From the NCBI GenBank assembly GCA_903970125.1, contig CAJCHW010000117.1, positions 1 to 39,248 of the forward strand: 39,248 bases of DNA. The letters are read 5' to 3'. The stretch's first letter is position 1, and every line of letters begins with the position of its first letter. The translations under genes were made by a program, and so were the position numbers. This document shows, piece after piece, positions 1-39,248 of the stretch. Under the pieces are notes generated by a model that made no database searches, was not told where the DNA came from, and worked only from the letters and a program-made list of their open reading frames with translations. This DNA comes from Chlamydiota bacterium. GTDB lineage: Bacteria; Actinomycetota; Thermoleophilia; Solirubrobacterales; Solirubrobacteraceae.

Positions 1-1
1 G

Positions 2-1612
2 CCCGCCCCAGGCGGGGCTCCGTCCGAGATCCTGGCCACGATCGACGGAGACGAGCAGTCGCTGCATCGAGGCCTGAACCCGAACGTCCAGGCCGGGGTG
101 CAAACCGCGTTGCTGCGCGAGGGGCAGGCGAGCCTTGCAACGATCGAGCCCGTGGTGACGACCATTTACCGGACCAGCCTGATGCCCGGCGGTTTGCTCG
201 GCGCCAGCTCCCATGTAAAGGAGCTCCTTTACAAGCTCACGGCGGACTCGGCGACGCTCGCGGTCCTGCTACGTCGAATCAGCGACGCGGACGCCGTCCG
301 GGCCGATGAAGCCCGCACCGATGCCGAGGTTGGCGCCGCCGCCGCGCTGCTGTTGCTGCTGGCCGCGTTTGGTTATTTCTACGTCCGTTCGATGGCAGCC
401 CGAGCCGCACTGGAGCGTATGGTCGAGCAGGAGAAGGGCCTACTCGGGTTGAGCCGCGTCGAGGCGCGGACGGACCCTTTGACGGCGCTCGGCAACCGCC
501 GCGCGCTGGCGAGCAACCTGGGACGCGCGATCGCGGCACCTTCGCGGTCAGGTGAGGTGCTGCTAGCGATGTTCGACCTTGACGGCTTCAAGGAGTACAA
601 CGACTCCTTCGGCCACGACGCCGGTGATGCGCTGTTACAGCGCCTGGGCGGACGGCTGGGGATCGCCGCTTCAAAGCTCGGCGCCGCCTACAGACTTGGT
701 GGCGACGAGTTCTGCATGATCGCCCGCTGTACCCCGGAGGCCGCTGAGCCGCTGCTCGAGGATGCGACAAATGCACTCACAGAATGCGGCGAGGACTGGC
801 GCATAGGCTGCTCTCAAGGCGCCGTGTGGATACCGTCCGAAGCTGCCACCGAGAGCCAGGCGCTGAAGCTCGCCGACGAGCGCATGTACGCCAACAAGGC
901 CAGCCGTGCCTCGGCGAGCACCCAGATCACCGACGCCCTGCTGCAGATTGTAAGCGAGCAGAGCCGCTACGGAGATGCGCATGTCGAGCGCTCCGACAGG
1001 CAGCACGTCGAGCGCGTCTCACAGCTTGCGGGAGCCGTGGCCGAAGCGCTGGGTCAGTCCTCGCACGAGGTCTGGCGTATACGGCTGGCCGCCCGGCTCC
1101 ACGACATCGGTAAGGCGGCGATCCCGCGCGCAATCCTCGACAAGCCGCGCCCGCTCGACGAACAGGAGCGTGTGTTCATCCGCACGCACACGCTCATTGG
1201 CGAGCGCATCGTGTTGGCCGCGCCGGCGCTTGCAAGCACCGCTGAGCTGATCCGCTCAAGCAGCGAGCGCGTCGACGGCGGTGGCTATCCCAACGGGCTC
1301 GTGGGGGACGAGGCCCCGCTCGGCTCCCGCATCATCGCGGTCTGCAATGCCTTTGACGCAATGACATCGGAGCGCCCCTACCGGCCCACCAGAAGCGCGG
1401 ACGGTGCGATCGAGGAGCTGGAGCGCAACGCCGGCACGCAGTTCGACGGCGCCGTCGTCGAGGCGTTCGTCAACCAGTTGCGCCGCGAGGAGCCCGGCGC
1501 GGCGCGCGGCGCGTGGAGCGTTCCACAACTGGGTGCCACCGGCGCTGAGCCGGACGAGCCGGCTGAACGCGCGCGGGAGCGTGCGCTCGCTTCGTTGAGC
1601 AACTCCAGCTGA
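2..1612 (+). CDS. GGDEF plus HD-GYP membrane signalling protein, 5' truncated
   Basis: The reading frame is open from base 2, so the gene starts outside the window; the GTG at 98 is internal or only a possible start. Residues below count from that GTG. An extracytoplasmic sensor part (about 1-75) is followed by one membrane helix (about 78-97, AALLLLLAAFGYFYV). A GGDEF domain (about 120-275) has DPLTALGNRR and an intact GGDEF motif near 201-205. An HD-GYP-type domain follows (about 295-470), with HD at 335-336 and DGGGYP near 391-396. GGDEF domains make cyclic di-GMP and HD-GYP domains break it down. The usual HHE before the DGxGYP element reads SSE here, so two expected metal ligands are missing and hydrolysis may be weak or lost. 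There is no RxxD inhibitory site just before GGDEF. The domain assignment is firm; net activity is unknown. Confidence 0.9.
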   Translation, partial: PAPGGAPSEILATIDGDEQSLHRGLNPNVQAGVQTALLREGQASLATIEPVVTTIYRTSLMPGGLLGASSHVKELLYKLTADSATLAVLLRRISDADAVRADEARTDAEVGAAAALLLLLAAFGYFYVRSMAARAALERMVEQEKGLLGLSRVEARTDPLTALGNRRALASNLGRAIAAPSRSGEVLLAMFDLDGFKEYNDSFGHDAGDALLQRLGGRLGIAASKLGAAYRLGGDEFCMIARCTPEAAEPLLEDATNALTECGEDWRIGCSQGAVWIPSEAATESQALKLADERMYANKASRASASTQITDALLQIVSEQSRYGDAHVERSDRQHVERVSQLAGAVAEALGQSSHEVWRIRLAARLHDIGKAAIPRAILDKPRPLDEQERVFIRTHTLIGERIVLAAPALASTAELIRSSSERVDGGGYPNGLVGDEAPLGSRIIAVCNAFDAMTSERPYRPTRSADGAIEELERNAGTQFDGAVVEAFVNQLRREEPGAARGAWSVPQLGATGAEPDEPAERARERALASLSNSS

Positions 1613-1636
1613 CGCGCCGAAGCCGTCGCACCGCAG

Positions 1637-1668
1637 CCCAAACGCTAGACCCCGGGGACCGTTTGGGT
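1637..1668 (+). terminator. Hairpin between the GGDEF/HD-GYP gene and tatC
   Basis: CCCAAACG at 1637-1644 pairs perfectly with CGTTTGGG at 1660-1667, enclosing a 15-base loop that contains CCCCGGGG. It starts 24 bases after the stop codon. No T-run follows, so it is either a weak intrinsic terminator or an mRNA end structure. Confidence 0.4.
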
Positions 1669-1717
1669 CCCGCCGACGGCCCTCGCGCCCGCTCCCGCGG
1701 AATATCATCGGTGACCC

Positions 1718-2704
1718 ATGAGCCCCAGCCTCAGGATGGCCAGGCACGAGGATCGGCTCAGCCCGATCGATCACCTCGAAGAGCTTCGCAGCCGGCTGAT
1801 CATCAGTCTCATCGCCGTCGCGGTCGCATTCGGCCTCTGCCTGTGGCAGAGCGGCACGCTCTTTCGCATCATCAATGACCCGCTCACCAAGCAGACCCAG
1901 CGCCAGGTTGCCAAGGGCAACGGGCCGCTGGGGCAGACGTGGCTTGCCCAGCAGGCGGTGCTGAAGCTCGCAGGCGATACCGAGGGACTGGCGAAGACCC
2001 TGAGCGCTGCCGGCAGCGGCCTTCCCCCGGCCACTCGGGCAGCGTTAGGAGCGGCGATTCCGCGCATCCAGCAGGACGTGGCCCGTGTTCCGCGCACGCC
2101 CCAGGGCGACAAACCGGTCACGCTGGGACTCGGCGAGCCGTTTTCGACCACCCTTCAGGTTGCGCTCTATTTCGGCCTGATCCTGGCGCTCCCGGTGATC
2201 CTGTTCGAGCTTTATGGATTCGTGATCCCGGCGCTGAAGCCGGAGGAGAAGCGCGCGGTGCTGCCGCTGCTGTGGGCCGTGCCGGTGCTGTTTGTCACAG
2301 GCGTCCTGTTCGGCTACTTCGTGGTGCTGCCCCCTGCCGTGCACTTCCTGCAGAACTTCAACCGCGAAGAGTTCAACGTGCTCGTGCAGGCCAGTCCGTA
2401 CTACCGCTTCGTCGCCGCGACCCTGATCGCCATCGGTCTGACGTTTGAGCTCCCCGTGGCCATCCTGGGCGCGGTTCGGGCCGGCGTCGTCACCACGCAA
2501 CGTCTGCGCAGTGGCCGTCGTTACGCAATCGCCGGGTGCGTCCTCATCGCCGCGATCTTGCCCGGCGAACTGATCACGATGGCGCTTGAGGCGGTGCCGC
2601 TGTACGTGCTGTACGAGCTCAGTCTGCTCGTTGCAACGATTGCTGAGCGCCGCCGGCCCATTGTGCACCCGGCCGACGCCACTGAGGCGCCGAGCAGCCC
2701 CTGA
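1718..2704 (+). CDS. tatC: Sec-independent protein translocase TatC with enlarged first periplasmic loop
   Basis: TatC is the membrane receptor of the twin-arginine pathway; it binds RR signal peptides and recruits TatA to move folded proteins. At 328 aa it is longer than E. coli TatC (258). The N-terminal HLEELRSRL motif is at 19-27, TM1 at about 28-45, DPL at 54-56, EPF at 140-142, and the further helices run to about 308. The stretch between DPL and EPF is about 85 residues, against about 16 in E. coli, so the first periplasmic loop carries a large insertion. The late motif that is usually TPxxDP reads LPGE at 281-284. ATG at 1718 is used, with GGTGA a few bases upstream; ATG at 1736 (residue 7, before the conserved motif) is an equally good start. 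tatA follows after 27 bases, so the two are probably co-transcribed. Confidence 0.95.
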   Translation: MSPSLRMARHEDRLSPIDHLEELRSRLIISLIAVAVAFGLCLWQSGTLFRIINDPLTKQTQRQVAKGNGPLGQTWLAQQAVLKLAGDTEGLAKTLSAAGSGLPPATRAALGAAIPRIQQDVARVPRTPQGDKPVTLGLGEPFSTTLQVALYFGLILALPVILFELYGFVIPALKPEEKRAVLPLLWAVPVLFVTGVLFGYFVVLPPAVHFLQNFNREEFNVLVQASPYYRFVAATLIAIGLTFELPVAILGAVRAGVVTTQRLRSGRRYAIAGCVLIAAILPGELITMALEAVPLYVLYELSLLVATIAERRRPIVHPADATEAPSSP

Positions 2705-2731
2705 GCCGGCGCGAGCTACAATTGGGGGTGC

Positions 2732-3004
2732 ATGCCAGGACTTGACAACCCGTGGCACATCGCCGTTGTGGTGGTTGTGCTGCTGCTTCTGTTCGGCGCC
2801 AAAAGACTGCCCGAAATCGGCAAGTCGCTGGGCAGCGGCATCCGCGAGTTCAAGCGTTCGGTGACCGGGCAGTCCGAGCCCGATCCCACAGCCGCCACCG
2901 CAGCGATCGCGCCTGCGCCTGCACCGATGCCGCAGCCGGCCACGATGGCCCAGGCTCAGCCCACCGAGACACCCGCGCCCTCAAGCTCTAGCCCCGCGCT
3001 CTAA
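2732..3004 (+). CDS. tatA: Twin-arginine translocase pore subunit TatA (first copy)
   Basis: TatA oligomerises to form the transport path for folded proteins in the cytoplasmic membrane. The 90-aa protein has the family layout: short N-terminus, one hydrophobic helix (about 8-21, with [12 protein letters not shown]), the FGAKRLPE hinge, an amphipathic helix with [13 protein letters not shown], then a flexible Pro/Ala tail. GGGGGTG just upstream of ATG 2732 serves as ribosome binding site. It lies 27 bases after tatC, in the usual pairing. The N-terminal half closely matches the second copy at 8541-8861, so they are paralogues. A TatB-like role cannot be excluded by sequence alone. Confidence 0.95.
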
Positions 3005-3013
3005 CCGGCCGAG

Positions 3014-3032
3014 GCCAGCGGACCGCGCTGGC
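3014..3032. terminator. Hairpin between convergent tatA and the giant repeat gene
   Basis: GCCAGCG (3014-3020) pairs with CGCTGGC (3026-3032) across a 5-base loop, 10 bases after the tatA stop. There is no T-run. Position between convergent genes favours a two-way end structure. Confidence 0.4.
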
Positions 3033-3071
3033 GGCGCAGGTCGATGGCGCTGGCCGGCCGAGGTCAACGGC

Positions 3072-3127
3072 CGACCCGCCCCGCCGAGGTCAGGAGCCGC
3101 CCCGCCGTAGGAGCCGCCCCGCCGAAG
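3072..3127. repeat. GC-rich short tandem repeat after the giant gene
   Basis: GGAGCCGCCCCGCCG occurs at 3093-3107 and 3110-3124 (period 17), with a degenerate copy just before. The whole 3005-3127 gap holds only this and the 3014 hairpin; no gene is seen. Confidence 0.7.
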
Positions 3128-6100
3128 TCAGAAGTGCTTCTTCTTGGGTTTCGGTTTGGACTTCGCAGGCTTGATCAAGATGACCTGTGTCTTCAGGGCC
3201 GTACCGTCGGAGACCACCTGAACCTCGACCGCGAGCTTCTTGTGCAGTGCGAGCAGCTTCTTCGCGGTCGAGCTCAGGGCGACGCTGACGATCTTCTTTT
3301 CGCCGGCACTCAAGGTGGCGCTCAGCATTCCAACGACCACCGTGCGCTTTGTCAGCTTGCTTGAGTGCTTTGCGGCGACCGCGACGAGCCGTCCCTTGCT
3401 CAAGGTCTCGACGATCGTGACCTTGACGACCGCAGTCGCGCAGGTGCCGGAACCCGGCGAGCACTCAAGCGGCACGAGCACGGCCGATGCCGTGCTCGTG
3501 ATCGGGCCCGCCAGACTGAGCGTTGGCGTTGTTGTGGCACCCGTCGTTGCCGAGCTCGTCGTTGCCGAGCTCGTCGTTTCCGAGCTCGTCGTTTCCGAGC
3601 TCGTCGTACTCGTTGCCGTTGCCGTCGTGCTGGTCGAAGTCGTCGTCGTTGTCGTTGCCGTCAACGGCACGATCGCGGCGTTGATGCCTTCAGTCGGCAG
3701 CCCTTCTTTGACTGACACCTGGGTTGCGCCGAGCAGCGACGATGCGCCACTGAAGAACTGCCCGAAGAAGAATTCAGACGGCGGCACGAACTGCACCTCA
3801 TAGCTCCCGGGCACCAGAGTGGCGAGCCTGTATGTCCCGTCGGAAGCGGTTTCTCCGCTTTCGCTTTCGACGAGCGTCCCGCCCGAGGTATAGGCGTTCA
3901 CCTGGACTTCTGCGAGCGGCAGGCCGGTCAAAGCGTCGGTGACCGTTCCGGAGATGCTCCCCCCGACCACAAGCGCTCCGTTGATCTGTTCCGTTTTGTG
4001 TTCGGCCGTGACAGTTACCGACGTCGCCCCAACGAGCAGGGTGCCTTCCTTGTAGAACTGTGGCACATAGCTTCCACCGCCCGCGAACTCGACCTCGTAC
4101 TGTCCGGGGGCCAGGCCCGAGACCGTGTACTGCCCGTTTGCTGCTGTTTCGGCTTTGGCGACGCGCGCGTCACTGGAGTCGTAGACCGTCGCGAGCACGT
4201 TCGCCAGCGGTGCGTCACTTGAGGCGGTCGTGACGGTGCCGGAAATGCCTCCCCCGACCACGAGCGCAGCATTGACCCCAGTCTTCGTCGAGCCGGCTGT
4301 GACCGGCACCGCAGTCGCTTCGGCGAGCGTCGACTTGTCCTGGGAGTACTGCCTGAGATAGTCCCCGCTGGTGGGGAGAAACTCGACCTCGTATTCGCCG
4401 GTGGGCAGGCCCGAAACCGAGTAGTCACCATTTGCGCCGGTTTCCACCGACGAAACGTAGTCGTCGCCGGAGTCATACACCTTCACTTCGACGTGTTCGA
4501 TCGCCACATGGCTCGATGCATTGGTGACCGTGCCCGAAAGCGACCCGTAGGCGGAAACCATCGCCGCGTTGACCATTTCAGTCGTCGCACCCGCCGTGAT
4601 TGCGAGTTCGGTTGCTTCACCGTACGACGAGGCGTTGTCGTAGTACTGCGGCAGGTAGTCACCCGACGGCGCGGAGAATTCGACCTTGTCGTGGTCTGTC
4701 GCCAGGCCGGACAGCGTGTACGTCCCGCCGGCGGCGGTTTCGGTGGTGGCCACAGCATTGCGTTCGGTTTCGTAGGCCACGACGGCGATGTCCGCAAGCG
4801 CGGCGTGTGTATTTGCGTCGGTGACGGTGCCCTTGATCTTGCCTCCTTCGGCCAGCACCGCGTTGATGGCGGACGTCGTGTGGCCAGCCGTGACAGTCAC
4901 CGGCGCCGCTTCTGGCAACCGCGGCTTGTTGTTGTAGTACTGGGGGGCATAGTTGCCGGTGCTCGCAACGAACTGCACCTTGTAGCTGCCTTCGGTCAGC
5001 CCCGAGATCGTGTAGGACCCGTTTGCCACTGTGTGCGTGGAGGCCACCGATTCGCCGCCGGCGTTCAGTGCTTTCACTTCGACGTCTTCCAGGTGCGTGT
5101 TGGACGAGTTGGTGACCGTCCCGGAGATCGCGCCCGGCTTGACGAGCACGGCGCTTATTTCAGTGTCGGTTTTGCCCGGCTTGACAACGACTTCGGTCGC
5201 TTCGGTGTACGACGGGACGTTCTTGTAGTACTGCGGCAGGTAGCTCGCCGAGGGGACGAACTGGACCGCGTAGCTGCCCGCCGCGAGCGCTGGGATCGTG
5301 TAGGTGCCAGCCGAGCCCGTTTCGGCCGAGGTGACGAAGCTGTCTTCAAAGTTGAAGACCTTCACGACGACGCCTCCGAGCTTGGCGCTGGCCGCGCCTT
5401 CGACCGTGCCGGCGATTGCGCCGGGGGCGGCTAGCGTGGCGTTGACCCCGGCCTTGTCTGAGCCTGCCACGACGGCCACCGCGGTCGCTTCGGTGAGCAG
5501 CGCGGCACCGCTGTAGTACTGCGGGGCGTATTCGTGGTCCGGATAATGGCTTTCCAGCGGCGTGAACTGCACGTCGTAGCTGCCCTGCGGCAAACCTTCG
5601 ACGGTGTAGGTTCCGTCGGCGGCAGTGGTCGCCGAGGCGACGATTGAGTCGCTCGCGCTGTATACGGCCACTTCGATTTCCGTCGCACCCACGCTGCCAC
5701 CCGGCTTGTACACCGTGCCGGAGATCTCACCGCCGGCGGCCAGCGCCGCATTGATCGCGCTCTTGGTTGCGCCGGGCGCAACCGTCACCGTCGTTGCTTC
5801 GGCCAGTGTGGGCTTGTCGTTGTAGTACTGCGCAAGATAGTTGCCGGAGGTCGGCGAGAACCCGACCGCGTAGCTTCCGGCGGGCAGACCGCTAACCGTG
5901 TATGTCCCGCCCGAGCCGGTCTGCGCCGATGCGATTGGATCGCCGCCGGAGTCATACACCTCCACTTCCACTCCTTCCAACGCTTCGGCGTTGGACGCTC
6001 TGGTGACCTTCCCCGAGATCGCACCGCTCGCGTTGAGCGCGGCGTTGACGTTAGACGTCGTTTCGCCCCCGCTGACGGAAACCCCGGTGGCTTCGGTGGG

Positions 6101-8515
6101 CAAGGACGCTTCGTCGTAGAACTGTCGGGCGTCGCCGCCCGACAGAGCAACAAACTCGACCAGGTACCCGCCTGGTGCAAGACCTGAGACCGTGTAGGTG
6201 CCGTTTGAGCCGGTCTTCGCGGATCCGGCAAATTCGCCGCCGGGGGCATATACCTGCACTTCGACATCGGCCAGGCCTTCGTGGCTGGACGCCGAGGTGA
6301 CAGTTCCCGAGATCGCTCCGGTGCTCGTCAGCGCCGCGTTGACCCCCGATGTGACTGAGCCGGCGGTAACGGACACTCTGCTTGCCTGCGCCAGTGAAAA
6401 GGCGCCGTTGTAGTACTGCCCGAGGTAGCCGGCAGTCGGCACGAACTCGACGACGTAGCTGCCTGTCGCAAGGTCGGACACCGAGTAGGTGCCGTTGGCA
6501 GCCGTATCGGGGAACGCGAGCAGTTCGCCGTGGGAGCCGAATACCTCGACTTCGACGCCCTCCAGGTCAGCCGTCTTGGCAGCGTTGGTGACCTTGCCGG
6601 AGATTCCACCCGGGGCCTTCAGCGCCGTGTCGATTTCGGCCGTGTTTGAACCGGCCGCGACAGGCACAGGCGTCGCCGCATCCAATGACGCCCCACCCCC
6701 GTAGTACTGGGTGAGATACGCAGCGGACGGCGCCACGAATTCGATCTCGTAGCTGCCCGGCGCCAGGCCGGACACCTTGTAGTCGCCGTCGGATTCGCTG
6801 GTCGCCGAGGCGACGTGACCGACACCCGCCTCATACACCTTGACCACGACGTCAGGGACCGCGGCATGGTTCGCGGCGCTCGTGACTTCTCCGGACAGCG
6901 AACCGTCGGCGGTCGCCATCTCCGCGTTGATGGGGGACGTCGGCACACCGGCCGCAACCGGCACCTTCGTCGCTTCGGAGAATTTGGCCTGGTTGTCGTA
7001 GTACTGCGAGACGTATTCGCCGCTGGGTGAAACGAACTGCACCTCGTAGTTGCCTGCGGCCAGCCCGGGCACCGTGTAGGTACCGTCTGGTTCGCTCTGC
7101 GCCGAGGTTATGAGTTGTTCGGCTGAGTCATAGACGAGGACTTCGATGCCCCCGAGGTCGGCTGAGTTTGACGCAGCTTTGACCGTGCCCTTGATCGAAC
7201 CTTCGGCGGCAAGTGCCGCGTTTGCTTCAGCCGCCGCGCCGCCGGCGGTGACTTCCACCTTCGTCGCTTCAGCGAGCGTCGACTTGTCGTCGTAGTACTG
7301 CGGTGCGTAGCCGCCGCTGCTTGGGAGGAACTCGACCGTGTAGCTACCGGTTGCCAGACCCAGGACGGTGTACTTTCCTTCAGCGTTGGTCTGCCCCGAC
7401 GCGATCGGTTCATCGGCCGAGTTGAACACGGTGAGTGCGACTTCATCCAGTGGATCGGTGGTGGCGGCGCTCGTGACGGTGCCCGAGATCCGCCCGCCGG
7501 CCGTCAGCTTGGCTTCGACTTCCCTTTCGCCTTCACCGGCTTTGACAGTGATCTCGGTGGCTTCCGCGAGGGTGGACTTGTCCTTGTAGTACTGCTTGGA
7601 GTACCCGCCGGACGGCGTGAATTCCACCTTGTAGCTGCCGGGCGCGAGGCCTTCGACAACGTAGATTCCAGACGAGCTGGTCACCACCGGCGTCGGGTAG
7701 AAGTCCGGTTCGGTTATGTCATCGGCCTGAACCTCCACGTCTTCCAACGGTGCTTCGGTCAAGGCATCGGCGACTTCGCCCTCGATTATGGCGCTGAGGG
7801 GCAGCTTTGCGTCGATGCCGGTCGCCGGGTGGCTGGCGCTCACTGAAACGTGGGTGGCATCCGTGAAGGCGTAGGTGGCGCCGTAGAACTGGTAGGCGAG
7901 ACGCTTTTCCCCGAAGGCGGGCACGAACTCGACCACATAGCTGCCCGCAGACAGCCCCTGAATGGCGTAGGTCCCGAGGAGGGTTTGGCCGCTGGCCACG
8001 AGGTCGTGTGCGGTGTTATACACCTGCACTTCTACTTCCGGGGCCGCTTCTTCTTCGCCCCGGGGACCTTCAACCGTGCCCGTGATTTCCCCGCCGCTCG
8101 CGAGCTTGGCATTAACTTCCTTGGTCGTTTCACCAGATTTGACTTCCACAACGCTGGCAGCTTCCAGCGAGGCCTTGTCGTTGTAAAACTGCGTGAGGTA
8201 GTTACTCCCTTCGGGCGGCACAAATTCGACCTTGTAGCTGTATTCCGGGAGGCCGGAAACCGTGTAGGTGCCGTCGGCTGCCGTTTCTTCGTTGGTCACA
8301 TACTCGCCTTCGGCGGTGTAGATCTTGACTTCAGCTCCCTTGAGCGGTGCGTTGTTCGCGCTCGCCGTGACCGTGCCGGAGATTGCGCCTTCGGCCGCCT
8401 CGGCCACGCCAGGCGACGCCGCGCAGAGCGCTGCGACGAGGCACACGACACCGGCCGCCAGGGTCCGCACAGCGGCGGCAGGCGCCCGGCGGCGGGCGCT
8501 CGCAGTCCTACGCAT
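3128..8515 (-). CDS. Giant secreted protein with 16 carboxypeptidase-regulatory-like (Cna-B-like) repeats
   Basis: The protein has 1795 residues. A Sec-type signal peptide covers about 1-41 (basic start, LAAGVVCLVAALCAA core, cut near AEA). Then 16 tandem units of about 98 residues fill 43-1616. Each opens with GxISGTV, has VEVxVY, DGTYTVSGL, GSYxVEF and QYYxxK in the middle, and ends TVTAG...VNAAL. This is the pattern of carboxypeptidase-regulatory-like/SpaA-type beta-sandwich domains, which usually act as rigid stalks on surface proteins. A Thr/Ser linker follows (about 1617-1665), then a C-terminal beta domain with two cysteines (1685, 1692) that could form a disulfide, and a Lys-rich tail ending KKKHF. 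There is no LPXTG motif or closing membrane helix, so attachment may be by charge. It lies 25 bases after tatA2 and is last in the minus-strand block. Ligand unknown. Glutamate is mostly GAA (8 of 10 at the N-terminus), unlike the tatA2 next to it. Confidence 0.85.
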   Translation of the reverse strand: MRRTASARRRAPAAAVRTLAAGVVCLVAALCAASPGVAEAAEGAISGTVTASANNAPLKGAEVKIYTAEGEYVTNEETAADGTYTVSGLPEYSYKVEFVPPEGSNYLTQFYNDKASLEAASVVEVKSGETTKEVNAKLASGGEITGTVEGPRGEEEAAPEVEVQVYNTAHDLVASGQTLLGTYAIQGLSAGSYVVEFVPAFGEKRLAYQFYGATYAFTDATHVSVSASHPATGIDAKLPLSAIIEGEVADALTEAPLEDVEVQADDITEPDFYPTPVVTSSSGIYVVEGLAPGSYKVEFTPSGGYSKQYYKDKSTLAEATEITVKAGEGEREVEAKLTAGGRISGTVTSAATTDPLDEVALTVFNSADEPIASGQTNAEGKYTVLGLATGSYTVEFLPSSGGYAPQYYDDKSTLAEATKVEVTAGGAAAEANAALAAEGSIKGTVKAASNSADLGGIEVLVYDSAEQLITSAQSEPDGTYTVPGLAAGNYEVQFVSPSGEYVSQYYDNQAKFSEATKVPVAAGVPTSPINAEMATADGSLSGEVTSAANHAAVPDVVVKVYEAGVGHVASATSESDGDYKVSGLAPGSYEIEFVAPSAAYLTQYYGGGASLDAATPVPVAAGSNTAEIDTALKAPGGISGKVTNAAKTADLEGVEVEVFGSHGELLAFPDTAANGTYSVSDLATGSYVVEFVPTAGYLGQYYNGAFSLAQASRVSVTAGSVTSGVNAALTSTGAISGTVTSASSHEGLADVEVQVYAPGGEFAGSAKTGSNGTYTVSGLAPGGYLVEFVALSGGDARQFYDEASLPTEATGVSVSGGETTSNVNAALNASGAISGKVTRASNAEALEGVEVEVYDSGGDPIASAQTGSGGTYTVSGLPAGSYAVGFSPTSGNYLAQYYNDKPTLAEATTVTVAPGATKSAINAALAAGGEISGTVYKPGGSVGATEIEVAVYSASDSIVASATTAADGTYTVEGLPQGSYDVQFTPLESHYPDHEYAPQYYSGAALLTEATAVAVVAGSDKAGVNATLAAPGAIAGTVEGAASAKLGGVVVKVFNFEDSFVTSAETGSAGTYTIPALAAGSYAVQFVPSASYLPQYYKNVPSYTEATEVVVKPGKTDTEISAVLVKPGAISGTVTNSSNTHLEDVEVKALNAGGESVASTHTVANGSYTISGLTEGSYKVQFVASTGNYAPQYYNNKPRLPEAAPVTVTAGHTTSAINAVLAEGGKIKGTVTDANTHAALADIAVVAYETERNAVATTETAAGGTYTLSGLATDHDKVEFSAPSGDYLPQYYDNASSYGEATELAITAGATTEMVNAAMVSAYGSLSGTVTNASSHVAIEHVEVKVYDSGDDYVSSVETGANGDYSVSGLPTGEYEVEFLPTSGDYLRQYSQDKSTLAEATAVPVTAGSTKTGVNAALVVGGGISGTVTTASSDAPLANVLATVYDSSDARVAKAETAANGQYTVSGLAPGQYEVEFAGGGSYVPQFYKEGTLLVGATSVTVTAEHKTEQINGALVVGGSISGTVTDALTGLPLAEVQVNAYTSGGTLVESESGETASDGTYRLATLVPGSYEVQFVPPSEFFFGQFFSGASSLLGATQVSVKEGLPTEGINAAIVPLTATTTTTTSTSTTATATSTTSSETTSSETTSSATTSSATTGATTTPTLSLAGPITSTASAVLVPLECSPGSGTCATAVVKVTIVETLSKGRLVAVAAKHSSKLTKRTVVVGMLSATLSAGEKKIVSVALSSTAKKLLALHKKLAVEVQVVSDGTALKTQVILIKPAKSKPKPKKKHF
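3549..3608 (-). repeat. 15-bp tandem repeat, four copies, inside the Thr/Ser linker
   Basis: Units at 3549, 3564, 3579 and 3594, differing only at the first base (plus-strand GCCGAGCTCGTCGTT or TCCGAGCTCGTCGTT) and in the last base of unit 4. They encode five-residue units of the ETTSS/ATTSS type. Such a tract can gain or lose copies by slippage without shifting frame. Confidence 0.85.
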
Positions 8516-8540
8516 AGTCGGTCTCGCAGCCTGGCATCGG

Positions 8541-8861
8541 TCAGGTGCTCTGAGGATCAGCGACTGGCTGCCCCACGGGCTGCGCCTCGACAGCGGGCTG
8601 CGCCGGTGGTGCGGCGGCGGGAGCGGGCTGCCCCACCGGCTGAGCCTCGACAGCGGGCTGCGCAGGCGCGGCGGCGGGAGCGACTGGAGGCTTGTCCAGA
8701 GCAGCGGCGGCCGCTACGGGCGAATTGTTGAGAATTCCCTCCTTGAACTCTCTGATCCCGGTGCCGAGATCGCGTGCCATCTGCGGCACCCGCTTTGCGC
8801 CGAACAGAAGCAGCAGGATAAGAACTACAGCTGCGATATGGAGAGGGTTATCAAGGCCCAT
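8541..8861 (-). CDS. tatA: Second TatA-type translocase subunit, inside the giant-protein block
   Basis: The 106-aa protein has the TatA plan: MGLDNPLHIAAVV start, one membrane helix (about 7-21), the FGAKRVPQ hinge, amphipathic helix with GTGIREFKEG, and a Pro/Ala tail. The N-terminal half mirrors the copy at 2732-3004, including [14 protein letters not shown] and GIREFK. The tail holds a duplicated PAVEAQPVGQP segment, visible in DNA as two copies of about 57 bp at roughly 8567-8685. A good Shine-Dalgarno (TAGGAG) stands five bases before ATG 8861. It sits between the 1601-aa gene (122 bases upstream) and the giant repeat gene (25 bases downstream), and its glutamates are GAG, unlike both. 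The location suggests a TatA serving the Tat-signal protein of the block; a TatB-like role is possible. Confidence 0.92.
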   Translation of the reverse strand: MGLDNPLHIAAVVLILLLLFGAKRVPQMARDLGTGIREFKEGILNNSPVAAAAALDKPPVAPAAAPAQPAVEAQPVGQPAPAAAPPAQPAVEAQPVGQPVADPQST

Positions 8862-8935
8862 ATGGCTCCTAGCTCGTCGCGTGTGGAAGATCTCGGCTCA
8901 ACGCCGGGAGCGAATTTCCAGAGCTCGCCGGATGC

Positions 8936-8961
8936 GCGTGGTCTTGGTGCGTGGTCTTGGT
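8936..8961. repeat. 13-bp perfect tandem repeat upstream of the second tatA
   Basis: GCGTGGTCTTGGT occurs twice in a row (8936-8948, 8949-8961) in the 122-base gap between the 1601-aa gene and tatA2, about 75-100 bases before the tatA2 start. It could be a protein-binding direct repeat or chance slippage. Confidence 0.6.
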
Positions 8962-8983
8962 GGTCAGTCATGCTCAGTCCCAA

Positions 8984-11900
8984 TCATCCCGGAAGCGGGA
9001 TGTGACACACGAAGGGTCGCCTGAGAGCTGTGTTGATCTGCGCCGGCAGCGGTTCATCCGCGGGGTAGTCGATCTCGCTGATACGTAGGCGCAGAGGATT
9101 TCCGCTGCTCGGCAGCTTGATCGGCGTGTAGCTGGTCCATTCGACTTCGTTCTGGATCTGGCCGGGTGCGCGCACGGAGATGTCCGCGCTGAGCGTGGTG
9201 GTGTAGCCGTCCACCGTGGACCAGCCGAAGTCTGCGCCGAAGGTGCTTTCGAGCTGTTGCTGGACCTCGACGACCATCGTCGAAGTCGTCTGAACGCCTT
9301 CCTTGTTTGAGTTCGGGTGTTCGGCGTCGGGGTTATTGCGGTCAACCCACTCGCCTGGCCCGCGCCATCCGACGTACCCGGGACCACGGACGGTTACATA
9401 GAGTTTGTTGGTCCCGACGACTTCGACGCTGCGGTCGGCGACGGGCTGAGCAAACGTGACGAGTGAGACCGGCGAGACCGAACCCACGAACGGCAAGGCG
9501 GAGGTTTCGGTGAAGGGCTGGTAGCGCACCAGTGACAGACGCAGGAAATAACCGGGCGGCAGCAGCGGCTTGCCCGCCTCGGGGGAGTTCTTGAGCGTGA
9601 TGTCAGCGAACCACAGACCGCTTTCGGGGTCGTACTGTGGCTTGTAGGGCCATACCTCATAGGTATCCTCGGCGTAGGGTTCCTCCACCAGGTTGACGAC
9701 CGACTTGCTCAGTTCCTGCTGCGTTTCGGTGGCCGGCACCTTGGTGTTCGTCACAAACGTCAGCTGGGACTGGCTGACATCGTCGCCCACCAGGTTGGCC
9801 ACGCTGATCGGGTCAAGGCCGAGCGTCGTGACGAGATCGGCTCGAATCACCGATGGCAGCCCCGAGCCGGGGGCGTCGACGGCCACGACCACACCCAGCA
9901 GCTCGTCGGCACCGGTGGCGAACCAGGGCCGCTCCAAGTAGACGCGCAGCGTGTTGCCTTTGCGGTCGTAGCGGTAGCCCGGGCCGGAATTGGTTGCGCC
10001 TTGGCGAGACAGGCTCCAAGCCGGCGCAACCTTCACCACCTTCACCGGCGGCGGCGTCGTGCTCGACAGGACATGACGTTCCTGCGTGGGCCCGATGACG
10101 GTGTCGGTGGGCACAAAGGTCACGGCCAGTTCGGTCTTTTCCAATTCGACCGTTTCTCCAAGCTCTGTGGGTTCTCCAACCGGTGGCCGCTTTACGGTCG
10201 CGCCGCTCTTGAGCGTGATCGTGCCGCCCGGCCCGTCGACTTCATAGAGACTCGAGGGCACCGTGACGGCGGCGAGCGCGCGACCATGCGGCGCTTCGCC
10301 GACCGGTACTTCAGGCACCACGACCTTCAGGCTGTTCGGGCTGATCCCGCGCGCGTCGATGATCGTCGCCGTCGTGCTCAGCTTCACGAGGATCGTGGAC
10401 GCGAAAAACTCGCCGAAGCGGCTTGCGGCCGTGGCGGTGTACTTGACCAGGTGGTGCTTGGTGTCTCCAATGCGCTGTTCGGCGTAGAACTTGGGCCCGA
10501 TTTCGTCAAAGGGCCCTTCAAAGCCGATGAACCCAAACGGGCTCTTTTCATCGGCAGGAGGCAGCGCAGTCACGGGCCCGGCCGGCACCACGGGCGGATA
10601 GAGATTTTCGACGTGGAGGAGCAGGCCGCCCTGCGAGAAAGTCCTGGGGTTTTGCGCGAACGCTCTGGGCACCTTGCCATTGTCTTCCGGTTCTGCGGGG
10701 TTGTACGCCCAGTCTTCCGGTTCTGCGGGGTTGTCAACCGGGTCTGTCCAGGTCGCTTCGTAGGTGACCGTGGCGGTGCTCGGCGGGTCAACCACATAGT
10801 GCTTGTCTTCGATTGTCACAGCGGTGCTGTTGGGCAGGCGGCTGAACGCGCAGGACGCCGAGAAGACCGGTCGGCGCTGTGGTTTGAGCACCGCGTAGAC
10901 CACGGTCAAAGTCTCCGCGGGGGTCAGCTGGTACTGGGACCCTCCAAGCGCCCGAGCCTTGGCCGCCGCGGGATTGGGCGGTGGTGGCGGGGGACCAAAC
11001 CCGAAGTGTGACGACGTCAGCGTGGCCTTTTCGATCCACGGCCAAAGACCGAATGACCCCAGCTCTCCGAGTTCATCCGCTCTTTCCGTAGCTGCAAACG
11101 CGCTGCTGATTTCGAGCTGGTACACCGACCCTGGAACCACGGTCATCGTCAGCACCCTCGCCTTTTCCCGTTCGCCGTCGTGAAAAGACCAGACCGGGTC
11201 AGCTAGCCAGGGCCAGTGGTCTGTGGGATCCTTTTCGTCGACCGAGTCAAACCCCTCGTAGGGTTCGTGCGCCGGCTTGACCACCAGCAGCTTGGCGACG
11301 AGCGCAGGCCAGGTGCCCTCCCATAGGTCAACAAAGGGCTCAAGGCCGCCGGGTACCGGGTCATATCCCAGGGCCATCGGCTGCTTCGGGGCGCCGGTGC
11401 CGTTGATCGCCAGTCCCACCGCCGGCGGGTCCACGAGCCATTTGGCCTGTACTTCTGGCACCCCTTCGTGAGTGTTGTAAGGCAGCACGAGATTTGGCAC
11501 GCCGGCACTGCCGGGCTCGTTCTTCATACCCGTAATGTCTGTCAGCGAGCCGTCGTTGTATTCGGCGATGAGCTTCTCGGCAGCCAACGTCGGAACGCCT
11601 TCTTCGTCGAACGCCCCGTGCTCCTCGGCCAGCAGCTCGTGCACCTTGGGAGGAAACAGCCAGCGCGCGTTTGGCTCCGGGAGGAGCAGGCCGCCGTCAT
11701 CGCGGATGACCATGGTCAGCGCTCCCTCGCCTACGGTCAGCGCTGCCGTGGGAACAATGAACGGTGGTCTCACAGGTTCCCATCGATAGTGGGTCGCCGC
11801 GAGTACCTCCGGCGAAACGCCCGTAGAGGGTGTGAACTGTGGCAGCGACCAACCGGTCAGATCCACTGTGCGCGCGCGATAGAAGTAGGTATTGCCGAAA

Positions 11901-13789
11901 CGCAGCGGCGGCAGCCCCGTCTGGCCGAGTTCTTCGTTTTGGTTTCCAGGCTGCGTGATCACGGTTCCGGCCGGGGGAATCGAGAACTTGGCGGAGACCT
12001 GGGGGTTGATGCTTCCTTCCTTTTCGTGCGTTGGCACCGGGTTCGTGTCTTCGTCTTCTAGGGAGACCGTGCCGTCGTTCATGATGTGGCGGCCGGGGCG
12101 CGGAGCGGAGAGGCTCCACCCGTCCCAGCGGGCGATCGACTCGTGGATCCACAACTGGGCCGGTGAGTCACCCTTGTTTTCGACCGGCTGATGGGTCACG
12201 CCGGGGCTCACGAAGCCCTCAATCGGCACTTCCTCGTTGAGTTCTTCGGGGTGTGTCGTACCGAACACGTATTTGCCGAACCTCCAGTGCAACGAGTCCC
12301 AGCTCAGCGGGGTGCCCGCCTGGTCAATAAATCCGGGGGGCGTGCCCACATCGAGGCGCCAGCCGCGCGTGAGATGCTCGGAGTAGACCAGCGGCGAGGG
12401 CGGCTTGGAGTTGGGATTGGCTTCGATCCATGCCTTTACTTCTTCTTGGAACTTCGTCTGAAGCCAGGCCAGTGCTGCGAGGTTAAGCGAGCTGCCTTCG
12501 GTGACGGGGGTGGGAGTGGTTGGGATTTCTTCACCCCATCCGTGCCAGAGCAACGACGGCCCCGCCGACCTCAGACTCGGCAGCCTCAGGTCGACCGCGA
12601 CGCGGGACCCCCTGTGCGCTTCGAAGGTGGTTTCCAGGCCCGCAAGTGTGGTCGTCAGAGCCTGGCACGCGCCGTCGATGTCGATGTCGAGGATCGCGAA
12701 TTGAGGCATGGTCCCTTCGTACTTTTTGCCGAGAAGCAGGAACCCGGCGCCGGCTGAGCTTGAGTCGTTGTTGTAGTCAGAGCCGTAGGGCCTGGGGAGA
12801 AAGGTCGCGGACACGCCCACCGTTCTCGGCGTCACGTCGTCGCTCTGCTTCACTTCGGTTTCATTGCTCCCAGCCGACGAGGTCCACTCAGGCTTGACGC
12901 TGAGCAGAAAGTAGGGGTGACTACTGCCCTGTCCAGGCACGTTGGTCTGCCGGGGCAAGCCCGCGAGGCTGACCGTAAACGTGAATGCCAATCCGAAGTA
13001 CTGCAGCAGCTCCGGGTAGGCCGAAAGCGACGAGACCGCTTGGTGGAAGTCGATGACCGGCGCTTCAGTCGGCGGCTTGACACGTTCATGTTTGGCGACT
13101 TCGTGAAACTTCAGGACGCGATAGAACTGTTGAGGTCGCTCCGTTAGGTTCGAGTACGCCTCATACTGCGCGCCCGACGTCTCGACCGGCATCAGGTAAC
13201 CGGGCTCGATCCCACCGATGCCGCCGATGCTGCCGACACCTCGATAGAGGTCGGGACGGGCCATGCCTCTGACGAGATGGACCTCCTTCTCGCCCGGTTC
13301 GGGCTTGAAGTTCAACGGAGTGGCCGGGGCGGCATTCAGGGGGCCATAAAGACCTTCGACGTAACTGTGCACGGGCGCCGCGTGAAAGGTCTTGATCGGG
13401 ATCCCGTTGAAGTTCTCGATCGCGAACGGATCCACGCGCGTCGATTTGCCTTCTTCGGGGAACATCGTCGTCCAGTACTGCGGCTTGAGTTCCGTGAGGT
13501 CCGGTTCGACTTCGACTTCGATTCCGCCTTCTTCGTGAAGCTCGGCGTTGACAGGCACGATCTTCACCTTGAACTTGATCGGCCCCGACCGCGAGTTCTT
13601 CATCGTTTCAGGCCAGTTGATCCAATCGGTATAGGTGGACAGGTGCGGTGGCGTGCCGCCGCCGGGGCTTGCCGAGAGCTGCGGCGTCACGAACACCGAC
13701 ACGCGCGCCTGTTGTTCGTTTGATCCCGGGACAAAGCCCTGTGGCAACGCGGTCCAGATGACCGCCTGATCGTAAGTTTCTGTGCCCAT
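8984..13789 (-). CDS. 1601-aa protein of unknown function, Tat-linked block
   Basis: I cannot assign a function or a named domain. The product lacks a signal peptide and membrane helices. It looks mostly beta, rich in Pro, Gly, Thr and Val, with only about three cysteines. Visible landmarks: an N-terminal part with RVSVFVTPQL; HESIARWDGWSL and RARTVDLTGWSLP in the middle; RWLFPPKVHELLAEEHGAFD; a six-proline run near residue 935; a ten-residue tandem repeat (NPAEPED...) near 1018-1037; and LRVYLERPWF with LLGVVV further on. The phrases recall large uncharacterised bacterial proteins of similar size, but I know no role for them. ATG 13789 lies 16 bases after the 909-aa gene, so the two are co-transcribed. 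Glutamate is mainly GAA (6 of 7 in one N-terminal segment). Enzyme, scaffold or surface protein are all open. Confidence 0.75.
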   Translation of the reverse strand: MGTETYDQAVIWTALPQGFVPGSNEQQARVSVFVTPQLSASPGGGTPPHLSTYTDWINWPETMKNSRSGPIKFKVKIVPVNAELHEEGGIEVEVEPDLTELKPQYWTTMFPEEGKSTRVDPFAIENFNGIPIKTFHAAPVHSYVEGLYGPLNAAPATPLNFKPEPGEKEVHLVRGMARPDLYRGVGSIGGIGGIEPGYLMPVETSGAQYEAYSNLTERPQQFYRVLKFHEVAKHERVKPPTEAPVIDFHQAVSSLSAYPELLQYFGLAFTFTVSLAGLPRQTNVPGQGSSHPYFLLSVKPEWTSSAGSNETEVKQSDDVTPRTVGVSATFLPRPYGSDYNNDSSSAGAGFLLLGKKYEGTMPQFAILDIDIDGACQALTTTLAGLETTFEAHRGSRVAVDLRLPSLRSAGPSLLWHGWGEEIPTTPTPVTEGSSLNLAALAWLQTKFQEEVKAWIEANPNSKPPSPLVYSEHLTRGWRLDVGTPPGFIDQAGTPLSWDSLHWRFGKYVFGTTHPEELNEEVPIEGFVSPGVTHQPVENKGDSPAQLWIHESIARWDGWSLSAPRPGRHIMNDGTVSLEDEDTNPVPTHEKEGSINPQVSAKFSIPPAGTVITQPGNQNEELGQTGLPPLRFGNTYFYRARTVDLTGWSLPQFTPSTGVSPEVLAATHYRWEPVRPPFIVPTAALTVGEGALTMVIRDDGGLLLPEPNARWLFPPKVHELLAEEHGAFDEEGVPTLAAEKLIAEYNDGSLTDITGMKNEPGSAGVPNLVLPYNTHEGVPEVQAKWLVDPPAVGLAINGTGAPKQPMALGYDPVPGGLEPFVDLWEGTWPALVAKLLVVKPAHEPYEGFDSVDEKDPTDHWPWLADPVWSFHDGEREKARVLTMTVVPGSVYQLEISSAFAATERADELGELGSFGLWPWIEKATLTSSHFGFGPPPPPPNPAAAKARALGGSQYQLTPAETLTVVYAVLKPQRRPVFSASCAFSRLPNSTAVTIEDKHYVVDPPSTATVTYEATWTDPVDNPAEPEDWAYNPAEPEDNGKVPRAFAQNPRTFSQGGLLLHVENLYPPVVPAGPVTALPPADEKSPFGFIGFEGPFDEIGPKFYAEQRIGDTKHHLVKYTATAASRFGEFFASTILVKLSTTATIIDARGISPNSLKVVVPEVPVGEAPHGRALAAVTVPSSLYEVDGPGGTITLKSGATVKRPPVGEPTELGETVELEKTELAVTFVPTDTVIGPTQERHVLSSTTPPPVKVVKVAPAWSLSRQGATNSGPGYRYDRKGNTLRVYLERPWFATGADELLGVVVAVDAPGSGLPSVIRADLVTTLGLDPISVANLVGDDVSQSQLTFVTNTKVPATETQQELSKSVVNLVEEPYAEDTYEVWPYKPQYDPESGLWFADITLKNSPEAGKPLLPPGYFLRLSLVRYQPFTETSALPFVGSVSPVSLVTFAQPVADRSVEVVGTNKLYVTVRGPGYVGWRGPGEWVDRNNPDAEHPNSNKEGVQTTSTMVVEVQQQLESTFGADFGWSTVDGYTTTLSADISVRAPGQIQNEVEWTSYTPIKLPSSGNPLRLRISEIDYPADEPLPAQINTALRRPFVCHIPLPG
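8985..9002 (-). other. Perfect hairpin over the stop codon of the 1601-aa gene
   Basis: CATCCCG (8985-8991) pairs with CGGGATG (8996-9002) around a four-base loop. It includes the last codons and the stop (8984-8986) of the 1601-aa gene. No T-run follows on the minus strand, so an RNA-processing or partial-terminator role is as likely as true termination. Confidence 0.5.
10682..10734 (-). repeat. 23-bp direct repeat, period 30, inside the 1601-aa gene
   Basis: The same 23 bases, beginning GTCTTCCGGTTCTGCG, occur at 10682-10704 and 10712-10734. Period 30 keeps frame and yields the repeated peptide NPAEPED. It is a recent in-frame duplication. Confidence 0.85.
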
Positions 13790-13805
13790 ATCCGGTCTCT
13801 ATGCC

Positions 13806-16535
13806 TCAGGAAATCGCTCGTGGTGGCGCATTGAAGGCACCAACGTAGGTTTTCCAGTCTTCTTCATCGATGAGGTCTTCCCATTTGAGCTTCGGTTCTG
13901 GGAATTCGGCATCAGGCCGCGCAGCCGCGCTGGCGGCCGCCAGCGCCTTGTCGGTTGCCCGGCGCACGGAGGAGCTGGATTTGGAACCTCCTGCAAATTC
14001 TTTGTGCATCGTGATTGACACCGACGCGCCGAAGCCGAACACGGAGAAGTGCGCACGCAAGGTGGCCGTGCCTTCGGCCCTCCCCGGTGGCGTTTCGTAT
14101 ATCAGCGAGAGCACCAGTTCGGCGCTGATCGAGATGATCCCGAGCACTTCCAGCTGGCCCGTGACGCGGACGAAGCCTTCCAAGAAAACGCTGTGCTTTT
14201 CCACTTCGTACTTGATGTAGATACCGGCGACCAGGCTCAGGCTGCCGCTGGCGACGACGATGTCGAAGCCGAAGTGCCCCTCGAATTCGAACTGAAGTTC
14301 GACCGACTGAACGCCGCCGAAGCCGACGGAGAGTGCCACGAAGCCGCCGCCGCCGAACATCACAACCGTCAAGGTGAACGGGTTCTCCTTGCTCGCGAAC
14401 CCGAACGTGGCGATCGCAGTGCCGGAGATGAACGGGATGTCGACGCTGCCGTTGAAACCCAGACCTGACAGGCTGAGGATTCCGACTTCGATGGGCGGCA
14501 ACGTGATCGACGTGCCGATCTTGATGTCGGTCGGTTCGACGTGGACCGAGAGACCTTCGCCGCCAAGCGATTCAAGGAATTCCTCAAGCGTCTGGACGAA
14601 TTCGAGTGCGCCCTCAAAGTTGACTTCGTTGAGGTTCACGTGGATTGACGGCTTGCCGCCACTGACTGAGGTGAAGGTGAACGACTCGAAGTGAAGCCTC
14701 AAAAAGTAAGTTTCGGAGTTCTCTCCGAACAGGCAGATCGCGAACGGGTCGATCGACCCTTCGACGTTGTAGGTCGGTGGCGCACCGTCCAAGCCCTTGA
14801 CGACTTCGGTGACGAGGGTCAGATACCCGGGACTGCCATCGGGCACAAACACGGGGTATTGTTCTTCGGGTCCCCAGCTCTTGAGGGCCGTGTGCAGCTT
14901 GTACTTGACCGTCGGCGGCCCCGAGGATGGGTCCATCAGCGAGCTGATCGTTGGTGTCTGAAACCCTTCTTCGCCGTCGCCGTCGGGGCGCGCGAGCCAC
15001 GAACCGGGCACTGCCGCGGCTTCACTGACAGCGCCCTGAAGGATGTCCACCAGCTTCAGGCCACCGAGCAGTTCCGACAGCGCGGCCGCTCCGGCTTCCT
15101 CGGCTTCCTTGAAGTATTCCTTTAGTTTCGCGCCACCTTCCTTGGCATAGTTTTCGAGACTTTCGAGCACCCCGCCGGACCCCTTTTTCAGGCCACCGCC
15201 CACCGCGCCGATGGCCGCGGAGAGCCCGGCGATCGTGGCGTTCGGGGTCCCGAGCGCTCCGACCGACGAGGAGGGCAGGTTCAGGGCGACGTTGTTGACC
15301 GTTTCCGCATAGACACTCCCGGGATTTTCTGTAGCGGCCGTGCCGTCCGGTCTCGCGCTCCCGGCCGCGGCGGCCTTGCGTGCGCCGGGCCCGTAGTGTG
15401 AGGTTCCCAGCGCCACATAATGTGGGTAGTACCGGAACTCAACGCCCCCCACCGCCGGGCGCTTTCCAGGCGGTGGCCCTTGTTCGTCAGAAAAGTCCTC
15501 GCCCCGGAGCGCGTCGGCGGCGTGCAGGCGGACCCTCGCGCTGCTGATGGTCGGATAGAAGTTCGGCTGAGCCGCGTTGATAAGTGCCGCCTCCCCCGGG
15601 CCTGAGGGCTCGGCCGAGCTGTTTTCGTTGCTCGTGCTCGTCGCTGCCCCGAGCACGAGCAGCAGCGTCGGATGGGTCGTGTTGCCCTTGGTGGTCTTTC
15701 CGGGGACCTCCGGCGCAAAACGCAAAGGCGCTCCCCCCGGCCGCGACCAGGTCTGATGGGAGCCGCTTTCCCGCACCGCTTTGTACATCTCGACAAGTTC
15801 TTCTGTCCATGATCCTGAGCCCGTCTTGTACTCTTGCCCTGATCCGGGAACGTAGACCAGCGGCATCTCAAAGGCGATGTCGTTGCCGGCGAGATCGGTG
15901 GCCACGAACCGCCAGAGAAAGTCAACTCTTGAGCTTTCCGGTTCATAGGTTGGCCAGAACGCCTTCTTTTCTTCCTGTGAAGATCCGATGTACTTGTCCG
16001 TGTAGATTTCCGGCGTCACGAGCGTGACCATGCGCACCGAGGAAAACGGCCAGTCGCTCGCTCCCCCGCTGGCCTCCGCAAAAGGCTGACCCGTGGCACC
16101 GTAGGCTTTGACAGGCTGCGCGACCTTGATGAATTTCCGCACCTGCAGATAGGCGAGCGGCGCCGAGCCGGAGTCGTGGGCGCCGTTTGTAGGTTCGGGT
16201 GCGATGACCCGCTGGAAAATTTCGGTCAGGGTCGCGCGGTGACCGAGCGGGAACAGATAGCCGCGCTTCACAACCACCGAATGCACCGTGCGACCGTAGG
16301 AACCGATGTCCAGCCATGACACGAGTTCGGGCTTCGGCTTCAGCTTGGTCGTCGACCAGTCGCCGTACAACTCGGCGTTGGCCCCAAGCGCGCTCAGTTC
16401 GAGCTTGTCGACTTCGATAAACGCTTCTTTTGAAAGCTCGACCAGGTTTTGCCGGCCGAGCTTGTTAAGGGTCGTGAACTGAAACTTGTCGTTGGGACCG
16501 TCTGGTTCGAACTTGGTCTTCTGCTCTTCGCTCAC
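13806..16535 (-). CDS. 909-aa protein of unknown function, Tat-linked block
   Basis: No named family recognised and no signal peptide. The first 400 residues look beta-rich; near residue 200 there is DFLWRFVATDLAGNDIAFE, a phrase similar in style to RARTVDLTGW in the next protein. Residues about 430-508 are Gly/Ala-rich and probably helical (GGGLKKGSGG, KLKEYFKEAEEAG). From about 640 to 850 there are long alternating hydrophobic strands with glycine clusters (FGGGGFVALSVGFGG) and repeated acidic turns, as in beta-barrel or beta-helical sheets. One cysteine. It begins with GTG at 16535, overlapping the stop of the Tat-signal gene by four bases (GTGA), a sign of translational coupling and perhaps of a joint complex. 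Glutamate is GAA in five of five C-terminal positions counted. Location in the cell is unknown. Confidence 0.75.
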   Translation of the reverse strand: MSEEQKTKFEPDGPNDKFQFTTLNKLGRQNLVELSKEAFIEVDKLELSALGANAELYGDWSTTKLKPKPELVSWLDIGSYGRTVHSVVVKRGYLFPLGHRATLTEIFQRVIAPEPTNGAHDSGSAPLAYLQVRKFIKVAQPVKAYGATGQPFAEASGGASDWPFSSVRMVTLVTPEIYTDKYIGSSQEEKKAFWPTYEPESSRVDFLWRFVATDLAGNDIAFEMPLVYVPGSGQEYKTGSGSWTEELVEMYKAVRESGSHQTWSRPGGAPLRFAPEVPGKTTKGNTTHPTLLLVLGAATSTSNENSSAEPSGPGEAALINAAQPNFYPTISSARVRLHAADALRGEDFSDEQGPPPGKRPAVGGVEFRYYPHYVALGTSHYGPGARKAAAAGSARPDGTAATENPGSVYAETVNNVALNLPSSSVGALGTPNATIAGLSAAIGAVGGGLKKGSGGVLESLENYAKEGGAKLKEYFKEAEEAGAAALSELLGGLKLVDILQGAVSEAAAVPGSWLARPDGDGEEGFQTPTISSLMDPSSGPPTVKYKLHTALKSWGPEEQYPVFVPDGSPGYLTLVTEVVKGLDGAPPTYNVEGSIDPFAICLFGENSETYFLRLHFESFTFTSVSGGKPSIHVNLNEVNFEGALEFVQTLEEFLESLGGEGLSVHVEPTDIKIGTSITLPPIEVGILSLSGLGFNGSVDIPFISGTAIATFGFASKENPFTLTVVMFGGGGFVALSVGFGGVQSVELQFEFEGHFGFDIVVASGSLSLVAGIYIKYEVEKHSVFLEGFVRVTGQLEVLGIISISAELVLSLIYETPPGRAEGTATLRAHFSVFGFGASVSITMHKEFAGGSKSSSSVRRATDKALAAASAAARPDAEFPEPKLKWEDLIDEEDWKTYVGAFNAPPRAIS

Positions 16536-17842
16536 GACCGCCGATCACCCCGCTGGTGGCGACGCCTGCGAGCCATCCGCCTGCGCTTGGCCCCGGACTT
16601 CTTGCTTCTCGTGACCAAAGCCTTGCTTCTCGTGACCGCTGCACCCGTGCCCGTCGTCGGCGAAGTGCCGCTGACGTTCGTGGGCGAAGTCGGAGCGCCC
16701 GTTTGGATCCCGGCCGTACTGGGCTTGGCGCGGCGGCGGATCTGGGGAGGCGGAAACGGTTCGTAGTTGATTTCGGTCCACGGGGTAGCGCCCTCTGTGC
16801 CGACGCCTGATTCATAATCGCGCGCGTAGATTGCCGCGACTTGGGGTTTGCGTGGGGGTGGTGGTGGTGACGAGTACTCGACGCCGCGGTATTGGAACTC
16901 GAGGCGATCGCGGTCGTAGGTGGTGACTTCCAGCGCCGTCGTCCAGAGGTCGCTGATCCCCGTGGTCGGGGAGCCGGCCTGATGTTCGCCGACCAGAGGT
17001 TCCGTGCGCCCGTTGAACTTGGTCGTGAACCCGAAGAAGGCCCCGCCGATGTCAACGGTCGGCGCGAGAAAAACCGCGTACGGGTACTCGATTGAAGTCA
17101 CGAATTCGCCCGGCTTGGCGGGGGGGCTTGAATCCGGTCTCGCGTCGGGGAGGCGCGCCGTGTTGCCCGCGGTACGGTCAAACGGCTCTCTGAAAATCCC
17201 CACGCCGCCCTCCACGCCGCCTTCATCGACCTGCGCCACCGCGGGAACCAGCAGCGTCCACGAGCTCCAGTCGAGCAGGTCCGCGGCGGTCATCGTCGTA
17301 AAGTCGACCTGCTGGCCGGTGTTGAGCGTGAAACAGAGCCTGCTTGGGCCCGAGACCGCCGACATCACCGGCGGCGGATCGACAACCCAGTCTGGTTCGT
17401 GACCGTCGGCGGCATACGTATAGATGGCCTCGCCGATCGCCTGCGGAGGCAGCTGGACGACGATCACGTTGCTGCTTGACGCCGGCACCAGCGAGGTCAC
17501 CGAGCCGGGACCGTAGTTCAGCAGGAAGCCGTGGAAGGTGATGTCGAGCAGGGCCAGGTCGGCCTCGCGCTCGACCGAGAATGTGAAGGTCTGCGGGACC
17601 TGCTGCCTTTGGATCGGGATGCCACCGACATCCCTGGCGAGCGCCGTGAGCAGGCGGGCGGGTCCGTCGGGATACCCGGCGAGGACCGCGGCAAGCGACG
17701 TTGCGGCGCCGCCGGTGAGCATCTGCCTGCGCGTGATCCCATAGCGGCTGCGCGCCTCGCCGCCATCGGCCTTCCCAGACCCAGCCAGTCGGTCCGGGAC
17801 CGGTCCCTCGGGCCCTGGCGCCCCTGAGACCTCGTCGGCCAT
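16532..17842 (-). CDS. Tat-signal protein of unknown function, first gene of the block
   Basis: The protein has 436 residues. A long N-terminus carries a twin-arginine motif, ITRRQML (RR at 38-39), followed by a mildly hydrophobic stretch (about 43-57, TGGAATSLAAVLAGY), typical of Tat export or a Tat anchor. The exported part has TFTFSVERE, then a beta-rich body with SIEYPYAVFLAP and DLWTTALEV, a run of six prolines, and a Thr/Ser-rich linker. It ends in an extremely basic tail (RSKKSGAKRRRMARRRRHQR) that could bind an anionic wall or nucleic acid. No catalytic motif is visible. It is the only member of the first three genes with an export signal. It is preceded by a likely promoter and overlaps the next gene by four bases. 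Glutamate codons are GAG near the start and mixed later. Confidence 0.82.
   Translation of the reverse strand: MADEVSGAPGPEGPVPDRLAGSGKADGGEARSRYGITRRQMLTGGAATSLAAVLAGYPDGPARLLTALARDVGGIPIQRQQVPQTFTFSVEREADLALLDITFHGFLLNYGPGSVTSLVPASSSNVIVVQLPPQAIGEAIYTYAADGHEPDWVVDPPPVMSAVSGPSRLCFTLNTGQQVDFTTMTAADLLDWSSWTLLVPAVAQVDEGGVEGGVGIFREPFDRTAGNTARLPDARPDSSPPAKPGEFVTSIEYPYAVFLAPTVDIGGAFFGFTTKFNGRTEPLVGEHQAGSPTTGISDLWTTALEVTTYDRDRLEFQYRGVEYSSPPPPPRKPQVAAIYARDYESGVGTEGATPWTEINYEPFPPPQIRRRAKPSTAGIQTGAPTSPTNVSGTSPTTGTGAAVTRSKALVTRSKKSGAKRRRMARRRRHQRGDRRS
16601..16637 (-). repeat. 16-bp direct repeat in the basic tail of the Tat-signal protein
   Basis: CTTGCTTCTCGTGACC occurs at 16601-16616 and 16622-16637 (period 21 = 7 codons), giving the doubled VTRSK peptide. 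Confidence 0.85.
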
Positions 17843-17981
17843 CAGGCGCCGACCGCGTGGCAGCGAGCCGCTGACGCGCGGGGCACGAAAACGTCGGCAT
17901 CAGGTCTTCGGCCCATCGTCACCCTTGCCAGTCTCAGGTCGGTTGGATCAGTGGTCCAAGTGAGTCCATCTTGCAGCGGGG

Positions 17982-18010
17982 AATCTATACCAGCCCCACA
18001 GCGCAGTCAA
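17982..18010 (-). promoter_or_regulatory. Sigma70-like promoter for the Tat-linked block
   Basis: On the minus strand TTGACT (18010-18005) is followed either by TATAGA (17989-17984, 15-base spacer) or by TAGATT (17987-17982, 17-base spacer), each four of six to the -10 consensus. This predicts a leader of about 130 bases to ATG 17842. The stretch is AT-richer than its surroundings. The rest of the 17843-18096 gap shows only two GAGCGGCGCG copies near 18056-18087. Confidence 0.55.
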
Positions 18011-18096
18011 TAGCGAGATCGAACAGATGTCCGTGCGGACCGCGCCCTACCGCCCCGAGCGGCGCGGGATTCGCGCCCGAGCGGCGCGAAGCCCCC

Positions 18097-19149
18097 CTAC
18101 AGCGCGGCGGCCGCGACCCGCCTGCGGGCCTCGGCGAAGCTCACCAGCTGTCTGCGGTCCTCGTCCCACAGCTTCAGGTTGACGGCGCGCAGGCCGTCCC
18201 AGAGCGAGAGCGTGGGCACCTGGTGGAAGACCGGGTTCTCGTCGTGCGCGCGCTGGAGGTTGTAGTTGGGGATGCGGGCGCTGAGATGGTGAATGTGGTG
18301 CAAGCCGATGTTGCCGGAGAAGAACTGAAGCACCTTGGGCAGCTTCATGTAGGAGCTGCCCCTGAGCGCGGAGTCCACGTAGGTCCAGCTGTCGCCCGCC
18401 TCCCAGTAGGCGTCCTCGAACTGATGCTGGACGTAGAAGAGCCAGATGCCCCCCGCGCCGGCAAACAGCACAAGCGGCGCCTGTATCAGCAGGAAGCTCT
18501 GCCATCCCACAAACCAACACAACAGCGCCACCGCCACCGCCAGCGCGACGTTGGTTACGATCACGCTCTGGCGCATCCGCGGGCGGGCCGAGCGGGCCAC
18601 GATGCGTGGACCGATCACCAGCGAGAAGAACGGCCCGACCCCGAACATGATCAGGGGATTGCGAAAGAGGTGATAACCGATCCGGGCGCGCTTGCCCAGC
18701 GCGAGGTACTCGCCAATCGTGAGGGTACGCACGTCGCCACCGCCACGCCGATCGAGGTCCCCGGAGGTGGCATGGTGGATCGCGTGGTCATGGCGCCAGC
18801 GCACGAAGGGCGAGTACACGAGCAGGCCCAACGCCACTCCAACCCAGCGGTTGGCGCGCTTTGACACGAACAGCGAGCCGTGCGTGCAGTCGTGGTAGAT
18901 GACAAAGGTGCGCATCAGAAAGCCGCTGGCAGGGATGGCGATCGCGAGTACAACCAGATAGGAGACGTTGAGCGCGAAGTACATGGCAACGACGAGCCCA
19001 AGGTAAGGGACCACCGACGTGGCCAGATCCAAGGCGCTGCGACCAAGCCGCGGCTGGGCGTAGGGGGCAAGCAACGCCCGCCACGGCGCATTGCCGCGAT
19101 CGGACACGTCCCCGCTCGCGACTGGGGTCAATGGCGCAAATGTGTTCAT
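18097..19149 (-). CDS. Membrane fatty-acid desaturase (acyl-lipid, three-histidine-box type)
   Basis: It introduces a double bond into membrane acyl chains with a di-iron centre in the cytoplasmic membrane. The 350-aa protein has all three histidine boxes: HDCTH (86-90), HDHAIHH (120-126) and HHIHH (near 283-287), with paired membrane helices before the first box and between the second and third. Box spacing resembles DesA/delta-12 (omega-6) type acyl-lipid desaturases, but regiospecificity cannot be read from sequence. ATG 19149 has a strong Shine-Dalgarno, AAGGAG, five bases upstream. It lies 83 bases after the ABC-F gene on the same strand; no functional link between them is obvious. A role in membrane fluidity is inferred. 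Confidence 0.93.
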   Translation of the reverse strand: MNTFAPLTPVASGDVSDRGNAPWRALLAPYAQPRLGRSALDLATSVVPYLGLVVAMYFALNVSYLVVLAIAIPASGFLMRTFVIYHDCTHGSLFVSKRANRWVGVALGLLVYSPFVRWRHDHAIHHATSGDLDRRGGGDVRTLTIGEYLALGKRARIGYHLFRNPLIMFGVGPFFSLVIGPRIVARSARPRMRQSVIVTNVALAVAVALLCWFVGWQSFLLIQAPLVLFAGAGGIWLFYVQHQFEDAYWEAGDSWTYVDSALRGSSYMKLPKVLQFFSGNIGLHHIHHLSARIPNYNLQRAHDENPVFHQVPTLSLWDGLRAVNLKLWDEDRRQLVSFAEARRRVAAAAL

Positions 19150-19232
19150 GTCGCTCCTTTTCCCCCCGGTGCAGGACCCAATACAGCGCCGGTTGCGCCT
19201 AGCGTCCGTCGCTACACAGCATACCGGCCGCC

Positions 19233-21056
19233 CTACGGACTGGCGTCGCCTGCCTCAAGTGCTTCGGAGAGCTCCAGCCACGATGACTCAAGCTCGGCAC
19301 GCTGCGATGAGAGTCCGTCAAGCTCATCCTGCAGAGCCACCAGCTTCCCATGATCGGTCGCGTTGGCTTCCATCATCTCGGCGACCGTCCGCTCGCGCTC
19401 GTGCAGCTTTTCGATCGACCGCTCCGCCGAGGCCAATTCGCGTTGCAAGCGCTGCGTGAGCTTGCGCGCCTGACGTATGCGCGCACCCGATGGCAGGTCC
19501 TGCTGGTCCGATGACCGCGTCTGGCCCCCACCGTCGGTGCTGTCGCGCTGTTCGATGTACTGCTCGATGCCTCCCGGAAGGTGCACGATGGCGCCTCCTG
19601 GATCCAGCGCAAAGACGTTGTCGCACACGCGCTCGACGAAATAGCGGTCGTGGCTGACAACAACGAGCGTGCCCGGCCAGGCGTCCAAGAGATCCTCCAG
19701 CGCCGTGAGCGTGTCGATGTCGAGGTCGTTGGTGGGCTCGTCCAGGAGCAGCACGTTGGGTTCGGCCATCAGCAGGCGCATCAGCGACAAGCGCCTGCGC
19801 TCGCCACCGGAGAGCGTGTCCACAAACGCATGAGCCTTGCCGCCACGAAAGCCAAAGCGCTCGCACAGCATCGCTGCGGTGATCTCATGGCCGTCACTGA
19901 GGACAGCATGCACGCGCACCTGCTCGAGTGCCGCGAGCACCCGCACGTCCGGTGGGAGCTCGACGGTGTCCTGGGAGAGGTGGGCAAGGCGCACCGTGGC
20001 CCCGCGTTCGATCCGGCCCGACGTGGGCTCAAGCTCGCCTGCGAGCAGCTTGACCAAGGAGGTCTTGCCCGAGCCGTTGACGCCCACGATCGCCACGCGA
20101 TCGCCGGGCCCGATGCGCCAGGTGAGATCGCGCAACAGCTGCTTGGACCCGAGTGTGAGCGAGACGTCGATTGCGTTCAGCACCTTGTCGCCCAGCCGTG
20201 ACGTGGCAAAGCGCAGCAACTCGGCCCGGTCACGCACATCGGGCACGTTGGCGATCAGGGCGTTCGCGGCCTCGACGCGGAACTTCGGCTTGGTCGTCCG
20301 CGCCGGCGGTCCCCGCCGCAGCCACACGAGCTCCTTGCGCAAGAGCTGCTGGCGTCGATCCTCACGTGCCGCCGCCTGGCGGTCGCGCTCGGCGCGCGCG
20401 AGCACGTAGGCGGCATAGCCGCCGTCGTACTCATGAATGGCACCGTCAGCGACCTCCCACGTCGATGTGCACACCGCATCCAAAAACCAGCGGTCGTGTG
20501 TGACCACGAGCATCGCGCCGCGACGGGACGCCAGATGGCGCGCCAGCCAGTTGACCCCTTCCACGTCGAGGTGGTTCGTGGGCTCGTCGAGCAGCAACAG
20601 CTCCGGTGGATCGAGCAGCATCCGCGCCAGCGCGATGCGGCGGCGCTCGCCGCCGGACAGGCCCGCGATCGGCGTGTCCATGCCGCTCGAGAACAGGGTC
20701 GCCTGGACGCCGCCCGCAAGCCCCTCCAGCACACGCCGAAAGGCACCGTCACCGGCCCACTCGTGGTCGGCTCGAGTGCCCACAAGTGTCTCGCGCACCG
20801 TCTGGCGCTCGTCGAGATCGTCTGCTTGTGCCAGCAGCCCAACGTCCACGTTGCCCGCCTTCGTCAGCATGCCCGCGTCCGCGGTCTCGGTCCCTGCGAT
20901 CAGGCGCAGCAGCGTGGACTTGCCGTCGCCGTTGCGGCCGACCACGCCAATGCGCTGGCCGGCGGACACGCCGAGCGTCACGTTGTGCAGGACCACGCGA
21001 CCGGCGTAGCCCTTCTCCACGGCCTTCAGGTTCAGCAGGTTGCGCGCGCTGGGCAT
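19233..21056 (-). CDS. ABC-F ATPase, Uup-like
   Basis: ABC-F proteins are soluble tandem ATPases that act on ribosomes, not transporters. The 607-aa protein has two ABC domains: Walker A GRNGDGKST (40-48) and GVNGSGKTS (about 324-332), signature LSGGERRR in both, Walker B with DEPTNHLD and DEPTNDLD. Between them is the charged ABC-F linker (about 215-265). The C-terminus (about 525-600) is a predicted coiled coil like that of Uup, a DNA/ribosome-associated member. That coiled coil favours Uup over EttA. Start ATG 21056 begins MPSARNLLNL. It is divergent from the helicase gene, with 148 bases between starts. Confidence 0.93.
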   Translation of the reverse strand: MPSARNLLNLKAVEKGYAGRVVLHNVTLGVSAGQRIGVVGRNGDGKSTLLRLIAGTETADAGMLTKAGNVDVGLLAQADDLDERQTVRETLVGTRADHEWAGDGAFRRVLEGLAGGVQATLFSSGMDTPIAGLSGGERRRIALARMLLDPPELLLLDEPTNHLDVEGVNWLARHLASRRGAMLVVTHDRWFLDAVCTSTWEVADGAIHEYDGGYAAYVLARAERDRQAAAREDRRQQLLRKELVWLRRGPPARTTKPKFRVEAANALIANVPDVRDRAELLRFATSRLGDKVLNAIDVSLTLGSKQLLRDLTWRIGPGDRVAIVGVNGSGKTSLVKLLAGELEPTSGRIERGATVRLAHLSQDTVELPPDVRVLAALEQVRVHAVLSDGHEITAAMLCERFGFRGGKAHAFVDTLSGGERRRLSLMRLLMAEPNVLLLDEPTNDLDIDTLTALEDLLDAWPGTLVVVSHDRYFVERVCDNVFALDPGGAIVHLPGGIEQYIEQRDSTDGGGQTRSSDQQDLPSGARIRQARKLTQRLQRELASAERSIEKLHERERTVAEMMEANATDHGKLVALQDELDGLSSQRAELESSWLELSEALEAGDASP

Positions 21057-21204
21057 CGGTGGTCCATCCTGGCGGATCGCGGCACGCCTGATCGCCCCGC
21101 CCGCGGCGCCCCCGCCCGGGCACCCCGCCGCACGCGCCCCAGCCGCAGCTGCACCAGGCCCGGATGGCCCAGCGCGTGGCTATCCGTCCGTGCCGTGTTG
21201 CAGC

Positions 21205-22800
21205 ATGCCGGGCCCTTTGGCACGTCGCACACCGACAACGCTACGCGCGTGGCAACGCCGCGCGCTTGACCGTCTCAGCGACTGGCGCGAGGGGCCATTT
21301 CTGATCTCAGCTGCGCCCGGCGCGGGCAAGACACGCCCCGCACTGGAGCTTGCCCGCGAGCTGCTGGGCCGCAAGTCGGTCAAGCGGGTCGTGGTTCTGT
21401 GTCCCACCACGCCCCTCACCCGCCAGTGGGCGACCGCTGCCGCCGAGCTTGGTGTGCAACTACAGCCGGACGCCAATGGCCCCACCCCACCGCGCGACTT
21501 CCACGGCGTCGCGGTCACCTACGCCCGCGTCGCGACCGATCCCGCGGCGTGGGCCGCCAAGGTGGCTGCCGACACGCTTGTGGTCGTCGATGAGGCACAC
21601 CACCTCGGAGAGAATCTGGCCTGGGGCATGAGCTTTCAAAGGGCGTTTGCGGCTGCGCCGCGTTGGCTGCTGCTGTCCGGCACCCCGTTTCGCTCCGACG
21701 CCACCCCGATTCCAGGCGTCCGCTACGACAGCGACGGCGTGGTCGTGCCGGACGTCTCATACACCTACGCCGAGGCCGTCGCCGACGGCATCTGTCGCCC
21801 AGTGGCATTCGTGACCTTCGACGGAACGCTCTCGTGGCGCAGCGGCGGCGACGTGATCGAGTCCTCCTTTGAGACCGTGCTGACGGCGCGCGAGGCGAGC
21901 CGCCGCTACCGCACCGCGATCTCGACCGAGCTGCCCGAGGGGTTGCCACGGATCCTGCGCGAGGCCAACGCCAAGCTCGGGGCACTGCGCGCGGGTGGCC
22001 ATCGCGACGCCGGTGGCCTCGCTGTCGCGGCCGACTCAAGCCACGCCCGTCAAATCGCCAAGCTGCTTGGCGAGGTCACGGGGCGAGCACCTTTGGTGGT
22101 CCTGCACACCGAGGCCAACGCAGCGCGCAAGCTGCAGGACTTCGGCGGCTCGCGTGAGCCCTGGATCGTGGCCGTGAACATGGTCTCCGAGGGGGTTGAC
22201 ATACCCAGACTGCGAGTGGGGGTCTACGCCAGCGCCGCCAAGACCCCTTTGATCTTTCGCCAGATCGTCGGCCGCTTTGTGCGCACTACTCCAGGCACGC
22301 AGCCAGAGCCCAGCTGGGTCTATCTCCCGGCCGAGCAGACTCTGCGCACACATGCCTCGGAGGTCGAATCCGAGCTGCGCCACGCACTGCGCCGCGACGA
22401 GCCGGCGGACGCTTTTGAGGACCCATTCCAGCGGCGTGCCTCAGAGCCCTCGCCGAGCGCCGAGTTCATCCCGTTGAGCGCCGAGTTCGCCGCGCAGATG
22501 ACGCTCTTTGGCCCGCCCCCGCGGCCGGCCCCACCCAAGCCGAGCAAGCCCGCACCCGCTGCGGAGCCGGCGCCGAAAGCGGCCTTCCAGCGTCGCGCGG
22601 ATTTGCGCGCGAAGCGAAGCCGCCTGGTGACAGAGCTGCACCGCCGCGACGGGCGCAGCCACCGCGAGATCAACGCCTGGGTCAACCGCGCCGTGGGTCT
22701 TGAGCACGTCGAGGCCGCGAGCATCCAGCAGCTGCAGCGGTCGATCGAGACGCTCATGGACGAGCTCACGCGCTCAGGCCGCCGCGCCAAAGCGCTGTGA
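21205..22800 (+). CDS. DEAH-type superfamily 2 helicase
   Basis: This is an ATP-dependent nucleic-acid helicase or translocase of 531 residues. Seen in order: a QxQ-like LRAWQRRAL, Walker A SAAPGAGKT (35-43), DEAH in VVVDEAHH (about 126-133), motif III-like SGTPFRSD, then a second RecA domain with SEGVDIPRL and the arginine-finger motif QIVGRFVRT. The C-terminal 100 residues are charged and helical (HREINAWVN). No nuclease or methylase domain is attached, and no restriction partner is nearby. ATG 21205 is chosen because the longer open frame back to 21040 overlaps the ABC-F gene and encodes low-complexity Ala/Pro sequence. No clear Shine-Dalgarno. DNA repair is a reasonable guess, no more. 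Confidence 0.88.
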   Translation: MPGPLARRTPTTLRAWQRRALDRLSDWREGPFLISAAPGAGKTRPALELARELLGRKSVKRVVVLCPTTPLTRQWATAAAELGVQLQPDANGPTPPRDFHGVAVTYARVATDPAAWAAKVAADTLVVVDEAHHLGENLAWGMSFQRAFAAAPRWLLLSGTPFRSDATPIPGVRYDSDGVVVPDVSYTYAEAVADGICRPVAFVTFDGTLSWRSGGDVIESSFETVLTAREASRRYRTAISTELPEGLPRILREANAKLGALRAGGHRDAGGLAVAADSSHARQIAKLLGEVTGRAPLVVLHTEANAARKLQDFGGSREPWIVAVNMVSEGVDIPRLRVGVYASAAKTPLIFRQIVGRFVRTTPGTQPEPSWVYLPAEQTLRTHASEVESELRHALRRDEPADAFEDPFQRRASEPSPSAEFIPLSAEFAAQMTLFGPPPRPAPPKPSKPAPAAEPAPKAAFQRRADLRAKRSRLVTELHRRDGRSHREINAWVNRAVGLEHVEAASIQQLQRSIETLMDELTRSGRRAKAL

Positions 22801-22859
22801 CGCGCGCGGGCACGGCGAGCGCGCCAAGGCGCCTTGACGTGCGAGGGGATCTTGAGCGA

Positions 22860-24113
22860 CTACTCGGTGCCCACGGCTAGCAGCCGCCCCGTTTGGCGCG
22901 GCGCGAGGTGACGCATCGCGACCAGCCCCAACACCGCGACGAAGAGGCAAGTCACGCTGCCGATGCCCAGGCCCGCACGCGCGCCCGCTGCGGCCATCAG
23001 CCAGCCCACAATCGGGCCGCCGATCGGTGTCGAGCCCTGAAAGGCGACAAACCACAGCGACATCACGCGTCCACGCATGTTCGGCGCGGCACCCAGCTGC
23101 AAGGTCGAGTTGCCCGTGGCCATGAACGAGATGCTCGCCCCGCCGGCCAGCGCGAGCGCCACCAGCTCAAGCGGCAGGTCCGGAGCCAGGCTGGCAAATC
23201 CAAGCACCACCCCGAACGCCGCCGCTGCCGCCACCAGCGGCCGCAGGCCAGTCTTGCCCTTTGTGGCCACGACGAGGCCGCCGATGACCGCGCCGACGCC
23301 CATGGCGGCGGTCATCACGCCGTAGCCCGTCGGGCCCACATGTAGGCCCTGACGCGCCATCACGGGCAATGTGATCTGGAACTCGTACGCCAGACACCCT
23401 GCCAGCGCCATCATCAGCAGCGGCACTCCCAGCTCCGGGGTGTTGCGCACGTAACGCAGCCCCTCGCGCAGCTGCCCTGGCTTGTGGCCACTGGGCGCAC
23501 TCCGCGCGATCGCAGCGCGATCGAGCGTCACCAGCGACACCACCACCGCAACAAAGCTCGCCGCGTTTGCAAGAAAGCAGACGCCCTCGCCGACGGTGGC
23601 GATCAAAACGCCCGCTGCCGCAGGGCCGATGACACGCGCGACGTTCACCAAGACCGAATTGAGGCTGACCGCGTTGCGCAGGCTCTCCGGCCCGACAAGC
23701 TCGAGCATGAACGCCTGGCGCGCAGGATTCTCGAAGGCGTTGTTGACCCCGAGCAGCGCAGCCAGCACAGCGATCTCCCACAGCCGCACCGCGCCCGTGA
23801 CCGTGAGCACGCCCAAAACGAGCGCCTGCAGGCCCATTGCGGTCTGCAGGATCACCATCAGCCGCCGCTTGTCGATGCGGTCTGCGACAACGCCTCCATA
23901 GGGGCCCAGCAGCAGCACTGGCAGCGTCTGCACCGCAACGACTAGGCCGAGTGCAGTGGCCGAATGGGTGATCGTCAACACCAGCCAGGACTGCGCCGCC
24001 ATCTGCATCCACGTGCCAATCAGCGACACCGACTGGCCTGCGATGTAGCGGCGGTAGTTGGGCACCGCGAGCGCGGCAAACGTGACGCGGCCGACACCCG
24101 CCCAACGCGTCAC
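22860..24113 (-). CDS. MFS transporter, DHA3/EntS-like
   Basis: Twelve-helix major facilitator of 417 residues, probably an exporter driven by proton motive force. The N-terminus (FAALAVPNYRRYIAGQSVSLIGTW) and the motif-A loop (ADRIDKRRLM) are typical of the family that includes the enterobactin exporter EntS and macrolide pumps. The substrate is not predictable. The start is GTG 24113. The next MFS gene on the same strand ends 48 bases upstream, so the two may share a transcript. It converges with the helicase gene; the 59-base gap holds the short palindrome CAAGGCGCCTTG. Confidence 0.9.
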   Translation of the reverse strand: MTRWAGVGRVTFAALAVPNYRRYIAGQSVSLIGTWMQMAAQSWLVLTITHSATALGLVVAVQTLPVLLLGPYGGVVADRIDKRRLMVILQTAMGLQALVLGVLTVTGAVRLWEIAVLAALLGVNNAFENPARQAFMLELVGPESLRNAVSLNSVLVNVARVIGPAAAGVLIATVGEGVCFLANAASFVAVVVSLVTLDRAAIARSAPSGHKPGQLREGLRYVRNTPELGVPLLMMALAGCLAYEFQITLPVMARQGLHVGPTGYGVMTAAMGVGAVIGGLVVATKGKTGLRPLVAAAAAFGVVLGFASLAPDLPLELVALALAGGASISFMATGNSTLQLGAAPNMRGRVMSLWFVAFQGSTPIGGPIVGWLMAAAGARAGLGIGSVTCLFVAVLGLVAMRHLAPRQTGRLLAVGTE

Positions 24114-24161
24114 TCATGACCTCCCAACCGCATGTCAGCGAGCGAGCCGCTCACCGGTGCG

Positions 24162-25667
24162 CTAGTGAGCCTCGGCGGGCACGGCGGCGGTTACTGGTGC
24201 CGCTGATGCCACGGGTCCCGCGGGTGCCACAGGCGTCACAGGCGCCGCAGGAGGTCCGGTCAGCCCCGCGGGCAGCACTGTGAGCGCCACGACTAAGCCG
24301 ATCACAAACACCCCCGCGGCCCACCAGAACGCCGTCGTGTAGCCGTGAATCGCCGCTGCGTTGGCCACGCCCGCGCTCTTGGCGTGAGCCACTGCGTAGC
24401 TCGACACAGCACTCGCGAAGATCGTGCTCAGCAGGGCCGTGCCAACCGAGCCACCGACCTGCTGCGCAGTGTTGACTGTCGCCGAGGCCACCCCGGCGTC
24501 GTGCTCGCTGACGCCCAGCGTTGCGGTGCTGAACGCGGGCGCAAACACGCACCCCATTCCCAGCCCGATCAAAATCAGTCCCGGCAGCACATCGGCGGCG
24601 TAGCTGCCGCCGGGCGACAGGCGCGTGAAGCTGACTAAAGCGATCACGCCCAACGCCATACCACCCGACACCAAGCGCCTGGCCCCGATCCGGTGCAGCA
24701 GCTGCGTCTGCACCGTCGTCGAAGTGATCACGATCGCGATCGTCATTGGCATGAACGCCAAGCCCGTTGTCAGGGGCGACAGGTGCAGACTCTGCTGCAG
24801 GTAGTACGTCAGAAACAGAAACACCCCGAAGACGCCGGAACCCGCGAGCCCGATTGACGCAAATGCGCCACCGCGGGCGCGGTCCCTGACGATGCGCAGC
24901 GGCAGCAGCGGGTGCGCGGCGCGCGACTCGATCCACACGAACGCGCTCAGGAGCACTGCGCTGGCCGCGAGCGCCACGATCGTGATTGGGTCCGACCATG
25001 AGCTGGTCTCGGCGCTGGAGAAGCCGTAAACGATCGCGAACAGGCCCCCCGATCCCGCGATCACGCCGGGGATGTCGATGCGTGGCCGTTCCGGCTGACC
25101 CGCGTTTCTGAGCGTGCGCACTGCCATGATCGCGGTGGGCACGGCGATCACGGCGTTGACGTAAAGACACCAGCGCCAGGAGAGCGCTTGCGTAAGCACC
25201 CCACCGAGGAGAAGCCCAACCGACGCACCGCCGCCCGCGATCGCACCGAAGATGCCGAATGCCTTGGCCCGGTCCGGCGAGTCGGCGAACGTCACGGTCA
25301 AGAGCGACAGCGCCGATGGTGCCAACAGCGCGCCGAAGACACCCTGCAGCGCGCGAGCCCCGACGAGCATCCCGAATGACTGTGCCAGGCCTCCAATCGC
25401 CGAGGCCGCCGAGAAGCCGATCAGGCCCGCGATGAATGTCCACTTGCGGCCAAAGAGATCGCCGAGCTTGCCGCCCAGCAGCAACAGGCCGCCGAACGCG
25501 AGTGCATACGCTGTGATCACCCACTGCCGGTTGTCGGCGGAGAAGTGCAGCGCGCGCTGTGCCGATGGCAGCGCGATGTTGACAATCGTCGCGTCGAGTA
25601 CCACCATCAACTGCGCGACACCCAGCAGGGCCAGGACAGCCCAGCGGTTCGGCTCCGGTCGCGACAT
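24162..25667 (-). CDS. MFS multidrug exporter, DHA2 (EmrB/QacA) family
   Basis: Fourteen-helix proton-coupled drug exporter of 501 residues. Visible family marks: LDATIVNIALPSAQ in the first helix, GGKLGDLFGRKW (motif A), and a motif C-like glycine-rich helix (AIAGGGASVGLLLGG). The C-terminus is a Pro/Ala/Val-rich tail. ATG 25667 has TTGAGG upstream; a longer frame to 25835 crosses into the divergent aminotransferase gene and is rejected. The 137-base divergent gap contains an 11-bp tandem repeat that might be an operator. No adjacent TetR- or MarR-type regulator gene is present. Confidence 0.92.
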   Translation of the reverse strand: MSRPEPNRWAVLALLGVAQLMVVLDATIVNIALPSAQRALHFSADNRQWVITAYALAFGGLLLLGGKLGDLFGRKWTFIAGLIGFSAASAIGGLAQSFGMLVGARALQGVFGALLAPSALSLLTVTFADSPDRAKAFGIFGAIAGGGASVGLLLGGVLTQALSWRWCLYVNAVIAVPTAIMAVRTLRNAGQPERPRIDIPGVIAGSGGLFAIVYGFSSAETSSWSDPITIVALAASAVLLSAFVWIESRAAHPLLPLRIVRDRARGGAFASIGLAGSGVFGVFLFLTYYLQQSLHLSPLTTGLAFMPMTIAIVITSTTVQTQLLHRIGARRLVSGGMALGVIALVSFTRLSPGGSYAADVLPGLILIGLGMGCVFAPAFSTATLGVSEHDAGVASATVNTAQQVGGSVGTALLSTIFASAVSSYAVAHAKSAGVANAAAIHGYTTAFWWAAGVFVIGLVVALTVLPAGLTGPPAAPVTPVAPAGPVASAAPVTAAVPAEAH

Positions 25668-25757
25668 TGCCTCAACTGTAGAACCTGCCTGGCACCCGTC
25701 GCCGGCGCCCGCCGTGCTGCGCGTGCGTTTGCCGTCAACTACGCTCGCAGACCGAAC

Positions 25758-25783
25758 GCAGGCCAACTGCAGGCCAACTGCAG
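25758..25783. repeat. 11-bp tandem repeat in the divergent MFS/aminotransferase gap
   Basis: GCAGGCCAACT occurs at 25758-25768 and 25769-25779, followed by GCAG. It ends 22 bases before the aminotransferase ATG. It could be an operator; this is not proven. Confidence 0.5.
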
Positions 25784-25804
25784 GGCCGAGGCGTTTGTGA
25801 CGCC

Positions 25805-27235
25805 ATGACAGAGGACCTCCACGCCACTCCACCACGCGACTCCCTCGGCGTCGTCGCCGACGCGATCGCGCGCTCCGACGAGACGCTCGATCTGGCCTCG
25901 CGTTACCTCGACCAGTGTCTCGTCGACGTGCTCGGCATCTTGGGCTTCGACAAGAAGTACGTCAAAGCCCAGGGGTCCTATCTCTACGACAGCGCTGGGC
26001 GCGCGTATCTGGACTTCCACACCGGCGAGGGCTTCGCCAGTCTCGGTCACAACCATCCCGACGTCCGCGACGTGCTCACAGCGGCACTCGCAGCCGACCT
26101 GCCGGATGGCGTGCAGATCCACTACTCGCCCCTGGCAGGCATGCTCGCGGAGGCACTCACAGCCCGCCTGCCCTCAGGGCTGGACTCCGTCTTTTTCGCG
26201 AGTGCCGGGGCCGAGGCCGTGGACTCCGCGATGAAGTTCGCGCGCGCTGCCACCGGTCGCCCGCGGTTTGTCTCCTGCGAGAGCAGCTTTCACGGGGTCA
26301 CGCTTGGGCCGCTCTCACTCGTCGGTGACGAGTTCTTCAAGGAGGGGTTCGGCCCATTGCTGCCGGGGTGCGCGCGGGTGCCCTTCGGGGACCTCGCACG
26401 CTTGGAGGACGAGCTGCGCGCCAACGACGTCGCCGCTTTCATTGTCGAGCCGATCCAGGGCCGCATGGTCACGCTCCCACCGGAGGGTTACTTGCAGGCG
26501 GCGCAGGAGCTCTGCCGGCGCTACGGGACACTGTTCGTGGTCGACGAGATCCAAACCGGCCTGGGTCGCACGGGCACGTGGTTCGCGCTGGAGCACTGGG
26601 GCCTTGAGCCGGATTTCGTGCTCGTGGGCAAGACGCTGAGCGGCGGCTACATGCCCGTCGCCGCCATGGTCACCCGCCGCGAGATCTTTCAGCAAGCGGT
26701 GGGTACGCTTGAGCGCAGCTACGTGCACCAGTCAACCTACGGCCGCAACCGCCTGTCCATGGCCGCCGGGCTTGCCACCCTGCGCATCATCGAGCGCGAT
26801 CGCCTGCTCGAGAATGTGGCGCGCGTGAACACCGTGCTCATGGACGGGCTCACCGAGCTCTCCGGGCGCTACGAGATGATCGCCGAGATCCGCTCATGCG
26901 GGCTGATGATCGGGATCGAGCTTGGTGCCCCGAGCACGCGCATGGCCCGCCTGAACTGGCGGCTGATCCACATGGCCAGCGAGGGCCTGTTTCCCCAGCT
27001 GATCGTGATCCCTTTGCACCGCGACCACGGCGTGATCACGATGGCAGCGGGCAAGAACGACGTGATCAAGCTGCTGCCGCCACTCACCCTGTCTGAGGAC
27101 GAGGCGCGCAGCTTCCTGGCGGCGCTCGATGCCGTGCTCGCGGAGTGCAATCGCAGTTCCAGCCAGAACTTGGCGGTTGTGCGCGATATCGCCACCACAA
27201 CGCTGCGTCGCCGCGCACGTGCCGCGCTGTCGTGA
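25805..27235 (+). CDS. Class III pyridoxal-phosphate aminotransferase
   Basis: Transfers an amino group to or from an omega-amino or similar substrate, with PLP as cofactor. The 476-aa protein shows the fold-type I class III marks: FHTGEGFASLGHNHP near the start, SAGAEAVDSAMKFAR, VEPIQG, VVDEIQTGLGRTG (the Asp that holds the pyridine ring) and the Schiff-base lysine in VGKTLSGG (K276). The N-terminus is about 40 residues longer than in small class III enzymes. The stop overlaps the GTG start of the SDR gene (GTGA), so the two are made together. Substrate unknown; ornithine, GABA or acyl-linked amines are all possible. Confidence 0.92.
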   Translation: MTEDLHATPPRDSLGVVADAIARSDETLDLASRYLDQCLVDVLGILGFDKKYVKAQGSYLYDSAGRAYLDFHTGEGFASLGHNHPDVRDVLTAALAADLPDGVQIHYSPLAGMLAEALTARLPSGLDSVFFASAGAEAVDSAMKFARAATGRPRFVSCESSFHGVTLGPLSLVGDEFFKEGFGPLLPGCARVPFGDLARLEDELRANDVAAFIVEPIQGRMVTLPPEGYLQAAQELCRRYGTLFVVDEIQTGLGRTGTWFALEHWGLEPDFVLVGKTLSGGYMPVAAMVTRREIFQQAVGTLERSYVHQSTYGRNRLSMAAGLATLRIIERDRLLENVARVNTVLMDGLTELSGRYEMIAEIRSCGLMIGIELGAPSTRMARLNWRLIHMASEGLFPQLIVIPLHRDHGVITMAAGKNDVIKLLPPLTLSEDEARSFLAALDAVLAECNRSSSQNLAVVRDIATTTLRRRARAALS

Positions 27236-28290
27236 GCGAGCCCGCGCCGGCTGCCCCCGAGACCCCTGCGCACCCGCACGAGGGCCCGTGCCTGATCACG
27301 GGCGCCACGGGATTCATCGGGGGACGCCTGGCGGCTCGGTTGGTGCACGAGGGCTACCCGGTGCGTTGTCTCGCGCGCGCCACCAGCGACACGTCGCGGT
27401 TGGACGGACTCGATGTCGAGATCGCAGTCGGCGACCTCACCCGCCCAGAATCGCTCGCCGGCGCCGCCGACGGGTGTCGCTATGTGTTGCACTGCGGCGC
27501 CATCGTGTCCGACTGGGCGACGGTCGCAGCGATCCGCAGTGCAAACGTGACTGGAACGCGCAACCTGCTTGACGCGTGCGCAGGGACCTCGGTGCAGCGC
27601 GTGGTCCACATCAGCTCCACCGACGTCTACGGCCATCCCGGCCGTGCCGCCGTCGACGAGGCCTACGCTCCCACGGGCTTTCACAACTGGTATGCGCAGA
27701 CCAAACTCCAGTCCGAGGCCGAGGTTCGCCACCGCGAAGCCCTTGGCGGTGTGGAGACGGTGATCCTGCGTCCGGCGACCGTCTACGGGCCCGGCTCGAC
27801 CGACGTCATCGGCGAGATTGCGCGGGCGATCTCCGGTGGCCACATGCTCCTGGTCGATCGGGGTCGCGCAATCGCGGGCCTTTGCTACGTCGACAACCTG
27901 CTCGATGCCGCCGTGCTCGCGCTGCGCCACGAGGCTGCGCCCGGCGAGGAGTTCAACGTCACCGACGGCCTCGACATCACCTGGAAGCAGTTCGCAGACG
28001 CATTGGCCGCGGGCCTGGACGCGCCCCCACCCCGCTGGAGCATGCCCTACTGGCTGGCCAATGCCATCGGTCTCTCACTTGAGCACGGCTATCGCCTCGC
28101 GCGCAGGGCCACCGGCCTGAGCACCACCCCCCTGCTCTCGCGCCAGGCCGTGGGCGTGCTTGGCCGCAACCAGGACTTCAGCAATCGCAAGCTGCGGGAC
28201 GTGCTCGGGTGGCAGCCGCAAGTCGACTACGAAACGGGCCTGCAGCAGACGCTTGAGTGGTTGCGCGACGACTACCTGAAAGTCCGCTGA
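27232..28290 (+). CDS. Extended short-chain dehydrogenase, 3-beta-HSD/epimerase type
   Basis: NAD(P)-dependent oxidoreductase or epimerase of 352 residues. It has TGATGFIGG near the N-terminus (Rossmann glycine motif) and YAQTK (Y154, K158) as catalytic pair, with SSTDVYG supplying the serine. The C-terminal half (YVDNLLDA, GEEFNVTDG) resembles 3-beta-hydroxysteroid dehydrogenase-like reductases such as those acting on beta-keto acyl chains. The GTG at 27232 is chosen because it overlaps the aminotransferase stop by four bases and precedes the Rossmann fold by about 20 residues. Its coupling to an aminotransferase and an acetoacetate-decarboxylase-like gene suggests a shared keto-acid or amino-ketone pathway; this is inference. 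Confidence 0.9.
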   Translation: MSEPAPAAPETPAHPHEGPCLITGATGFIGGRLAARLVHEGYPVRCLARATSDTSRLDGLDVEIAVGDLTRPESLAGAADGCRYVLHCGAIVSDWATVAAIRSANVTGTRNLLDACAGTSVQRVVHISSTDVYGHPGRAAVDEAYAPTGFHNWYAQTKLQSEAEVRHREALGGVETVILRPATVYGPGSTDVIGEIARAISGGHMLLVDRGRAIAGLCYVDNLLDAAVLALRHEAAPGEEFNVTDGLDITWKQFADALAAGLDAPPPRWSMPYWLANAIGLSLEHGYRLARRATGLSTTPLLSRQAVGVLGRNQDFSNRKLRDVLGWQPQVDYETGLQQTLEWLRDDYLKVR

Positions 28291-28314
28291 CCGCAGGCGG
28301 CATAGGATCGAACG

Positions 28315-29037
28315 ATGGCAACGGCCGCATCGACGCTAACCGCTGAAGATCTGCGCGGGATTCCGAGCGTGCCTGAGAGCGCGATCTCGGAGGCGCTTGC
28401 AGCGCGGCTGCCCGAGGCTGTGCCCGCCCCCTGGACAACGTCAGGCTCCGGCCTGGTGTGGCTGCACCGCGCCGCACCGGAAGCCGCCGGCCACCACCAA
28501 CGCGGCCTGGAGTTCACGCGATCAGTGCCCGTGACCGTGGGGGCGTTTTTGCGCTACGACGAGGGTCCAGTGGGAGCGTATGACGAGGTCCTGGGCGCGC
28601 CGACAATGGTGGCGCGCGAGCGCCGCCTTTCGCTGCCAGTGGCGTTTATGGCGGTTGACTCCGAGGCGTCGATCGCGGGTGGCCGCAGCAACTGGGCCCT
28701 GCCGAAGACGCTCGCGAGCTTTCAGTGGGAGACGGCCGGCAGGACGCCGGCGCAGCTGACGGCCACAGGCGACCTCTGGGCAGTGCAGGCGCGCGTGCGC
28801 TGGAGCGGTCCCCGCATGCCACTGTGGTTGCGGGCGAGCACCACTCAAGTGCGCGCGGACGGTGCGATTCAGACCGTGCCCATCAGCTCCCGGGGCGTGG
28901 GGCGGCTGGCGCGCGTCGAGGTCAGCGCCGAGGGGCCCACGCTTTCCTCGTGGCTGCTCGCGGGCGTCCACATGGGCGTGGTCGTCGAGCGTGTGACACA
29001 CACGATTGGCCCCGCTACGCTCAAACTGAACCGCTGA
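28315..29037 (+). CDS. Acetoacetate decarboxylase-like protein
   Basis: The 240-aa protein has the acetoacetate decarboxylase fold signature: GPVGAYDEVLGAP, PVAFMAVDSEASIAGGR and NWALPKTLASF. In the clostridial enzyme two adjacent lysines (PKK) form and tune the Schiff base. Here the first lysine is kept (K131) but the second is threonine (PKT), so the lysine pKa may differ and the reaction may not be simple decarboxylation. Family members also include aldolase- and dehydratase-like enzymes. It follows the SDR by 24 bases and precedes osmC by 18, so it belongs to the same transcript. Confidence 0.78.
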   Translation: MATAASTLTAEDLRGIPSVPESAISEALAARLPEAVPAPWTTSGSGLVWLHRAAPEAAGHHQRGLEFTRSVPVTVGAFLRYDEGPVGAYDEVLGAPTMVARERRLSLPVAFMAVDSEASIAGGRSNWALPKTLASFQWETAGRTPAQLTATGDLWAVQARVRWSGPRMPLWLRASTTQVRADGAIQTVPISSRGVGRLARVEVSAEGPTLSSWLLAGVHMGVVVERVTHTIGPATLKLNR

Positions 29038-29055
29038 GGCGCCCGGATTGATGCC

Positions 29056-29490
29056 ATGACTTTCACCGCCAGCGCACGACCCGTGGGCGACTCGCTGCGT
29101 CAGCAGGTCCTCGTCAACTCGCGCCACACGATCATCACCGATGAGCCAGTCGAGATCGGTGGCACCGACGCCGGCCCGACGCCGCATCAGCTGCTGGCTG
29201 CGGCGCTAGCGTCGTGCATCACGGCAACGGTGTCGCTGTATGGCCGGCGCAAGGGCTTGTCCCTCGATGGCCTCAGCGTGGACGTCACCTACGACAACGA
29301 GTCCGAGCCGCGGCGGTTCACCGTCGTGCTCAGCCTCCCGGACACGCTCACACCGGAGCAGATCGAGCGGGTGCGGCGCGTCGCAGCCGCCTGTCCTGTT
29401 CATCGCTCGATGGAAGCCGGCTTCGCCTTTGACGAGCGGCTGGAGTCGGAAGCCGAGGCGCGCCCCGGCCAGGGCTCGCCGGCGCGCTAG
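29056..29490 (+). CDS. OsmC/Ohr-family peroxide-reducing protein
   Basis: A small (144 aa) cytoplasmic thiol peroxidase of the OsmC/Ohr family, which reduces organic hydroperoxides. The two catalytic cysteines are visible: C54 in LASCITATV and a second near 115 in AAACPVHRSM. The glycine-rich PTPHQLLAAALASC segment is characteristic. It sits last in the aminotransferase-SDR-decarboxylase run. Its TAG stop overlaps the stop of the opposite-strand lipoprotein gene: both use the palindrome CTAG at 29487-29490. Confidence 0.92.
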   Translation: MTFTASARPVGDSLRQQVLVNSRHTIITDEPVEIGGTDAGPTPHQLLAAALASCITATVSLYGRRKGLSLDGLSVDVTYDNESEPRRFTVVLSLPDTLTPEQIERVRRVAAACPVHRSMEAGFAFDERLESEAEARPGQGSPAR

Positions 29491-30089
29491 ACGTCGAGCT
29501 CTGCCTGGTCCTTCAGCGACGGGTCCGTCGGATCGACGATCGTGAGCTCAAGTGGCCGGTTGGAGAGCGAGTAGATCTTGAGCTTGAACAACAGCAGGGC
29601 GCCCTGGGTGGAGGACGAGCCCGCAGGAGTGTCCAGACCCGGAATCCTGCCACCGGGATCCACGGTCTTGGGGACGTAGACGTAGGGATTGGCCCCGGCA
29701 GGCACCACCGGCGTGTACGTATTGCCCTCGGTGTCGGAGATGCTCAAGTCGCTCGCCGCGGGCGCCGCGTGTGCGGAGTTGTTGTAGACCTGCAAGAACA
29801 CCGCGAACCACTCTTCCCCCGGAAGCAGCTTCGCCTGTGCCGGGCTGAGACCCGAGAGGTATAGCGCGTCTTCGTCGTCGTACGGGTTCAGCGCTCGCGA
29901 GATCTGCACCTGGTACACGAGCGGGCCCAAATTCAGGTAGGGCGCTGCCACGCCTCCCTCACCTGCGTAGGTACCTTCGCTGTGGTGCTGGCTGGAGCTG
30001 CCGCACGCGCCCAGAGCAAGCGCGAGCACAGCGCTCGCGCCCACAAGGGCCAGCGCGCGCCTAGGTCGGGTGGGGCGTCGCGGTGCCAT
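29487..30089 (-). CDS. Lipoprotein of unknown function, DUF4352-like
   Basis: The 200-aa product starts at ATG 30089 with a basic N-terminus, hydrophobic core and lipobox LGAC (C29), so it should be exported and lipid-anchored on the outer face of the membrane. The mature part is beta-rich; EWFAVFLQVYNNSAHAAP and SDTEGNTYTPVVP resemble DUF4352/telokin-like immunoglobulin folds, often found on small envelope lipoproteins. Function unknown. A longer frame to 30227 overlaps the SRPBCC gene and is rejected. It follows that gene by 13 bases. Confidence 0.82.
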   Translation of the reverse strand: MAPRRPTRPRRALALVGASAVLALALGACGSSSQHHSEGTYAGEGGVAAPYLNLGPLVYQVQISRALNPYDDEDALYLSGLSPAQAKLLPGEEWFAVFLQVYNNSAHAAPAASDLSISDTEGNTYTPVVPAGANPYVYVPKTVDPGGRIPGLDTPAGSSSTQGALLLFKLKIYSLSNRPLELTIVDPTDPSLKDQAELDV

Positions 30090-30102
30090 GCCGCCGGGCA
30101 GT

Positions 30103-30669
30103 CTAACCACCGGCGACGTCGGGGTTGGCGCCGGAGTGAGTTTGCTCTTCGCCCTCGACCACGGATCGCAACCGCCGCAGCGCACGCGCGAGCTGGCGCT
30201 GCGTCCAACGGCGCGCGCCCAGAGCATCGCGAAGGTGGTCTGAGGGCATCACTGGCTGGGTCTCATAGGTCAGGCTCACGCGCGTCGTGCCGCTGGCCGA
30301 GGGCGCCAACTTCCAGGTGGCAAGCGTGCGCACGCGGTTCGCCTTGCCCGAGCGGCCGGCCTCAACGATGCTGTGCGGCCGTTCCACCTCGACGAGCGCC
30401 GTATCGGCCCAGGCGAAGCGGTTCAGGGGCATCTTCAAGCGGAACCGCGCTCCCGCGCCGGTGCCCACCGAGCCCTCACGCGTCAGGCGCCAATCAGCGA
30501 CGTAGTGGTCGCTGAACGCGGGGCGGTTGGCGATGTCCTGCAGGTAGTCGAACACGTCCTCGCGGGGCGCATCAATAATCACAGACACGGTGACAGGATC
30601 CACAGCGCCGTAACTGTAATGCCCGCCGGCCCAATCGCGTGTCCAAGGGCGTTTGGCCGTGATCGCCAC
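30103..30669 (-). CDS. SRPBCC-fold (START/polyketide cyclase-like) protein
   Basis: The 188-aa protein has VTVSVIIDAPREDVFDYLQD followed by an alternating strand pattern ending in TRVSLTYE, as in SRPBCC ligand-binding proteins. These hold hydrophobic ligands in a helix-grip pocket; some are cyclases, many have no known reaction. The C-terminus is Arg-rich. GTG 30669 is used, but a GTG 22 codons inside (before DPVTVSV) could be the real start. Upstream gene of a pair with the lipoprotein. Confidence 0.75.
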   Translation of the reverse strand: MAITAKRPWTRDWAGGHYSYGAVDPVTVSVIIDAPREDVFDYLQDIANRPAFSDHYVADWRLTREGSVGTGAGARFRLKMPLNRFAWADTALVEVERPHSIVEAGRSGKANRVRTLATWKLAPSASGTTRVSLTYETQPVMPSDHLRDALGARRWTQRQLARALRRLRSVVEGEEQTHSGANPDVAGG

Positions 30670-30715
30670 CGTTCTAGATCATGCGTCCAGTCCCTAATCC
30701 GGGCCGAACGGCTGG

Positions 30716-30724
30716 TGATAGAAT
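30716..30724 (+). promoter_or_regulatory. Extended -10 element upstream of the FHA gene
   Basis: TGATAGAAT has the extended -10 form (TGn followed by a five-of-six -10 match, TAGAAT). No -35 match is seen. It would give a leader of about 95 bases to ATG 30826. It stands in the 156-base divergent gap with the SRPBCC gene. Confidence 0.42.
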
Positions 30725-30825
30725 CACAGCTCCGGTCCTCCTCGATCGCCGTCCACAAGCCGTCCAATCGGCCATCCTCTTTACCGGGGGTCAGACGCAT
30801 CCTCGCAAATAACAGGGAGCAGCTG

Positions 30826-31440
30826 ATGGAGTCATCTATCCAAGGCACCATGCCGGGCATTGGCTCGTTTCGCTGCCAGGAGTGCGGGCACACGCTGACG
30901 GTTAATCCGCCGATCACGGAGCTGCCGAGAGTCTGCCCCAACTGCGACAGCCATGAGTTGGTGCGGGCGTCGCTGTTCTCCCCCACGCACTTCACGCGTA
31001 CCGCTCCTGCGCCTGCCGCGGCGCCCGGGGCTGGGACCGACGACGCCCTCGTCGACGAGCGGGAGACGTGGCTCGAGAGTGCGCGTGCTTTGATCGACGA
31101 GCCGGGCGAGTACCTCGCTTACGAGGAAGACGGCGAGGTCAAGCTGGTGGCACTGACGCGAGAGTGGACCCGGGTGGGACGCAGCCTCGCCGCTGATGTC
31201 CGCTTCGATGACCCGACAGTGTCCCGGCGCCATGCCCTGATCGTGCGCCAAGCCGATGGCGTGCGAGTTCTTGACGATCGCAGCCTCAACGGCGTGTTCG
31301 TCAACGGCGAGCGCGTGGAATGGCGGGTTCTGAGCGACCGCGACGAGATCGTCGTGGGCCGCCACCGCTTGAGGTTCCTGAGCGACTCGCTCGGTGGGGC
31401 GACGGCAGAGCCCGACGCCGAGTTGCAGACCACAACCTAG
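30826..31440 (+). CDS. Zinc-ribbon plus FHA-domain protein
   Basis: The 204-aa protein combines an N-terminal zinc ribbon (C17, C20, C37, C40: CQEC and CPNC) with a C-terminal FHA domain (about 106-190; GRS, SRRHALIVR, LNGVFVNGE), which binds phosphothreonine peptides. It probably acts as a cytoplasmic adaptor reading Ser/Thr kinase signals; no kinase gene is in the window. ATG 30826 has a good Shine-Dalgarno (CAGGGAG) six bases upstream. The ParA-like gene follows after 88 bases on the same strand, so they may work together. Confidence 0.85.
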   Translation: MESSIQGTMPGIGSFRCQECGHTLTVNPPITELPRVCPNCDSHELVRASLFSPTHFTRTAPAPAAAPGAGTDDALVDERETWLESARALIDEPGEYLAYEEDGEVKLVALTREWTRVGRSLAADVRFDDPTVSRRHALIVRQADGVRVLDDRSLNGVFVNGERVEWRVLSDRDEIVVGRHRLRFLSDSLGGATAEPDAELQTTT

Positions 31441-31528
31441 ACGTCATCGACGCTCTCAGGGCGGCGTGGCGGTCCCACCCTTGCTCCGCGGCTCGACGAG
31501 ATGCACGCCTGAGCAATACTTCTGCTTG

Positions 31529-32311
31529 ATGGCCACCACGATCGCAGTGCTCTCGCAGAAGGGCGGCACAGGCAAGACCACGGTCGTGCGCACGCTTGCC
31601 GACGTGATGGAGCGGGTGGGCGTCACCACACTGGCCGTCGACCTGGACCCCCAGGGCAACCTCTCCGACTACCGCGACGTGCCCCCGGACGCCGAGCCCA
31701 CGATCGCTGACGTGCTTGCAGGACGAGCGCCACTGGTGCAGGCAATTCACGGCGACGGCACGATCGTGCCGGCCAACCTGAGCCTGGCTGAGACAGAGCT
31801 GGCGCTGGGGGGCAAGATGGGACGGGAGCTGACACTGCGCAAGGCGCTGGCAGAAATACCGGAGCGTTATCAGCTCGTTTTGCTGGACTGCCCGCCGTCG
31901 CTCGGCCTGCTGACCGTGAACGCCCTTGCCGCGGCCGACTACGCACTGCTGACTGCCCAAGCCCAGTACTTCGCGCTCCAGGGCTTGGAGCAGGCGATGG
32001 AGGTCGTCGAACTGGCCCATGGCTCGCTCAACAGCGGACTGGAGCTGCTGGGCGTCGTGTTGAACCTCGCAGACATGCGCACCGTGCACTCCCGTGAGGC
32101 GCTGGAAGCACTCAAGGAGCATTTCGGGGAGAAGGTCTTCCAGGCGGTCATACGTGCTTCGATCGCGTACGCCGAATCCGCGGAGCGGGCTGTCTCGATC
32201 CTCGACTTCCGGCCCGACCTGGCGACCGACTATCTGGCCCTGGCCGAGGAGGTGCTGGGGCGCCTTCCCGGCTTCGAGCTCGCCCAGGAGCGTCTGTGGC
32301 AGCTCACCTGA
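31529..32311 (+). CDS. ParA/MinD-family ATPase
   Basis: Deviant Walker A ATPase of 260 residues: KGGTGKTT (11-18), a DLDPQGNLS switch I and LLDCPPSLG Walker B. The protein is close to Soj/ParA. Such ATPases pattern cargo on the nucleoid or membrane. No parB or centromere-like repeat is seen beside it, so it is likely not the chromosomal segregation pair but a cargo-positioning ATPase, perhaps tied to the FHA protein upstream. It converges with thrB. Confidence 0.88.
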   Translation: MATTIAVLSQKGGTGKTTVVRTLADVMERVGVTTLAVDLDPQGNLSDYRDVPPDAEPTIADVLAGRAPLVQAIHGDGTIVPANLSLAETELALGGKMGRELTLRKALAEIPERYQLVLLDCPPSLGLLTVNALAAADYALLTAQAQYFALQGLEQAMEVVELAHGSLNSGLELLGVVLNLADMRTVHSREALEALKEHFGEKVFQAVIRASIAYAESAERAVSILDFRPDLATDYLALAEEVLGRLPGFELAQERLWQLT

Positions 32312-32361
32312 GCGGCGTTCGTGGGCCCGCTGGGCGTGCGCCGGCGCCGTCGCAATTTCGC

Positions 32362-32399
32362 ATGGCATGCGCGCGCGTACGCGCGCGCATGCGTGCCAT
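32362..32399. terminator. Long alternating purine-pyrimidine palindrome between parA-like gene and thrB
   Basis: A perfect 28-bp palindrome lies at 32365-32392, centred on GTAC, with outer arms ATGG (32362-32365) and CCAT (32396-32399) offset by three bases. Bases 32365-32396 alternate purine and pyrimidine without a break. The hairpin is followed by CCCCTTTT. Position between convergent stops fits a bidirectional terminator; the alternating GC also favours Z-DNA or cruciform. Confidence 0.6.
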
Positions 32400-32429
32400 C
32401 CCCTTTTGGTCTCCAGCAGACGCGCGCCT

Positions 32430-33341
32430 TTAGGTTGCCGGGCTCGCGAGTTCGTGAACCTGAGCGCCGTCTGCTTCAAAGGCCACGCGCATGACCTTGG
32501 CCCAGTTTTCGACCTCGCCACGCAACCGCTCAGCGACGCTCGCCGCCGTCTCGTCAAGACACCAGACGAGCACCGTGGGGCCGGCGCCCGAGATCGTGGC
32601 GCCCAGGGCTCCGAACTCCGAGGCCCGTGCGATCAGCGCGTGGCTGTTGGGATAGAGACTGCCGCGGCGATCCTGGTGGACGCGGTCCGCTAGGCCGCGC
32701 TCCACAAGCTCCCAATCGCCACGACTGAGCCCCAGCACCAGCAGCGCTCCATGGGCGATGTTGAAGACCGCGTCGGCGATGGGCACTTCGTCGGGCAGCG
32801 CGGCCCGGGCTATGGACGTGCTCACACGCGACCGGCCTGACGCGTGCCACGCGGCGGCGTCACTGGGCACCACCGCCACGGCCGCGAGCCCCGCGGGCAC
32901 CTCCAGCGGGGTGGCACGCCCATCGGCGCACACCACAAAGCCCCCGTGCAGAGCTGCCGCGACATTGTCCGGATGGCCCTCGATCCCGCTGGCGATTGAG
33001 AACAGGTGGGCGTCGAGTCCGAAGAGGGAGTTGGCAGCTGTCAGGCCTGCCACGATGGCCGCTGCGCTTGAGCCCAGCCCGCCGGCGAGCGCAATGTTCG
33101 AGCGCATTGTGAAGGTGAGGTTGTCGGCTGGGTGCAGGTGCTCGAACGCGCGCACGCAGAGATTTTCCCGGCCGTGGGGAACGGCGAGCTCAGTGTGCAC
33201 CCCGAAGTGATCGGCCTCCCTCACCTCGACCTCCAGGTGCAGGGCGAGCGCAGCCGCGAATGAGTCAAACCCGGGGCCCAGATTGGCCGAGGACGCGGGC
33301 ACGCGCACGAGTACGCCGTTGGTCATGGGCGGCGCTGCCAT
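32430..33341 (-). CDS. thrB: Homoserine kinase
   Basis: Phosphorylates homoserine to O-phosphohomoserine, the substrate of threonine synthase. The 303-aa protein is a GHMP kinase: VRVPASSANLGPGFDSF at the start and the ATP-binding ALAGGLGSSAAA loop, with TISGAGPTVL near the end. ATG 33341 (GGTG upstream) is chosen over ATG 33326 (15 bases inside). It is the last gene of the lysA-hom-thrC-thrB run, 25 bases after thrC. Confidence 0.94.
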   Translation of the reverse strand: MAAPPMTNGVLVRVPASSANLGPGFDSFAAALALHLEVEVREADHFGVHTELAVPHGRENLCVRAFEHLHPADNLTFTMRSNIALAGGLGSSAAAIVAGLTAANSLFGLDAHLFSIASGIEGHPDNVAAALHGGFVVCADGRATPLEVPAGLAAVAVVPSDAAAWHASGRSRVSTSIARAALPDEVPIADAVFNIAHGALLVLGLSRGDWELVERGLADRVHQDRRGSLYPNSHALIARASEFGALGATISGAGPTVLVWCLDETAASVAERLRGEVENWAKVMRVAFEADGAQVHELASPAT

Positions 33342-33366
33342 CGAACACCGCGCGTCAGCGCAGGGC

Positions 33367-34434
33367 TCACCGGACGGCGGGCGCGGAGGCCGCGGTGGGC
33401 GCTCCGAGCACAGCCGTTTCCATCGCACCCAGCTCCACTGGACAGGTGATCACAGCACCTTCGGTCTGCGCAATCGCCACCTCTGGGTCCTTGATGCCAC
33501 GCCCCGTGAGCACGCACACCACGCGGTTGGCGCCGTCGGCGCCGTACTTCAGCAGACCCGCCACAGATGCCGCCGAGGCCGGCTCGGCGAACATTCCTTC
33601 CTCGGTGGCCATGAGCTTGTAGGCGTGCAGGATCTCTGAGTCGGAAACGATCCTGATCGAGCCCCCGGACTCCGAGGCGGCCGTGAGCGCGTCGTCGCCG
33701 CGGACCGGCTTGCCGATCCTGATGGCGCTGGCGACGGTGTCGGGGTGCTCGACGGGATGACCGAGCACGAGCGGTGCGGCGCCGGCGGCTTGAAAGCCGA
33801 AAAGGCGCGGCGCGGCGTCCATCTCGCGAAATCCACGCCAGTAGGAGGTGATGTTTCCGGCGTTGCCCACGGGAATGCACAGCAGGTCGAGATCACCGGA
33901 GAGGTCTTCGAGCAGCTCGAATGCCGCCGTCTTCTGGCCTTCGATGCGGTATTCGTTGAGCGAGTTGACGAGCGCGATGGGGTGATCTTCGACGAGCTTG
34001 CGGACCAGCCCAAGCCCCTCGTCAAAGCTCCCCTTCAGCGAGACCACGCGCGCGCCGTGGATGAGCGTCTGTGCGAGCTTGCCCATCGCGATCTTGCCCT
34101 CGGGCACGATCACGGCGCATGTGATACCGGCGCGTGCCGCGTACGCGGCGGCACTCGCGGCTGTGTTGCCCGTGGAGGCGCAGATGACGGCCTTGGCGCC
34201 GTCGCGTACTGCAGCCGAGACGGCGCACGTCATGCCGCGGTCCTTAAAGGAGCCCGTGGGGTTGGCGCCCTCGGTCTTGAAGTACACCTCGGCACCGACC
34301 TGGTCGGAGATCACGGGAGCGAACACGAGTGGCGTGGCGCCCTCGCACAGGCTCACGTCGGGGTCATCGGCCTCGAAGGGCAGATGCTCGCGCCAGCGCT
34401 CAATCAGGGAGGGTCGGGTGCGCACGATTGTCAT
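33367..34434 (-). CDS. thrC: Threonine synthase
   Basis: Converts O-phosphohomoserine to threonine with PLP. The 355-aa length is that of the short bacterial/actinobacterial class. The PLP lysine is K64 in TGSFKDRGM, and VGNAGNIT supplies the phosphate loop. It lies 40 bases after hom and 25 before thrB. Confidence 0.95.
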   Translation of the reverse strand: MTIVRTRPSLIERWREHLPFEADDPDVSLCEGATPLVFAPVISDQVGAEVYFKTEGANPTGSFKDRGMTCAVSAAVRDGAKAVICASTGNTAASAAAYAARAGITCAVIVPEGKIAMGKLAQTLIHGARVVSLKGSFDEGLGLVRKLVEDHPIALVNSLNEYRIEGQKTAAFELLEDLSGDLDLLCIPVGNAGNITSYWRGFREMDAAPRLFGFQAAGAAPLVLGHPVEHPDTVASAIRIGKPVRGDDALTAASESGGSIRIVSDSEILHAYKLMATEEGMFAEPASAASVAGLLKYGADGANRVVCVLTGRGIKDPEVAIAQTEGAVITCPVELGAMETAVLGAPTAASAPAVR

Positions 34435-34474
34435 CGGTCAGATTGGATGGTGCCAGAGGCGGCGGGTGCCGTGC

Positions 34475-35698
34475 TCAGAGGAACTCCTCTTCGATCACCC
34501 GGATGGTCCGCGGCACCGAGCCGACGAACTCAAGCTCGCCGATCAAGCGGGTGGCCTCGCGCAGCCGTGATTCGGATATCGGGTGGGTCACCATCACCAA
34601 ACGGGCGTTCTCACCCAGGCCGCGCTGGGACACCGATTTGATCGAGGCGCCGTGCTCGCCGAGCAGCCCGGCGACGGCAGCGAGGGCACGCGGCCGGTCG
34701 GCCACCTCCATGTGCAGGTAGAAAGCGCTTGAGACGTCGCTTACGAGCGGTAGTGGCTGCGCAGGCGGCGCGGGCGCGGCGCGTTCGCAGATCACACTCA
34801 CGAGGTCCCCAAGCACTGCACTCGCGGTCTGGCGCCCACCGGCACCGGGCCCGGACATGGTGATCTCGGTGATCGCGTCGGACTCCACAGTGACGGCGTT
34901 GAAGGGTCCGCTGATCGAAGCCAGCGGGTGGCCGCCGTAGAGGAACGTGGGATGCACGCGCACCGAGATGCCGCCATTGAGCCGCTCGGCGGTGCCCACG
35001 AGCTTCAGTCCGAGCCCGAGCTCGCGGGCATACTGCATGTCATCGGCATGGAGATGCTCGATGCCTTCGTAACGCACGTCCTTCAGGGCCACGGGCGTGC
35101 CAAAGGCGAGGCGCGCCAGAATCGCCATCTTGGCTGCGGCGTCGCGGCCGGAGACGTCTGCGGAGGGATCGGCCTCGGCGATGCCCTGACGCTGGGCCTC
35201 GGCAAGAGCGTCGGGATAGCTGGCACCGCGCTCCATCTCGGACAAGATGAAGTTGGTGGTGCCGTTGACGATTCCGTGGATGCGCTCCACGTGCGCACCG
35301 GCAAGCGACTCTTGCAGCACGCGGACCACGGGGACGACGCCGGCCACGGCGGCCTCGAAACGCAGCTGCACGCCGTGTTGGCGGGCGGCGTCAAAGAGCT
35401 CCTCGCCGTGCTCGCACACAAGCTGCTTGTTGGCCGTGATCACATGCCGGCCGGCTTGCATGGCGTCCAGCAGGTACTGGCGTGCCGGTTCGATGCCGCC
35501 GATGAGCTCCACGAGGAGCTCGGAGGAGTCCAACACATCCTGGAAGCTTCCGCGTGACGTCGTGAGCACGCCACACAGCGTGGGCGCGCGCCCGGTGAGC
35601 GCGGCGATCGCCTCACTGCGCTCTTCCAGAAGCTTGGCAAACGCGGAGCCGACCGTGCCCAGGCCGAGCAATCCGACGTTGTAGGGGCTAGGTGACAC
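34475..35698 (-). CDS. hom: Homoserine dehydrogenase with C-terminal ACT domain
   Basis: Reduces aspartate semialdehyde to homoserine. The 407-aa protein has the NAD(P) glycine motif GLLGLGTVG (9-17), a catalytic core with GIVNGTTNFIL and DVSGRDAAAK, and a C-terminal ACT domain (about 325-400) which in this family gives threonine feedback inhibition. GTG 35698 starts inside the last codons of lysA (11-base overlap); ATG 35728 would give 10 extra residues. Confidence 0.94.
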   Translation of the reverse strand: MSPSPYNVGLLGLGTVGSAFAKLLEERSEAIAALTGRAPTLCGVLTTSRGSFQDVLDSSELLVELIGGIEPARQYLLDAMQAGRHVITANKQLVCEHGEELFDAARQHGVQLRFEAAVAGVVPVVRVLQESLAGAHVERIHGIVNGTTNFILSEMERGASYPDALAEAQRQGIAEADPSADVSGRDAAAKMAILARLAFGTPVALKDVRYEGIEHLHADDMQYARELGLGLKLVGTAERLNGGISVRVHPTFLYGGHPLASISGPFNAVTVESDAITEITMSGPGAGGRQTASAVLGDLVSVICERAAPAPPAQPLPLVSDVSSAFYLHMEVADRPRALAAVAGLLGEHGASIKSVSQRGLGENARLVMVTHPISESRLREATRLIGELEFVGSVPRTIRVIEEEFL

Positions 35699-36965
35699 TG
35701 CGCGCCGCCATATCCTCGAAGGTCTCACGCCGCTCCACCACGCGTGCCTGGCCGCCGGAGCAGAAGATCACGGGCGGACGGGGCACACCGTTGTAGTTGT
35801 TTGCCATTGCGTAGGTGTACGCGCCTGTGACGGGGGTGACAACGACGTCGCCGACGCGGGGGTCATCGAGGATCGCCTTGGCGACAAGCACGTCGCCGGA
35901 CTCGCAGTGCTTGCCCGCGAGCACGCACTCGGTGGAGCCGCCAATGCGGTCGGCTACATGCGCTTCGTAGACAGCGCTGTAGAGCATGGGGCGCAGGTTG
36001 TCGGACATGCCACCGTCCACGGCCACCCATGTGGACACGTTGTGCTTGACCACTTGCACGGTGTAGATCGTGACGGCACTGGGCGCCGTCAGGGCCCGTC
36101 CGGGCTCAATCAGCAGCTGACTGTGCTCGCCCAGATGCTCACGCGCGGCTTGCGCGAGCGCATCGACATACTGCTCGATCGTGGGGGGCTGCTGCTCGCA
36201 CAGGTAGGCCACCCCCAGCCCTCCGCCCAGGTCCCACGTGGCAAAGGGACCGAGCTGACCGAGCTGGGCGGCACTGCGGCGAAATGGCTCCAGGTCAAGC
36301 AGCTGGGAGCCGATGTGGGCGTGGATCCCGCGCAAGGACAGTCCTCCGATTGCAGCGATTCGGTCGAGCGCGGGCTGGACGTCGGCGAGCGAGAAGCCGA
36401 ACTTGGAGTTGGCCTGACCGGTGGAGATCTTGGCGTGCGTGTCGCCGCGGACGTCTGGGGTGACGCGGATGAGCACGGGCTGTGGCGCAGCGTCGCGGCC
36501 GGCCACGAGCTCCTCAAGGCGCCGGATCTCGTCGAAGTTGTCGATCACGATCAGGCCGACGCGGTGCTCCAAAGCGGCTCGCAACTCGTCCTCGGATTTG
36601 GCGTTGCCGTGCATCACGATGCGCCCGGGGGCAAACCCGGCGCGCAACGCGAGGTAGAGCTCGCCGCCACTTGCCACGTCGCACCACAGCCCCTCCTCGG
36701 CGAGGACCTCCAGCACGGCGATGCATGGGAAGGCCTTGGACGCAAAGACAACGCTCATGGGCGCGCCGGTCGCGCTGTGCGCGGCGGCCACAAACCGGCG
36801 TGCGCGGGCGCGCAGGTCGTCCTCGGCGACCACATACGCGGGCGTGCCGTACTCGGCGGCAAGCTCGATCAGGTCGCACCCCCCCACCTCGACTCGCTGG
36901 CGCTCGTTGAGGCGGCTTCCAACGGGAAAGACCCCTAGCAGTCCAGTGCTCGTCTCGATCGCCAT
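35688..36965 (-). CDS. lysA: Diaminopimelate decarboxylase
   Basis: Last step of lysine synthesis: decarboxylates meso-diaminopimelate. The 425-aa fold-type III PLP enzyme has the Schiff-base lysine K77 in FASKAF, HAHIGSQ, EPGRAL and the CESGD motif with its catalytic cysteine. ATG 36965 is chosen; the frame reaches 37133 but that part overlaps the divergent htpX. First gene of the aspartate-family operon; argS, often beside lysA in actinobacteria, is absent here. Confidence 0.94.
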   Translation of the reverse strand: MAIETSTGLLGVFPVGSRLNERQRVEVGGCDLIELAAEYGTPAYVVAEDDLRARARRFVAAAHSATGAPMSVVFASKAFPCIAVLEVLAEEGLWCDVASGGELYLALRAGFAPGRIVMHGNAKSEDELRAALEHRVGLIVIDNFDEIRRLEELVAGRDAAPQPVLIRVTPDVRGDTHAKISTGQANSKFGFSLADVQPALDRIAAIGGLSLRGIHAHIGSQLLDLEPFRRSAAQLGQLGPFATWDLGGGLGVAYLCEQQPPTIEQYVDALAQAAREHLGEHSQLLIEPGRALTAPSAVTIYTVQVVKHNVSTWVAVDGGMSDNLRPMLYSAVYEAHVADRIGGSTECVLAGKHCESGDVLVAKAILDDPRVGDVVVTPVTGAYTYAMANNYNGVPRPPVIFCSGGQARVVERRETFEDMAARSVT

Positions 36966-37053
36966 GGTGGGAGAGATTATGGGGGATTGGGGCCCCCGAC
37001 CCGTGCCGTCCCGCCGGTGTCCGTGTGGCACAATCGCTGGCGAGGGCACTGAA

Positions 37054-37974
37054 ATGGCACGCGGACGACCACAGGGGTTTGGCAGAGACACGGGCTTGCA
37101 GGCCCGCATGCTGCTGACGATGTTTTTGCTCACGCTGCTCTATGTGGCGTTCGTGGGGGCACTGTTCGCAGCGGGAGCTGGAGCGCTCCTGATCGCTGTG
37201 GTGGCGGTGGTACTGCTTGTGCTCCAGTTGTCCACAGCCGACAAGCTGGCGCTGGCAACGCTAGGGGCAAAGCAGGTGACACCCCAGCAGGAGCCCGAGC
37301 TGCACGCGATCATCGAGCGTCTGTGCGTGCAGGCAAACCTGCCCAAGCCACGCGTCGCGGTGATCGAAAGCTCGATGCCGAACGCTTGCGCGATGGGGCG
37401 CTCGCCGAAGAAGGCCACGGTGTGTGCGACGCGCGGGATCCTCGAACTGCTCGACACCTCGGAGCTTGAAGGCGTGATGGGACATGAGCTCACCCACGTG
37501 GTCAACAGGGACGTGATGGTGATGACGTTCGCGAGCTTCTTTGCCACGCTGGCGGCGATGATCATGCAGTTCGCGCTCTTCTTCGGCGCCTTTGGCGGTG
37601 GCGGGTATGGCCGTGGGGCTCGCGACGAGGAGGAGGACATTTTGATTGTGCTGCTCGTGGCCGCCGTGGTTTACGCGATCTCCTTCGTGTTGCTGCAAAC
37701 GCTCTCGCGCTACCGCGAGTTCGCTGCCGACCGCGGCTCGGCGGTGCTCACGGGGCGCCCCAGCGCGCTCTCATCGGCGCTGCTGAAGATCGATGGAGCG
37801 ATGCACCGCACACCGACGAAGGATCTGCGTGTCGCCGAAGGCATGAGCGCGTTCTTCATCATCCCGGCACGCAGCAAGCAGTCGATCATGAACCTCTTCT
37901 CAGACCACCCCCCGCTGGACAAGCGCCTGGCTGCCCTCAGTCGCCTGGAGTCACAACTCCAGGGCACGGCGTAA
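37054..37974 (+). CDS. htpX: HtpX-type membrane zinc metalloprotease
   Basis: Integral-membrane M48 peptidase that degrades misfolded membrane proteins. The 306-aa protein has two N-terminal helices (about 20-60), the zinc motif HELTH (144-148), further helices (about 155-215), and the third ligand region YREFAADR (near 225). ATG 37054 has GAGGG seven bases upstream. It is followed after 16 bases by pspAB, an arrangement known for the actinobacterial phage-shock-type envelope response. Confidence 0.94.
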   Translation: MARGRPQGFGRDTGLQARMLLTMFLLTLLYVAFVGALFAAGAGALLIAVVAVVLLVLQLSTADKLALATLGAKQVTPQQEPELHAIIERLCVQANLPKPRVAVIESSMPNACAMGRSPKKATVCATRGILELLDTSELEGVMGHELTHVVNRDVMVMTFASFFATLAAMIMQFALFFGAFGGGGYGRGARDEEEDILIVLLVAAVVYAISFVLLQTLSRYREFAADRGSAVLTGRPSALSSALLKIDGAMHRTPTKDLRVAEGMSAFFIIPARSKQSIMNLFSDHPPLDKRLAALSRLESQLQGTA

Positions 37975-37990
37975 GGGAAAGCGGGTAAGG

Positions 37991-38689
37991 GTGGGGCTGC
38001 GCGACATCCTCACGGGCCGCCACTCGGTCCAGGGACCGGCCCCGGAGAAGCTGTTCGCGATCTCGACGGCGTACATCACGCTTGCAACGGAGCACGATAT
38101 TCAGCCCACGGGCAAAGCCGCGATCGTCTTTCAGCCCCTCGCGACTAGCGAGTTCGAGGCCACGATGCGAGAAATGGAAGAAGTCGTCAAGGCGACGGGC
38201 GCCGAGGGTGGCACCCAGGTGGCCTCCCAAAACGACTCCTATGGGTACCGCTGGATGGTGGTCTCAAACCCGCCCAGCCAGCCAAGCGTCGAAGACCTGG
38301 CGGTGGCGATCAACGCCGTGTCGGACTCGATTGAGGGCGGTGGCCATGGCGAGCGTCTGCTGTGCGCGGTGTTCGCGTTCCATCACGTCGATAGTGGGGC
38401 TGCGGCTGGCGACATGGGCGGGGCTGGGGCTGGGGACAGCACGAGCGCAGGGGCGGATGTCCCGAGCTGGGCAACGGACCTGACCTCCGGCGCGCTCACC
38501 CCGGGCGCGGGCCTGGTCTACTTCATCTACAACTACAAGCGCGGTTACTGGTACCCGTTCGTGCCGGCGCCGGGCGATGAGCAGCGATCGACTGAACGCG
38601 AGCTTCAGCTCAAGGCGCAGATGGCCAAGGAACTGCCGATCGAGCCCGAAATGGACCGCTGGTTCCCGCTCTGGGGGATCCCCATCTAG
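37991..38689 (+). CDS. pspAB: PspA-associated protein PspAB
   Basis: A 232-aa soluble protein matching the PspAB family, which co-occurs with HtpX and PspA in actinobacteria. Marks: GLRDILTGRHSVQGPAPEKL at the start, AIVFQPL, YGYRWMVV, LLCAVFAFH, and a tail with YNYKRGYWYPFVP and MDRWFPLWGIP. The function is not established; envelope-stress regulation is inferred from neighbours. Start GTG 37991, 16 bases after the htpX stop. The middle contains a Gly/Ala-rich low-complexity stretch (about 138-155). Confidence 0.85.
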   Translation: MGLRDILTGRHSVQGPAPEKLFAISTAYITLATEHDIQPTGKAAIVFQPLATSEFEATMREMEEVVKATGAEGGTQVASQNDSYGYRWMVVSNPPSQPSVEDLAVAINAVSDSIEGGGHGERLLCAVFAFHHVDSGAAAGDMGGAGAGDSTSAGADVPSWATDLTSGALTPGAGLVYFIYNYKRGYWYPFVPAPGDEQRSTERELQLKAQMAKELPIEPEMDRWFPLWGIPI

Positions 38690-38708
38690 AGGGATCTCGA
38701 TCTGGATG

Positions 38709-38731
38709 GCAGCGGGCGGGTGCCCCGCTGC
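38709..38731. terminator. Bidirectional hairpin between pspAB and pspAA
   Basis: GCAGCGGG (38709-38716) pairs with CCCGCTGC (38724-38731) around a seven-base loop in the 48-base gap between the convergent stops. No T-run. Confidence 0.5.
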
Positions 38732-38737
38732 GCGCCC

Positions 38738-39016
38738 CTACTCCGGCAGCCAGCCCTCGCCCGTGAAGTTGTCGACGGCCTCCGAGAGCGACGTGTCTGA
38801 CGGCGGCAAGATCAGGTCCGAGGACTCAAGGGCCTCGTCCTCAAGCGGCGTACCGCTGGCGCGCACGAAGTCCAGCAGTTTGGCAAAAGCGGCGTCGAAA
38901 GCGGGCTCGTCGCCGCGTTCCAGGGCAGCAAGTACCTCGTGGTCAAGATCGTTGAGCTCGGCCTCGTGGGCGCTGTCCAAGCGGAACTGATCCTCGCCGG
39001 CGATGCGCACGATCAT
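38738..39016 (-). CDS. pspAA: PspA-associated protein PspAA
   Basis: A 92-aa protein with the PspAA pattern: MIVRIAGEDQFRLD start, LNDLDHEVLAAL, DFVRASGTPL, SSDLILPPSD and FTGEGWLPE end. It normally accompanies PspA in actinobacteria and is thought to modulate the phage-shock response. ATG 39016 overlaps the pspA stop by four bases (ATGA), so the two are translationally coupled. Confidence 0.88.
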   Translation of the reverse strand: MIVRIAGEDQFRLDSAHEAELNDLDHEVLAALERGDEPAFDAAFAKLLDFVRASGTPLEDEALESSDLILPPSDTSLSEAVDNFTGEGWLPE

Positions 39017-39230
39017 GACGATGCGCCTTCGCTGGGACTGGGGGTCTCGGCAGCCACCTCGCCACCGTCGCCGGCCGGCTGGCTGGCCTCAGCGGGAGCG
39101 GCAGAGGCGGGCGAATCGGTCCCATCGGTAGCGGGCGCAGCCAGCTCACCGGCAGCGGGCGCGGGGCCCCCGATCTCAGCCTTCATCTTCGCCATTTCGT
39201 CGTCTACGGCGGACTGGTTTGAGAGCTGCT
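39013..39230 (-). CDS. pspA: PspA/IM30-family protein, C-terminal end only
   Basis: Only the last 72 codons or so are present; the 5' part is lost at the contig end. The fragment has NQSAVDDEMAKMKAEIGG, the usual end of the PspA/IM30 coiled coil (membrane-maintenance protein), then an Ala/Pro/Glu-rich tail of about 50 residues. The assignment relies on this short match and on the overlap with pspAA. Apparent sequence beyond 39230 is adapter. Confidence 0.75.
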
Positions 39231-39248
39231 AGATCGGAAGAGCGTCGT
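39231..39248 (+). other. Illumina sequencing adapter remnant at contig end
   Basis: The last 18 bases, AGATCGGAAGAGCGTCGT, equal the start of the standard Illumina TruSeq adapter read-through. They are not genomic. They also create a false stop (TAG on the minus strand) at the broken pspA end. Confidence 0.97.

What the first reader, a model, noticed from the sequence alone, without database searches (positions are those of the whole stretch)
3128..8515. Sixteen tandem Cna-B-like domains in a 1795-aa secreted protein
Units of about 98 residues keep spacing but differ in sequence, so they are old duplications. A slippage-prone 15-bp tract lies in the stalk linker. A rod of 16 such domains could extend far from the cell.
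Basis: partly seen in the sequence, partly recalled or inferred. Interest (0 to 1): 0.6.

Follow-up and report, generated by a model that had tools for sequence, protein, structure and literature searches.

The report
Sixteen-domain bacterial surface stalk protein
A soil- or bog-type actinobacterium encodes a long exported protein built from sixteen copies of one small beta-sandwich domain without the covalent cross-links of pilus proteins, ending in a tail domain that many unrelated exported proteins of the same bacterial order share and that may hold them at the cell surface.

Summary
The gene is on the minus strand. It encodes 1795 aa: a signal peptide, 16 tandem units of 96-103 aa, a Thr/Ser linker with the 15-bp tract, and a separate C-terminal domain. 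AlphaFold2 gives three consecutive units as beta-sandwiches (pLDDT 93). The closest solved structures are SdrD B domains and Gram-positive pilins. All 16 units match Pfam CarboxypepD_reg; none matches Cna_B. Eleven of 16 have no lysine in the first strand and none has a cysteine, so they are not isopeptide- or disulfide-locked. The copies are old but lineage-specific: 15 of 16 cluster together, silent sites nearly randomised. Sixteen is the highest count found among 232 genomes of the order (next 10, 8, 7). It occurs 15 times in this genome and in 31 of 41 genomes sampled across the order, is rare elsewhere in the phylum, and in all 29 independently found copies lies 0-28 residues from the stop, mostly on signal-peptide-bearing proteins. 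Best reading: a Sec-exported fibrillar stalk held at the surface by this module. The stalk is well supported; the anchoring is inference.

The parts
8393..8515 (-). Sec-type signal peptide, residues 1-41 (MRRTASARRR...AAGVVCLVAALCAASPGVAEAA)
   Evidence: Sequence; most hydrophobic 19-residue stretch of the protein lies here
3662..8392 (-). Array of 16 tandem CarboxypepD_reg-like units, residues 42-1618; no adhesive domain before it
   Evidence: AF2 of units 7-9 pLDDT 93.2
5735..6613 (-). Units 7-9, the stretch folded by AlphaFold2
3512..3661 (-). Thr/Ser-rich linker, residues 1619-1668
3542..3607 (.). 15-bp tandem tract, 4.4 copies (TTSSE/TTSSA)
3131..3511 (-). C-terminal module (CTD), residues 1669-1795, two Cys (1685, 1692), basic tail; no Pfam/NCBIfam family
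8541..8861 (-). tatA-like gene 25 bp upstream, probably same transcript
8984..13789 (-). P0002, 1601 aa, no Pfam, upstream gene of the same-strand run
13806..16535 (-). P0003, 909 aa, no Pfam
16532..17842 (-). P0004, 436 aa, Tat-type signal (ITRRQML); first gene of the same-strand run

Best explanation
A Sec-exported fibrillar stalk protein. After signal-peptide removal, 16 prealbumin-fold (CarboxypepD_reg) domains form a semi-rigid rod held together by ordinary folding (no isopeptide, no disulfide in the units). A short Thr/Ser linker follows, then a C-terminal disulfide-capable beta-sandwich module (CTD) that retains the protein at the cell envelope in place of a sortase motif or membrane helix. 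The N-terminal end of the rod points outward. Having no separate adhesive domain, it acts through the units themselves or as a spacer or matrix fibre. Shown: anatomy, predicted fold of the units, absence of isopeptide residues, recurrence and C-terminal position of the CTD. Inferred: surface retention by the CTD, rod orientation, adhesion or matrix role, a length of the order of 50-70 nm (assuming 3.5-4.5 nm per domain).
For: 16 units with fixed spacing; confident repeated beta-sandwich whose best PDB matches are surface stalks: B. anthracis TIE, SdrD, BcpA, GBS52. Signal peptide, no other hydrophobic stretch, no LPXTG-like motif near the C terminus. CTD: 15 copies in this genome, 31/41 genomes of the order, but only 1 genome outside the class among 149 sampled in the phylum. 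All 29 non-seed copies lie 0-28 aa from the stop, mostly on signal-peptide-bearing proteins, after stretches enriched in T/S/P (0.35 vs 0.25, p=0.0003). CTD presence is independent of sortase: 8 of 41 genomes have the CTD and no sortase.
Against: No adhesive domain and no experimentally known anchor. The CTD model is only moderate (pLDDT 70, two-row alignment) and looks like a generic Fn3-type domain, which could be structural only. No ligand, localisation or expression data. This genome does have a sortase. No neighbour proves a function; the same-strand upstream genes are of unknown role.
Confidence: 0.5

Rival explanations
1. The protein is released, not anchored: a secreted extracellular-matrix or sugar-binding repeat protein whose C-terminal domain is just one more stabilising beta-sandwich.
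For: No sortase motif or membrane helix; CTD resembles Fn3-like domains of secreted enzymes; some array proteins of the order end in other domains or basic tails instead of the CTD.
Against: A merely structural domain would not be expected to sit at the very C terminus in 29 of 29 independent copies on unrelated proteins.
Confidence: 0.33
2. True Cna-B-type isopeptide-locked stalk, as in Gram-positive pilins.
For: Same fold; conserved Asn (12/16, plus 2 Asp) in the last strand and Glu/Gln (15/16) in a middle strand.
Against: No Lys in the first strand in 11/16 units, and no alignment column with Lys in more than 6/16; no Cna_B profile match.
Confidence: 0.03
3. The gene is part of a Tat-export unit with its upstream neighbours (P0004-P0003-P0002-tatA) and works only together with them, for example as surface receptor or scaffold of that exported complex.
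For: Same strand, 25-bp gap to tatA, P0004 carries a Tat motif and the genes overlap or nearly so.
Against: Relatives of P0002, P0003 and possibly P0004 sit together in G098 without tatA or a stalk gene, and G098's own 10-unit stalk gene lies 1.4 Mb away. P0003 occurs in 4/232 genomes, array proteins in 36/232.
Confidence: 0.12

Closest known systems
CarboxypepD_reg, Pfam PF13620 (transthyretin/prealbumin-like clan)
   Same: All 16 units match (best 1.4e-13); unit 9 alone 41.5 bits against a cut-off of 32.3.
   Different: Usually one or a few copies (my knowledge); here 16 in tandem with a conserved Y..Q(Y/F)Y extension, making units of ~98 aa against the 82-position model.
Staphylococcal SdrD/SdrG B domains (SdrD_B, PF17210)
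   Same: Best sequence-profile match among solved structures (10ps, 7e-16) and second protein in the fold search; tandem stalk role.
   Different: No N2/N3 ligand-binding region, no Ser-Asp repeats, no LPXTG, no conserved Asp/Asn calcium loop. Sdr B domains owe their strength to Ca2+ (PMC6232131).
Cna_B / SpaA pilin and adhesin domains
   Same: Same beta-sandwich fold; SpaA profile matches 13/16 units.
   Different: Lys of the Lys-Asn bond absent in at least 11/16; no Cna_B match. In CnaB-like folds the bond joins first and last strands with a Glu catalyst (PMC12617251).
Fibrillar adhesins (PMC8286594)
   Same: Long repeated stalk on an exported protein. That survey found no known anchor in about half of its proteins and suggested undiscovered anchors.
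   Different: No known adhesive domain, so it would fall outside that survey's definition.
T9SS C-terminal domains of Bacteroidota (Por_Secre_tail), from memory for mechanism
   Same: A beta-sandwich module confined to the extreme C terminus of many unrelated exported proteins.
   Different: No sequence relation: the CTD does not match that profile; different phylum and envelope type.

Membership tests
CarboxypepD_reg (PF13620) | Profile match over the curated cut-off | tested here: met
   16/16 units at E<=0.01, unit 9 41.5 vs 32.3 bits
CarboxypepD_reg (PF13620) | Prealbumin-like beta-sandwich | tested here: met
   AF2 pLDDT 93.2, all-beta; Foldseek to SdrD B domains and CnaB-type pilins
Cna_B (PF05738) | Profile match | tested here: not met
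   Absent from lists at E<=0.01 for the whole protein and for each of the 16 units
Isopeptide-bearing CnaB-like domain | Lys in first strand, Asn/Asp in last strand, catalytic Glu | tested here: not met
   No Lys in first strand in 11/16 units; Asn/Asp in last strand 14/16
Sdr/MSCRAMM adhesin | N2/N3 ligand-binding region, SD repeats, LPXTG | tested here: not met
   Array starts right after the signal peptide; no LPXTG-like motif near the C terminus
Sdr/MSCRAMM adhesin | Calcium loops of the B domain | tested here: inconclusive
   No conserved run of Asp/Asn in the unit alignment; metal binding not testable here
Sortase-anchored surface protein | C-terminal LPXTG-like motif, hydrophobic segment, basic tail | tested here: not met
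   Only LAITA inside unit 13 (residue 1304); best hydrophobic stretch outside the signal scores 1.34; a sortase gene exists in the genome
Fibrillar adhesin | Tandem stalk domains | tested here: met
   16 units
Fibrillar adhesin | Recognised adhesive domain | tested here: not met
   No other Pfam domain in the protein
Known C-terminal sorting or anchor domain (Pfam, NCBIfam) | Profile match of the CTD | tested here: not met
   12 members: one fn3_5 hit at 9e-4 and two CsgH-type hits at 3e-3, none for the window copy

The most novel reading that the evidence does not exclude
The CTD is an undescribed, sortase-independent C-terminal sorting or wall-retention domain of one actinobacterial order, used by many different exported proteins; the 16-domain rod is its longest client seen here.
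Probability: 0.35. Interest if true: 0.7.

Novelty: new variant of a known kind. Interest (0 to 1): 0.42.

Why it matters
The stalk itself extends a known kind: a long rod made of CarboxypepD_reg domains without covalent locking. The more useful point is the C-terminal module. A published survey found no known anchor for nearly half of fibrillar-adhesin-like proteins (PMC8286594). A domain that is common across one order, rare elsewhere in its phylum, always at the extreme C terminus, attached to many unrelated exported proteins and independent of sortase is a concrete candidate for such an anchor, and its profile gives a list of proteins to test.

Tried and rejected
Search of relatives with the whole 1795-aa protein failed three times; a 3-unit piece worked. 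The first 4-unit alignment slipped register because rows overlapped and was replaced by disjoint 3-unit rows. The first CTD alignment had one out-of-frame row, redone. Considered and rejected: isopeptide stalk, sortase anchoring, and obligatory partnership with the upstream Tat-linked genes. Structure prediction was limited to window and scan-fetched sequences, so the CTD had only two rows. Paper searches on the order's surface proteins and C-terminal domains found nothing relevant. No tool named the class; Thermoleophilia/Solirubrobacterales is my inference from the make-up and the groups around it.

Full report
Observation. The window holds a 1795-aa ORF at 3128-8515 on the minus strand. It begins with a signal peptide (residues 1-41), continues with 16 units of 96-103 residues up to residue 1618, a Thr/Ser linker (1619-1668) containing the 15-bp tract at 3542-3607, and a final ~125 residues with two cysteines and a Lys-rich tail. 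A profile built from the units scores each copy at 94-127 bits, against at most 7.9 bits for 500 shuffles. Apart from two cysteines in the signal peptide, the only cysteines are the two in the C-terminal domain; there is no tryptophan.

What the units are. Every unit matches CarboxypepD_reg; SdrD_B matches all 16, SpaA 13, Cna_B none. AlphaFold2 on units 7-9, aligned with other window triples and rows from two fetched loci, gives mean pLDDT 93.2 and pTM 0.77, all beta. Foldseek puts B. anthracis TIE, SdrD, BcpA and GBS52 on top, all proteins of Gram-positive surfaces; the sequence profile also finds SdrD first.

No covalent locking. CnaB-type isopeptide bonds join a Lys of the first strand to an Asn/Asp of the last strand with a Glu catalyst (PMC12617251). 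Here the last-strand Asn/Asp is common (14/16), but 11 of 16 units have no Lys anywhere in the first strand, and no column holds Lys in more than 6 of 16. The units also lack Cys. Two paralogues in the same genome carry several Cys per unit (L002, L003), so the family appears to use disulfides in some members and nothing covalent in this one.

History. Pairwise identity among the units does not fall off clearly with distance along the array. DNA identity is 56%, and silent positions are close to random expectation (0.54 vs 0.475). In a tree of 114 units from the order, 15 of the 16 window units form one group (94/82), the sixteenth falling just outside (few columns, weak inner forks). This is an old, lineage-internal expansion. 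Among 232 genomes of the order 36 have matches; in the array proteins fetched, the counts are 16 (here), 10, 8, 7 and lower (not every match was fetched, and weak units can be missed).

The C-terminal module. The last domain has no Pfam family and no useful NCBIfam match. A 12-row profile finds 15 copies in this genome and copies in 31 of 41 genomes drawn across the order, but in only 8 of 149 genomes drawn from the phylum, 7 of them from the same class. The seeds were chosen as C-terminal tails, so only the 29 non-seed copies that I fetched test position: all lie 0-28 residues from the stop, 28 of them within 10. Their proteins are otherwise unrelated and most show signal peptides (23 of 32 by a strict rule, more by eye). 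The 40 residues before the module are richer in T/S/P than the rest (0.35 vs 0.25, p=0.0003). One internal copy exists in G156 (L069), between an array and a protease-like segment that ends in a second copy, which looks like a fusion of two genes. Presence of the module is not tied to sortase: 8 of 41 genomes have it without sortase, 8 have sortase without it, 23 have both. The AF2 model is moderate (pLDDT 70) and resembles Fn3-type domains of secreted enzymes.

Surroundings. A tatA-like gene ends 25 bp upstream on the same strand; further up are P0002 (1601 aa), P0003 (909 aa) and P0004 (436 aa), the last with a Tat motif ITRRQML. tatC (1718-2704, +) and a second tatA (about 2732-3004, +) run toward the stalk gene. 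Relatives of P0002, P0003 and, weakly, P0004 lie together in G098 without tatA or a stalk gene, so the stalk gene is probably a neighbour rather than an obligatory part.

Mechanism. Best-supported: a Sec-exported rod of 16 beta-sandwiches, linker, and a C-terminal module that keeps it at the envelope. The rod and export are well supported; retention rests on the position and distribution of the module; adhesion or matrix role is inference, since no adhesive domain is present. The length (50-70 nm) assumes 3.5-4.5 nm per domain and was not measured.

Verdict. Observation confirmed; interpretation partly supported (CarboxypepD_reg, not Cna-B; no isopeptides). The stalk is a long member of a known kind; the C-terminal module is the new part and deserves a direct test.

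Noticed in passing
window 8541-17842 (-): Same-strand run P0004 (Tat motif) - P0003 - P0002 - tatA upstream of the stalk gene. P0002-P0004 have no Pfam match; P0003 relatives in only 4 of 232 genomes of the order, in G098 beside relatives of P0002 and perhaps P0004.
   Followed up: partly
window 1718-3004 (+): tatC followed by a second tatA, converging on the stalk gene; in two relatives (L092, L094) tatA precedes tatC instead.
   Followed up: partly
L002 448-2976 (-) and L003 817-3180 (-): Paralogues in the same genome with CarboxypepD_reg units carrying several Cys each, followed by an Ig-like domain and the same C-terminal module.
   Followed up: partly
L069 2115-6578 (-): 1488-aa protein of a congener: 7 units, Ig-like domain, CTD, trypsin-like protease segment (by eye), Ig-like domain, second CTD; looks like a fusion of two exported proteins.
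   Followed up: no
L087, L096, L097 (array proteins, C termini): Array proteins of family f2 end not in the CTD but in a short basic Cys-pair tail (KC+KGF.K+.VKGK.RCVK...), another possible recurrent C-terminal motif.
   Followed up: no
L099 5296-12415 (+): Microbacterium fluvii has three adjacent genes with CarboxypepD_reg arrays, each ending in repeats of a different domain.
   Followed up: no

What the first reader, a model, noticed from the sequence alone, without database searches (positions are those of the whole stretch)
37054..39230. Actinobacterial Psp module split across convergent pairs
htpX-pspAB (plus) faces pspAA-pspA (minus). All four families co-occur in actinobacterial envelope-stress systems; finding them end to end supports one regulon. 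The PspA copy has an unusual Ala/Pro/Glu tail of about 50 residues.
Basis: partly seen in the sequence, partly recalled or inferred. Interest (0 to 1): 0.5.

Follow-up and report, generated by a model that had tools for sequence, protein, structure and literature searches.

The report
Membrane-stress module in facing gene pairs
Two facing gene pairs at the end of this bacterial contig encode four proteins of a known membrane-protection system; the system itself is ordinary, but the facing layout, a four-base overlap between two of the genes and a short motif in a loose protein tail recur in many relatives.

Summary
The window carries htpX (37054-37974 +), pspAB (37991-38689 +), pspAA (38738-39016 -) and the 3' end of pspA (39013-39230 -); its last 18 bases are adapter.

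The four-family association is published (Ravi et al. 2024, PMC11237479). Added here: the pairs face each other in 55 of 56 order-level genomes with both on one contig, and in six Chloroflexota loci. Six other Actinomycetota genomes have one run pspA-pspAA-htpX-pspAB (a seventh is cut before pspA), which supports a shared function. pspA's stop overlaps pspAA's start by 4 nt in 55 of 56 order relatives, but only 14 of 24 elsewhere in the phylum. The tail is long, not unusual: tails run 14-84 residues, 56 of 58 carry [QEA][LI]xx[GP], and one lineage has the like as linker of a PspA-PspAA fusion. No shared promoter motif was found, so 'one regulon' is not shown. A member of a known kind, with a testable tail-docking idea.

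The parts
37054..37974 (+). htpX: membrane zinc metalloprotease, 306 aa, HEXXH at residue 144
   Evidence: Pfam M48 115.6 bits; NCBIfam NF002669 405.3 bits over cut-off 341; HEXXH and four hydrophobic stretches
37991..38689 (+). pspAB, 232 aa, GTG start, with a 46-residue loop where 15 of 18 measured genus members have 8
   Evidence: Pfam PF22742 199.7 bits; model mean pLDDT 82, loop under 50 in part; loop lengths
38690..38737 (.). 48-nt spacer between the convergent 3' ends
   Evidence: Holds an inverted repeat, but folding is no better than shuffles (z -0.58 and -0.31) and no terminator-like site was found
38738..39016 (-). pspAA, 92 aa
   Evidence: Pfam PF22743 104.3 bits; model with three helices and four strands, mean pLDDT 84
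39013..39016 (-). ATGA: pspA stop overlapping the pspAA start
   Evidence: Sequence; same overlap in 55 of 56 order relatives
39013..39230 (-). 3' part of pspA (the rest on contig C16, bases 1-673)
   Evidence: 30-base exact overlap with C16 and a 286-residue joined reading frame; Pfam PF04012 on the C16 part
39016..39174 (-). 53-residue tail of PspA, rich in Ala, Gly, Pro and Ser, with the motif ELAAP
39231..39248 (.). Illumina adapter sequence, an assembly artefact
   Evidence: Exact match to the adapter (recalled) and a second copy at the end of C74

Best explanation
The locus is a conserved cell-membrane maintenance module split into two facing transcription units. PspA is an ESCRT-III-like protein that polymerises on stressed membrane; PspAA is its small partner, made in step with it because here the pspA stop codon overlaps the pspAA start (translational coupling). 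PspA's flexible tail works as a tether with a short motif; in one sampled lineage a like tail is the covalent linker to PspAA, so the tail most likely holds PspAA next to the PspA polymer. HtpX is a membrane protease that removes damaged membrane proteins, with PspAB as its cytoplasmic adaptor. Shown here: identities, gene layout, overlap, tail motif, fusion. Inferred from the families: membrane binding, proteolysis. Inferred only from anatomy: coupling, PspAA tethering, PspAB as adaptor, joint action of the two pairs.
For: All four families are over curated cut-offs. htpX directly precedes pspAB in 69 of 70 PspAB places and pspA directly precedes pspAA in 69 of 72 PspA places; the misses are G029, and G047, G090 and the window's own contig-split copy (dropped and merged rows are told under Tried and rejected). 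Facing layout in 55 of 56 genomes with both on one contig, G056 being co-directional (the 55 include G021, with PspAB cut by a contig end, and G029, with only a PspAB remnant below the cut-off). Of 80 named loci, 52 hold PspAB or part of it: 51 are convergent, six of them Chloroflexota (34 of the 80 carry a pspAA identical to one of the first set, so the sets overlap). One run pspA-pspAA-htpX-pspAB in six genomes of the phylum sample and pspAA-htpX-pspAB at a contig end in a seventh. Natural fusion: the G179 protein has PspA_IM30 at 1-230 and PspAA at 278-365 with an Ala/Pro-rich link. Tail motif in 56 of 58 (500 shuffles: mean 7.5, maximum 16). 4-nt overlap in 55 of 56 order relatives. Ribosome-binding-like sequence before pspAA stronger than further upstream (55 junctions, mean -7.4 against -4.4, Wilcoxon p 4.6e-7). 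The PspA of the relative G001 matches solved Vipp1/PspA, best E 1.2e-21.
Against: No expression or binding data. No k-mer shared between the lists enriched upstream of pspA and htpX. The pairs occur apart: 10 of 29 PspAA genomes lack PspAB and 6 of 25 PspAB genomes lack PspAA, and four large genomes have them 38-46 kb apart. Outside the two families the 4-nt overlap is absent in 10 of 24 PspA-PspAA pairs, all seven of genus g82 among them (read by eye). In the window itself the ribosome-binding-like signal is weak, -2.8, weaker than all nine upstream control windows. The tail motif is also in 8 of 48 PspA without PspAA, and the lone PspA of G047 has it although no PspAA was found there. The expression was chosen after looking at the tails, and related genomes are not independent.
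Confidence: 0.65

Rival explanations
1. The facing pairs are neighbours only by inherited synteny; the two pairs do separate jobs and the junction is a tolerant insertion site.
For: The flanks are also syntenic in the genus (lysA and hom before htpX, the 286-aa C16 gene next to pspA). No gene family between the pairs recurs in more than 5 of 51 loci. The pairs occur without each other in part of the phylum. No shared enriched k-mer upstream.
Against: Six other genomes of the phylum sample have all four in one co-directional run and a seventh has three of them at a contig end, and six Chloroflexota loci have the facing layout, so adjacency outlives order-level synteny. G261 has pspA directly before htpX-pspAB without PspAA.
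Confidence: 0.25
2. The PspA tail is only a flexible, low-complexity spacer whose last codons serve as the ribosome-binding site for pspAA; the protein motif has no partner.
For: Ribosome-binding-like 4-mers stand just before pspAA in 38 of 55 junctions against a control rate of 0.28. Tail length is highly variable, 14-84 residues. 8 of 48 PspA without PspAA also have the motif.
Against: The motif is found in 56 of 58 tails and is commoner beside PspAA outside the order, 14 of 24 against 8 of 48 (Fisher p 0.0008, no correction for kinship). In the window the ribosome-binding-like signal is weaker than at all nine control places, so it cannot explain this tail.
Confidence: 0.3
3. The junction at the end of the window is an assembly chimera and the pspA end is not truly next to pspAA.
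For: The contig ends in adapter sequence.
Against: Exact 30-base overlap with C16, one open frame across it, and the same order on one contig in G001 and others.
Confidence: 0.02

Closest known systems
PspA-PspAA dyad with membrane metallopeptidase and PspAB (Ravi et al. 2024, PMC11237479; passages read)
   Same: Same four components; the paper describes PspA-PspAA, occasional fusion of the two in Actinobacteria and Chloroflexi, and a system with a membrane metallopeptidase and PspAB.
   Different: The passages I read do not state the facing layout, the 4-nt overlap or a tail motif; figure 3 and the supplementary tables were not seen.
Mycobacterial ClgR-PspA-PspM-PspN system (from passages of PMC11237479)
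   Same: Actinomycetota PspA.
   Different: The gene beside pspA here is a 286-aa protein with no Pfam match; the partners are PspAA and HtpX-PspAB.
E. coli PspF-PspABC
   Same: PspA_IM30 domain.
   Different: The C16 part of PspA scores 75.1 bits against the 242.95-bit cut-off of the PspA model TIGR02977; partners differ.
Eukaryotic ESCRT-III tails with MIT-interacting motifs (recalled, not tested)
   Same: A filament-forming core, a flexible tail and a short motif.
   Different: Motif sequence and proposed partner are different; a resemblance only.
Longer PspA of Actinobacteriota (Popp et al. 2022, PMC9239133; passages read)
   Same: They note many PspA of about 300 aa in this phylum; the PspA here is 286.
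   Different: Their scan found no added domain and they report predicted helices in the C-terminal part; here the extra part includes an Ala/Gly/Pro/Ser tail.

Membership tests
HtpX (M48 membrane protease) | Curated HtpX model and HEXXH zinc motif | tested here: met
   NF002669 405.3 over 341; HEXXH at residue 144
HtpX (M48 membrane protease) | Membrane-spanning segments | tested here: met
   Four hydrophobic 19-residue stretches by hydropathy; topology not tested
PspAB (PF22742) | Curated domain model | tested here: met
   199.7 bits over 27
PspAB (PF22742) | Known fold or biochemical activity | tested here: inconclusive
   No PDB match at E 0.001 or better by Foldseek; best VIA Z 9.1, rmsd 3.0, 83 aligned, to a domain of aIF2 alpha; activity not tested
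PspAA (PF22743) | Curated domain model | tested here: met
   104.3 bits over 27
[quoted passage not shown]
   Predicted model: four strands and three helices, mean pLDDT 84
PspAA (PF22743) | Two-gene cluster with pspA | tested here: met
   4-nt overlap in the window; pspAA follows pspA in 69 of 72 PspA places of the relatives
PspA/IM30 | PspA_IM30 domain | tested here: met
   91.3 bits over 33.9 on the C16 part
PspA/IM30 | Membrane binding and polymer formation | not testable with these tools
   Inferred from homology to solved Vipp1/PspA (run with the PspA of the relative G001)
ClgR-PspAMN system | ClgR-type regulator beside pspA | tested here: not met
   The neighbouring gene on C16 has no Pfam match; ClgR, PspM and PspN were not sought elsewhere in the genome
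Single regulon of the four genes | Shared promoter motif or co-expression | tested here: inconclusive
   No k-mer in common between the 14 most enriched upstream of 57 pspA and of 52 htpX, for k 6 to 8; expression not tested

The most novel reading that the evidence does not exclude
PspA of these phyla carries a flexible tail with a short docking motif, [QEA][LI]xx[GP], that recruits the partner PspAA to the ESCRT-III-like polymer: a bacterial counterpart, in arrangement and not in sequence, of the tail motifs by which eukaryotic ESCRT-III recruits its partners. The facing HtpX-PspAB unit then acts on membrane proteins at the same sites.
Probability: 0.22. Interest if true: 0.6.

Novelty: new member of a known kind. 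Interest (0 to 1): 0.36.

Why it matters
PspAA and PspAB have curated domain models, but no functional study of them stood in the listings of my searches (one search listed 20 of 140 papers). The overlap, the facing or one-run layouts, the fusion and the tail motif give concrete, cheap tests of how these partners join a bacterial ESCRT-III-like membrane-repair protein. The contig join also completes a truncated gene.

Tried and rejected
Shared regulation: k-mers enriched upstream of pspA (TACGCTT in 18 of 57) differ from those upstream of htpX (CTTTAGG in 10 of 52); the 14 best of each list share none (start codons picked by a simple rule). Promoter-like and terminator-like sites in 36900-39248: none (the pspA promoter lies on C16 and was not covered). 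A terminator in the 48-nt spacer: folding no better than shuffles. Rfam on 34000-39248: nothing. A conserved third component between the pairs: no family in more than 5 of 51 loci (ORFs chosen by a simple composition filter; the 19-kb spacers of G031 and G050 were not examined; the -219 printed for G029 comes from reading on a remnant). Solved-structure relatives of PspAA and PspAB by sequence: chance-level matches, best E 0.1 and 0.76. Foldseek: no match at E 0.001 or better for either model. PHROGs: none. Literature: six searches; one search returned none.

Rows left out or merged before the counts: two PspAA matches below the cut-off (G004:C107, G008:C1); four PspA matches below the cut-off (G067:C5, G080:C1, G080:C8 at 939339, G048:C35); two PspAB fragments of G100:C305 and the G021:C140 fragment (in the htpX count only); all other HtpX-like places (paralogues and weak matches, and the list was itself cut). 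Pieces were merged for G000, G001, G013, G019 (PspAB), G050 (PspA) and G053 (HtpX).

Results against the tail idea: 10 of 24 PspA beside PspAA outside the two families lack the strict motif, two of them (G214, G234) having 5-residue tails; 8 of 48 PspA without a PspAA beside them have it, against 3.1 by shuffles, maximum 9. The 24 leave out the fusion G179, and G284 was not fetched; genus g82 supplies seven of the 24. The 48 are those that I fetched, not all, and include second PspA copies of three genomes that have PspAA. PspAB loop lengths could be read in 28 of 55 relatives only.

Full report
What is there. The window is contig C117 of a 2.66-Mb, 214-contig assembly. Its end carries htpX and pspAB on the plus strand and pspAA and the end of pspA on the minus strand. 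All four score over curated cut-offs. The nearest named relatives are mostly Solirubrobacterales records; the closest is CAJCIJ010000236.1, 77% identical in PspAA.

The truncated gene. The last 18 bases are adapter sequence; a 16-mer of it occurs once more in the assembly, at the end of contig C74. Contig C16 begins with the 30 bases of window 39201-39230 and continues pspA. The joined protein has 286 residues. The near relative G001 has the whole locus on one contig; its PspA is 95% identical over 224 residues.

Layout in relatives. Of 101 genomes (own and 100 relatives) 70 have PspAA, 70 PspAB and 71 PspA. htpX directly precedes pspAB in 69 of 70 PspAB places; the exception, G029, has only a remnant. 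In 56 genomes both partners lie on one contig: 55 are convergent and one, G056, is co-directional. The distance runs from overlapping stop codons (G007 with CTAG, G016 with TTAG) to about 19 kb. Genes in between recur little: the largest family is in 5 of 51 loci examined. The outer neighbours lysA, hom and the C16 286-aa gene are syntenic in the genus and partly beyond, so inherited synteny explains part of the conservation.

Layout beyond the order. Of 217 genomes sampled in the phylum, 29 have PspAA, 25 PspAB and 93 PspA; 19 have both partners. Of these 19, five are convergent (the window's genome and two of its family among them), seven are co-directional, four are divergent at 38-46 kb, and three are farther apart or on separate contigs. 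In all seven co-directional cases htpX lies between pspAA and pspAB; pspA precedes pspAA in six, and in G284 the contig ends before it. G261 has pspA directly before htpX-pspAB and no PspAA. Of 80 named loci, 51 are convergent, one is co-directional (L159, matching G056) and 28 hold no PspAB within the stretch; of eight Chloroflexota loci six are convergent and two hold no PspAB. The one-run form is the strongest evidence that the four genes act together; the facing form is a second, widespread state.

The overlap. In one search the pspA stop lies inside the pspAA start (ATGA or GTGA) in 55 of 56 relatives with PspAA beside an uncut pspA; the exception is G024. Of the 80 named loci 75 show it directly, two more (L146, L165) once the match start at residue 8 is allowed for, and three do not (L107, L125, L141). 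Outside the two families it holds in 14 of 24 pairs; the ten without are G191, G214, G234 and the seven of genus g82 (read by eye). Just before pspAA the coding sequence binds the anti-Shine-Dalgarno better than windows further upstream (55 junctions, mean -7.4 against -4.4, p 4.6e-7). In the window this signal is absent: -2.8, weaker than all nine control windows. Translational coupling is therefore likely from the overlap alone, and is not universal.

The tail. The window's tail has 53 residues; 58 tails range from 14 to 84, and only G047's is longer. So it is long, not odd. 56 of 58 have [QEA][LI]xx[GP] (shuffles mean 7.5, maximum 16). The expression was chosen after seeing these tails. Applied unchanged outside the two families, it is found in 14 of 24 PspA beside PspAA (shuffles mean 1.7, maximum 7) and in 8 of 48 without (shuffles mean 3.1, maximum 9); Fisher p 0.0008, without correction for kinship. 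In Chloroflexota six of eight tails fit it, counted by eye. In G179, PspA and PspAA are one protein with an Ala/Pro-rich link that also holds the motif. The tail of the split proteins thus takes the place of the linker of the fusion.

Models. PspAA is predicted with four strands and three helices (pLDDT 84), as published. PspAB is predicted as an alpha/beta domain (pLDDT 82) with a poorly modelled loop; its residues 40-132 resemble ferredoxin-like domains at Z up to 9.1, rmsd 3.0, 83 aligned, a common arrangement that shows no function. The loop is 46 residues in the window and 43 in G001, but 8 in 15 of the 18 genus members in which it could be read.

Regulation. The most enriched k-mers upstream of 57 pspA and 52 htpX have none in common. 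No sigma-70-like promoter or terminator-like site was found in 36900-39248. One regulon remains unshown.

What is known. Ravi et al. 2024 (PMC11237479; passages read) describe PspAA, its occasional fusion to PspA in Actinobacteria and Chloroflexi, and a system with a membrane metallopeptidase and PspAB. The word 'convergent' does not occur in its main text; its figures and supplements were not seen. Popp et al. 2022 (PMC9239133; passages) note long PspA in Actinobacteriota without added domains. The system is therefore known; the layout counts, the overlap and the tail motif are additions that I did not find in these passages.

Noticed in passing
window 39231-39248 and contig C74 from 31662 to its end: Adapter sequence left at two contig ends of the assembly.
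   Followed up: yes
window 38392-38513 (pspAB): A Gly/Ala/Ser-rich loop of 46 residues interrupts PspAB; the near relative G001 has 43, 15 of 18 measured genus members 8, G080 33.
   Followed up: partly
L140, L145, L163: Records titled 'Bifidobacterium breve' MAG carry a Solirubrobacterales-like pspA-pspAA locus; L145's contig has the same length as that of G033, which the tool places in the window's family. The titles are probably wrong.
   Followed up: partly
L034 and L044 (G007, G016): pspAB and pspAA end in overlapping convergent stop codons (CTAG in G007, TTAG in G016).
   Followed up: partly
L091 (G050): PspA has a tandem duplication of 18 residues in its coiled coil.
   Followed up: no
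L191 (G261): pspA directly followed by htpX-pspAB with no PspAA: a link between PspA and the protease pair.
   Followed up: partly
L092 (G047): Lone pspA with an 84-residue tail; no PspAA or PspAB match in that genome.
   Followed up: partly
L087 (G029): Only a remnant of pspAB beside pspAA and no htpX there: a decayed locus, or one cut by rearrangement.
   Followed up: no
L085:786-1646: Gene beside pspA on C16: 286-aa protein with no Pfam match; a YDCSGS stretch recalls NlpC/P60 enzymes (recalled, not tested).
   Followed up: partly
window 3128-8515 (-): 1795-aa protein with 15 stretches matching the carboxypeptidase-regulatory-like domain, also SdrD- and SpaA-like; perhaps a surface protein.
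   Followed up: no
window 8984-17842 (-): Three large ORFs (1601, 909 and 436 aa) in a row without any Pfam match at 0.001.
   Followed up: no
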